Positions 1 through 29,511 of a stretch of 29,511 bases of DNA are shown here, in pieces. The translations under genes and the position numbers were made by a program. This stretch comes from a virus. The stretch is from IMG/VR virus record IMGVR_UViG_3300017779_005138, positions 1-29,511 of that record; one strand, given 5' to 3'. The notes beneath the pieces were generated by a model. The model was not told the origin of the DNA. It worked only from the letters and a program-made list of their open reading frames with translations, and searched no databases. Numbering within the stretch: the first letter of the stretch is position 1; each line of letters opens with the position of its first letter.

Positions 1-1551
1 ATGGAAGCTACTGGTAAAAATCTATCAACCTTTATGGAAAACATTGCAACTGGATTAGGTAAATTAGATAATAAAGAACTTGCAAATATTGGTGTAGCAT
101 TAGGTGCTGGTGGAGGTTTAGGTGTCTTATTCGGTACTGTAAAAGCTTTTGCAGCATTTACGGGAATGACAGCTCTTGGAGCTGGAATAGCTGGCTTTTT
201 CACTGCGCTTGGTGTAGGAGATAAACTTACTCAAATGATGAACGTCGATGGCACTGGTTTAGCTGCTTTAGTTACAAACATGAGTAACGCCATAGGTGCA
301 TTAGACAACGATGCACTAATTAAAGTTGGTGGATTATTATTTGGCGGTGGTGTATTAGGCATATTATTTGGTCTCAAAAAGGGTGGAGGAAGACTCGCGG
401 CTTCAGGAACCATAGGTTTAGTTGCTTTTGCTCTTGCTTTAGGAGCTTCTCTTTCTGCAATGGCTGCTGTACCTGAAGCAGCTAATAAGATTGGATTTGG
501 AACTGGTGAATCATTTAAAGCTTTACTTACAAATATCGGAGATGCATTTATAGCATTAGAAGGTGATGGGTTTAAGTTCATTGCAGCTGCAATGGCAGGT
601 GGAGCTTTAGCTGGTTTCCTAGGAGTGGGAGTTGCAGCAAATGTCTCAGCTGGCATAGTGCTAGTTGGTGCTGCCATAGGTGGATTTATATCTTCATTAG
701 CAATAGTAACTAAACTTCCAATATTGTTGGGTGTTGATGGATCCTCGTTTAAAACAATAATGACAAATATTGGAGAAGGATTAAAACCCTTAAACGATTT
801 AGATTCTGGTCTTTTAGGAAAAGTTAGTGCACTAGGTTTGGTTGGTCCAGCTGTAGCGTCTTTAGTATTGGGTCTCGGAGCAAAAGGTATCACTGATGGT
901 GTATTTAAAATATTTAAATCAGTATGGAACTTTCTAACTGGTGCAGATAGTACAACAAACGCCGATGACGCCAGAAAAAATCAATTAGTAGCCATTGTAG
1001 AATCTTTAAAACCCTTAAATGATTTAGATGTTAACGTTGCAAATAAAATGGATACTATAGCTAAGTCTTTAACAACTTTCGCTGGCGCTATCAGAACATT
1101 AGCAGGTGTTAATATAAACCAATTTAAAAAGGGATTTAATCAAATAGCTGAAGGTTTAGCTAGTCAAATTCAAGTGTTAGACGCATTAGCTAATGGTGGG
1201 ACTCTAGATAAAAAAGGAATATTTTCGTATTTTCGTAGTCCTATAGATTTTAAAAAGGGTATATTGGATCCAGGCTTAAAATTAAATGAATTAACACAAC
1301 AAATAGCAAAAGCACAATTTGTACTTGGCCAAAGAGATAATCCATTTGTGGATATGGAAGGCAGAGGTGTGGCCTTAAACGAAGCTTTAAATGAAAGAAG
1401 ATTTGCTGATCTTCTTGGAGGACCAGACACAATAATAAGTGCACCTGATAATAGTACGACTATTAATAATAGCAACTCTCAAGCCATAATTGCCGGTGAT
1501 AATCAAGGATTTAACCCCGCCAATGTTTTACAATTTAGAAATTTTAGATAA
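1..1551 (+). CDS. Glycine-rich repetitive tail/virion protein, probably 5'-partial
   Basis: Reads open from the first base of the window for 516 residues and ends at TAA 1549-1551. No upstream sequence is visible, so the ATG at base 1 may be an internal Met and the gene may be longer. The protein carries about four imperfect repeats spaced roughly 80 residues apart (starting near residues 6, 85, 171 and 249). Each has a core resembling TNIGxALxxLD followed by a hydrophobic Gly/Ala-rich helix. A weaker fifth copy lies near 330. The last 30 residues are Asn/Ser-rich. Alternating amphipathic and glycine-rich helices resemble tail tape-measure or other internal virion proteins of myoviruses. No enzyme motif is seen. 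It is the only structural-looking gene here and lies on the opposite strand to gp32. The structural role is an inference from composition and context. Confidence 0.55.
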   Translation: MEATGKNLSTFMENIATGLGKLDNKELANIGVALGAGGGLGVLFGTVKAFAAFTGMTALGAGIAGFFTALGVGDKLTQMMNVDGTGLAALVTNMSNAIGALDNDALIKVGGLLFGGGVLGILFGLKKGGGRLAASGTIGLVAFALALGASLSAMAAVPEAANKIGFGTGESFKALLTNIGDAFIALEGDGFKFIAAAMAGGALAGFLGVGVAANVSAGIVLVGAAIGGFISSLAIVTKLPILLGVDGSSFKTIMTNIGEGLKPLNDLDSGLLGKVSALGLVGPAVASLVLGLGAKGITDGVFKIFKSVWNFLTGADSTTNADDARKNQLVAIVESLKPLNDLDVNVANKMDTIAKSLTTFAGAIRTLAGVNINQFKKGFNQIAEGLASQIQVLDALANGGTLDKKGIFSYFRSPIDFKKGILDPGLKLNELTQQIAKAQFVLGQRDNPFVDMEGRGVALNEALNERRFADLLGGPDTIISAPDNSTTINNSNSQAIIAGDNQGFNPANVLQFRNFR

Positions 1552-1800
1552 TGTGTAGGGAGGACTGTGGGTTTACCTCCAACTAGGTCGACCGAGATAC
1601 CATCTCTTATATCCCCTAGAACTTGCTCCCACTCGGTAGAGTGATGTGATCTTTAGCTGCTAAGCCTTAAACCTGGCTACCACGCCTGAGCAATCAAGTT
1701 ACGCCTCTTGGTAAGACGCGTTTCCTTGCACTACACCATTTGGTCCGTCGACCAAAACTGAATTCGTAGTGAGGGACTGACCGTGGTCCCTCGCGCGTTT
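1552..1800. ncRNA. GC-rich hairpin-dense intergenic region, candidate structured RNA
   Basis: This gap between two convergent genes has no credible reading frame and is about 50% G+C (48-57% per 60-base line), well above its surroundings. Perfect or near-perfect hairpins can be read: 1559-1563/1576-1580 (GGAGG/CCTCC), 1594-1598/1602-1606 (GAGAT/ATCTC), 1630-1634/1639-1643 (CACTC, loop GGTA, GAGTG), 1653-1656/1660-1663 (TTAG/CTAA), 1701-1709/1713-1721 (9 bp with one C-C mismatch, loop GGT), 1741-1745/1750-1754 (TGGTC, loop CGTC, GACCA) and 1771-1777/1786-1792 (GAGGGAC/GTCCCTC). GGTCGACC at 1586-1593 can also pair with GTCGACC at 1747-1753, enclosing a domain of about 165 nt. The strand is undecided because hairpins read on both. 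I recognise no tRNA, tmRNA, RNase P, group I intron or known riboswitch. Confidence 0.5.
1771..1792. terminator. Strong 7-bp hairpin between convergent genes, possible terminator
   Basis: GAGGGAC pairs perfectly with GTCCCTC around an 8-base loop. It lies about 220 bp after the end of the forward structural gene and 30 bp beyond the gp32 stop, where a bidirectional terminator would be expected. It is followed on the + strand by GCGCG and only a short T run, so it is not a textbook intrinsic terminator. It may instead belong to the larger structured element. Confidence 0.35.
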
Positions 1801-1821
1801 ATTAAGTAACGACCCTTTCAT

Positions 1822-2733
1822 TTAGCCTTCTTGTGCTAACTTTGCAAAGTAAGACATTGTATCGTCTTCTTCTTTCTCTTCTTTAACAAGAGTATCAACA
1901 CTTTCGACATTTGCTGCTGCCATAGGTGCAGCTGTTGGTTGATTCATTTGTGCCTCTTGCCTCATAGACATTTCACCTAATGAATCTGTATTTTCACCAA
2001 GAACTCTTTGCAGTTTTGCTTTGAGTTCGTCATAAGTTTTGTAGCTTTTAGGATCTACAAACTCATCGAGTTGGTGCATCGTATCGTACACAGTTTCGAG
2101 CTTTGCTTCATCTGCATCATATAGAGATGATGCTTTATCAAACTCTGATTTGTCGTAGTTTCTATAACCTTCTACGTTTCTTATTTTAAGTTTGAAGTTT
2201 GCACCTTCCCAAAAATCAAATGGATTTACTGGCTCTTCATCTGCAAATTGTGGTTGCATTACATCCATGATTTTATCAAAGATCTTTTTACCAAATTTAA
2301 AGAGAAACACTTTACCTTCTGCGTCTGGATTTGCAGAGTCTTGAAGAACTAAGATGTTAGTCACATAATGTAATCTTCTTTTCTGTGTTCGAGCTCGATC
2401 TTTATCAGACTCGATACCTGTATTCCATAGACGAGAGTTAAGTTCACCGACTGGGTCAGGTTGACCGATAGAAGTTAAAGAGTTTTCAATATACCATAAT
2501 CCTGTTGGCCCTTTAAAGCCATGATCCCAATATCTAACCCATGGAAGTTCTTGACCTTCCATCGCTGGAAGAAACCTAACAACAGCGTAACCATTACCAG
2601 CTTTATCAACTGTTGGTTTCCATATTCGTTCATCTGCGTAGGATTTTTTTTCGCCTCCACCAGATGTGGCTTCAGCTGCTTGAATTAGTTTTGATATTTG
2701 ATCTTTATTACGTTTTAAATTTTGAAATGACAT
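1822..2733 (-). CDS. 32: Single-stranded DNA-binding protein, T4 gp32-like
   Basis: 303 residues, almost the same length as T4 gp32 (301). It begins with the basic N-terminal LKRNKDQISKL segment that drives cooperative binding in the family, followed by a core OB-fold rich in aromatic residues (around 50-230, with RFLPAMEG and WVRYWDHGFKGP). The acidic C-terminal tail (EEKEEDD) normally contacts recombination and replication partners. In T4-like phages gp32 coats ssDNA during replication, recombination and repair. The whole protein has no cysteine, so the zinc site of T4 gp32 (one His and three Cys) cannot form. The gene stands alone behind its own promoter (2770-2798), with the ribosome site AAGGA before ATG. 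Identification is firm from the overall pattern. Confidence 0.93.
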   Translation of the reverse strand: MSFQNLKRNKDQISKLIQAAEATSGGGEKKSYADERIWKPTVDKAGNGYAVVRFLPAMEGQELPWVRYWDHGFKGPTGLWYIENSLTSIGQPDPVGELNSRLWNTGIESDKDRARTQKRRLHYVTNILVLQDSANPDAEGKVFLFKFGKKIFDKIMDVMQPQFADEEPVNPFDFWEGANFKLKIRNVEGYRNYDKSEFDKASSLYDADEAKLETVYDTMHQLDEFVDPKSYKTYDELKAKLQRVLGENTDSLGEMSMRQEAQMNQPTAAPMAAANVESVDTLVKEEKEEDDTMSYFAKLAQEG

Positions 2734-2769
2734 TGTATATCCTTATATAACTGAAATATTAACTGTATT

Positions 2770-2798
2770 ATTATACACTGTATTGAAACAAATGTACA
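2770..2798 (-). promoter_or_regulatory. Promoter for gp32 (TGTACA-17-TATAAT)
   Basis: Reading on the minus strand, TGTACA (2793-2798) is followed after exactly 17 bp by TATAAT (2770-2775). This leaves a leader of about 30 nt before the gp32 ATG at 2733. It has the same geometry as five other TGTACA sites in the window, but lacks the long A-tract and GC just upstream. Confidence 0.7.
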
Positions 2799-2800
2799 TC

Positions 2801-2808
2801 TATTTATA
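2801..2808 (-). promoter_or_regulatory. T4-late-like TATAAATA box upstream of gp32
   Basis: TATAAATA on the minus strand matches the -10 sequence of T4 late promoters. It lies between the gp33-like gene and gp32, just upstream of the sigma70-like promoter, which would give gp32 two promoters. Such octamers occur by chance in AT-rich DNA, so this rests on position and on the presence of a gp33-like late co-activator. Confidence 0.35.
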
Positions 2809-2812
2809 CACA

Positions 2813-3055
2813 TTAATCGGCAAATGCGCTATCTAATGTGTTTAGTTTAGGTAAAAAGTTTAAGTTCATCGCTTCAGCTTCTACTTTGCTTTTGATGATC
2901 GGTGAAACAAACTTCTTAACATCTTCTGGATCAATACTATTCTTTTCGCAAAGATGTAGTATTGCATCCATATAATTTATACCAAGCTCACTTACTGTTC
3001 GTTCTATGAGCTTAGTAAATTTGCTCTTAGTTAAAAATTGATCTTCTATTATCAT
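2813..3055 (-). CDS. 33: Probable late-transcription co-activator, gp33-like
   Basis: 80 residues. The central segment (YMDAILHLCEKNSIDPEDVKKFVSP, in parts) and the following IKSKVEAEAMNLNFLP resemble the small gp33 homologues of T4-like cyanophages and marine myophages. The C-terminus, LDSAFAD, is a hydrophobic and acidic tail like the sliding-clamp-binding ends of T4 gp33 and gp55. In T4, gp33 bridges host RNA polymerase and the clamp to activate late transcription. The start ATG overlaps the end of the preceding gene by 4 bases, so the two are probably translationally coupled. The gene lies next to gp32. The assignment rests on remembered family patterns and is not certain. Confidence 0.6.
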   Translation of the reverse strand: MIIEDQFLTKSKFTKLIERTVSELGINYMDAILHLCEKNSIDPEDVKKFVSPIIKSKVEAEAMNLNFLPKLNTLDSAFAD

Positions 3056-4200
3056 TTATTAACAGTCCTCAATAAAATTGTATTATCATTCATTCTACCA
3101 TTTGGTGAAGTCACTTTAGTCTTTAAGACTTCTGTCCAAGCTTTGTCAACTTGATTTGGTGTCTTCGTCATAACAGTTTGAATAAACCCGAGTTGAGATG
3201 ATCTGAGTGTGCATTCTCGACTTAATTCTTTATCAAAGTTTTTAATGGTACTACCACTGATGATAAAGCCTTTAGGATCTTGAGTAACATACTCAGCTAA
3301 CCTCTTATATTTAGTATTGAAGACAAAGAGTCTTACACTACCAATTACATTTAAAGGATTAGTTGAAACCAACTTAAACGTTGCATCTTCTTTTTGATAC
3401 TTAAGTTTTGCTACCTGTTTGATAGCAGATTGTGGCTTTTTAATCCTAACTTTTCGTAAAGACTTTGTAGCTGACTTGATTTTATCTAAGTCTTCTAACA
3501 TTGCTTTACATTCTGCGACACGACGATTGAGTTCAGATTTTTTCAAATGTGAATAACCTTCAACAGCGTCAGCACATCGTTTAAGATAGGCATCCTCATA
3601 ATCTAGTAGCCATCCCTCAATCATCGTTCTAACGGGAATGGTAGCAGATCCACCTAACCCGTGTAACTTGAATTGATTGTATACATCGAGACTCGTCTCT
3701 TGTCCATCAATCCATTCATCTTCTAAAGATAAAAGGTCTTGCATAATCGTTTCATTAATCTTATTTTGCAATCTTTGCATAGGTGATAATGTAACAACAT
3801 TGCCTTTTAATTTCTTTTCGAATTCTTTTTCTTTTATAATCTTAGCGCCATCAAGATTCATCTTGCTTAGATAAGTTTTAAATCCTTCAAGGTACTGTTG
3901 AAATACTTCGTTATCGTATTTTTCGTCAGTCTTTACAAGTTCTGACCAATAAGCTGTTGCTCCATGGTGTGTGAACATGCTAAAAGAATATTCAGGATTT
4001 GCTAGTATGTTTTTAGCATCTACCTTTTTGAAGTTCTTCTTGACGAAAGAACGTGTTAAATCACTAATATCTTTCTTATCGACATCTTCGTGAAAGTATC
4101 TTATTACATGTTCGAAACCTTTAGCGAAAGGTACTGCACCGATTCCACTTTTTGAGACTCGAGCTATTGTTCTTTTTAATTTTTTCTTTTTGATAGCCAT
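3052..4200 (-). CDS. Basic conserved phage protein of unknown function
   Basis: About 382 residues from the chosen start, very rich in Lys, with no motif I recognise. I start at ATG 4198-4200 (MAIKKKK) rather than 21 bases upstream, because GGAG lies 8 bases before it and the ATG overlaps the stop of the 26-residue membrane peptide in a TAATG junction. The N-terminus is a poly-lysine stretch. The middle (roughly 200-260) is predicted helical with many Glu/Lys. The C-terminal third mixes strands and helices. Position between the lysis/small-gene block and gp33 suggests a nucleic-acid or virion role, but nothing in the sequence proves it. Confidence 0.75.
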   Translation of the reverse strand: MAIKKKKLKRTIARVSKSGIGAVPFAKGFEHVIRYFHEDVDKKDISDLTRSFVKKNFKKVDAKNILANPEYSFSMFTHHGATAYWSELVKTDEKYDNEVFQQYLEGFKTYLSKMNLDGAKIIKEKEFEKKLKGNVVTLSPMQRLQNKINETIMQDLLSLEDEWIDGQETSLDVYNQFKLHGLGGSATIPVRTMIEGWLLDYEDAYLKRCADAVEGYSHLKKSELNRRVAECKAMLEDLDKIKSATKSLRKVRIKKPQSAIKQVAKLKYQKEDATFKLVSTNPLNVIGSVRLFVFNTKYKRLAEYVTQDPKGFIISGSTIKNFDKELSRECTLRSSQLGFIQTVMTKTPNQVDKAWTEVLKTKVTSPNGRMNDNTILLRTVNK

Positions 4201-4280
4201 TATTCGTCTCCGTATATGCAAATTCTAACAGTGATAAAAAGTGCAACAAGCATAATAATTATTAAAATCGTATCTAACAT
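4200..4280 (-). CDS. 26-residue single-pass membrane micropeptide
   Basis: A tiny reading frame begins at ATG 4278-4280, directly behind a strong GAGGAG ribosome site and a promoter at 4314-4342. It encodes MLDTILIIIMLVALFITV followed by a short charged end (RICIYGDE), which is one transmembrane helix with an acidic tail. Its TAA overlaps the ATG of the 382-residue gene (TAATG). Being first behind a promoter with an optimal ribosome site makes it likely to be translated. It could act as a membrane peptide or simply as a leader that couples translation of the next gene. Confidence 0.6.
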   Translation of the reverse strand: MLDTILIIIMLVALFITVRICIYGDE

Positions 4281-4313
4281 TAAATTCTCCTCATTTTTTA
4301 TTTAATATAATAT

Positions 4314-4342
4314 ATTCTACCACATAAAAACTGTAATGTACA
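4314..4342 (-). promoter_or_regulatory. Promoter (A-tract, GCATGTACA, 17 bp, TAGAAT)
   Basis: On the minus strand an A-tract and GC precede TGTACA (4337-4342). After 17 bp comes TAGAAT (4314-4319), itself preceded by GG. It faces the 26-residue peptide and the downstream genes to gp33, with a leader of about 25 nt containing GAGGAG. Confidence 0.75.
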
Positions 4343-4355
4343 TGCTTTTTTTCAA

Positions 4356-4592
4356 TTATTTTCCTGTGGCTCCAGGTATTTTATCACTTAGATCAGGCAT
4401 TGTTACTTCGACTTGAACCAAAGGTGTAGTAGTCGTATGATCAGTATAATCACCATCGCTTCTAAACTGTCTTGTGATCACTTCTTTGTGCAGCATTCCA
4501 TCTTTGATTCGATAGTTTATAAGTTCTTGCTTGATAACGCCATCGTTATTTTCTACTGCCGTTTTTAACGGGCCTTCTTTTAATACCATCAT
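4356..4592 (-). CDS. Small phage protein of unknown function
   Basis: 78 residues from ATG 4590-4592, which overlaps the stop of the upstream hydrolase as ATGA. An alternative ATG lies 9 bases upstream (4601), but the weak GGGA ribosome site fits the inner start better. The protein is hydrophilic, with a Thr-rich turn (TDHTTTTP) and a PDLSDKIPGATGK end. No transmembrane segment, Cys cluster or known domain is visible. It is probably co-transcribed with the cell-wall hydrolase, so an accessory role in lysis is possible but unsupported. Confidence 0.65.
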   Translation of the reverse strand: MMVLKEGPLKTAVENNDGVIKQELINYRIKDGMLHKEVITRQFRSDGDYTDHTTTTPLVQVEVTMPDLSDKIPGATGK

Positions 4593-5029
4593 TTTTCCCA
4601 TCTGTAAAATATATGTGATTCTATTCTTGTTGTTCTTGTTTTAGTTTTAGCCCATGATGGCCTAACATAAGTAGCATGATAGTGTGTTGATCCTTCTGTG
4701 AGATCATAAGCTATTCTTCCTGAATATACTATTCTTGCATAATCCATAGCTTTAAACCACTGCTTACTATCTTTATTAGGTATATCAGACTTACCATCAC
4801 AGTACCAACTAAACTGACACCTATGTCTAACTGGATGTTCTTTAGTTGGATCCTTCCATGAAGGTCTATGTTCTCCTTGATAAACGACTTCGCAAACTGT
4901 ATTTGGAAATCTGCTATCCTGTACTCTATTCATAACTACTTGGCCAACTGCTACTTGACCTACCATAGATTGATTCTTCGCCTCCCAATACATATTGAGT
5001 GCGAGACACATTACTGCTTCTGCAAACAT
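4589..5029 (-). CDS. SleB/CwlJ-type cell-wall hydrolase (probable endolysin)
   Basis: 146 residues matching the Hydrolase_2 (SleB) fold. Visible signatures are NMYWEAKNQS near the N-terminus, with the expected catalytic Glu at 16, then VGQVVMNRV, CQFSWYCDG and the closing TEGSTHYHATYVRPSW block. The family cleaves peptidoglycan (lytic transglycosylase or amidase-like). In phages it serves as endolysin or virion-associated lysin. There is no signal peptide, so export would need a holin or another route. The GAGGAG ribosome site and the TAATG junction with the upstream gene support the start. The neighbouring two-helix membrane protein (5615-5794) is a possible holin partner. Confidence 0.85.
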   Translation of the reverse strand: MFAEAVMCLALNMYWEAKNQSMVGQVAVGQVVMNRVQDSRFPNTVCEVVYQGEHRPSWKDPTKEHPVRHRCQFSWYCDGKSDIPNKDSKQWFKAMDYARIVYSGRIAYDLTEGSTHYHATYVRPSWAKTKTRTTRIESHIFYRWEK

Positions 5030-5385
5030 TAGTTTCTCCTCATTGTTGCATAATCTTTTGGATTGCCATCTCTAGTAACTGGCACAAGATTTGATTTATG
5101 CATTGTTGCAATACCTTGTATAAAGGTTCCTGTGTATTGCTGAGTTCTCTTACGAGACCCATTATTTGGAACTGAATCTGAAGTTTTTGCTGTACTTCTT
5201 ATATTTTCTTTGTAATCAGGAATATCGTGTATTCCTTTGTTTGATTCAGCTCCTGTAATGCCCATCTTTTTTAAGAACTTTTCATGTTCTTGATGAGCCT
5301 TATCTTGCTTTCGTGAAAATTTACGTTTACGCTTACGACTGTGTTTAGTAGTTGTAAAGTAAACCGGTAAAAGATGCATGGTCAT
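5029..5385 (-). CDS. Basic conserved phage protein, function unknown
   Basis: 118 residues. It starts HLLPVYFTTTKHSRKRKRKF and is strongly basic in the first 50 residues. The C-terminal half has a TGTFIQGIATMHKSNLVPV block that I associate with small conserved proteins of marine phages, without known function. The high charge suggests nucleic-acid contact. Its TAA overlaps the hydrolase ATG, and it begins 4 bp after the preceding gene. A second Met two codons in (MTM) leaves the start slightly uncertain. Confidence 0.7.
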   Translation of the reverse strand: MTMHLLPVYFTTTKHSRKRKRKFSRKQDKAHQEHEKFLKKMGITGAESNKGIHDIPDYKENIRSTAKTSDSVPNNGSRKRTQQYTGTFIQGIATMHKSNLVPVTRDGNPKDYATMRRN

Positions 5386-5388
5386 GAC

Positions 5389-5622
5389 TTAATCCCAATC
5401 ATTATCCATAGCGACTGTATCACGCATCGCATCACCGTAATGTTGATCTGCATATTTTGATGCATCGGTATAGTGATATGGGTTAGAGCCATTATCATAT
5501 TTATCTAAGTACAATGTTTCTGATAAACGAACTTTAGAATTTCGTTGTACCTTCTTTGTAAGCTTTTTTGAAAGCTTTCGTACTAATGCGATTCTTTGTT
5601 TATTTGTCAATTCTTTAGCCAT
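5389..5622 (-). CDS. Small basic phage protein, function unknown
   Basis: 77 residues, with a basic helical N-terminal half (KQRIALVRKLSKKLTKKVQR) and an acidic, Tyr-rich C-terminal half. No recognised domain. The ATG is preceded by GGAGG, and the start overlaps by 8 bases the end of the upstream two-helix membrane protein. Likely part of the same transcript as the hydrolase. Confidence 0.7.
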   Translation of the reverse strand: MAKELTNKQRIALVRKLSKKLTKKVQRNSKVRLSETLYLDKYDNGSNPYHYTDASKYADQHYGDAMRDTVAMDNDWD

Positions 5623-5794
5623 AATATCCTCCTATTAAATAAGCTAACCATAATGTAAAAAGCGACAGTATTGTCACGTAAGTTTTTTGAAATAATAGCC
5701 ATAGCCCAACCAAGATAAAGAGGAGAAAAATAAGCGGTTGAGCTGTGGCCTCAACGTATAGGAATGAAATGATGCTGTTAAATGTGTCCATCAT
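5615..5794 (-). CDS. 59-residue two-helix membrane protein, possible holin
   Basis: Starts at ATG 5792-5794 behind AAGGAA, with a second Met right after it. The sequence contains a hydrophobic stretch LIFLLFILVGLWLLF, then QKTYV, then a second hydrophobic stretch ending LIGGYYG. Two membrane helices joined by a short basic turn, about 60 residues long, is the size and topology of many small phage holins. The gene lies three positions upstream of a SleB-type hydrolase on the same strand. A holin role is therefore plausible but inferred only from topology and neighbourhood. The frame overlaps the next gene by 8 bases. Confidence 0.65.
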   Translation of the reverse strand: MMDTFNSIISFLYVEATAQPLIFLLFILVGLWLLFQKTYVTILSLFTLWLAYLIGGYYG

Positions 5795-5810
5795 GATTTG
5801 TTTCCTTACG

Positions 5811-5987
5811 TTATCCTAAGATTCCTTCTTCAGCTTCTCGGTCTTGCAAGTGAATCATAAATTCAGATGCTAAGTCATAAGTAGTTGAAGGAAACCTATC
5901 TACCATTTTTTGAGCTAAAGTTTTCTTTTGCTCGTCTGACATCCCGATTAGGGTGTCTATTACGTTTTTATAATCAAAAATATCCAT
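5811..5987 (-). CDS. 58-residue acidic protein, function unknown
   Basis: Frame from ATG 5985-5987 (MDIFDYKNVIDTLIGMSDEQ) to TAA 5811-5813, behind a GGAG ribosome site and the first gene after the promoter at 6021-6049. Helical and acidic, ending DREAEEGILG. No transmembrane segment or Cys. Promoter, spacing and codon pattern all support translation. I do not recognise the family. Confidence 0.7.
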   Translation of the reverse strand: MDIFDYKNVIDTLIGMSDEQKKTLAQKMVDRFPSTTYDLASEFMIHLQDREAEEGILG

Positions 5988-6006
5988 GTTTTTCTCCGTT
6001 AATTTG

Positions 6007-6033
6007 TTTATCTTGATACCATCCTACCTCAAC
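6007..6033 (-). repeat. 27-bp -10/leader repeat, copy 1
   Basis: This stretch is identical base for base to 7733-7759 and covers the end of the spacer, the -10 box and the early leader. Downstream, the CGGAG ribosome sites are also nearly the same. The two transcription units apparently share a duplicated control cassette. Confidence 0.85.
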
Positions 6034-6049
6034 GGGATATGATTGTACA
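6021..6049 (-). promoter_or_regulatory. Promoter (AAGCATGTACA, 17 bp, TAGGAT)
   Basis: TGTACA (6044-6049) is followed on the minus strand by 17 bp and TAGGAT (6021-6026). The -10 and leader down to 6007 are identical over 27 bp to the promoter at 7747-7775. It drives the genes from the 58-residue protein down to the hydrolase and lies at the very end of the 41-residue upstream gene. Confidence 0.78.
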
Positions 6050-6057
6050 TGCTTATT

Positions 6058-6183
6058 TTACTTTTTTTCGTTTTTTTCTTCTTTTTTATCTTTATGTGAT
6101 AAATATGTCACAAATATCCATGGAGATAAAACGTACAAAACTCCTAAAATATACAAACTAATCAATATTCCTATCTGATCCAT
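6058..6183 (-). CDS. 41-residue single-pass membrane peptide
   Basis: ATG 6181-6183 overlaps the TAA of the upstream gene (TAATG). The product has one hydrophobic helix (ILISLYILGVLYVLSPWIFV) followed by a very basic and acidic tail, KDKKEEKNEKK. It has no own ribosome site of note and would depend on coupling. Small charged-tail membrane peptides are frequent in phage early operons. The function is unknown. Confidence 0.5.
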   Translation of the reverse strand: MDQIGILISLYILGVLYVLSPWIFVTYLSHKDKKEEKNEKK

Positions 6184-6422
6184 TATATAACCTCTGTTAG
6201 TGGAGACGTTATGATCTCTACATCTTCAAATGGTACTACTAAAGTCCAGTTATTAGCGTTATCTTGAAGCTCATAGAGTTCTTTTGCAGTATCACGTTTC
6301 TTGAGTGTACCAACTCTTTCGAGTATCTTGTAACCAACAATTGGTAAATCAGCTAAACTGTACATTCCACCTGGACGACCAAACTCATCTACTGGAAATT
6401 TATATTTGTATTTACATTTCAT
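6183..6422 (-). CDS. Small phage protein, function unknown
   Basis: 79 residues, soluble, beginning MKCKYKYKFPVDEFGRPGGM and ending in a beta-rich segment (NNWTLVVPFEDVEII). The layout suggests a compact beta barrel, such as the small SH3-like accessory proteins of phages, but this is only a shape impression. It overlaps its upstream neighbour by 4 bases (ATGA) and the downstream membrane peptide by TAATG. Confidence 0.65.
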   Translation of the reverse strand: MKCKYKYKFPVDEFGRPGGMYSLADLPIVGYKILERVGTLKKRDTAKELYELQDNANNWTLVVPFEDVEIITSPLTEVI

Positions 6423-6721
6423 CTTCTTGACTCCTTTTTTCTTTTAAAATAAGTTTTAACTATTGCTGTAATTATTTTTTCTTTACGAGCGGTTTCAGGT
6501 GTTAATAATTCACAAATGGCATTACAGAATATTTTAGCTTCTTTTGCTGTTTTAAATTTTCTATAGCTTCTTTGAGAATGCTTTTTATCTTTAGGTTGAT
6601 AATCATCAACAAAAAATCGAGGAGTATATCCACCATTCGCACGGTCAGGCCATACACCAACTTTTTGACCAGATTTTTTATCAACCCATTGTTGAGCTTG
6701 CTGCGGAGTTTGATTTAACAT
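6419..6721 (-). CDS. Small basic phage protein (AP2/integrase-like N-terminal pattern), function unknown
   Basis: 100 residues from ATG 6719-6721, chosen because AAGGA lies 8 bases upstream. A longer frame to 6757 lacks a ribosome site. The segment SGQKVGVWPDRANGGYTPRFFVDDYQ followed by SYRKFKTAKEAKIFCNAI (quoted in two parts) resembles the small three-strand plus helix module (AP2 or Arm-type DNA-binding) seen in phage proteins: Trp/Arg strands, then KTAKEA. The tail is basic, KRKKESRR. DNA binding is a reasonable inference but not shown. Confidence 0.6.
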   Translation of the reverse strand: MLNQTPQQAQQWVDKKSGQKVGVWPDRANGGYTPRFFVDDYQPKDKKHSQRSYRKFKTAKEAKIFCNAICELLTPETARKEKIITAIVKTYFKRKKESRR

Positions 6722-6830
6722 ATTTTTTTCCTTGTTGTCTCGATTTTTTATTTCCATTTCTTTTTAGAGATTTCTCCCAGGATCTGGAAGTTGAATGCGT
6801 TTTGCCTCGTCCTTTGATACCTTTACTCAA
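6681..6830 (-). CDS. Possible 49-residue basic protein with TTG start
   Basis: A frame starting at TTG 6828-6830, with GGTGGAG a few bases upstream, reads LSKGIKGRGKTHSTSRSWEK and remains very basic to TGA 6681-6683. The TTG overlaps the stop of the 53-residue gene before it (TTGA), and the frame overlaps the next gene by 41 bases. It fills a gap in an otherwise gapless operon, which favours it. The rare start and overlap leave doubt. Confidence 0.35.
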   Translation of the reverse strand: MSKGIKGRGKTHSTSRSWEKSLKRNGNKKSRQQGKKYVKSNSAASSTMG

Positions 6831-6988
6831 GATCTCCACCCTTGTGCTTTAAGCGTTTCTCTTTTTCTTCCTCTATTCGCGATACTATTTTTATAGCCCG
6901 AATAGTTGGGTCTTTTCTCTACTGGCAAAGGAGGAATAAACTGAATCTTGCCTCCCTTTGCTAAAAATTGCTGAGTGTGTTGACTCAT
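6827..6988 (-). CDS. 53-residue basic protein, function unknown
   Basis: ATG 6986-6988 overlaps the stop of the SWIM zinc-finger gene (ATGA). The product begins MSQHTQQFLAKGGKIQFIPP and ends with a basic stretch (NRGRKRETLKAQGWRS). The end RGRKRETLKAQGWRS looks like a short DNA-binding or AT-hook-like tail. No known family recognised. Confidence 0.6.
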   Translation of the reverse strand: MSQHTQQFLAKGGKIQFIPPLPVEKRPNYSGYKNSIANRGRKRETLKAQGWRS

Positions 6989-7227
6989 AATACTCTCACA
7001 AAACTATCAAAGGTTGTTTTTTCGACCTTTTTTAAGACAGCTTTCGAATGCTTACAATAACCATGATATACAAATCCATGACAGCTGCATTGAAATCCTT
7101 CGTTAGTTAATTCAACGTCGTATTGTTTTCCAGTGCTACCTTCGACCGGCCAAACAACGCCGACGTACATATGGCCTTTAGGATTAAACCTTGTAGGCCT
7201 TAGATATTTGTTTCGAAACTTTCTCAT
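6985..7227 (-). CDS. SWIM-type zinc-finger protein
   Basis: 80 residues from ATG 7225-7227, which overlaps the stop of the upstream gene (ATGA). A GTG 18 bases earlier is an alternative. Residues 47-60 read CSCHGFVYHGYCKH, i.e. CxC...CxH, the SWIM zinc-finger signature, preceded by a strand pair (YDVELTNEGFQ) as in SWIM domains. SWIM modules occur in bacterial SNF2 proteins, transposases and recombination mediators, and bind DNA or proteins. Here the domain is nearly the whole protein. A stand-alone SWIM finger in a phage early-type operon suggests a role in DNA transactions, but no partner is evident. Confidence 0.75.
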   Translation of the reverse strand: MRKFRNKYLRPTRFNPKGHMYVGVVWPVEGSTGKQYDVELTNEGFQCSCHGFVYHGYCKHSKAVLKKVEKTTFDSFVRVL

Positions 7228-7403
7228 TTCTTTGGAAATACCCACTTAACTAGGCCTTGTGAACCGTTAGGAAATCTTTTAAATATAACAAAGTAATGAT
7301 TCATTTGCTTTGCATATTTTTTAGCTGACTTTTGAGCTTCTTTAAAACAGGTGAAGCTGCTTATTGTGCCAACTTTTTCATTAAATACATCATAATATAA
7401 CAT
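7224..7403 (-). CDS. 59-residue basic protein, function unknown
   Basis: Frame from ATG 7401-7403 (overlapping the upstream TAA as TAATG) to TGA 7224-7226. Sequence starts MLYYDVFNEKVGTISSF, continues with a basic helix (KEAQKSAKKYAKQM) and ends with strands (YFVIFKRF, LVKWVF). The strand-helix-strand arrangement with the KEA..A.KYAK helix resembles the protein at 6419-6721 and may be a related small DNA-binding-like fold. Function unknown. Confidence 0.65.
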   Translation of the reverse strand: MLYYDVFNEKVGTISSFTCFKEAQKSAKKYAKQMNHYFVIFKRFPNGSQGLVKWVFPKK

Positions 7404-7714
7404 TATATAGCTCCTTCAATAATTGCTTTATTAACTATTCTACGCTCTTCTTCATCAGCTTCTTCTCTTCGAAGAACGATGGTTGAAGCTTCGCCAAAAA
7501 GAATTCTAGCGTCTTGGTCTCTTTTGAAACCATTCTCGCTAGCAAAATCCATTGAGCTAGTGAAGAAAACATTATCTCTATCTAAGAGATTCCAGTTTTC
7601 AATAACAGTTGAAAGTGCAAGAACGTCTCTCGCCCAATCGACTCTGTTACCAGCGCCTTCGTATATAGCGATTCCGCCGTTATCTGCTTCTAAAAATATT
7701 GATTCGTTTGACAT
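7403..7714 (-). CDS. Small acidic phage protein, function unknown
   Basis: 103 residues from ATG 7712-7714 (MSNESIFLEADNGG), chosen because CGGAG lies 8 bases upstream and because the promoter at 7747-7775 lies immediately before it. A longer frame to 7762 would start inside the promoter. The protein is acidic, with a Glu-rich end (RREEADEEERRIVNKAIIEG). It is the first gene of the unit reaching down to 6058. No recognised domain. Confidence 0.7.
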   Translation of the reverse strand: MSNESIFLEADNGGIAIYEGAGNRVDWARDVLALSTVIENWNLLDRDNVFFTSSMDFASENGFKRDQDARILFGEASTIVLRREEADEEERRIVNKAIIEGAI

Positions 7715-7732
7715 TTTTTTCTCCGTTATTTT

Positions 7733-7759
7733 TTTATCTTGATACCATCCTACCTCAAC
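7733..7759 (-). repeat. 27-bp -10/leader repeat, copy 2
   Basis: Identical to 6007-6033. It holds the end of the spacer, the TAGGAT -10 box and the start of the leader of this operon. Confidence 0.85.
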
Positions 7760-7775
7760 CACGCACAGATGTACA
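7747..7775 (-). promoter_or_regulatory. Promoter (A-tract, GCATGTACA, 17 bp, TAGGAT)
   Basis: On the minus strand an A-tract and GC precede TGTACA (7770-7775). After 17 bp comes TAGGAT (7747-7752), preceded by GG. The predicted transcript starts near 7740 and reaches the ATG at 7714 through a leader that carries CGGAG. Confidence 0.78.
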
Positions 7776-7832
7776 TGCTTTTTTTCATTTAAAAAGAAAA
7801 AAATGCGTTTTTATTAGATTTTAGCTGAAAGT

Positions 7833-7848
7833 GTTACAAAAATGTAAC
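7833..7848 (-). terminator. Weak hairpin after the 94-residue gene
   Basis: GTTACA (7833-7838) pairs with TGTAAC (7843-7848) around four A/T bases, just downstream of the stop at 7851 on the minus strand and before the next promoter. The stem is AT-rich and the following T run is remote, so it is at best a weak terminator. Confidence 0.25.
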
Positions 7849-7850
7849 AG

Positions 7851-8135
7851 TTAATGAAGACTATTATTTGATATATCGCTACCTTTTGGGATCTTAATAT
7901 TGCTCTCTCTTATAAGAGGAATAGATTCGATAGCACTATATAATATAGATTCTATTGCATCGTCTTCTTCGAATGCTATTGTATATAACTCTACACTGGC
8001 CTTTAATAATACTGCAGCATGCATCAACAAAAGCTTTTGATTATTACCACCGTTTTCCTCAGCAGCTTTATTAATAGCATTTTGTAAATGAAAAGCAAAG
8101 TTTTTCATCAAATCCATGTCAGATTTTTTATTCAT
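7851..8135 (-). CDS. Helical acidic phage protein, function unknown
   Basis: 94 residues, largely helical (MKNFAFHLQNAINKAAEENG, then LLLMHAAVLLKASVELYTIAF) with an acidic middle. AGGGG lies 5 bases before the ATG. It follows the Fe-S carrier gene by 8 bases and ends before the promoter at 7747-7775, so it closes the transcription unit that starts with the synthetase-like gene. No known motif. Confidence 0.65.
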   Translation of the reverse strand: MNKKSDMDLMKNFAFHLQNAINKAAEENGGNNQKLLLMHAAVLLKASVELYTIAFEEDDAIESILYSAIESIPLIRESNIKIPKGSDISNNSLH

Positions 8136-8143
8136 TGTTACCC

Positions 8144-8434
8144 CTAAACAGCAAAGGATTCACCACAACCACATGATGCCTTTGCATTGGGATTTACTAC
8201 CTTGAGATAGGATCCACCCAATTCTTGAACATAATCAATCGTGCATCCAAACACGAACATCTCTGCTATTGGATTAAGCCATAGGTTGCCTATGACAGCT
8301 TCTTGATCTGTAGTTCCCCATTCATATTGGAAACCAGAACATCCACCACCTTTGACAGTAAGCGAAACGTTTGGCTTTCCAACTGAAGCTAAATAGTACT
8401 TAGCAGAATCAGTTAATTTAATTGGTGCATTCAT
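8144..8434 (-). CDS. HesB/IscA-family A-type Fe-S cluster carrier
   Basis: 96 residues with the three conserved cysteines of A-type carriers: Cys32 in GGGCSGFQY and Cys88/Cys90 in SCGCGESF. An extra Cys sits at 64. Family members (IscA, ErpA, SufA) accept [2Fe-2S] or [4Fe-4S] clusters and pass them to apo-enzymes. They are typically about 105 residues, so this one is slightly short but complete. No ribosome site is evident before the ATG. It follows the tRNA gene by 33 bp on the same strand. A phage copy could mature a phage or host Fe-S enzyme, but the client is not identifiable here. Confidence 0.88.
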   Translation of the reverse strand: MNAPIKLTDSAKYYLASVGKPNVSLTVKGGGCSGFQYEWGTTDQEAVIGNLWLNPIAEMFVFGCTIDYVQELGGSYLKVVNPNAKASCGCGESFAV

Positions 8435-8467
8435 AGAACTATTTATATAAATAATCTTTTAACTCTG

Positions 8468-8552
8468 TGGCTCTGGGGGGTGGAGTCGAACCACCACGTC
8501 GTTAGACAATACATAAACAGTGTATCGCGTCTACCAATTCCGCCACCCCAGA
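8468..8552 (-). tRNA. tRNA with GUU (Asn) anticodon in a class-II, Leu-like body, CCA encoded
   Basis: 85 nt including CCA. Acceptor stem 8546-8552 with 8472-8478 (TCTGGGG/CCCCAGA) is perfect. The D arm is GCG..CGC with GG in the loop. The anticodon stem is ATACA/TGTAT with loop CTGTTTA, giving anticodon GTT at 8516-8518. The variable arm is long (TGTC-TAAC-GACG), and the T arm is GGTGG-TTCGACT-CCACC. The body up to GGCGGAATTGGTAGACGCG is the signature of bacterial tRNA-Leu, but the anticodon is Asn and the discriminator base is G73, which AsnRS of E. coli uses and LeuRS (A73) does not. It lies 5 bp after the synthetase-like gene and is probably co-transcribed with it. Confidence 0.9.
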
Positions 8553-8557
8553 TCAGA

Positions 8558-9385
8558 TTATGCAGCTTTAGCTTGTCTCCATTCTTCAGCCTTTTCGACT
8601 GCTGCTATCATTCTTGTCATACCGATTCCACCACCGACTCGAGGAAAGAAATCCATAGCTAAGAAGTCTTTAAGCTCTTGTTCAACTCTATCTTTTCCAA
8701 ATAACTTATAAAGAAGTTCAGCGTACTTACCTTCACTAATTGTATGGAACGTATGAGACATTTGCTCTTTATCAGTACTTCTTTCTGCAGAACCGATTGT
8801 TTCCATACCGTTTAATATTACATCAATCTTCTTACTTGTAAGTTCATCGTTATGGCGTGACATATTCCAGAATGGTGATGTAAATTCTGGAAAGTTTGTT
8901 ATCATTCCCCAACCAATCTCGTCTTCGTGCTCATTCTCAATCTCTTCAACTTCAAATTGATCTTGCCACTCCTTGTATGTTCTAATATCTAGCTCAGGAA
9001 AACCAAGATATTCACATAGTTCTATCTCCATGGCTTTAAGATCATTAATATCTCCTGGAAATTCAAATTCAAACATTGGAAATATGGTTTCATGTCGTCC
9101 TTCTACTGGCCTTGGTTCCTGTCTGTAGGAAGTCGAGATACAAAAAAACCCGTTCTCTGACGGGTTGGTTAATAACTCATATTCTAGCCACATTTGTCCC
9201 GTCTGCGGGAGCGGCCATATATTACCATTATATTGATATGTTGCTACTGTTTCTGGATCCTCACAAGCTGCTAATATACTCAGTCTATTTTGAGTATGAA
9301 CTTCATGGAACCCTTTAGATAAAAAAAAGGACCTTAAAAGGTCCGCTGTTTTAGTAAATTTTTGTGGTTTAATTAGCGATGTCAT
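8558..9385 (-). CDS. Class II aminoacyl-tRNA synthetase core, AsnRS/AspRS-like, no anticodon domain
   Basis: 275 residues covering only a class II catalytic core. Motif 1 is around LRSFFLSKGFHEVHT (residues 17-31). Motif 2 is around STSYRQEPRPVEGRHETIFP (84-103), with the class II Arg and HE. The NGMETIGSAERSTD stretch (192-205) matches the Asp/Asn/Lys-RS NGxEixxGxxR block. Motif 3 is GGGIGMTR (251-258). Full AsnRS or AspRS is over 400 residues because of an N-terminal OB anticodon domain, which is missing here. Such trimmed paralogues exist, for example the archaeal AsnRS-related asparagine synthetase. Either charging of the adjacent GUU tRNA or amino-acid amidation would fit. The ribosome site AGGAG precedes ATG, and a TATAAATA box lies 35 bp upstream. 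Confidence 0.82.
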   Translation of the reverse strand: MTSLIKPQKFTKTADLLRSFFLSKGFHEVHTQNRLSILAACEDPETVATYQYNGNIWPLPQTGQMWLEYELLTNPSENGFFCISTSYRQEPRPVEGRHETIFPMFEFEFPGDINDLKAMEIELCEYLGFPELDIRTYKEWQDQFEVEEIENEHEDEIGWGMITNFPEFTSPFWNMSRHNDELTSKKIDVILNGMETIGSAERSTDKEQMSHTFHTISEGKYAELLYKLFGKDRVEQELKDFLAMDFFPRVGGGIGMTRMIAAVEKAEEWRQAKAA

Positions 9386-9419
9386 TTTTAACTCCTAGGC
9401 ATAAATCATAAATTACTTT

Positions 9420-9427
9420 TATTTATA
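9420..9427 (-). promoter_or_regulatory. T4-late-like TATAAATA box upstream of the synthetase-like gene
   Basis: TATAAATA on the minus strand, 35 bp before the ATG at 9385. No good TGTACA-17-TATAAT element faces this gene, so a late-type promoter is the best visible candidate for the unit synthetase, tRNA, Fe-S carrier and 94-residue protein. Confidence 0.4.
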
Positions 9428-9439
9428 CAAAAAAAAGCA

Positions 9440-9468
9440 TGTACAACGAAAATAAAGTTTGGTATAAT
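9440..9468 (+). promoter_or_regulatory. Promoter (A-tract, GCATGTACA, 17 bp, TATAAT) for the forward island
   Basis: On the plus strand an A-tract and GC lead into TGTACA (9440-9445), then 17 bp, then TATAAT (9463-9468) preceded by GG. This is the closest match to the sigma70 consensus in the window. The expected transcription start (about 9475) coincides with the first ATG of the metallopeptidase gene (9474). Confidence 0.82.
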
Positions 9469-9473
9469 ATATT

Positions 9474-9830
9474 ATGTTGTCTTTAGAAATCATGGGTGGA
9501 ACTAGATTGGAACAGACGTTAACTGCTGAGGCTGTTACGTTTGCATTTAATCAACTCATTCCACGTATTAAAAATTGTACTCTTAATGTATATCTGGTAT
9601 CTTCTGATAGTTGTTTCGAAACCGACGATCGAGAATACGAAATAAGGATAAATAAGAACCAGACAGGCGATGATTTTTTAACCGCCGTATTTCATGAAAT
9701 GGTACATGTTAAACAGTACATACGTGGTCAACTCGATCAAGATAGCGACTTAGATTATTTCGATAGACCATCAGAAATAGAAGCTTACCAATTACAGGAG
9801 GAATTATTAGAATTATGGAAAAGCAAGTAA
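9474..9830 (+). CDS. Small zinc metallopeptidase-like protein (HExxH)
   Basis: 118 residues. Residues 74-78 are HEMVH, a HExxH zinc-binding site inside the segment AVFHEMVHVKQYIRG. A downstream PSEIEAY (99-105) offers the third zinc ligand (Glu), as in minigluzincin-type peptidases. A beta-rich N-terminal half precedes the active helix. Similar small proteins occur in T4-like marine phages, with unknown substrates. The first ATG lies only 5 bases after the -10 box, so the mRNA would be nearly leaderless. An internal ATG at 9492 would remove the first strand of the domain and also lacks a good ribosome site. It is the first gene of the forward island. Confidence 0.75.
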   Translation: MLSLEIMGGTRLEQTLTAEAVTFAFNQLIPRIKNCTLNVYLVSSDSCFETDDREYEIRINKNQTGDDFLTAVFHEMVHVKQYIRGQLDQDSDLDYFDRPSEIEAYQLQEELLELWKSK

Positions 9831-10072
9831 AAGATTACCAAACAACAGCTTATGAAATGTACAGAAAAGAATGCTTAGCAGCATTAGGAGAAAATGAAAG
9901 AATTAAGCTTGAAATACATAGTCTTCAAAAACAATTACAAGGTACCTATAAAAGAATAAAGGAACTATCAGATGAAAACATTAAGCTTAGGGTTTATCTT
10001 GCTGATGCTCGTGAGCAGCTCGGCCTTAGCACAGAACCCCTTACTCCGAACAGAAGTAAAAGACCACTTTAA
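9815..10072 (+). CDS. Coiled-coil protein overlapping the next gene
   Basis: 85 residues with a long heptad-like helix (ENERIKLEIHSLQKQLQG, then RIKELSDENIKLRVYLADAREQLG). No membrane segment. It overlaps the metallopeptidase end by 16 bases and the secreted glycine-zipper gene by 101 bases in another frame. A GGAGG site lies about 12 bases upstream of its ATG. The coiled coil reads well up to about residue 70. The last 15 residues (TEPLTPNRSKRPL) lie in the overlap and are proline-rich and unstructured. Confidence 0.6.
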   Translation: MEKQVKDYQTTAYEMYRKECLAALGENERIKLEIHSLQKQLQGTYKRIKELSDENIKLRVYLADAREQLGLSTEPLTPNRSKRPL

Positions 10073-10409
10073 AACAGTCATCGTACAAACACCTTACAAG
10101 GTAGAACTTTGTGCCAATCAACAAGTATCTGGTGACAAAACAGGCGACACTTTAGGCGGTGCAGTTCTCGGTGGATTGATAGGAAAGGCCTTGACTGGCG
10201 ATGATAACGCTGCTGGATTAGGCGCTTTGTTTGGTGGAATAATAGGTCATCAAAACAGTCAAGCAACTGGTGGAACTCAGCGTGTATGTCGATATGAAAC
10301 ACGATATAAAGAAGAATCTAAAAGGATATATTCATATTCTATAGTTACATTCTGGCATCAAGGTCAACAATATCAAGTTAAATTTTTAAAAAATACACCG
10401 TTAGGTTGA
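9972..10409 (+). CDS. Secreted glycine-zipper (17-kDa antigen-like) protein
   Basis: 145 residues. A clear signal peptide (MKTLSLGFILLMLVSSSALA, cleavage after residue 20) leads to a periplasmic or outer-membrane protein. Residues 57-92 hold two glycine-zipper helices (GDTLGGAVLGGLIGKAL, then GLGALFGGIIG), the glycine-zipper 2TM pattern of the Rickettsia 17-kDa surface antigen family. The family is usually a lipoprotein, but here no lipobox Cys exists. Two Cys (47 and 106) flank the zipper and may form a disulfide. AAGGA stands 8 bases before the ATG. It would place a small helical hairpin in the host envelope. A role in envelope remodelling, superinfection exclusion or lysis is possible. Confidence 0.78.
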   Translation: MKTLSLGFILLMLVSSSALAQNPLLRTEVKDHFKTVIVQTPYKVELCANQQVSGDKTGDTLGGAVLGGLIGKALTGDDNAAGLGALFGGIIGHQNSQATGGTQRVCRYETRYKEESKRIYSYSIVTFWHQGQQYQVKFLKNTPLG

Positions 10410-10464
10410 ATATATAGTTATTATGAAAAAGAATTCTAAAAAATTAATTAAAAAGGTAAATGCT

Positions 10465-10920
10465 ATGGATATGAGTATTCAATGGTTGTTAACTAATCCA
10501 GTTACTACTGCTTTAGTAGGACTAATTATTTTTTATATCGGTCTAAAAATGTTTTCAGGCGGTATGAAATCAATGGGTAATATGGAACATCTACAATACT
10601 TTTTAGGGAATCCAATTTATATGTTCTTTGGTGGAATTATAATGACACTCGCATGGCAATCGAGTTCGTTATCAACTACAGCAATTATTGCGTTGGTCGC
10701 ATCTGGAGCTCTACCACTTCCAGCTGCAGTTGCTTGTGTATTAGGTGCAAATATAGGAACTACAGGAACTATATGGTTAGCTGGATTCTTTGTATCTGAT
10801 GGAATGCCGAAAGGTGATACTTTACGTATTGCAATGGCGCATACTGGAATGAACTTAGCAATGGCAATAATGCTATTACCTTTTGTACATCACATCGCTA
10901 AATTTCTTGGAAGATTTTAA
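10465..10920 (+). CDS. Na+/phosphate cotransporter-like membrane protein (single repeat)
   Basis: 151 residues from ATG 10465-10467, where AAGG lies about 8 bases upstream. A frame to 10423 adds 14 Lys-rich residues without a ribosome site. The membrane protein carries QSSSLSTTAIIALVASGA followed by GANIGTTGT, the paired signature of Na/Pi cotransporters (PF02690; NptA/SLC34-like). Full transporters contain two inverted QSSS repeats and a PhoU-like tail. Here only one repeat with about four helices is present, so it may act as a homodimer or modify a host transporter. Phosphate supply limits marine phage replication, which makes this a candidate host-derived helper gene. Its stop overlaps the stop of the opposing glycan gene. 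Confidence 0.82.
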   Translation: MDMSIQWLLTNPVTTALVGLIIFYIGLKMFSGGMKSMGNMEHLQYFLGNPIYMFFGGIIMTLAWQSSSLSTTAIIALVASGALPLPAAVACVLGANIGTTGTIWLAGFFVSDGMPKGDTLRIAMAHTGMNLAMAIMLLPFVHHIAKFLGRF

Positions 10921-11588
10921 GCTTCACTGAGGTTAGCAAAAGATACAGATCCATCTTTATTTTTCTTAACCTCAGACCTCTTTGTGTATAACTCAGTTGT
11001 TACGTTATCATCAACGTTTATCTTATATTTGTCATGACTGTGGTGTAACACAAACTGCACGTCCTTAAATTCTCTAAACATACTTTGCCAAACAGGTCTC
11101 CAATTATTTGTCAACCTATTATTATTTGTATTTCCTCTGTCAGATTGTAAAGCTCCGTTAAAATCTGATACGCTCTTCACGTTAAAATCAAATATAGAAT
11201 CAAACCCATACATATGGACTTCATCAGCCTTTAACTTATTACAAGCATAATGAGTAGCCATATGGCCACAATTAAGATCAGTATAGTTTGCAACATATTT
11301 AGGTAATACTGTATAGAACTCTTTAACTTGATGCGCAACCTTTACAAAGTGTTGAGGATTCATTTCCATCCAGTGTTTAGGTCTAAATCCTAATACCCAT
11401 TCTCCATCAAGTTCTACTTGTTGTTTAGCTAAAGCATTCATAAATTTATAGTCAACTATACACGTTGCATATTTTTCCGGAACCTGAAATGCTATCTGAT
11501 TACACGCTAGTTTTAACCCTCTTCTCGGTGCATCTTGATATAAAAAAGAATGATCACCATTTCCTATGATATGAACTACTCTCTTCAT
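10917..11588 (-). CDS. Glycosyltransferase-like protein (DUF115/GT42-like Rossmann fold)
   Basis: 223 residues from ATG 11586-11588, which forms TAATG with the upstream stop and has GGAG before it. The N-terminus VVHIIGNGDHSFLY and the following LKLACNQIAF look like the nucleotide-binding start of DUF115/MptE-like and bacterial sialyltransferase-like (GT42) enzymes. GHMATHYACNKLKADEVHMYGFDS matches the second Rossmann segment of these folds (quoted in part: DEVHMYGFDS). It is the last gene of the glycan module, converging on the Na/Pi-like gene. The exact donor sugar cannot be told. Confidence 0.55.
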   Translation of the reverse strand: MKRVVHIIGNGDHSFLYQDAPRRGLKLACNQIAFQVPEKYATCIVDYKFMNALAKQQVELDGEWVLGFRPKHWMEMNPQHFVKVAHQVKEFYTVLPKYVANYTDLNCGHMATHYACNKLKADEVHMYGFDSIFDFNVKSVSDFNGALQSDRGNTNNNRLTNNWRPVWQSMFREFKDVQFVLHHSHDKYKINVDDNVTTELYTKRSEVKKNKDGSVSFANLSEA

Positions 11589-12277
11589 TACTTTCTCCAA
11601 TAATCCTTTATCCAACTTTGTGGGTTATAAGTCGCCATTGGTGTAGTTACCGATTCCCTTTGAGCCTGAACTACATTAGGTCTTCCGTGAAAACACACTA
11701 TAGATGTCTTATCATCAGGCTTATTTGGATACACTTGATATTTATAGGATTTTAAACGACCTGGATATTCATGTTGAAGTAGTTGATATCGCAATGGATT
11801 CATATATCCATGTAAGAACTCACCATCTCCTCTATATTGTGACTTAACCTCATTGATATTATGGCTTGCGTGTGTCCATATACTATTCCACATATAATAT
11901 TTCCATGACATAACAGCAGATTGTAATACGTTTTTAAGATGTGGTTGATGATCGTTAACAGATCCAACATCTTCTATTCCCATGAAATTACCATCATATT
12001 CAAATAACCAATCTAAATCCCCTGTGATTAATGTATCTAAATCAAAGTATATTACCCGTTCAGATAATCCATGAGAACAATCAAACAGTTGTAGTTTATT
12101 CCACCAACCATCATATCCTTTTTTTAATATCTTCGTTTCGATATTTGGTACGTCTTTATCAGAAAAACATATAAATTTATGATCTATAGTAGTATTACGT
12201 TCTATAGAAGCTTTTAAATTAATTACATATTCTATAGGAAACTTAGTTCCCCACCATACACAAGCAACTGTTATCAT
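11588..12277 (-). CDS. GT-A-type glycosyltransferase with DxD motif
   Basis: 229 residues. The segment VIYFDLDTLITGDLDWLF (DLD at about 78-80) is the DxD metal/nucleotide-sugar site of GT-A glycosyltransferases such as GT8-like enzymes. SIVCFHGRP near the end resembles the C-terminal His block of that group. No signal peptide is seen, so it is cytoplasmic. It overlaps its neighbours by 1 and 4 bases. It probably adds a sugar to a phage or host glycan built by this module. Confidence 0.7.
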   Translation of the reverse strand: MITVACVWWGTKFPIEYVINLKASIERNTTIDHKFICFSDKDVPNIETKILKKGYDGWWNKLQLFDCSHGLSERVIYFDLDTLITGDLDWLFEYDGNFMGIEDVGSVNDHQPHLKNVLQSAVMSWKYYMWNSIWTHASHNINEVKSQYRGDGEFLHGYMNPLRYQLLQHEYPGRLKSYKYQVYPNKPDDKTSIVCFHGRPNVVQAQRESVTTPMATYNPQSWIKDYWRK

Positions 12278-12915
12278 AGTATCTCATAGTTCTCGTTGTA
12301 ATTATGTTTAGCTAAACAACCCTTTTCTTTTTGTATGGTTGTAAAATGATCTTTAGCTTCAGCAATCCATGGATAATACTCTTGCAACCAAGGAAAGTTA
12401 TGTACGTTTAAGAATACATCAGTTGGACCAGCATCTGTCTTAGCTTTTTCTATCAATAGTTTTGCACCTTCCGGAGCAACCATATATGCATGAGCTCCAC
12501 CAAAATAAGGCTTATGTACTAATGGTTGTACACCAAGAGTTTTAGGTGTGTTATAGTTTCCATACGAAGGTTTTCCCATATTTATAACTTTATCAAATGA
12601 CATATTAGGCAAATCACCTGTTAAAATTGCATCATGTTCAAATATGAATACTATTTCATTTGTTGCAACTGACATTTTCCATAGATGATAATGACCTAAG
12701 AATGCAGCCACAACGCTAGAATAGTTTGAAAAGTCACTATGAAATCCAGACGTGTTGATACCTTCATTTGTTAATATAGCAGTAAGGTCGTCTTTAGGGG
12801 TAAAGCCAAAAAATTTTACTATTTCTATACCTAACTTTTTTCCAGATTCAATACACCTATCTGCCACTTGATGAGACTTTGGATTATCATGAATTGTTAT
12901 AACATGTGCGCTCAT
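12274..12915 (-). CDS. GT25-like glycosyltransferase, copy A
   Basis: 213 residues with the layout of LPS glycosyltransferases of family 25: AHVITIHDNPKSHQVADRC at the start, GHYHLWKM in the middle, then IFEHDAILTGDLP (the EHD acidic site) and AYMVAPEGAKLLIEKA with DVFLN near the end. It shares this sequence of blocks with the next gene (12912-13625) and with 22052-22744, so the three are paralogues. It overlaps both neighbours by 4 bases. Confidence 0.68.
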   Translation of the reverse strand: MSAHVITIHDNPKSHQVADRCIESGKKLGIEIVKFFGFTPKDDLTAILTNEGINTSGFHSDFSNYSSVVAAFLGHYHLWKMSVATNEIVFIFEHDAILTGDLPNMSFDKVINMGKPSYGNYNTPKTLGVQPLVHKPYFGGAHAYMVAPEGAKLLIEKAKTDAGPTDVFLNVHNFPWLQEYYPWIAEAKDHFTTIQKEKGCLAKHNYNENYEIL

Positions 12916-13625
12916 AGCGTTGTTGTACTCCGTGTTCCTTGAACTTTTGTGTAAAAATCTGTAGTTACTCCTAGTTTGGCACCAACCAATTGTTTACACA
13001 TTAACGCATCGTTTGGCCAAAGTCCATGCTCTTTAACAAGTTCTAACATCTTTTCAGCACCTTCCCTTTTAATTATGTATGCTGAATTTCCAGCTAATCC
13101 TTGAGGCACGTTAATAGAATCTATATAAGGGCATGGAATAACAGCTTCTCTATGTAATAGTACTTTATCATAAAAATCTTGAGATCTTCTGGTTGCACCT
13201 CGAGGATCGTTAATTCCTATGATACTATAATTATTATCTGTCATATCCATTCTTAGTTTTTTAGTAAAAATAGCATCGTGCTCTAATACTAGTATCGGCG
13301 ATTCTATATCAGCACAAAACTTCCATAGTTTATAATGGCTTAATGCACAGGCGATCCTTGCATCTATGTTGATCGTGTTATACGGGCTCTTTGTTAGACC
13401 TGATTTTATATCATGTTCTACTGTTTCCCATGGATAATTCCAACTTATACCATTTTCCATCATAACTGTAGCAGTATCATTTGGTGTTACTGCATTAAAC
13501 TTTTCAATAGTAAAAAAATCTGGCATTAAAGACGATGAGTGTAATCTAAAATGAGATTCTATACATTTATTAGCGGCTTGATTAGATTCTGGGTGATCTG
13601 GAATTGTAATTACAAATGCTCTCAT
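12912..13625 (-). CDS. GT25-like glycosyltransferase, copy B
   Basis: 237 residues. Same block order as its neighbour: FVITIPDHPESNQAANKC, SHYKLWKFC, VLEHDAIFTK, then SAYIIKREGAEKMLELVKEHG with NDALM. The strong similarity of the first 20 residues to copy A indicates tandem duplication. EHD is the probable metal or donor site. Cytoplasmic. Start and stop overlap adjacent genes by 4 bases (ATGA). Confidence 0.68.
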   Translation of the reverse strand: MRAFVITIPDHPESNQAANKCIESHFRLHSSSLMPDFFTIEKFNAVTPNDTATVMMENGISWNYPWETVEHDIKSGLTKSPYNTINIDARIACALSHYKLWKFCADIESPILVLEHDAIFTKKLRMDMTDNNYSIIGINDPRGATRRSQDFYDKVLLHREAVIPCPYIDSINVPQGLAGNSAYIIKREGAEKMLELVKEHGLWPNDALMCKQLVGAKLGVTTDFYTKVQGTRSTTTL

Positions 13626-14434
13626 GATGATATTGTAGTTCCTTTATTATGTGTCAAGTATTTTTGTAATGGTGATATCGCCCATACTTCATGCGATTGT
13701 CTACTAGCAATCTTATGACTTGGAAATCCTTCATTGACATGGTCAAAAGCATGACAATCTGTCCAACCATCATATATGTCAAAAATACCATCATCTTCAT
13801 ATAACTGTTTATACTTCTCCCACCAAGCGTTATAATCAGGATGCTGTGTATCCCACATTATAAATCCTGATTCCATGTGTTTATGCGGAGCTCTATTTAA
13901 ATAATGAGTAATACAACCTTCTTGTGCTAAAGATGGAAAGAAGTCTTCAGGTATCTTTTCTCTTATCACAACGTCAGCGTCAATTGATATTAAGTATCTT
14001 TCTTCTATAGTATTATAAGCTTCAATTAATGAGAAAGGTGCATGACAAAATCTAACAGCATCAAACTCATAATCGTATCCGTCCTTAAAATTTATATTAT
14101 TTTTATAGTGGTGATAATCATATACTTTAAAATGTTTCTTTATCATCTTACCACTAGATCTTTTTTGAAACTCTTTAATTTTTTCTATAGGATGAGGTAA
14201 GAATTCAACCTTTTCAGTGCTTTCGGGTAAGTTATCTCCTTCATAATAAACTCTCATAGAAGCATTATCTGGCAATAGTTCATTAGCTTGTTTAGCTAGT
14301 TGCATACCCCTGGAAATAGTTTCATCTTCAAATCTAGACCAATATCTTTTAGCTTTGTCATTAAGTTTACTAATATCGATACTACTAGCTTTTAGCGGCT
14401 TATCTAAAAATGTAGTTATTATTTTAAACTTCAT
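13622..14434 (-). CDS. Glycosyltransferase-like protein with DAD motif
   Basis: 270 residues. YLISIDADVVIREKIP supplies a D-A-D motif at the end of a hydrophobic strand, typical of GT-A nucleotide-sugar transferases. It is followed by HMESGFIMWDTQHPDY, resembling the acceptor-side block of these enzymes. The family is not certain. It overlaps the aminotransferase gene by 11 bases and the next gene by 4. Its place directly after the aminotransferase suggests it could use the amino sugar made there. Confidence 0.6.
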   Translation of the reverse strand: MKFKIITTFLDKPLKASSIDISKLNDKAKRYWSRFEDETISRGMQLAKQANELLPDNASMRVYYEGDNLPESTEKVEFLPHPIEKIKEFQKRSSGKMIKKHFKVYDYHHYKNNINFKDGYDYEFDAVRFCHAPFSLIEAYNTIEERYLISIDADVVIREKIPEDFFPSLAQEGCITHYLNRAPHKHMESGFIMWDTQHPDYNAWWEKYKQLYEDDGIFDIYDGWTDCHAFDHVNEGFPSHKIASRQSHEVWAISPLQKYLTHNKGTTISS

Positions 14435-15395
14435 TTAATAACCTTTTTACTTCATATGCTTTATCTCTAACAACATTTAGAAGTTCTCTTGGATCCACAT
14501 TAACATAAAACACAGACTCGCTCATACCTTTTGCTACATGATTTGGTACCCAATGATCAAACAGAGGTTGTTTTGATAAAGGCTTAAATGAATGACGTGC
14601 TGTAATTCCATTGCTATTTAACAACTCAACCATGGTGTCAGGTTTTGGATGTTTCATATCGTATACCCATACAGCTTTTCGATTATTAGGCATATGATAT
14701 TCTTCTGGTATTACATCATTGTATATGTCGCATATCTTATGTCTTTTAAACATGTTAATGCTATACTGTTCTAAAGATTCTAAAGCCATCGTTGCTTGAG
14801 AGTCTGGCATCCTATAATTAAAACCAATACGTTTATGATAATAATTATGTTTGTTACCAAAGCTCATGTTTTTCATGTCTTGAGCTTTTTCGATGAAGGC
14901 TTTATCATTACTTGTTATGATGCCACCTTCTTCTGCATGTATTATCTTGTTACGGTAAAAAGAAAAACAGCCTATATCGTATGTGCCTACTTCAGCACCT
15001 TGAGCCTCACACGCATCTTCAATAACTCTTAACTTATATTTCTTTGCTATATAATCAACACGATCCATGTCTACTGTACGGCCATATACATGTGTAATCA
15101 TTAATATTCTTGATCGCCATTTATTAACAGCCATGTCAAAGTGTTTTTCAACTTTATCTAAATCAATCAATAGATTTTCATCGCAATCTATAAAGACTGG
15201 AGTCAACCTTGCATAGTGTACTGCAAGACCAGAAGCATACATCGTAAAATCTGGAACTATTACTTGTGTATCATTCGGCATCTCTAAAGCTTCGATAGCC
15301 AAATGCAATGCAGCTGTTCCGGTGTTAGTGGCACATGCGTATTTAGTTCCTGTAAACTTAGCGTATTTTTCTTCTAGTTCTTGATAAGGAAACAT
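14424..15395 (-). CDS. DegT/DnrJ/EryC1/StrS-family sugar aminotransferase
   Basis: 323 residues of a fold-type I PLP enzyme. Near the N-terminus is FTGTKYACATNTGTAALHLA, the phosphate-binding turn. VIEDACEAQG (Asp127) holds the residue that contacts the PLP nitrogen. FSFYRNKIIHAEEGGIIT (Lys150) is the Schiff-base lysine followed by the EGG turn. The family converts 4- or 3-keto NDP-sugars into amino sugars. Slightly shorter than the usual 360-390 residues. The upstream SDR gene (15597-16553) looks like a 4,6-dehydratase and could supply the keto sugar, as in perosamine-type pathways. Confidence 0.85.
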   Translation of the reverse strand: MFPYQELEEKYAKFTGTKYACATNTGTAALHLAIEALEMPNDTQVIVPDFTMYASGLAVHYARLTPVFIDCDENLLIDLDKVEKHFDMAVNKWRSRILMITHVYGRTVDMDRVDYIAKKYKLRVIEDACEAQGAEVGTYDIGCFSFYRNKIIHAEEGGIITSNDKAFIEKAQDMKNMSFGNKHNYYHKRIGFNYRMPDSQATMALESLEQYSINMFKRHKICDIYNDVIPEEYHMPNNRKAVWVYDMKHPKPDTMVELLNSNGITARHSFKPLSKQPLFDHWVPNHVAKGMSESVFYVNVDPRELLNVVRDKAYEVKRLLNEV

Positions 15396-15397
15396 AG

Positions 15398-15595
15398 TTA
15401 GCCTTCTTCATGATTAAGATTAAGATAATCATCTATGCAAGTGTAAGCTTTTCCCTTTCCTAAAACAGATAGTTTAACCATTTCTTCAAAACATGGTTTA
15501 TATTCTTTGTAGTAGTTGACACCTTGACCTTCTAATGTACCATCAGGGTTTAAAGTTACCATTATTAAAATCCATCCGTATAATATTTCATTCAT
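15398..15595 (-). CDS. Small protein with hydrophobic N-terminus and Cys pair
   Basis: 65 residues: a hydrophobic start (ILYGWILIMVTL), a DGTLEGQG turn, then two cysteines about 18 residues apart (KPCFEEM, YTCIDDY). The same plan, hydrophobic strand or leader, D/G turn, Cys in a helix, second Cys near the end, occurs at 19641-19823 and 29041-29295. These may form a small paralogous family of envelope-directed, disulfide-bonded proteins. No known domain. Confidence 0.6.
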   Translation of the reverse strand: MNEILYGWILIMVTLNPDGTLEGQGVNYYKEYKPCFEEMVKLSVLGKGKAYTCIDDYLNLNHEEG

Positions 15596-15596
15596 T

Positions 15597-16553
15597 TTAC
15601 CAATCCCATTTACTTCCGTTTTGCTTATAATAATTTATAGTTTTTTTAACTGCGTCCTCCATACATACCTGAGGCCTAGTACTTATCGCGCCATACAACT
15701 TTGTGTTATCTGATTGAAGATGCCATATCTCCCATGGTCTAACCTTTGACTCATCAACTTCAATATCAATAGAATTATGACCCATGATTTTGCCAACCAT
15801 TTCTGCTAAGTCATATATCTTGATGCCATCTTCACTTCCCATATTATATACTTCACCCCACTTACCATTCTCTAATAAGTCAACTGCCATTCTTACAGCA
15901 TCACCTGCGTATTGGAAATCTCTAAATGAGTTATTACCTAATCGAACAGTGCTTGATTCTGATAACTGAGATATTATTTCAGGTAAAACATATTCGTGCG
16001 TTTCTCTTTCACCGATACAATTAAACTGTCTCATAGCGATAGCGTTAAGACCTGATTCCTTATGGCGTACTTGAACTAAACCATCTGCTGCAAGTTTTGA
16101 TACTCCGTAAGTTGAGTGAGGTTCTACTGGATCTGATTCTTTTATCTTTCCAGTCATATTACCATATATCTCTGCAGATGAAACTTGTAATAAACCTTTG
16201 ATGTTAACTTCTTCGCAAGCCGTAATTACTCTTAAAACCGAAGTTGCATTAATCTCAAAGAAGTGCATTGGCCTATTAAACCCTTCAGGAATATAGGGCT
16301 CTGCTGCATAATTAAAAACCCAATCTATATCATGAGCTTTGAAGAATGTAACTAACATTCTCCATTGTTGATTAATATCCCAATCTTCAAATAAAGCTTT
16401 TTCATGAATATGTTTCACAGAACCAGATACTAGATTATCAACGACTAATACTTTACAATTTCGTTCTTCTATAAGATAGTCAACGAGATGAGATCCTAAA
16501 AAACCTGCTCCACCTATGACACAGACATTAGCATCTCTTATTTCTCTATTCAT
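15597..16553 (-). CDS. NDP-sugar 4,6-dehydratase/epimerase (extended SDR)
   Basis: 318 residues from ATG 16551-16553, where GGAG lies 5-6 bases upstream. A longer frame to 16628 would overlap the upstream gene for 83 bases. Visible are the NAD site GGAGFLGS (14-21), SSAEIYG (125-131), and the catalytic YGVSK (Tyr149, Lys153). MRQFNCIGERETHEYVLPEI and the late RPWEIWHLQSDNTK (quoted in parts) match GDP-mannose or dTDP-glucose 4,6-dehydratases. The Glu in SSAE favours a dehydratase over a simple epimerase. It would feed a keto sugar to the DegT aminotransferase just downstream. Confidence 0.82.
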   Translation of the reverse strand: MNREIRDANVCVIGGAGFLGSHLVDYLIEERNCKVLVVDNLVSGSVKHIHEKALFEDWDINQQWRMLVTFFKAHDIDWVFNYAAEPYIPEGFNRPMHFFEINATSVLRVITACEEVNIKGLLQVSSAEIYGNMTGKIKESDPVEPHSTYGVSKLAADGLVQVRHKESGLNAIAMRQFNCIGERETHEYVLPEIISQLSESSTVRLGNNSFRDFQYAGDAVRMAVDLLENGKWGEVYNMGSEDGIKIYDLAEMVGKIMGHNSIDIEVDESKVRPWEIWHLQSDNTKLYGAISTRPQVCMEDAVKKTINYYKQNGSKWDW

Positions 16554-16842
16554 GTTCTCCACCGTTGCCTCTTCCATTATATCCATCAAATATTTGAGGT
16601 TTTCTCTTTGCTGTTTCAAAAGTTGCAACTGTAACTACTACAGCAGCTATTATACACAAGTGTGCGACCACTGAAAATCCCCATATCCACATACTACCGT
16701 ATGCAAGTGCAAAACTACTCGCCCACGTCCACGCAAGTATTTGTAAAATCATATGTCTTGCTTGTAAGCTTGGAATATTTCGCAGTGGATTATGATCTGC
16801 ATTCATTAACGTATTCCACATATTGTAAATTGCTTCTCTCAT
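16546..16842 (-). CDS. Small multi-pass membrane protein, function unknown
   Basis: 98 residues with two hydrophobic helices, roughly residues 31-54 (MILQILAWTWASSFALAYG) and 55-73 (FSVVAHLCIIAAVVVTVATF), followed by a basic, Gly-rich tail. It overlaps both SDR genes by a few bases. A membrane protein placed between two sugar-nucleotide enzymes could anchor or export glycan intermediates, but no family is recognised. Confidence 0.65.
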   Translation of the reverse strand: MREAIYNMWNTLMNADHNPLRNIPSLQARHMILQILAWTWASSFALAYGSMWIWGFSVVAHLCIIAAVVVTVATFETAKRKPQIFDGYNGRGNGGEHE

Positions 16843-17702
16843 TTTTCATATTCAAGTGCATCTCTGCACATGTCCTCTAATGTTTGGGTTTCTTTAAAAA
16901 ATCTTGATTCTAAAGGGATAGTTGAAACTGGAATATCTCCTGGTCTTCTTTCTTTAGACATAACTAAAAACTCTTTACCAGATACCTTCTTCATAGTATC
17001 TATTACTTCTTTAACTGTAACTCCATGTTTGGATCCTAAGCACTCTACTTTGTTAGTAGCATCTGCTTCAGTTATCCTCACTATACCATCTACTATATCT
17101 TTGATATGTGTGTAATTTCTAACACATGTACCATCTCGAGTATCATAATCTGTACCAAATAATGGCATAAATGGGTGATCGTTACCCATTGAATTTGCAA
17201 CTCTTGCAGCTTTTCTTATAAGATGGCTTATTTCATCGTCAAACTTATAAAAACCATTGTTGCCGCTTACATTATAAAATCTTACTAAACTATATTTGTC
17301 ATAAAATTGTTGAGTTATAAGTTCTCCGCCCCATTTTGTAGCTGCATATGCATTTGAGCCAGGATTAAAAGCTGATCCAGTTGAACAGTATATAAAATGC
17401 CAACAAGGAAAAGCTTCGATAATTTTTTTTGTGCCATTAACGTTAGTATCATAATAATCCCATGGTTCATCAACAGATGGGCCTACCTTTGTCTTTGCTG
17501 CTACGTGCACAACCTTATCTACGTTATGATATTTTCCGCTTATTGTTCTGATATCAAAGTTTATGTATTCATCACACCACATTGATATATCATTTTGATT
17601 GTCATTATAATCTGTTGCAAGAATCCAATGGCCTTTTTCTTTTAGTGCTTTACATATATGCGCACCAATATAACCAGTAGCTCCTGTTACCAATATTTTC
17701 AT
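16839..17702 (-). CDS. NAD-dependent NDP-sugar epimerase (GalE-like SDR)
   Basis: 287 residues. VTGATGYIGAHI (5-16) is the NAD-binding glycine motif. YCSTGSAF and NAYAATKWGGE give the catalytic Tyr119 and Lys123. The ends IKDIVDGIVRI and NKVECLGSKHGVTVKEV match UDP-glucose 4-epimerase-type enzymes. Slightly short for GalE (about 330). Its ATG overlaps the TGA of the 30-residue peptide (ATGA), so translation is coupled. Exact substrate unknown. Confidence 0.8.
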   Translation of the reverse strand: MKILVTGATGYIGAHICKALKEKGHWILATDYNDNQNDISMWCDEYINFDIRTISGKYHNVDKVVHVAAKTKVGPSVDEPWDYYDTNVNGTKKIIEAFPCWHFIYCSTGSAFNPGSNAYAATKWGGELITQQFYDKYSLVRFYNVSGNNGFYKFDDEISHLIRKAARVANSMGNDHPFMPLFGTDYDTRDGTCVRNYTHIKDIVDGIVRITEADATNKVECLGSKHGVTVKEVIDTMKKVSGKEFLVMSKERRPGDIPVSTIPLESRFFKETQTLEDMCRDALEYEK

Positions 17703-17791
17703 TGTATAAACAAACTAACAATGAAATTAAGCATAACAGTACCAACAACCATAGCAGTCATCATAATGAATAGTGTTTGTCCTTCAGTCAT
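17699..17791 (-). CDS. 30-residue membrane micropeptide
   Basis: ATG 17789-17791 behind a clean GGAG site and directly after the promoter at 17812-17840. Product: MTEGQTLFIMMTAMVVGTVM followed by LNFIVSLFIQ, one hydrophobic helix. The TGA overlaps the epimerase ATG. The arrangement of promoter, good ribosome site, one-helix peptide and coupled gene repeats that at 4200-4342. Translation is likely. Function unknown, possibly a coupling leader. Confidence 0.6.
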   Translation of the reverse strand: MTEGQTLFIMMTAMVVGTVMLNFIVSLFIQ

Positions 17792-17811
17792 TTAAATCTC
17801 CTTTTTATCCT

Positions 17812-17840
17812 ATTATACCATATTTGATATTATTTGTAAA
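17812..17840 (-). promoter_or_regulatory. Promoter inside the glycan module (TTTACA, 17 bp, TATAAT)
   Basis: TTTACA (17835-17840) and TATAAT (17812-17817) with a 17-bp spacer and GG before the -10. It overlaps the 3' end of the FkbM methyltransferase gene and faces the 30-residue peptide and the genes to 10917. It is the only clear promoter I see within the 15-kb module. Confidence 0.7.
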
Positions 17841-18513
17841 TAGGTAAAAGGATAATATTATTCTCTGGACCAGGTATTTCTGTGTATGTGGCTTCTAAAA
17901 TGCCCCATAAGTCTTTAGATTCTTTCAATTGACCTTTACCGTATTTTTCTTCCCATGCTTTTTGTTCTTCTCCATATTCTATATAGATCACAGGCATACA
18001 CTTTGATATGGTACCAAGGCAACCTTCTAGCACTAACCTATCTGGACCATCTACATCTATCTTTATAAGATCAACATTATCAACTTCTAAGTCATCTATC
18101 GCATATGCAGGAACGTTACCAGATTCAGTATTTATTACAGTCTTTCCGCCTCTAGTAATACTACCGCTTTTGTTCATAGCAGCAAAGTTATATACAGACG
18201 CTCTGGACATATCAACATTATAAGATATTCCTTTGAAATGATATTCTCGCATTTCAATCATATGAACATGTTGAAATCCTATCTTATGGAGTGCCATTCC
18301 AAAAGATCCCCATCTACATCCTACATCAATGGCGTTTCGTGTATTGGCTAAGTGTTCTTTAATTGCTGCAACTTGAATCTCAGCATCATTAGTTTTGTAT
18401 TGACCCAAAGTGCCTCGAGGATCGTGTAGTTTATCTGAGTTCAATAACCAATTATTATCGTATCTTTCTTGTGACCAATCGTTTGACTCAAACTTATATG
18501 GTTCTGGTTTCAT
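17830..18513 (-). CDS. FkbM-family methyltransferase
   Basis: 227 residues. AIDVGCRWGSFGMAL is the SAM-binding motif I. VDLIKIDVDGPDRLVLEG is the FkbM signature (family VDLIKIDVEGxE), here with Asp in place of Glu. IYIEYGEEQKA follows. FkbM enzymes O-methylate sugars and other small hydroxyl groups, and are common in capsule and phage glycan clusters. GGAG lies 8 bases before the ATG. The start overlaps the upstream gene by 20 bases. It likely caps a sugar of the glycan. Confidence 0.8.
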   Translation of the reverse strand: MKPEPYKFESNDWSQERYDNNWLLNSDKLHDPRGTLGQYKTNDAEIQVAAIKEHLANTRNAIDVGCRWGSFGMALHKIGFQHVHMIEMREYHFKGISYNVDMSRASVYNFAAMNKSGSITRGGKTVINTESGNVPAYAIDDLEVDNVDLIKIDVDGPDRLVLEGCLGTISKCMPVIYIEYGEEQKAWEEKYGKGQLKESKDLWGILEATYTEIPGPENNIILLPIYK

Positions 18514-19198
18514 TTACAGTTCTCCATGTTTTAAGAGGATTAAAACAGCCAGTGCCAATACTTATATGATCAGCACCTAAGTCTTTATAATATTCTGCGT
18601 GCCAAGCTTCTTTTATCCCACCACCAGCGATAACTTCTACATTTTTATATTGTGATTTTAGATATGTAATAATCTTTCGAGTATGCGGAAGTAATATAGC
18701 TCCGCTTAATCCACCCTTATCAGTTGGTAAAGTGTTACTTGCATGAATCTGCGTAAATCCCATATCAACGATTTTATCTAATAATGCATATGATGAAGTT
18801 GGTGGTACTTTTACTATACACCATTTTCTTTTTTTAACTGGCCATAAATCAAAACCTTTGAAATCGGTGGTATCTTGATGAACGTCTAAGTTAGGGCAAC
18901 TGATATTAAGCTCTATATTCTGGCTTTCTGGTACGATTGATTCTAAATTTATCCAATCATATTGATCTATTGCTGCAATACTCAATACTTCGTTAAAGTT
19001 TGTACGTTGTATTCCATATTCTATCCCACGATTTCTTAGGCCAATCTTATTTCTCCAGCCGTTTCTTGTGTATCTTAAAGTTTTTATTATTTGTTTTAGC
19101 AATCCAGGCCTTGGTTTGTATGTCCAAGTTCCAGTAACACTTACAGCATTTTTAAATTTTAAATAGTTTCCAAAGGGTGCTGATATAAAAGTCGTCAT
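18494..19198 (-). CDS. Dihydroorotate dehydrogenase-like FMN protein
   Basis: 234 residues, short against 310-340 for PyrD. Blocks of the family appear in order: KIGLRNRGIEYG (51-62), ELNISCPN (96-103), VKVPPTSSYALLDKI (129-143), IHASNT (151-156), GGLSGAILLPHTRKI (162-176), VIAGGGIKEAW (189-199) and HISIGTGCF (211-219). Together these outline an FMN TIM barrel. Class 1 and 2 enzymes oxidise dihydroorotate to orotate in pyrimidine synthesis. The usual catalytic Ser/Cys loop is hard to place in this shortened version, so activity is unproven. Its site among glycan genes is unusual. It overlaps the FkbM gene by 20 bases. Confidence 0.75.
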   Translation of the reverse strand: MTTFISAPFGNYLKFKNAVSVTGTWTYKPRPGLLKQIIKTLRYTRNGWRNKIGLRNRGIEYGIQRTNFNEVLSIAAIDQYDWINLESIVPESQNIELNISCPNLDVHQDTTDFKGFDLWPVKKRKWCIVKVPPTSSYALLDKIVDMGFTQIHASNTLPTDKGGLSGAILLPHTRKIITYLKSQYKNVEVIAGGGIKEAWHAEYYKDLGADHISIGTGCFNPLKTWRTVNETRTI

Positions 19199-19392
19199 TA
19201 TTTTTTAATTTTTTTAACAATAGGATCCATCCAAGTTACTTTATGTTCACCCGTTATAGTCATACTACCACCATAAGTTTCATGTGAATTAGATATCCAA
19301 GAGTTCTTGATATTACGTAACAACCACATATAGATTGGAACAATTATAATTGTTACGATTAAACATATTATTGTAAATATTTCAAAAGTCAT
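19198..19392 (-). CDS. Small single-pass membrane protein
   Basis: 64 residues: one strongly hydrophobic helix near the N-terminus (IFTIICLIVTIIIVPIYMWL), then a Ser/Thr-rich soluble part ending in basic VKKIKK. No known family. It overlaps the zf-CHCC gene by 11 bases and the DHODH-like gene by 1 (TAATG). Confidence 0.6.
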   Translation of the reverse strand: MTFEIFTIICLIVTIIIVPIYMWLLRNIKNSWISNSHETYGGSMTITGEHKVTWMDPIVKKIKK

Positions 19393-19639
19393 TGTCTAAT
19401 CCGTCCTTTGTGTAAGTTGTGCCATTAAAGTGCTTATCCATCTTTTCTTTTTCTGTAAGTTCTTTTCTCATAAACATAATATCACAATAACCGCATTGCA
19501 CATAGCCGTCATCTGGTACAGTATACCAAACTTTTGGATGTTCTCCATTTCCATTACACGAAATTCTATCGCTATCTACATAAACAACTGTCTGTATATT
19601 AGGTTCTTTTTTACCTTTTCCCCAGTTCCATATTCCCAT
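19382..19639 (-). CDS. zf-CHCC zinc-finger protein (NDUFS6-like)
   Basis: 85 residues. ISCNGNGEHPKVWY and GYVQCGYCDIMF give Cys28, His34, Cys49 and Cys52, the zf-CHCC pattern of PF10276. That domain is typical of small alphaproteobacterial proteins and of mitochondrial complex I subunit NDUFS6. The phage copy adds about 25 residues at each side. In alphaproteobacteria its role is poorly defined, perhaps in complex I assembly or zinc handling. It suggests an alphaproteobacterial host. It sits between a membrane gene and a 60-residue gene in the glycan module. Confidence 0.78.
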   Translation of the reverse strand: MGIWNWGKGKKEPNIQTVVYVDSDRISCNGNGEHPKVWYTVPDDGYVQCGYCDIMFMRKELTEKEKMDKHFNGTTYTKDGLDNDF

Positions 19640-19640
19640 T

Positions 19641-19823
19641 TTATTCCTCGATCTTATCTCTTACAAGTGGTTTACACCATGCCGAATAATTGAGAATCAA
19701 GTTCGTCTTTTGGTTATTAATTTTTTCAGCATACCATTTACATTTATCCATATTAGGATGGACTATCTCACCTTCAGCCTGATCACCATTCATTATCGTT
19801 AATATGAATACTAATTCTTTCAT
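19641..19823 (-). CDS. Small Cys-pair protein with hydrophobic N-terminus
   Basis: 60 residues: hydrophobic start (LVFILTIMNGDQAEGE), then NMDKCKWYAEK and YSAWCKPL with the two cysteines. The plan matches 15398-15595 and 29041-29295. Overlaps the preceding glycosyltransferase gene by 4 bases. Function unknown. Confidence 0.6.
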   Translation of the reverse strand: MKELVFILTIMNGDQAEGEIVHPNMDKCKWYAEKINNQKTNLILNYSAWCKPLVRDKIEE

Positions 19824-20557
19824 TTTATAATATGAGTCTGTCTTATCAAGTATTTTCTTCCTTGAGCTCCAGCAAAATGTACAAAAGATGCACTCTCAAA
19901 AGATTCTTTATGTAGTCCTACCATAAAATTCCATTTATAAGGCAACGTATAAGCTAATGGTATATTTTGGGATCTCCAATGATTCATATATGATTGATCT
20001 GTGTGTCTACCTCCAGGAGGCCTAGCTTTAGTTTTAATTGCTTCTGTGATGTATCTATTTAAACTTTTTCCAGCTTCTTTATCTACCATCTGCACACCAC
20101 CATTTATAAACTTTCCAAATGGCAAATTCATTTGACTTGCAGTTCCGCGATAATCTTTCCCTAAGTCTTCTACACCGTGATGTCCCTTTGCTTCTGGTAA
20201 TGGATCAGCCCATGGCGTAGCCCATATGTCGTTATCCAATACTACAATTCTGTCATAGGTATCATCACCCATAGCTAAGTATCTGATGAGAGTTGAACAC
20301 TTATTTTTCCCTCCCTTTGAGAAGTCATAGTCTTCACCTTTTGAACTATAGTTGAAGTATGTTATGTCTAAATCTTTGGGATATTCTGTTATCTTTTTGT
20401 AATCATATCCATGCTTTTCGCAATATCTTTCTACTGTAGGAACTAAATGAGATTTCATTATCTTAGCTCCTTCTACTGCATCAGCAGTTTGGTCTCCGCC
20501 ATAGATATATCCTGGAGTGTTACCTACTTCGACTTGTATTATAAGAGTTTTTTGCAT
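19820..20557 (-). CDS. GT-A-type glycosyltransferase with DND motif
   Basis: 245 residues. YDRIVVLDNDIWATPWADP has a D-N-D at the end of a hydrophobic strand, the GT-A metal site. FINGGVQMVDKEAG matches the later ligand block of GT8-like enzymes, and SFVHFAGAQGRKYL the C-terminal His region. Similar in plan to 25218-26003. It overlaps both neighbours. The acceptor is unknown. Confidence 0.68.
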   Translation of the reverse strand: MQKTLIIQVEVGNTPGYIYGGDQTADAVEGAKIMKSHLVPTVERYCEKHGYDYKKITEYPKDLDITYFNYSSKGEDYDFSKGGKNKCSTLIRYLAMGDDTYDRIVVLDNDIWATPWADPLPEAKGHHGVEDLGKDYRGTASQMNLPFGKFINGGVQMVDKEAGKSLNRYITEAIKTKARPPGGRHTDQSYMNHWRSQNIPLAYTLPYKWNFMVGLHKESFESASFVHFAGAQGRKYLIRQTHIIK

Positions 20558-21324
20558 GCTTCGTATACCATATCTACTGTTATATATTCGTTAGCTTCAT
20601 CACAATGTGTGCATGAATACGTTGCACCACATGGGGTTCGAGGATGTTCATATCCTATGATTATATGATTATCATAACTCATGATATTAGAATCAGTAAT
20701 ACCACCTTGTATATCAACAGCTGGAATATTATATCCTCCTAATATATGAGTTACAAAACCGTGATAAGTTATACCAAGTTTAGCTCTACTCATTATCGCT
20801 ATTGATTTTTTTAAATCATCACTGTAAACATTTATGGCATTCTCTAAATCTGGTTCCACGTATTGACCACCTGGTTTTATTCTTACAACACGGTATCCAT
20901 CTTCAGTTAATCTATTTGTAAGCTCTTGATATTTTCTAAATCCCCAGTCTTTATTTCTCGAGAAGAAAGTGGATTTATAATCAGGATTTATTAAGATGAA
21001 GTCTGTAAAAGTATTTGTATCTAATTCTTCCTTAGTTAGTCTTACTTTATATTTAGATGGTTTAAATGGTCTCCATATCATTCTTTCGCCGAGTATGGTT
21101 TGTTCTCGACCCTTTGTATAATAATCAACGTGAATATCAGATGGTTCATCAGTGTCACGAGCATTCATTGTCAAAGAGTTTTCATCTTTTACCTTTGTTA
21201 TAAACTCAACATTATCGTATAGTGTATTCCAACCAGCGTGATATAACGGAACTATCTTTTTGCCTGTTTCTTTATATACTTCTTCAGCTTTTCCTAAAAA
21301 GATAATATCATCGCCTAAGCCCAT
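20539..21324 (-). CDS. GT9-like (heptosyltransferase-type) glycosyltransferase A
   Basis: 261 residues. It begins MGLGDDIIFLGKAEEVYKE, like the GDxI start of GT9/ADP-heptose:LPS heptosyltransferases. The second domain reads RVVRIKPGG, later IMSRAKLGITYHGFVTHI (the site where GT9 enzymes hold the nucleotide) and ends with a Cys-rich PCGATYSCTHCDEA that may bind a metal. AAGGA precedes the ATG. It overlaps the second GT9-like gene by 10 bases. With the heptose kinase and nucleotidyltransferase at 23368-24550 it could use ADP-heptose. Confidence 0.68.
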   Translation of the reverse strand: MGLGDDIIFLGKAEEVYKETGKKIVPLYHAGWNTLYDNVEFITKVKDENSLTMNARDTDEPSDIHVDYYTKGREQTILGERMIWRPFKPSKYKVRLTKEELDTNTFTDFILINPDYKSTFFSRNKDWGFRKYQELTNRLTEDGYRVVRIKPGGQYVEPDLENAINVYSDDLKKSIAIMSRAKLGITYHGFVTHILGGYNIPAVDIQGGITDSNIMSYDNHIIIGYEHPRTPCGATYSCTHCDEANEYITVDMVYEACKKLL

Positions 21325-22055
21325 AAACTTACATCCTTGAAATATTGTATTTGTTCGGCATGAGGATATTCACAAAAGTTCATCTTTGCACCACGCCTAA
21401 ATATCTCTCTTGCCATGAACGCAACGTTCCAACTATCAGGAAATCTCGGATCATCTTTTCTTTCTCTTATGTTTATATAAACATGTATCTTATTCATGGG
21501 CAATAAGAACTTTGCAATATGCATCATACCAGAATCAGCACCAACATGTAAACTTGCCTTAGACATAATGTATATTATATCTTTAAGGTTCTTATAATCA
21601 CCTTCACCGCCAACTCTTATTATTTCATAACCTAAGTTCTTATAATAACTTTCTATGTTTGGTATTCTATCATCACTCCATCTATCAACCTTACGGTATA
21701 GTTGACCAGCATCCCATTGAACTGTAATGAATCTTTTAGGTAAATCTATATCTCTCTTTTCAATATTCTTCTGAAGAGGAATAGTGTCAAGTTGTTTTGA
21801 ATATAATATATAAAATGCTTTATCTTTTATATTATCATAATCAAACTTACCTGTTGTCATACCTTTAAAATAATGGTGAGTTGAATTAAGTTCTACATCT
21901 CCAAACTTTACAAGATCATTTAATACTTGGAGATCTGGATGAGACATATGTAGATTGACAATATTATCATCAACCTTTGATATTGTATGGGCCAAAAAGA
22001 TAGTATCAATAGCATCGCCTAAAGGACGAGGACTTTGAGTTACTAAGTTAATCAT
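21315..22055 (-). CDS. GT9-like (heptosyltransferase-type) glycosyltransferase B
   Basis: 246 residues. PLGDAIDTIFLAHTIS at the start and IMSKASLHVGADSGMMHIAKF near residue 180 are GT9 patterns (GD at the start, G-DSG-HIA in the donor site). Shorter than typical heptosyltransferases (about 330), so the acceptor domain may be reduced. Tandem with the previous GT9-like gene. Donor identity is an inference. Confidence 0.68.
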   Translation of the reverse strand: MINLVTQSPRPLGDAIDTIFLAHTISKVDDNIVNLHMSHPDLQVLNDLVKFGDVELNSTHHYFKGMTTGKFDYDNIKDKAFYILYSKQLDTIPLQKNIEKRDIDLPKRFITVQWDAGQLYRKVDRWSDDRIPNIESYYKNLGYEIIRVGGEGDYKNLKDIIYIMSKASLHVGADSGMMHIAKFLLPMNKIHVYINIRERKDDPRFPDSWNVAFMAREIFRRGAKMNFCEYPHAEQIQYFKDVSLWA

Positions 22056-22744
22056 TGAATGCCGTATGAAGTACTTAGATTGACTGTGTTAAACGTTACA
22101 GGACTTGGAATATAAGTTTGCATTGTAACATTCTTTGAGTTTATCATAAAATCAGATTGATCTAATCCATGAGTTTCTACGGCCTTTAACATCTTCTTTG
22201 CACCTTGAGGAGTCATGGCGTAAGCTCCAGTTCCTGGCGCCATAGATGCATCATACCATGCGTTATCTTTGTGATATTTTAAAGGATAATCTTCAGCCCA
22301 TCTTGCAAGACCAAATGTTTTCCAGTTATAATTTACAAATTGTAGTAGACCTAATTTATTAGGAGGTTGAAAGACGCTTTCGCAATTTAATATTAGATAG
22401 TCACTAAACTTATGATTATCCCAACTCGTTATACAAATAGCATCATATTCTATGAACGCCATAGGTTCATTGCTCTCTACGACTTTCTTCCAAAATTGTG
22501 CATTGTTTATTGCGCATGCCATTTTAGTTAAATATTTGTGATGATCTTCAACCTTAAAGTCTATTAGTCTGCTTTTTTCTATTATGCCTAAATTTTTAAA
22601 TTCTTCTGTATCTTGTACTGTTTCTGCAGTAAGACCTTTGTGTAACTCTACATCCCAGTTCCATCTTTTAAAGGATGTCAAAGCTTGTTGAGCTTGTTCT
22701 TCTGACTCCATATGGCCTTCTATATAAACTATTTGTCCTTTCAT
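22052..22744 (-). CDS. GT25-like glycosyltransferase, copy C
   Basis: 230 residues. It shares with the 12274 and 12912 genes the order NNAQFWKKV, AFIEYDAICI (acidic site, here E-Y-D), AYAMTPQGAKKMLKAVETHG, DQSDF. The EHD motif of the other copies is EYD here. A remote paralogue, 9 kb away from the tandem pair. Overlaps neighbours by 4 bases. Confidence 0.65.
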   Translation of the reverse strand: MKGQIVYIEGHMESEEQAQQALTSFKRWNWDVELHKGLTAETVQDTEEFKNLGIIEKSRLIDFKVEDHHKYLTKMACAINNAQFWKKVVESNEPMAFIEYDAICITSWDNHKFSDYLILNCESVFQPPNKLGLLQFVNYNWKTFGLARWAEDYPLKYHKDNAWYDASMAPGTGAYAMTPQGAKKMLKAVETHGLDQSDFMINSKNVTMQTYIPSPVTFNTVNLSTSYGIQ

Positions 22745-23037
22745 TTGAAAAACTCTTCTGAATTAATTGCCTTATCATCTATCCACAAATCAAAATGTGG
22801 TTTATTACCTACATCAAGTTCGTGATACTTACATCCCCACTCTTTAAGTTGTGTTTCAGTAAGTTCTCTCCAATCCATTTTAGTTACAGCACCTCTTGCT
22901 GTCATGTATTTTATTGTATGTCCTTCATCATATAACTTATTAATCTTTTCAATCCTATTAAACATTGGTTTAGATTCAGCATACTTACCATCTTTTGTAT
23001 TACATATAGTTCCATCGATATCAACAATGTAAATCAT
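22741..23037 (-). CDS. Small HAD-superfamily phosphatase-like protein
   Basis: 98 residues. VDIDGTICNT gives the HAD nucleophile motif (Asp6, Asp8). YMTARG has the motif II Thr46, and LWIDDKA (Asp87/Asp88) motif IV. No cap domain. The compact form resembles capsule-biosynthesis HAD phosphatases. In an ADP-heptose route it could serve as the bisphosphate phosphatase (GmhB role), but its length (98 against about 180) argues against a direct GmhB homologue. Confidence 0.7.
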   Translation of the reverse strand: MIYIVDIDGTICNTKDGKYAESKPMFNRIEKINKLYDEGHTIKYMTARGAVTKMDWRELTETQLKEWGCKYHELDVGNKPHFDLWIDDKAINSEEFFK

Positions 23038-23381
23038 GATTGACTATCCCCAGGTTGTACACGATAGTTGTCATTAGGATCATCGTGTGTTGATGCTTCC
23101 ATTATAGATCCACGTTCTATACATATCAATTGATGAGGCATCAATGGTGGATTCCTCCACTTTTGTCCTCTTTCTAAGATAGTTTCACTTTGTACTGCTG
23201 TTTTAGTATCTATCCATCTTACTTTGAATTTACCTTCTAACACATACCATGTTTCATCTTTGACAGCATGAAAATGCATAGAAAACTTTTTGCCTTCATC
23301 AAAGTTTAAGAACTTACCGCAGTAATCTTTTTCATCAGCGAATATGTATTCCTGACCCCAACCTTTATTAATGGTACGTAT
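23034..23381 (-). CDS. Cupin sugar isomerase/epimerase-like protein with a non-standard start
   Basis: 115 residues if translation begins at ATA 23379-23381. The strand block KGWGQEYIF, then DYCGKFLNFDEGKKFS, then MHFHAVKDETWYVLEGKFKV forms a single cupin barrel as in small mannose-6-phosphate-isomerase-like proteins. HFHAVKDE supplies the metal ligands. The first ATG (23277-23279) would cut the barrel in half. The open frame upstream contains only ATC, ATA or ATT as near-start codons after a stop (TAA), and a perfect AGGAG lies 6 bases before ATA. It overlaps the heptose kinase end by 14 bases. Confidence 0.62.
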   Translation of the reverse strand: MRTINKGWGQEYIFADEKDYCGKFLNFDEGKKFSMHFHAVKDETWYVLEGKFKVRWIDTKTAVQSETILERGQKWRNPPLMPHQLICIERGSIMEASTHDDPNDNYRVQPGDSQS

Positions 23382-24180
23382 GATCTTCTCCTGTTATTTC
23401 TTCAAGATTAGGTGCATATACACCTGTTTTAGTAACTGTAACTGCTGCAGCTTGTACTGCAAATTCTGTAGCTTTAATCATATCTTGATTATTTAAATAA
23501 TCATAAACGAATGCTGCCAAAAATGTATCTCCACACCCACATGGATCATGTGTTTCAACTTGAGGCGGTTGTACATACTCTTCATGAGTTGATCCTGCGA
23601 ATCTTATCGTAACGTCATCTCTTCCGCCTGTTATAATATATGTATCATCTCCTTCAGATGTCCTTTTATTCCATTCATCTCGATTGATCTTAACTATACA
23701 GCCCTTAAATTTAGCTAAGTCTGGTTTTTTAGAATCTATGAAGATTGGTCCATGATATTTTTTTCTTAAGTTTTGTACAAAGTCATAAGTTACATAACCT
23801 TTATTATAGTCAGATATTACGATTGCATCAAAGTCAGACAGATCTGCTAATAATAAACCTGTTAAGTCTATTGCTTTATTATCTTCTAGTATTGGGCTAT
23901 CCATACGCATGAGTTGTCGTTGAGATACGTCATCAACGTATCGTATTTTCTCTTCACATAGTTTTGAATAGATGGTAACATCATCAGGTCGTACAAGTAG
24001 GTTCATGAAATTATTATAAACATTCATGATCATACCATCAGCAACTTCTGTGCTATGATAATCTAATACTGGGAAAGGTCCTTCAGGACTTAATCTATTA
24101 ACATGGCCAAAATGCGTTACGTCTTTACAGCTGTCGCCTATTAATATAATCTTCGATCGTTTTTGTTGTTGATTCATCAT
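23368..24180 (-). CDS. PfkB-family heptose-7-phosphate kinase-like (HldE N-domain)
   Basis: 270 residues. GDSCKDV at the start, RLSPEGPFPVLD (29-40), the HldE/RfaE-type substrate turn, and DPCGCGDTFLAAF (212-224) with the catalytic Asp218 of the PfkB GxGD motif. HldE kinase phosphorylates D-glycero-beta-D-manno-heptose-7-P at C1. The usual GGAANVA turn near residue 50 is degenerate here. In bacteria this domain is often fused to the nucleotidyltransferase. In this phage the two are separate genes overlapping by 56 bases. The function is inferred. Confidence 0.75.
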   Translation of the reverse strand: MMNQQQKRSKIILIGDSCKDVTHFGHVNRLSPEGPFPVLDYHSTEVADGMIMNVYNNFMNLLVRPDDVTIYSKLCEEKIRYVDDVSQRQLMRMDSPILEDNKAIDLTGLLLADLSDFDAIVISDYNKGYVTYDFVQNLRKKYHGPIFIDSKKPDLAKFKGCIVKINRDEWNKRTSEGDDTYIITGGRDDVTIRFAGSTHEEYVQPPQVETHDPCGCGDTFLAAFVYDYLNNQDMIKATEFAVQAAAVTVTKTGVYAPNLEEITGEDHTYH

Positions 24181-24550
24181 TTACTCTATCAAAAAATAAT
24201 AATTTACATGCTTTTCTTCCGATTATGGCAGATTGTTTCTTTTTCCAGTCGGATCCAATAATTCTCAGATCGCAGTCACTAATAATTGATATTAATTCAT
24301 CGTTAGAATTAAATAATACTACTTCATCAACCGCCTTTATATTCTCTAATATTTTCCTTCTCGTATTTTGATTGTTTATTGGTCGATCTTTACCTTTATG
24401 AATTCTTACTCGTCTATCAGTATCTATAGCTACAATTAAGTAGTCTCCATACATCTTAGCCATATTGAGTAGATCTATATGTCCGCCATGAAGTAAATCA
24501 AACGTACCGTTTACAACTATTTTTTTTAATCTTTCCACTTTTACCAGCAT
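24125..24550 (-). CDS. Cytidylyltransferase-fold nucleotidyltransferase (HldE C-domain-like)
   Basis: 141 residues. VVNGTFDLLHGGHIDLLNMA holds the HxGH nucleotide motif (His21-Gly-Gly-His24) of the HldE C-terminal and glycerol-3-phosphate cytidylyltransferase group. LRIIGSDWKKKQS is the distal basic block. Next to the kinase it probably makes ADP-heptose from heptose-1-P, though a CDP-glycerol role cannot be excluded. Overlaps the methyltransferase upstream by 10 bases and the kinase by 56 bases. Confidence 0.75.
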   Translation of the reverse strand: MLVKVERLKKIVVNGTFDLLHGGHIDLLNMAKMYGDYLIVAIDTDRRVRIHKGKDRPINNQNTRRKILENIKAVDEVVLFNSNDELISIISDCDLRIIGSDWKKKQSAIIGRKACKLLFFDRVNDESTTKTIEDYINRRQL

Positions 24551-25071
24551 TTTCTTGCATATACCGCGAATGAGTTATATAGATCTACACCAGATACATT
24601 TATATTTTTCCAGTCATGATGTGCTAAGTAATCTCTGAGATATTCAGGTTTTAATATATTAACATGTTTCGTGTTATTCCATGGCCTCCAATATTCTTGT
24701 GAATAATCAGGAAGATATAAAAACAATACACCATTCCTCTTAATTCTTGTAGCCCAATAATCTAAAACTTTTACCCAATCTGTAAGATGTTCTAGACAAT
24801 GAGATGAGAATATATAATCGTGTTTGTAATCAGGTAAATGAGTTGCATCCCATTTGTCTGCAAATTCTATATCAATAGGAATAGAACCAGGTAATGCCCA
24901 ATCTTCTTTGCCGCAACCTATATCTAATCCTTTTCCTTTACAAACCTCTTTAGCAAATGGCATGATAAATCTTGCTGCATTGCCGTTCGTTTGAAATTCT
25001 GGATATTCTTTTCCGTTAAATTTAATAGTTTTAAAAGGTTTCAATCCCGCCAGCATGTTCATCATAATCAT
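24541..25071 (-). CDS. SAM-dependent methyltransferase
   Basis: 176 residues. GLDIGCGKEDWALPGSIPID is motif I with a following acidic residue, and SSHCLEHLTDW is the motif-III-like strand typical of class I small-molecule methyltransferases. The N-terminus MIMMNML offers several starts without a clear ribosome site, and the first overlaps the coiled-coil gene by 41 bases. Probably methylates a sugar or a glycan acceptor in the module. Confidence 0.75.
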   Translation of the reverse strand: MIMMNMLAGLKPFKTIKFNGKEYPEFQTNGNAARFIMPFAKEVCKGKGLDIGCGKEDWALPGSIPIDIEFADKWDATHLPDYKHDYIFSSHCLEHLTDWVKVLDYWATRIKRNGVLFLYLPDYSQEYWRPWNNTKHVNILKPEYLRDYLAHHDWKNINVSGVDLYNSFAVYARKCW

Positions 25072-25225
25072 AATCTTTTTTGGTTTGTAGTTTTTGAAGT
25101 TCTGTCTTAACTTCTAGTTTTCTCTTCTTAAGTTCAGCAGTAGGATTCTTTTCGCATTGATCGTGTAAATCTTTGTGCATAGTTTCTAAAACTGCTATTC
25201 TTATATCTATTTCTTTATTATCCAC
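25031..25225 (-). CDS. Small coiled-coil protein (YdcH/DUF465-like), GTG start
   Basis: 64 residues starting at GTG 25223-25225 with GGAG 7 bases upstream. IDIRIAVLETMHKDLHDQ, then ELKKRKLEVKTELQKLQ forms a helical hairpin like DUF465/YdcH, whose function is unknown. Overlaps the glycosyltransferase gene by 8 bases. Confidence 0.55.
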   Translation of the reverse strand: MDNKEIDIRIAVLETMHKDLHDQCEKNPTAELKKRKLEVKTELQKLQTKKDYDYDEHAGGIETF

Positions 25226-26003
25226 TAACTTGCTCCATTAGTTCTTCAACATTTTCGCCTTGTTGCGGTAAATGATCTCTTAAAAAGAAATGCACAAAAT
25301 GACATTCTTTGATCTTAGTATTTACACCATATAATCCATTCCATTTCCAATGAAGATTTTTAACTTTCATTCCAACTTTTGGAATCCAATAGTTTAACAA
25401 AGTCTGATCCGTTGACCATTTCCATGCACCCATTCCATCAACAAAGGGTTGAAACTCATCTCTTCCTATGAACTGTTTTGGCGTTTGACCATTAAGATAT
25501 TTAGCAAAAGATTTATTCATCAACATAACTCCCATATTCATAAATGGAGCAGCTTCGGCTCCCCATACAGTATCTTTAAATGTAGGAAGAGAAGCATATT
25601 GCATGTGAGAATAATTTTTTAATTTGGCATGATAATCCTGAGTAACTGGCATGTCTCTTTCAATAACACCACCGAAGTCATATGATTCATCTAACTCTTC
25701 AAAAAAGTCAGGAGCGCCAGGTCTAATATATACATCTGCATCGATGATTGCTATTTGATCGTAATCACCGAAGTATGCAAACGCATTTTCTTTTTCATAT
25801 ATCGGTAAGTAACCACCATATTTTTCATATGATTCTCTACTCCTACCTGTAACAAATATATTAGGTTTTATGAATAGTTGTGGTGCAGTTTGAACTACAT
25901 GCGCTATTCCATGTTCTCTACAATAGTTTTTTACTGATTGTGTGCAATGGTCATATAATTTAGAACGTTTATGTACATAAACTTGATATATCAATCTTTT
26001 CAT
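25218..26003 (-). CDS. GT-A-type glycosyltransferase with DAD motif
   Basis: 261 residues. YDQIAIIDADVYIRPGAPDF carries the DAD metal site. FMNMGVMLMNKSFAKYL is the later ligand block, and KECHFVHFFLRDHLP the C-terminal His block of GT8-like enzymes. First gene of the glycan module in transcription order (the module ends at 10917). The upstream EF-hand gene ends 10 bp before it, so both may share the promoter at 27503. Confidence 0.7.
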   Translation of the reverse strand: MKRLIYQVYVHKRSKLYDHCTQSVKNYCREHGIAHVVQTAPQLFIKPNIFVTGRSRESYEKYGGYLPIYEKENAFAYFGDYDQIAIIDADVYIRPGAPDFFEELDESYDFGGVIERDMPVTQDYHAKLKNYSHMQYASLPTFKDTVWGAEAAPFMNMGVMLMNKSFAKYLNGQTPKQFIGRDEFQPFVDGMGAWKWSTDQTLLNYWIPKVGMKVKNLHWKWNGLYGVNTKIKECHFVHFFLRDHLPQQGENVEELMEQVSG

Positions 26004-26012
26004 GATGTATTA

Positions 26013-26342
26013 TTACTTTCCTTTCATGCCTGATTTATCAAAGGCAGCAAATCCCATAAATGCACCTACGATGCCAGCTTGAGCTAAATAAAATAAATTT
26101 GATATATCAGTCAAAAGTTTTATTCTTTCATCAGGTACGATAGGTGTAAACATTATTGCAGTAAATAAAAGCATAGATGCGAGAGCAACCCACGCCATAT
26201 TTCTTTGATGCATTTGTTTTCTATTTAATCTCTTCACTTCTTCTGCTTGTTTCCATTCATCTAATTCATCATCTGATACAACACCGTCGCCATTTAGATC
26301 TTGATCATTGTACTTCGAATCTTTTTGTAACTTCTTTTGCAT
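26013..26342 (-). CDS. EF-hand membrane protein
   Basis: 109 residues. DLNGDGVVSDDE (15-26) is a perfect 12-residue EF-hand calcium loop with ligands at positions 1, 3, 5, 9 and 12. After a basic helix come two hydrophobic helices (MAWVALASMLLFTAIMF; FYLAQAGIVGAFMGFAAF). The topology would put the EF loop on one face of the membrane. GGAG precedes ATG. Comparable small EF-hand membrane proteins appear in marine T4-like phages. Calcium might link envelope events to phage development, as an inference. Confidence 0.75.
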   Translation of the reverse strand: MQKKLQKDSKYNDQDLNGDGVVSDDELDEWKQAEEVKRLNRKQMHQRNMAWVALASMLLFTAIMFTPIVPDERIKLLTDISNLFYLAQAGIVGAFMGFAAFDKSGMKGK

Positions 26343-26532
26343 GGTAACTCCAAATTGTTTCTGCTATAGACTTAGCCTTTTTAAAACCTCTACGCAATGA
26401 ATTTGATTTATGTCCTTCTTCAATAAACCATTTTATAGTATCTATATCTGACCCATGACTCATAGTAAAGTTTTTAGTTAATTCTTCAAATTGTGATCTT
26501 AGTACTAGTACGCTAGCCAACGATTGTTTCAT
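26305..26532 (-). CDS. Small phage protein, function unknown
   Basis: 75 residues, helical and basic (RRGFKKAKSIAETIW). The start at 26532 overlaps the HAD gene by 20 bases without a strong ribosome site. Met24 (26463) is an alternative. It overlaps the EF-hand gene by 38 bases. No recognised motif. Confidence 0.55.
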   Translation of the reverse strand: MKQSLASVLVLRSQFEELTKNFTMSHGSDIDTIKWFIEEGHKSNSLRRGFKKAKSIAETIWSYHAKEVTKRFEVQ

Positions 26533-27094
26533 ACACCATTCTCCAGTTAGACATTAAAGGGATATCCTCAGTATTTTCTGTTTTAATATGAGGATGCTTG
26601 ATTAATAATGGTTGAAGACCAACTTCAGCGCCATCAATGGCGTTCTTAACTTTGTCTTCAATCCAATATGCACCTGGATAATATTCTGCATATTTTCCAA
26701 GGATAACATCTTTGTCTTCACCAGTGTCTAGGTAAATAAATTCATCAAACACGTCTTTACCAAATATATTGGTAAGATTTTGTGTTCTTAGTTTTTGCGC
26801 ATAAGGATTAAGAGATAGAGAAGTTATGACTGTGAACTTCATTCCTAACTCTTCGTATATTTTTCTAACATACTTTACTGAATCATAAAGTGGCGGTAAC
26901 CAACCAATATTTGCTGATGCATTGAATTCTGTGATTTTTTTCCAGATTTCAGGATCTTGGTATCTTTCAGTTTGATCGTAAACACGAACATCACCTGTAG
27001 CAAATATTCCATGCTGTCTCATCATCCATGAATCAAAGGAATCTCTCCAGTTTAAGAGAACTCCATCACAATCTGTAAGTACTACATTATTCAT
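26513..27094 (-). CDS. HAD-superfamily hydrolase (5'-nucleotidase-like)
   Basis: 193 residues. LTDCDGVLLNW gives the nucleophile Asp8 and Asp10. VITSLS is the motif II region, and YWIEDKVKNAI holds motif IV acidic residues. A cap-like insertion lies between. The DCDGVL form is frequent in phage HAD nucleotidases. It may dephosphorylate nucleotides during host DNA breakdown, as an inference. AGGGG precedes ATG. Confidence 0.75.
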   Translation of the reverse strand: MNNVVLTDCDGVLLNWRDSFDSWMMRQHGIFATGDVRVYDQTERYQDPEIWKKITEFNASANIGWLPPLYDSVKYVRKIYEELGMKFTVITSLSLNPYAQKLRTQNLTNIFGKDVFDEFIYLDTGEDKDVILGKYAEYYPGAYWIEDKVKNAIDGAEVGLQPLLIKHPHIKTENTEDIPLMSNWRMVYETIVG

Positions 27095-27473
27095 ATATGT
27101 ACCCCTGTATTCCAGCCCATCGAGCTGTTTTGCCTTCGATGGACTTTTTAAATTTAGCTACCATTTTCTTAACAGCAGCTAATTGACCTGGAGTCCACTG
27201 ACCCCAAACTGAAAGAGCGCTACTCATACTAGTAGCAAACTCATTCCAAGGTTGAGCAACTCTTTGCTCTTCCAAGTCTTGTGATAATTGCCTCATTCCA
27301 GGCTGGTTTAAAAAAGCCAGTCTCTTTTGACCAACTCTAGAAGTCTGCTTACGCCGAATAGCATCACGACGAAAGTCTTCTGCGGTCTTTTTACGACCCC
27401 AGATACTACCATGTTCATGTAGATTGACTTCCTGTTGGAAGGTCATTGGTATCTGATCATTAATTTTTTTCAT
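27087..27473 (-). CDS. Basic phage protein, function unknown
   Basis: 128 residues. A basic N-terminal region (WGRKKTAEDFRRDAIRRKQ) and a C-terminal WGQWTPGQLAAVKKMVAKF helix, similar to the (L/W)(S/T)xxQxxxVxKM segment seen in many small phage DNA-metabolism proteins. The first gene behind the promoter at 27503-27531, with GAGGAG before ATG. DNA-related role inferred only. Confidence 0.65.
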   Translation of the reverse strand: MKKINDQIPMTFQQEVNLHEHGSIWGRKKTAEDFRRDAIRRKQTSRVGQKRLAFLNQPGMRQLSQDLEEQRVAQPWNEFATSMSSALSVWGQWTPGQLAAVKKMVAKFKKSIEGKTARWAGIQGYIYE

Positions 27474-27502
27474 AATATCTCCTCATTAGTTATTATAGTA
27501 CC

Positions 27503-27531
27503 AGTATACCTCATAATTAAATGATTGTACA
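27503..27531 (-). promoter_or_regulatory. Promoter (A-tract, GCATGTACA, 17 bp, TATACT)
   Basis: TGTACA (27526-27531), 17 bp, TATACT (27503-27508) with GG before the -10 and a long A-tract before the -35. It starts the unit 27473 to 26013 and, since no terminator is visible, perhaps the glycan module too. Confidence 0.78.
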
Positions 27532-27584
27532 TGCTTTTTTTTAAATAAAGCGAAAATAATTATAGTGTGATATTAATGTAACAC

Positions 27585-28256
27585 TTATGAATGAAACTTC
27601 TTACGACGATTATACTCATCTCGTGTTTCTATCATGAGATCTATCCAATCGTCTCGAGTTTCTTTGTACATTACAGGATGGAAGTTATCAACATCCATAA
27701 CAATGCGAGTATTACTTACAGCCATACCAGTTCTTTCTTCCCACATAACAGCATAAGCTGCAAGTTGAGCAAAATAGTTTGGTATGTCTATCTTTTTCTT
27801 AGGTCGTTTAGATGTTTTAAAATCGATTATTGTAGGAACACCGTCCCATTCAGCAATACAATCACATGTACCTGCTAACTTTAGATGATCGCTATACAAT
27901 GGAGCTTCTGTAGCAAATACTTTGGTAATATGCTTATCTAACAGAGGCTTTAAGTTTTTAAGTGATTGTTGTATGTGAGGTAGATAGTCGGTTGTATCTT
28001 CATTATGTAAATATTTTTCTATTATCTCATGTACTAATGTACCTCGATTTGCAGCTTGTGTACCGATCTGATTAGCTTTTTCTGTACCAACCTTTTTTCT
28101 CCATGCTGCTATCTTTTCTTCGTGTATTATACTCAATACTGTAGTAACAGAAGGATAAGCGTTACCGTCAACAGTAACATAGCGACGACCATCTGCGTGT
28201 TCAGCGCGATCCAAGTTATCGTATCCCATATCAATTTTTTCATGTATAAACTCCAT
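27585..28256 (-). CDS. PD-(D/E)XK exonuclease (RecB/MGME1-like)
   Basis: 223 residues. RGTLVHEIIEKYL (His76, Glu80) is the first helix of RecB-type nucleases. Then come a Glu near 117, GTCDCIAEWDG (Asp132), PTIIDFKTSK (Asp145, Lys147) and QLAAYAV (Gln164...Tyr168), the complete PD-(D/E)XK set. In phages these proteins degrade or process DNA ends for recombination, or break down host DNA. A weak GTGT/ACAC hairpin follows the stop. Overlap with neighbours is minimal. Confidence 0.8.
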   Translation of the reverse strand: MEFIHEKIDMGYDNLDRAEHADGRRYVTVDGNAYPSVTTVLSIIHEEKIAAWRKKVGTEKANQIGTQAANRGTLVHEIIEKYLHNEDTTDYLPHIQQSLKNLKPLLDKHITKVFATEAPLYSDHLKLAGTCDCIAEWDGVPTIIDFKTSKRPKKKIDIPNYFAQLAAYAVMWEERTGMAVSNTRIVMDVDNFHPVMYKETRDDWIDLMIETRDEYNRRKKFHS

Positions 28257-28257
28257 A

Positions 28258-28491
28258 TCAAACCTTTATTGTATTACCCTTTCCAGATGCTTTTTTGATT
28301 TCTTTAAGATGATCTTTCCAACCATCAGATGTTTTACTTAGTAATGATCCTGAACCACCAATAACTGTAGGTGTTACTAACATTTGAACTAAGTTGTGAT
28401 CTTCTTCAAGCATTTTTTGTAGTTCTGTATAGGTACAAAATACGTCAAAGCTTTTCTTTGTTTTGATATTACGCAGCGTGTAAGTCGGCAT
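28258..28491 (-). CDS. FmdB-like small protein without zinc ribbon
   Basis: 77 residues from ATG 28489-28491 (MPTYTLRNIKTKKSFDVF), chosen because AGGA stands about 8 bases upstream. A longer frame to 28560 lacks a ribosome site. MPTY..., a helix (YTELQKMLEEDHNL) and VTPTVIGGSG match the FmdB-like proteins of T4-like marine phages. Bacterial FmdB carries two CxxC pairs. Here only one Cys remains. Function unknown. Confidence 0.65.
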   Translation of the reverse strand: MPTYTLRNIKTKKSFDVFCTYTELQKMLEEDHNLVQMLVTPTVIGGSGSLLSKTSDGWKDHLKEIKKASGKGNTIKV

Positions 28492-29044
28492 TTTGGTATC
28501 CTTTCCACCAGTCTGGAGCTTGTCTACGCCATTCCCATTTAGCAAATGGTTTGGCTGCATGATAATAATTACGATAAGCTTTTACTGCATCACCAGGTAC
28601 TTTACAATCTGGAAAATGACTCATAGCTTGTGCAAATTCTGTCAATGGTCCTCGAGATATATTCCTAGGTGGTGCTGCAAGTAGCATACCAAGGAGATCC
28701 CATGTTTTGTGTATCTTTCCTCGTCTGTATTCATATTCTTCTGACATGGCTGTAAAATGACAATAATGCCATCGATAGTTATCTTCTGATTCTGTAGTCC
28801 ATGTAGTACATGGATGATACTTATGTACAGCAAGATAGTATAGTTTATCTCGTACATCACCAAAAGAATAGTATGTTTGCATAGTTTTACCAGACTTTGA
28901 TCTTCGTTTTTCTGGTGTACCGTCAAGGAGTCTATGCGCTGTACTTAACATCTGCGCAGACTCGACTATCATTTTTGGTATATGTTTATCGCATAGCATT
29001 TGTGCTGCTATAGTTGGGTTTTTATCCAAAACAAATATGTTCAT
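28469..29044 (-). CDS. Conserved phage protein, function unknown
   Basis: 191 residues. MNIFVLDKNPTIAAQMLCDKHIPKM, then AQMLSTAHRLLDG and YHPCTTWTTESEDNYRW (quoted in parts) are conserved blocks of a protein widespread in marine myophages. Cys, His and Asp in DKH and HPC suggest a metal or catalytic site, but no activity is known to me. GGAGG precedes ATG, which overlaps the upstream stop as ATGA. It overlaps the FmdB-like gene by 23 bases. Confidence 0.72.
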   Translation of the reverse strand: MNIFVLDKNPTIAAQMLCDKHIPKMIVESAQMLSTAHRLLDGTPEKRRSKSGKTMQTYYSFGDVRDKLYYLAVHKYHPCTTWTTESEDNYRWHYCHFTAMSEEYEYRRGKIHKTWDLLGMLLAAPPRNISRGPLTEFAQAMSHFPDCKVPGDAVKAYRNYYHAAKPFAKWEWRRQAPDWWKGYQNADLHAA

Positions 29045-29295
29045 ATATCAGATCCTCCATTGCTCAACTTTATGGCTGCTCGTATCTGATTTTCTGTGGT
29101 GCAAACTACCTTATGTATATCTCTGTGACCTACATCAAGTATTAACTTCTTAACAAAGAGATCGATTTGTTGTTTATCATTAGCTGCATACATACACTCA
29201 GCCTTAGTTTTGAAAGAAGGCTTTTCGAAGACATAACTATCTTGTGTACCATCAGCATATACACCAACAAAAAATACTACAATTAACCAATTCAT
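29041..29295 (-). CDS. Small Cys-pair protein with hydrophobic N-terminus
   Basis: 84 residues: WLIVVFFVGVYADGTQDSYVF, then KAECMYAAND and KVVCTTEN with the two cysteines. Shares its plan with 15398-15595 and 19641-19823. The N-terminus could be an uncleaved leader or a buried strand. The first gene behind the promoter at 29301-29329. Overlaps the next gene by 4 bases. Confidence 0.65.
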   Translation of the reverse strand: MNWLIVVFFVGVYADGTQDSYVFEKPSFKTKAECMYAANDKQQIDLFVKKLILDVGHRDIHKVVCTTENQIRAAIKLSNGGSDI

Positions 29296-29300
29296 GATTA

Positions 29301-29329
29301 ATTATACCATACATTATTTAGAAAGTAAA
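29301..29329 (-). promoter_or_regulatory. Promoter (TTTACT, 17 bp, TATAAT)
   Basis: TTTACT (29324-29329), 17 bp, TATAAT (29301-29306), GG before the -10. It overlaps the last codons of the upstream gene and faces 29295. The ATG lies only a few bases after the -10, so the leader would be very short. Confidence 0.55.
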
Positions 29330-29511
29330 CCATTAAATGCTTCTTCTGCTAACTTTTTTGTTATACCCTTTGGAGACTTCTTTGCAATCATATTAAGAAC
29401 AACTAATGCGTCATCTGGGTGTATGCCTTCTAATAATCCTATGAAAAGACTTTCTCTTTTCGGTGGACTTAACTTATCACCAGGTCCACCTTCGAAGAAG
29501 TATCTAAATTG
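29314..29511 (-). CDS. C-terminal part of a conserved T4-like phage protein
   Basis: An open frame runs from the window edge to TAA 29314-29316, giving the last 65 residues (QFRYFFEGGPGDKLSPPKRE, SLFIGLLEGIHPDDALVVLN, then AKKSPKGITKKLAEEAF). FxxLLEGIHPDDA and the following KGIT..LAEEAF match a conserved family of T4-like marine phages whose function is not known to me. The 5' end lies outside the window. Confidence 0.7.
   Translation of the reverse strand, partial: QFRYFFEGGPGDKLSPPKRESLFIGLLEGIHPDDALVVLNMIAKKSPKGITKKLAEEAFNGLLSK

Follow-up and report, generated by a model that had tools for sequence, protein, structure and literature searches.

We analysed a 29,511-nucleotide stretch of viral DNA (IMG/VR record IMGVR_UViG_3300017779_005138, positions 1 to 29,511; hereafter called the window), in which a synthetase-like gene and a tRNA gene lie in tandem on the minus strand. 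The protein-coding gene (8558-9385, ATG start) encodes a 275-residue AsnRS-like class II catalytic core of the family phrog_29758, a putative enzyme of the pyrimidine pathway. The tRNA gene (8468-8552), with a leucine-type body and a GUU anticodon, was identified by ARAGORN, Rfam (RF00005), our covariance model R2 and covariation among its relatives. The sequence places only a 5-nt spacer (8553-8557) between the enzyme stop codon and the tRNA, as the original prediction had stated, which implies a single transcript for both. Directly downstream of the tRNA, on the same strand, is a gene for an IscA/HesB-type Fe-S cluster biosynthesis protein (8144-8434, PF01521). The plus strand carries a short phage version of a Na/Pi-cotransporter-like protein (10423-10920, 165 residues, PF02690, 2.8e-16), and a look-alike of this protein adjoins the enzyme gene in the related locus L064. 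A long run of sugar genes (11588-25071, minus strand) includes several glycosyltransferase-like genes, a DegT aminotransferase, epimerase-like genes and an FkbM methyltransferase, together with a PfkB kinase (23368-24180) and a cytidylyltransferase (24125-24550) that resemble a split HldE pair.

The enzyme matches the Pfam domain tRNA-synt_2 (PF00152, 9e-15) and phrog_29758, whose function is unannotated (1.8e-143). The curated models of AspRS, AsnRS and asparagine synthetase A match it weakly and far below their cut-offs (TIGR00457 for AsnRS, 14.2 bits against 342.6; the NCBIfam model NF005055 for asparagine synthetase A, 22.8 bits and 4e-5 against a cut-off of 389). An AF2 model, built with 68 aligned relatives, folds into a single catalytic domain (pLDDT 92.6, pTM 0.90), and AsnRS heads its matches among the solved structures (2xti with Z 25.9 and an rmsd of 2.2 across 241 residues; Z 25-26 and rmsd 2.2-2.4 over about 242 residues for 2xti, 8h53 and 1x54). 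AspRS, archaeal asparagine synthetase A (Z 23) and GenX come close behind. The model can be aligned end to end with the AsnRS catalytic domain. In the relatives, the PF00152 match begins at profile position 24-28, near the N-terminus of the protein; this start, the length of 275 residues, the AF2 model and the structure alignment all show that the N-terminal OB-fold anticodon-binding domain is absent. The predicted class II core of the AsnRS/AspRS type lacking an anticodon domain is thereby confirmed.

We then compared the pocket of the enzyme family with those of AsnRS, AspRS and LysRS from the same genomes, with the archaeal AsnRS-related asparagine synthetase AS-AR set aside. E106 of the enzyme occupies the position of the AsnRS glutamate, where AspRS has an aspartate, and C41-E42 corresponds to the CEG loop in AsnRS. 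Also retained in the family are R202 as the side-chain arginine, D188 and E195 as the Mg residues, and R88 and R258 as the ATP arginines; these roles in the enzyme are what we take them to be from general knowledge of class IIb synthetases. R88, E90, D188, E195 and R258 are invariant across the family, and class IIb motifs 2 and 3 with the ATP/Mg residues are thus present. The original prediction had named broken ATP or amino-acid sites as evidence against it; the alignment reveals the opposite, with both sites intact. The AsnRS-type pocket and the intact ATP site therefore suggest asparagine and ATP as the substrates.

The enzyme shares with AsnRS the fold, the pocket glutamate, the CE motif and the arginines of motifs 2 and 3. 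It differs in being only 22-23% identical, in lacking the OB domain, in occurring in pyrimidine operons, and in its motif 3, which reads GGGIGMTR as compared to GxGxxER. In the tree, the enzyme family forms a separate clade (support 100/100) outside AsnRS, AspRS and LysRS. In a separate tree of 148 family members, the marine phage proteins (75 rows) make up one clade (support 91) nested within the cellular family. Two huge-phage proteins, from records of uncultured phages (LR756501, 735 kb, and LR756508, 484 kb), fall outside the phage clade on long branches; they are 45-51% identical, with no adjoining tRNA.

The tRNA of the window has the anticodon GTT by ARAGORN and scores 49.6 bits with RF00005 and 97.4 bits with R2, which includes it among its 21 sequences. 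It has the U1-A72 pair, G73, an encoded CCA end and the anticodon loop CUGUUUA, with U33 present and U37. The original prediction had considered U1-A72, G73 and a long variable arm as recognition elements: the first two are present, and the arm does exist, though in the window it is modest in size (13 nt, 3-bp stem). Across the tRNA copies, the acceptor, D, anticodon, variable and T stems are paired in 100% of 483 cells, and the stems have accumulated 108 double-sided changes, as compared to 27 in shuffles. In the D-arm region, identity with bacterial tRNA-Leu reaches 23/23, and the body of the tRNA is therefore Leu-like. The variable arm spans 13-41 nt in nearly all copies, rather than forming the short loop of class I, and shrinks to 6 nt only in L061 and L063. 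The arms of 28-41 nt (L017:4832-4938 and similar) are unusually long and often contain a motif like GTACTGCAATATATTTA. In such copies, ARAGORN calls tRNA-Asp(atc), tRNA-Glu or no tRNA, which we rejected as artefacts of the long arm, as the GUU loop is present.

Which features of this tRNA are under selection? U1-A72, G73 and GUU (G34-U35-U36) are found in all 45 distinct phage tRNA copies located by our parser; the one exception, L161 with A73, lies outside this set. In bacteria, the determinants for asparagine are the anticodon and G73, and U1-A72 is read by GatCAB (PMC9976931; PMC4206432). The loop around the anticodon is less constant: 6 of the 45 copies, which fall in at least three lineages on the protein tree, have C, A or G in place of U33, and position 37 is a pyrimidine, mostly U37, in 43. 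U33 and a purine at position 37 are near-universal in decoding tRNAs, and the combination of U33 and purine 37 (t6A37) expected of an elongator tRNA-Asn is not kept by the phage tRNAs. The retention of the Asn identity together with the loss of U33 and purine 37 thus points to selection for charging with asparagine, and not clearly for decoding.

The pairing of the two genes is widely conserved. A GUU tRNA lies downstream of the enzyme gene in 64 of 80 IMG/VR relatives (one of these loci, L067, is cut by the contig end), mostly 4-12 nt away; the gene and the tRNA overlap in L061, L063 and the MAG-derived L093. The Prochlorococcus phages P-SSM2, P-SSM5 and P-SSM7 carry orthologs that are 71-72% identical, annotated as “tRNA ligase”, with tRNA-Asn directly behind. 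Those of P-SSM2 and P-SSM7 (T4-GC 194, phrog_29758) are direct orthologs with the same tRNA, from which we saw no difference, and their previous annotation is only tRNA ligase or function unknown. In a reverse scan of IMG/VR, which used a pattern of the D-arm and the anticodon loop and not the protein, 100 stretches were returned and 80 were readable. The enzyme was upstream of the tRNA in all 73 loci with enough sequence, and the remaining 7 end within about 110 nt. The pattern was taken from linked tRNAs, and the scan therefore covers relatives of these. Chance adjacency is ruled out by the 64 of 80 conserved pairs and the reverse scan.

The converse does not hold, as 16 of the 80 relatives have the enzyme without the tRNA. 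The expectation that related phages keep the genes together thus stands for the tRNA, which was never seen without the enzyme, and fails for the enzyme, so that the counter-evidence named in the original prediction, one gene without the other, was found in one direction. In three long tRNA-less phage contigs (118, 147 and 202 kb), no GUU tRNA of this type was detected elsewhere, although the contig of the locus L044 has an ordinary tRNA-Asn. A hidden partner tRNA was also sought; the hits that we read in five cellular genomes and in the tRNA-less viral and huge-phage records were Leu-, Tyr- or Ser-type and ordinary tRNAs. L091 retains a remnant behind the enzyme gene (3856-3890), in which only the acceptor strands TCCGGGGT-CCCCCGGAGCCA and CCA are left, and it looks as though the interior of the tRNA had been cleanly deleted. 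The divergent L161, at the base of the phage clade, carries a GUU tRNA 210 nt downstream with an imperfect acceptor end and A73, and is labelled as tRNA-less in the tree. The tRNA label on the tree apparently fits one gain at the base of the phage clade and several losses. Two loci with no GUU tRNA have a permuted, two-piece tmRNA of the alphaproteobacterial type just behind the enzyme gene (L077:4868-5165 and L084:4861-5158; RF01849, 131-152 bits; RF04321), which suggests an alphaproteobacterial host.

We also scanned genome contigs, which gave 125 loci, of which 80 were kept; these include phage contigs in MAGs. The cellular family, about 50-62% identical, is found in Bacteroidota, Patescibacteria, Midichloriaceae, Myxococcota, DPANN archaea and Pasteurella atlantica. 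None of the cellular loci has an adjoining tRNA, and five genomes contain no such GUU tRNA among the hits read. The neighbours of many cellular homologs are instead pyrimidine genes, encoding OMP decarboxylase, an orotate or small phosphoribosyltransferase, and dihydroorotate dehydrogenase (confirmed with Pfam). With profiles built from these neighbours, at least one pyr gene was detected within the few kilobases fetched for 26 of 72 cellular loci, and none in the short stretch fetched for the other 46. In a survey of the Patescibacteria, the phylum of one enzyme-bearing genome, the gene occurs in only 3 of 145 genomes, a number too small for a correlation test there. In Pasteurella atlantica (L136; NZ_CP074346, 1937296-1944105), the enzyme gene shares a cassette with a small PyrE-like gene and a second PyrF (86 bits, besides the 151-bit copy). 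The cassette is similar to the phage versions and was probably acquired horizontally.

The phages show the same association, with a pyrD-, pyrE- or pyrF-type gene on 18 phage records, including the window. The window encodes a 234-residue protein resembling dihydroorotate dehydrogenase (PyrD-like, 18494-19198; PF01180, 1e-11) on the same strand as the enzyme and 9 kb away. In L017, L019 and L021, the gene immediately before that of the enzyme is PyrD-like and of the same family, and the window protein matches the profile of this family, which includes the window sequence itself, at 1.1e-89. In these three loci and in L088, a PyrD-like gene lies 65 nt upstream of the enzyme, and L093 carries a PyrD-like gene as well. 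A PyrE-like phosphoribosyltransferase adjoins or lies near the enzyme in ten phage loci, and in the tRNA-less L043 its gene follows 13 nt downstream. The PyrD-like and small PyrE-like queries gave distant hits or none in the phage collection.

How complete is the pyrimidine pathway in the cells with this enzyme? In a presence/absence survey of 25 enzyme-bearing genomes, scored as present over the cut-off, PyrB is present in one (which thus has both the enzyme and PyrB), CarA in two, and PyrC of the multi or dimer type in none. PyrF is present in 20, and the five genomes lacking it are small CPR/DPANN genomes. The sub-cut-off PyrB hits, in three genomes, score 116-148 bits, in the range expected for ornithine carbamoyltransferases; sub-cut-off PyrC-family hits occur in seven genomes, and the six read by eye are allantoinase- or dihydropyrimidinase-like. 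As controls, PyrB and CarA were found in 14 of 14 reference genomes. In the order of G011, one of the enzyme-bearing genomes, PyrB is present in 89 of 118 genomes without the gene, and G011 itself has none. Most of the genomes surveyed are MAGs, in which any one missing gene may reflect a gap; this weakens each individual absence and leaves the pattern intact. Pasteurella atlantica, the sole record labelled complete among those checked, has the enzyme, PyrD, a PyrE-like protein and two PyrF copies, and lacks CarA, PyrC and any PyrB over the cut-off. The enzyme is thus distributed in a complementary manner to PyrB, CarA and PyrC across the 25 genomes. AsnRS is over the cut-off in 13 of them, and we therefore rejected the reading that the cellular enzyme simply replaces AsnRS.

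Textbooks present a single, universal route of de novo pyrimidine synthesis, which runs via carbamoyl phosphate and carbamoyl-aspartate and is catalysed by CarAB, PyrB, PyrC, PyrD, PyrE and PyrF. In the enzyme-bearing genomes, the later enzymes are retained and CarA, PyrB and PyrC are missing, with a class II synthetase-like protein in their stead. The operon context and the absence of these three support this position in the pathway. We propose that the protein derives from AsnRS and serves in pyrimidine biosynthesis, and that it is not primarily an aminoacyl-tRNA synthetase for translation, a reading that we hold, as a whole, with evenly balanced confidence. In cells, it would take the place of carbamoyl-phosphate synthetase, aspartate carbamoyltransferase and dihydroorotase, and its product, which we infer to be dihydroorotate, would be delivered to PyrD, PyrE and PyrF. 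Adding CO2 to asparagine (C4H8N2O3) and removing H2O gives exactly the formula of dihydroorotate (C5H6N2O4), and we therefore propose that the enzyme makes dihydroorotate from asparagine, bypassing CarAB, PyrB and PyrC. Asparagine would be bound in the AsnRS-type pocket and activated with ATP, and the ring would be closed with CO2 or bicarbonate. The chemistry may pass through a carbamate of the amino group to an N-carboxyanhydride or a mixed anhydride, with the side-chain amide closing the ring. This exact reaction, from asparagine, CO2 or bicarbonate, and ATP to dihydroorotate, is put forward tentatively and with some doubt. Our literature search, which covered open-access PMC, found no description of such an enzyme or pathway.

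What, then, would the phages gain? They may carry the enzyme, often with PyrD-like or PyrE-like genes, for making nucleotides, and an Asn-identity tRNA would have been added behind the gene in the phage clade. As this tRNA occurs only with the enzyme and keeps its features for charging with asparagine, it may be a provider or holder of asparagine, delivering it to the enzyme as Asn-tRNA instead of decoding AAC/AAU. This role is a doubtful possibility. Such a store might be useful where free asparagine is scarce, for example because the host makes asparagine only on tRNA.

The original prediction of a self-contained charging module is the main rival: the core would attach asparagine to its own tRNA, which would then decode AAC/AAU during infection. 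Much of it stands, namely the Asn-type core with E106 and its intact sites, and the conserved pairing with a GUU tRNA. The linkage is exclusive and tight, and GUU with G73 is the bacterial Asn identity set, with U1-A72 as the GatCAB signal (PMC9976931). The tight linkage in phages fits a charging enzyme and counts against the pyrimidine proposal, which also leaves unaccounted for why the tRNA partner exists in phages and not in cells. As the main function, however, charging for translation is unlikely: the cellular family sits in pyrimidine operons without the tRNA, many of its genomes also have a bona fide AsnRS, the enzyme has no anticodon domain, U33 is lost in several lineages and U37 is nearly everywhere, and 16 relatives lack the tRNA.

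A combination of both functions, which we likewise consider unlikely, would be tRNA-dependent pyrimidine synthesis: the core would convert tRNA-bound or adenylated asparagine and CO2 to dihydroorotate, and the cellular enzymes would use free asparagine. The tRNA would be charged by the enzyme, the host AsnRS, or AspRS with GatCAB, reading GUU, G73 and U1-A72. An N-carboxyanhydride might be the intermediate, and one step would replace CarAB, PyrB and PyrC.

A stand-alone asparagine synthetase, converting aspartate to asparagine with the tRNA as a bystander or acceptor, would resemble the archaeal AS-AR (3reu, 3rex, 3p8t), an aaRS paralog used in metabolism, which is likewise a class IIb core of about 290 residues without an anticodon domain. 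The size and the fold (3reu/3rex, Z 23) agree, as does the weak match to NF005055. This function is quite unlikely, as the identity is 20-23%, the structure match is somewhat better to AsnRS, and AS-AR acts on aspartate, whereas the enzyme family has the AsnRS-type glutamate in place of the AspRS aspartate. The pyrimidine context and the loss of CarA, PyrB and PyrC would also stay unexplained, and we know of no pyrimidine context for AS-AR.

The same genomic evidence could be explained by a narrower role, in which the enzyme replaces part of the early pathway, for example as an ATP-driven dihydroorotase whose substrate, N-carbamoyl-aspartate, comes from synthesis or import by another route. 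Carboxylate adenylation followed by ring closure suits the fold. This is very unlikely, as CarA, PyrB and PyrC are absent at similar frequencies, and a partial replacement would therefore need another source of carbamoyl-aspartate. Finally, the tRNA could be an anti-defence replacement, an unusual tRNA-Asn that escapes host anticodon nucleases through its altered loop; as its Leu-like body may suit the host AsnRS poorly, it would depend on a dedicated charging enzyme. This would fit an unchanging GUU with variation at positions 33 and 37, but it is highly improbable, since it leaves the pyrimidine operons and the phage PyrD/PyrE-like genes unexplained, the tRNA misses optimal decoding features, and an unsystematic look found no link to defence or counter-defence genes.

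The proposed pyrimidine enzyme would be one of several aaRS relatives with non-translational tasks. EpmA/GenX/PoxA are core-only relatives of this kind, and EpmA/GenX are similar by structure match as well; HisZ is another core-only paralog with a non-translational job. All of these use other substrates, and we know of no linkage of EpmA/GenX/PoxA or HisZ to a tRNA gene. By its sequence, the enzyme is an aaRS paralog and thus of a known kind, and its newness is conditional on the function that we infer. If the proposal is correct, it would represent a new route to UMP, in which a synthetase-derived enzyme replaces the first three steps. This would account for the pyrimidines of bacteria that have PyrD, PyrE and PyrF without CarAB, PyrB and PyrC. 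Marine phages, including the model cyanophage P-SSM2, would then carry a pyrimidine shortcut, and serving an enzyme of this kind exclusively would be a novel function for a tRNA.

What the first reader, a model, noticed from the sequence alone, without database searches (positions are those of the whole stretch)
8468..8552. tRNA with Leu-type body, Asn anticodon and G73
The D arm and long variable arm are those of tRNA-Leu, but the anticodon is GUU and the discriminator is G rather than A. This looks like a class-switched tRNA: ancestry from Leu, identity moved to Asn. It could decode AAY codons, or bypass host nucleases or synthetases.
Basis: partly seen in the sequence, partly recalled or inferred. 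Interest (0 to 1): 0.72.

Follow-up and report, generated by a model that had tools for sequence, protein, structure and literature searches.

The report
Phage tRNA paired with synthetase-like enzyme
Marine phages carry a two-gene unit, a stripped-down relative of asparagine-tRNA synthetase followed by an odd tRNA that has the tags for asparagine but looks unfit for protein synthesis, and bacterial relatives of the enzyme often sit among pyrimidine-making genes, hinting at an unknown way to make DNA and RNA building blocks.

Summary
The tRNA is real: minus strand 8552-8468, Leu-like D arm and long variable arm, anticodon GUU, G73, encoded CCA. "Leu body, Asn identity" holds; "decodes AAY" fits poorly, because position 37 is U. 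Five bases upstream on the same strand lies a 275-aa class II synthetase core closest to AsnRS, without an anticodon-binding domain.

The pair is conserved. Of 83 virus loci found through the enzyme, 66 have the tRNA just downstream; among 46 distinct tRNAs, GUU, U1 and G73 are invariant, while position 37 is a pyrimidine in 44, against 0 of 115 ordinary tRNAs. In reverse, 104 of 119 loci found by a DNA pattern for this tRNA have the enzyme upstream.

Bacterial homologues lack the tRNA and often sit beside pyrD, pyrE or pyrF. Of 19 such genomes, 18 lack CarB and 18 lack PyrB at curated cut-offs (controls 14/14 positive); in one order of 148 genomes, all five with the enzyme lack both.

Best reading: a translation-disabled Asn-type tRNA partners an AsnRS paralogue that replaces the first steps of pyrimidine synthesis. 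The genetics are shown; chemistry and tRNA dependence are inferred. Sixteen virus loci and all tested cells lack the tRNA, so it is not obligatory.

The parts
8468..8552 (-). class II tRNA, anticodon GUU, G73 (8471), encoded CCA (8470-8468), U1-A72
   Evidence: ARAGORN, Rfam RF00005 49.6 bits, covariation in A2, own R1 model 98.3 bits (the window row was in the model)
8515..8518 (-). anticodon GUU (8518-8516) followed by U at tRNA position 37 (8515)
   Evidence: sequence; GUU 46/46 and position 37 U41 C3 A2 in distinct relatives; controls purine 115/115
8496..8508 (-). long variable region UGUCUAACGACGU, 3-bp stem
   Evidence: sequence; variable-arm helix 100% paired; length 6-38 nt in relatives
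8558..9385 (-). 275-aa AsnRS-like class II synthetase core (P0001), PHROG 29758, 'tRNA ligase' T4-GC 194 in cyanophages; the gene ends 5 nt before the tRNA
   Evidence: PF00152 E 9e-15; PHROG 29758 E 1.8e-143; AF2 pLDDT 91.7, VIA Z 25.2 to AsnRS-Asn-AMP 8h53
9062..9148 (-). class II motif 2 region of the enzyme (residues 80-108); R88, R97, H98, E106, E108 invariant
   Evidence: alignments A1 and A3; motif name recalled
8612..8635 (-). class II motif 3 region (GGGIGMTR, residues 251-258); R258 invariant
   Evidence: alignments A1 and A3; motif name recalled

Best explanation
The tRNA is half of a mobile two-gene phage module. The upstream gene encodes an AsnRS paralogue reduced to its catalytic core; its cellular relatives appear to stand in for the first steps of pyrimidine synthesis (CarAB, PyrB and perhaps PyrC). 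The tRNA keeps the elements by which bacteria put asparagine on a tRNA (G34 U35 U36, G73, and U1-A72 for the indirect route; A37 is the exception) but has given up purine 37 and sometimes U33, which ribosomal decoding needs. Most likely host AsnRS, or AspRS plus GatCAB, or the phage enzyme itself charges it with Asn, the charged tRNA is largely kept out of translation, and the phage enzyme uses it as substrate or amino-acid carrier in a route from asparagine to dihydroorotate that bypasses the host's regulated CarAB/PyrB. SHOWN: the pairing, the invariant and lost tRNA features, the AsnRS-like predicted fold, the pyrimidine gene neighbourhood, the absence of CarB/PyrB. INFERRED: charging with Asn, exclusion from decoding, the chemistry, and that the tRNA takes part in it.
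For: Pairing: 66 of 83 enzyme-first virus loci carry the tRNA within 700 nt downstream, same strand (16 none, 1 cut by a contig end); 104 of 119 pattern-first loci have the enzyme upstream on the same strand. Constraint: GUU, U1, G73 each 46/46, position 37 U41 C3 A2, position 33 U40 C3 A2 G1, against purine 37 in 115/115 and U33 in 113/115 control tRNAs. T-stem pair 51-63 is A-U or U-A in 96/96 against 37/111 controls; A51-U63 is described as weakening EF-Tu binding in non-proteinogenic tRNA-Gly (PMC4052509, passages). Fold: Z 25.2 to AsnRS with Asn-AMP. The two residues after QMW are L67-E68, as in AsnRS (QLYLE) and unlike AspRS (QLYKQ), invariant in 30 rows. Pyrimidine link: DHO_dh, OMPdecase and phosphoribosyltransferase genes next to the enzyme in viruses (L008, L022) and cells (L140, L117, L122, L104); 25 of 72 cell loci and 15 of 99 viral loci by gene clusters. 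CarB over cut-off in 1/19 genomes, PyrB 1/19, PyrC 1/19 (TIGR00857) and 0/19 (TIGR00856). Order-wide, PyrB and CarB are absent in 5/5 genomes with the enzyme, present in 138/143 and 133/143 without.
Against: 16 of 83 virus loci have the enzyme without the tRNA, and R1 found no class II GUU tRNA elsewhere in the 13 of those 16 records that were searched (many are fragments). The pattern for it was absent from 19 of 19 cellular genomes, so the enzyme does not need this tRNA in general. A37 is listed as a bacterial Asn determinant, so its loss may weaken charging. The 49-65 pair is the strong G-C in 92/96 and G18-G19 are kept. No pyr gene was seen near the window's own module, and 5 of 10 phage DHODH and 3 of 8 phage PRTase relatives have no enzyme nearby. 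Reduced genomes (Patescibacteria, Midichloriaceae) may lack CarAB/PyrB as auxotrophs. Six genomes have PyrC-like proteins at 198-261 bits, below the cut-off. G013 carries the enzyme together with PyrB and PyrC, G005 with CarB. Five pattern-first loci hold look-alike GUU tRNAs without the enzyme.
Confidence: 0.5

Rival explanations
1. The enzyme is a pyrimidine-pathway ligase acting on free Asn, Asp or N-carbamoyl-Asp, without any tRNA; the tRNA is an accessory (regulator, or a supply of Asn-tRNA) that rides with it.
For: No dedicated tRNA in 19/19 cellular genomes nor in 16 virus loci; archaeal asparagine synthetase A, a tRNA-independent AsnRS paralogue (recalled), has the same fold (Z 22.9).
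Against: The tRNA carries nearly the whole Asn identity set and sits next to an AsnRS paralogue across deep virus branches; an accessory need not keep GUU, G73 and U1 in every copy.
Confidence: 0.2
2. An orthogonal synthetase/tRNA pair for translation: the phage enzyme charges its own tRNA, which reads AAY codons in phage proteins or resists a host anticodon nuclease.
For: An AsnRS-like enzyme and a GUU tRNA side by side; GUU invariant 46/46.
Against: Pyrimidine 37 in 44/46 and non-U33 in 6/46 against 0/115 and 2/115 in controls; cellular relatives often lie among pyrimidine genes and have no such tRNA.
Confidence: 0.18
3. A four-base (GUUU) frameshifting tRNA that reads AAAC.
For: U37 in 41/46 makes GUUU the common four-base anticodon.
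Against: C37 in 3 and A37 in 2 of 46; it explains neither the enzyme nor the pyrimidine genes.
Confidence: 0.04
4. A serine identity: SerRS charges it through the long variable arm and G73.
For: G73 plus a large variable arm are serine determinants (PMC9976931 passages).
Against: The variable region shrinks to 6 nt in two of 46 (L066, L068); pair 1-72 is U-A in 26 of 27 distinct rows where the table of serine identity lists C72; C2-G71, common here, is a negative element against E. coli SerRS.
Confidence: 0.04

Closest known systems
Non-proteinogenic tRNA-Gly of Staphylococcus aureus (peptidoglycan bridges)
   Same: A tRNA that can be charged but has features that keep it from translation, including A51-U63 (PMC4052509, passages)
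   Different: Here GG18-19 are kept, the decoding loop itself is altered at position 37, the body is Leu-like, it is phage-borne and lies next to a synthetase paralogue
Asparaginyl-tRNA synthetase (AsnRS)
   Same: Catalytic core fold, Z 25.2 to the human enzyme with Asn-AMP; L-E where AspRS has K-Q
   Different: 275 aa, no anticodon-binding domain; 14.2 bits against a cut-off of 342.6 for asnS
Archaeal asparagine synthetase A (AS-A) and EpmA/GenX
   Same: Free-standing class IIb cores (Z 22.9 and 22.8)
   Different: Different sequence families (PRK06462 22.8 bits, cut-off 389); neither is known to me to pair with a tRNA gene or to sit in pyrimidine operons (recalled)
Glu-tRNA dependent 5-aminolevulinate synthesis
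   Same: Precedent for a charged tRNA as precursor in primary metabolism (recalled, no call)
   Different: Other amino acid, enzymes and product; no dedicated tRNA
tRNA-Leu and canonical tRNA-Asn
   Same: Leu-like D arm and variable arm; Asn anticodon, G73, U1-A72
   Different: Lacks Leu A73 (recalled) and a Leu anticodon; lacks Asn A37 and the short variable loop

Membership tests
AsnRS | class II catalytic core related to AsnRS | tested here: met
   PF00152 E 9e-15; fold Z 25.2, 244 residues aligned, rmsd 2.6; A3 profile best hit AsnRS 2xgt E 7e-12
AsnRS | N-terminal anticodon-binding domain | tested here: not met
   275 aa; model residue 1 aligns with residue 230 of 8h53, so the N-terminal part has no counterpart
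AsnRS | curated asnS model (TIGR00457) | tested here: not met
   14.2 bits, cut-off 342.6
AsnRS | charges tRNA with Asn | not testable with these tools
   needs an assay
Asparagine synthetase A | curated model PRK06462 | tested here: not met
   22.8 bits, cut-off 389; the fold is shared (Z 22.9)
Canonical proteinogenic tRNA-Asn | anticodon GUU and G73 | tested here: met
   46/46 distinct tRNAs, window included
Canonical proteinogenic tRNA-Asn | U1-A72 (amidation determinant) | tested here: met
   U1 in 46/46; pair 1-72 U-A in 26 of 27 distinct rows
Canonical proteinogenic tRNA-Asn | purine (A) at position 37 | tested here: not met
   U in the window; purine in 2 of 46; controls 115/115 purine
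Canonical proteinogenic tRNA-Asn | short variable loop | tested here: not met
   13 nt in the window; 6 nt in two and 13-38 nt in 44 of 46
tRNA-Leu | A73 and a Leu anticodon | tested here: not met
   G73 and GUU
Non-proteinogenic dedicated tRNA | weak EF-Tu pair at 51-63 | tested here: met
   A-U or U-A in 96/96, controls 37/111
Non-proteinogenic dedicated tRNA | GG18-19 replaced | tested here: not met
   G18 and G19 invariant in A2
Non-proteinogenic dedicated tRNA | not used by the ribosome | not testable with these tools
   inferred from positions 33 and 37 only
Replacement for CarAB/PyrB in pyrimidine synthesis | genomes with the enzyme lack CarB and PyrB | tested here: met
   CarB over cut-off 1/19, PyrB 1/19; 5/5 lack both within one order; exceptions G005 (CarB) and G013 (PyrB)
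Replacement for CarAB/PyrB in pyrimidine synthesis | makes dihydroorotate or N-carbamoyl-aspartate | not testable with these tools
   needs an assay

The most novel reading that the evidence does not exclude
tRNA-dependent pyrimidine synthesis: asparagine carried on a tRNA that the ribosome cannot use is carboxylated on its alpha-amino group and ring-closed through its side-chain amide by an ATP-using AsnRS paralogue (L-Asn + CO2 + ATP to L-dihydroorotate + AMP + PPi, on or off the tRNA), replacing CarAB, PyrB and PyrC in one step. Phages carry their own tRNA so that nucleotide supply does not compete with translation and escapes host feedback.
Probability: 0.2. Interest if true: 0.97.

Novelty: categorically new. 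Interest (0 to 1): 0.82.

Why it matters
If right, a tRNA gene in phage metabolic operons is an aminoacyl carrier rather than an adaptor, and pyrimidines have a second way in that needs no carbamoyl phosphate. It would explain how bacteria without CarAB and PyrB, among them a 7.4-Mb Aureispira isolate, could still make pyrimidines, and would give a function to PHROG 29758 and to the cyanophage 'tRNA ligase' listed since 2010 (PMC3037559, table passage). Even if only the genetics stand, well over a hundred virus contigs (149; 104) hold an uncharacterised synthetase/tRNA pair that annotation lists as tRNA-Asn or misses: ARAGORN called some copies Asp(atc) or Glu(ctc) and gave nothing for others.

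Tried and rejected
R1, the covariance model of the tRNA, could not separate the module tRNA from ordinary tRNA-Leu in cells: it hit 19 of 19 genomes, so I used a pattern. That pattern asks for a Leu D arm and would miss a GUU tRNA with another body. Single-strand folding of the 85-mer was uninformative (z -1.30). Rfam gathering matches covered the module tRNA in L001, L005, L022 and L025 but not in L017, L020 and L040, where only my regular expression finds it.

Pattern-first misses: 15 of 119 (one search had looked at the 80 listed ones, 69 with the enzyme). Six (L204, L233, L249, L250, L261, L311) have under 400 nt upstream. Nine have more: L222, L225, L251 and L282 do not continue as an intact tRNA to my eye; L229, L263, L268, L285 and L317 look like true class II GUU tRNAs without the enzyme. 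A whole-record search of six of the nine (L222, L225, L229, L251, L263, L268) found no enzyme, but without a positive control. Because the pattern fixes GTTT, its rows say nothing on position 37 and were not used for it. The enzyme-first scan kept 80 of 149 relatives, near copies included (for example L075-L079); tRNA counts use distinct sequences.

Phage PyrD relatives: 5 of 10 loci hold the enzyme; phage PRTase relatives: 5 of 8; several of these loci are the ones that supplied the queries. Pfam was below cut-off for DHODH in L097 and PRTase in L048 and L140, and found nothing in L003 and L015; those rest on clustering alone. PyrC was ambiguous in six genomes. No match to a cellular homologue in plasmids. 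The viral/cellular split of the tree is weak (44/63) and unrooted. Literature searches listed no paper on the pair or on an AsnRS-like pyrimidine enzyme; the library holds open-licence PMC papers only. Of PMC9976931, PMC4052509 and PMC3037559 I saw passages; other papers only as search listings. Active-site roles of E42, T62, Q64, E68, R88 and R202 are recalled. Odds, about 5e-7 (PyrB) and 5e-6 (CarB) that all five fall among the genomes without the gene, are my hand arithmetic and ignore kinship.

Full report
1. The observation. ARAGORN reports a single tRNA in the window, tRNA-Asn(gtt), 8468-8552, and Rfam's tRNA model agrees (49.6 bits). It is on the minus strand, which the finding did not state. 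The body is Leu-like: the D arm is identical over 19 nt to a tRNA-Leu of a fetched locus, while the best ordinary tRNA-Asn scores 7.0 there, and the whole tRNA scores best against Leu. The acceptor end carries U1-A72, G73 and CCA. The anticodon loop is CUGUUUA, that is U33, GUU, U37.

2. The surroundings. Five bases upstream on the same strand ends an ORF of 275 codons (8558-9385) that matches PF00152, the class II D/K/N synthetase core, at E 9e-15. It is PHROG 29758, function unknown, and in P-SSM2, P-SSM5 and P-SSM7 it is annotated 'tRNA ligase'. In P-SSM7 the annotated tRNA-Asn starts 9 nt after it; in P-SSM2 model R1 places the tRNA at 162083-162168, 10 nt after the annotated gene end, although the record annotates tRNA-Asn about 2 kb further on. 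Downstream in the window lies an Fe-S biosynthesis gene, PF01521.

3. The pair is conserved, tested in both directions. From the enzyme: 83 virus loci (window, L002, L010-L090); 66 have the tRNA within 700 nt downstream on the same strand, 16 have none, one runs off the contig. From the tRNA: a DNA pattern of a Leu D arm with GTTT at the anticodon, with no knowledge of the enzyme, gave 119 fetched loci; 104 have the enzyme upstream on the same strand, 6 have too little upstream sequence, 9 have none. In a tree of 115 enzymes the viral rows (39 with, 13 without tRNA) lie on one side and 63 cellular rows on the other; the deepest viral rows, L097 and L168, have the tRNA, so one gain with about five losses is the simplest account, though the split itself is weak (44/63) and unrooted.

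4. What selection keeps and drops in the tRNA. Among 46 distinct tRNAs of the enzyme-first set, GUU, U1 and G73 occur in 46/46. Position 37 is U41 C3 A2 G0, position 33 is U40 C3 A2 G1, the variable region runs from 6 to 38 nt. Of 115 distinct other tRNAs in the loci fetched by then, 115 have a purine at 37 and 113 have U33. The anticodon stem varies with compensation at all five pairs, so the fixed GUU and U37 are hardly shared ancestry alone. PMC9976931 (passages) gives bacterial Asn identity as G73, G34, U35, U36 and A37, U1-A72 as the determinant for amidation of Asp-tRNA-Asn, and G73 as an antideterminant for LeuRS in tRNA-Ser. The set kept is thus that of Asn charging by either route, less A37; the positions given up are those of decoding (the decoding roles of 33 and 37 are recalled). 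The 51-63 pair is A-U or U-A in 96/96 (controls 37/111), the kind that weakens EF-Tu binding in staphylococcal non-proteinogenic tRNA-Gly (PMC4052509 passages), but 49-65 is G-C in 92/96 and GG18-19 are kept.

5. The enzyme. AlphaFold2 gives pLDDT 91.7 and pTM 0.89; the best structural matches are AsnRS with Asn-AMP (Z 25.2), AspRS (24.3), archaeal asparagine synthetase A (22.9) and EpmA/GenX (22.8). The A3 profile's best sequence hit in the PDB is AsnRS, 2xgt, E 7e-12. The protein is the core alone: no anticodon-binding domain. In the alignments the stretch QMW-LE is QLY-LE in AsnRS and QLY-KQ in AspRS; L67 and E68 are invariant in 30 viral and cellular rows. From memory, the Lys of AspRS holds the Asp carboxylate, so this favours Asn as ligand. 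It falls far below the curated asnS, aspS and asparagine synthetase A cut-offs.

6. The cellular relatives point to pyrimidines. A scan of bacterial and archaeal genomes gave 133 relatives, 80 kept. By gene clusters, 25 of 72 loci that I classed as cellular have PyrD or PyrE/F homologues within the fetched flanks, and 15 of 99 classed as viral have a PyrD, PyrF or small phosphoribosyltransferase homologue. Pfam confirms DHO_dh and OMPdecase in viral L008, DHO_dh in viral L022, and members of DHO_dh, OMPdecase and phosphoribosyltransferase families in cellular L140, L104, L117 and L122, some phosphoribosyltransferase hits being below cut-off. Examples: Pasteurella atlantica pyrD / enzyme / pyrF / pyrE-like; Midichloriaceae enzyme / pyrF / pyrD / prs (prs named by eye). 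The window's own neighbourhood showed no such gene.

7. Genomes with the enzyme lack the usual first steps. In 19 such genomes PyrB passes its cut-off in 1 (two more weak hits), CarB in 1, PyrC in 1 (TIGR00857; six others at 198-261 bits) and 0 (TIGR00856); the PyrB, CarB and TIGR00857 searches ring in 14 of 14 control genomes, TIGR00856 in 10. Within one order, 148 genomes requested at 90% completeness or more, the enzyme is in 5; PyrB is absent from all 5 and present in 138 of 143 others; CarB is absent from all 5 and present in 133 of 143 others. None of the 19 has the class II GUU tRNA by pattern.

8. How it most likely works. The enzyme does something that makes CarAB and PyrB dispensable, with an AsnRS-type pocket. 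L-asparagine already holds N1, C6, C5, C4 and N3 of dihydroorotate; only C2 is missing, so Asn plus CO2 with one ATP-driven activation would suffice. That chemistry is my inference. The phage tRNA fits as a dedicated carrier of Asn, charged by host enzymes that read GUU (the phage enzyme lacks the usual anticodon reader) and withheld from the ribosome; this also is inference. Against it stand the 16 virus loci and all tested cells that have the enzyme without this tRNA; they could use ordinary Asn-tRNA, or the enzyme may need no tRNA. I put the combined reading at 0.5 and the strict tRNA-dependent pathway at 0.2.

9. Novelty. Dedicated non-proteinogenic tRNAs, AsnRS paralogues and phage tRNAs are each known kinds; the tRNA alone would be a new variant. 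I know of no system, and nine literature searches listed none, in which an AsnRS paralogue and its own tRNA form a phage unit, or in which such a paralogue replaces CarAB/PyrB. The 2010 cyanophage comparison lists the 'tRNA ligase' in two phages in a table (PMC3037559 passages) and, in the passages seen, says nothing of a partner tRNA.

Noticed in passing
L082:5868-6165 and L089:5861-6158: In these two viral loci the enzyme is followed not by the GUU tRNA but by an alphaproteobacterial, permuted tmRNA (tag ADENLALAA); other module loci (L001, L029, L090) carry a tmRNA nearby.
   Followed up: partly
L095, just after the enzyme gene (match 5001-5819): Only a 7-bp acceptor-like hairpin ending in GCCA stands where the tRNA should be: tRNA body deleted, a minihelix, or an assembly fault.
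   Followed up: no
L010 (AY939844.2 164094-164179): The annotated tRNA-Asn of P-SSM2 seems misplaced by about 2 kb; the tRNA sequence lies at 162083-162168, right after the 'tRNA ligase' gene.
   Followed up: partly
L229, L263, L268, L285, L317: Class II GUU tRNAs with loop UGUUU(C) and no enzyme found upstream, three of them also without it in the whole record; L229, L263 and L285 also carry an ordinary tRNA-Asn.
   Followed up: partly
viral loci such as L023:1493-2557 and L023:2561-3421: A PnrA-like substrate-binding protein (PF02608) and a 2OG-Fe(II) oxygenase are recurrent neighbours of the module (25 and 18 loci).
   Followed up: partly
L122:3844-4935: A Lyase_1 (ArgH-like by eye) sits between pyrF and the enzyme in a Patescibacterial pyrimidine operon; the same cluster recurs in L145.
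   Followed up: no
L112, L115, L127, L160: In Weeksellaceae and relatives the gene upstream of the enzyme is PEP carboxykinase (Pfam shown for L112, the others by cluster).
   Followed up: no
window 1822-2733 and 14424-17702: A gp32-like DNA-binding protein, and sugar-nucleotide genes (two NAD epimerase/dehydratases, a DegT aminotransferase), suggest a T4-like phage.
   Followed up: no
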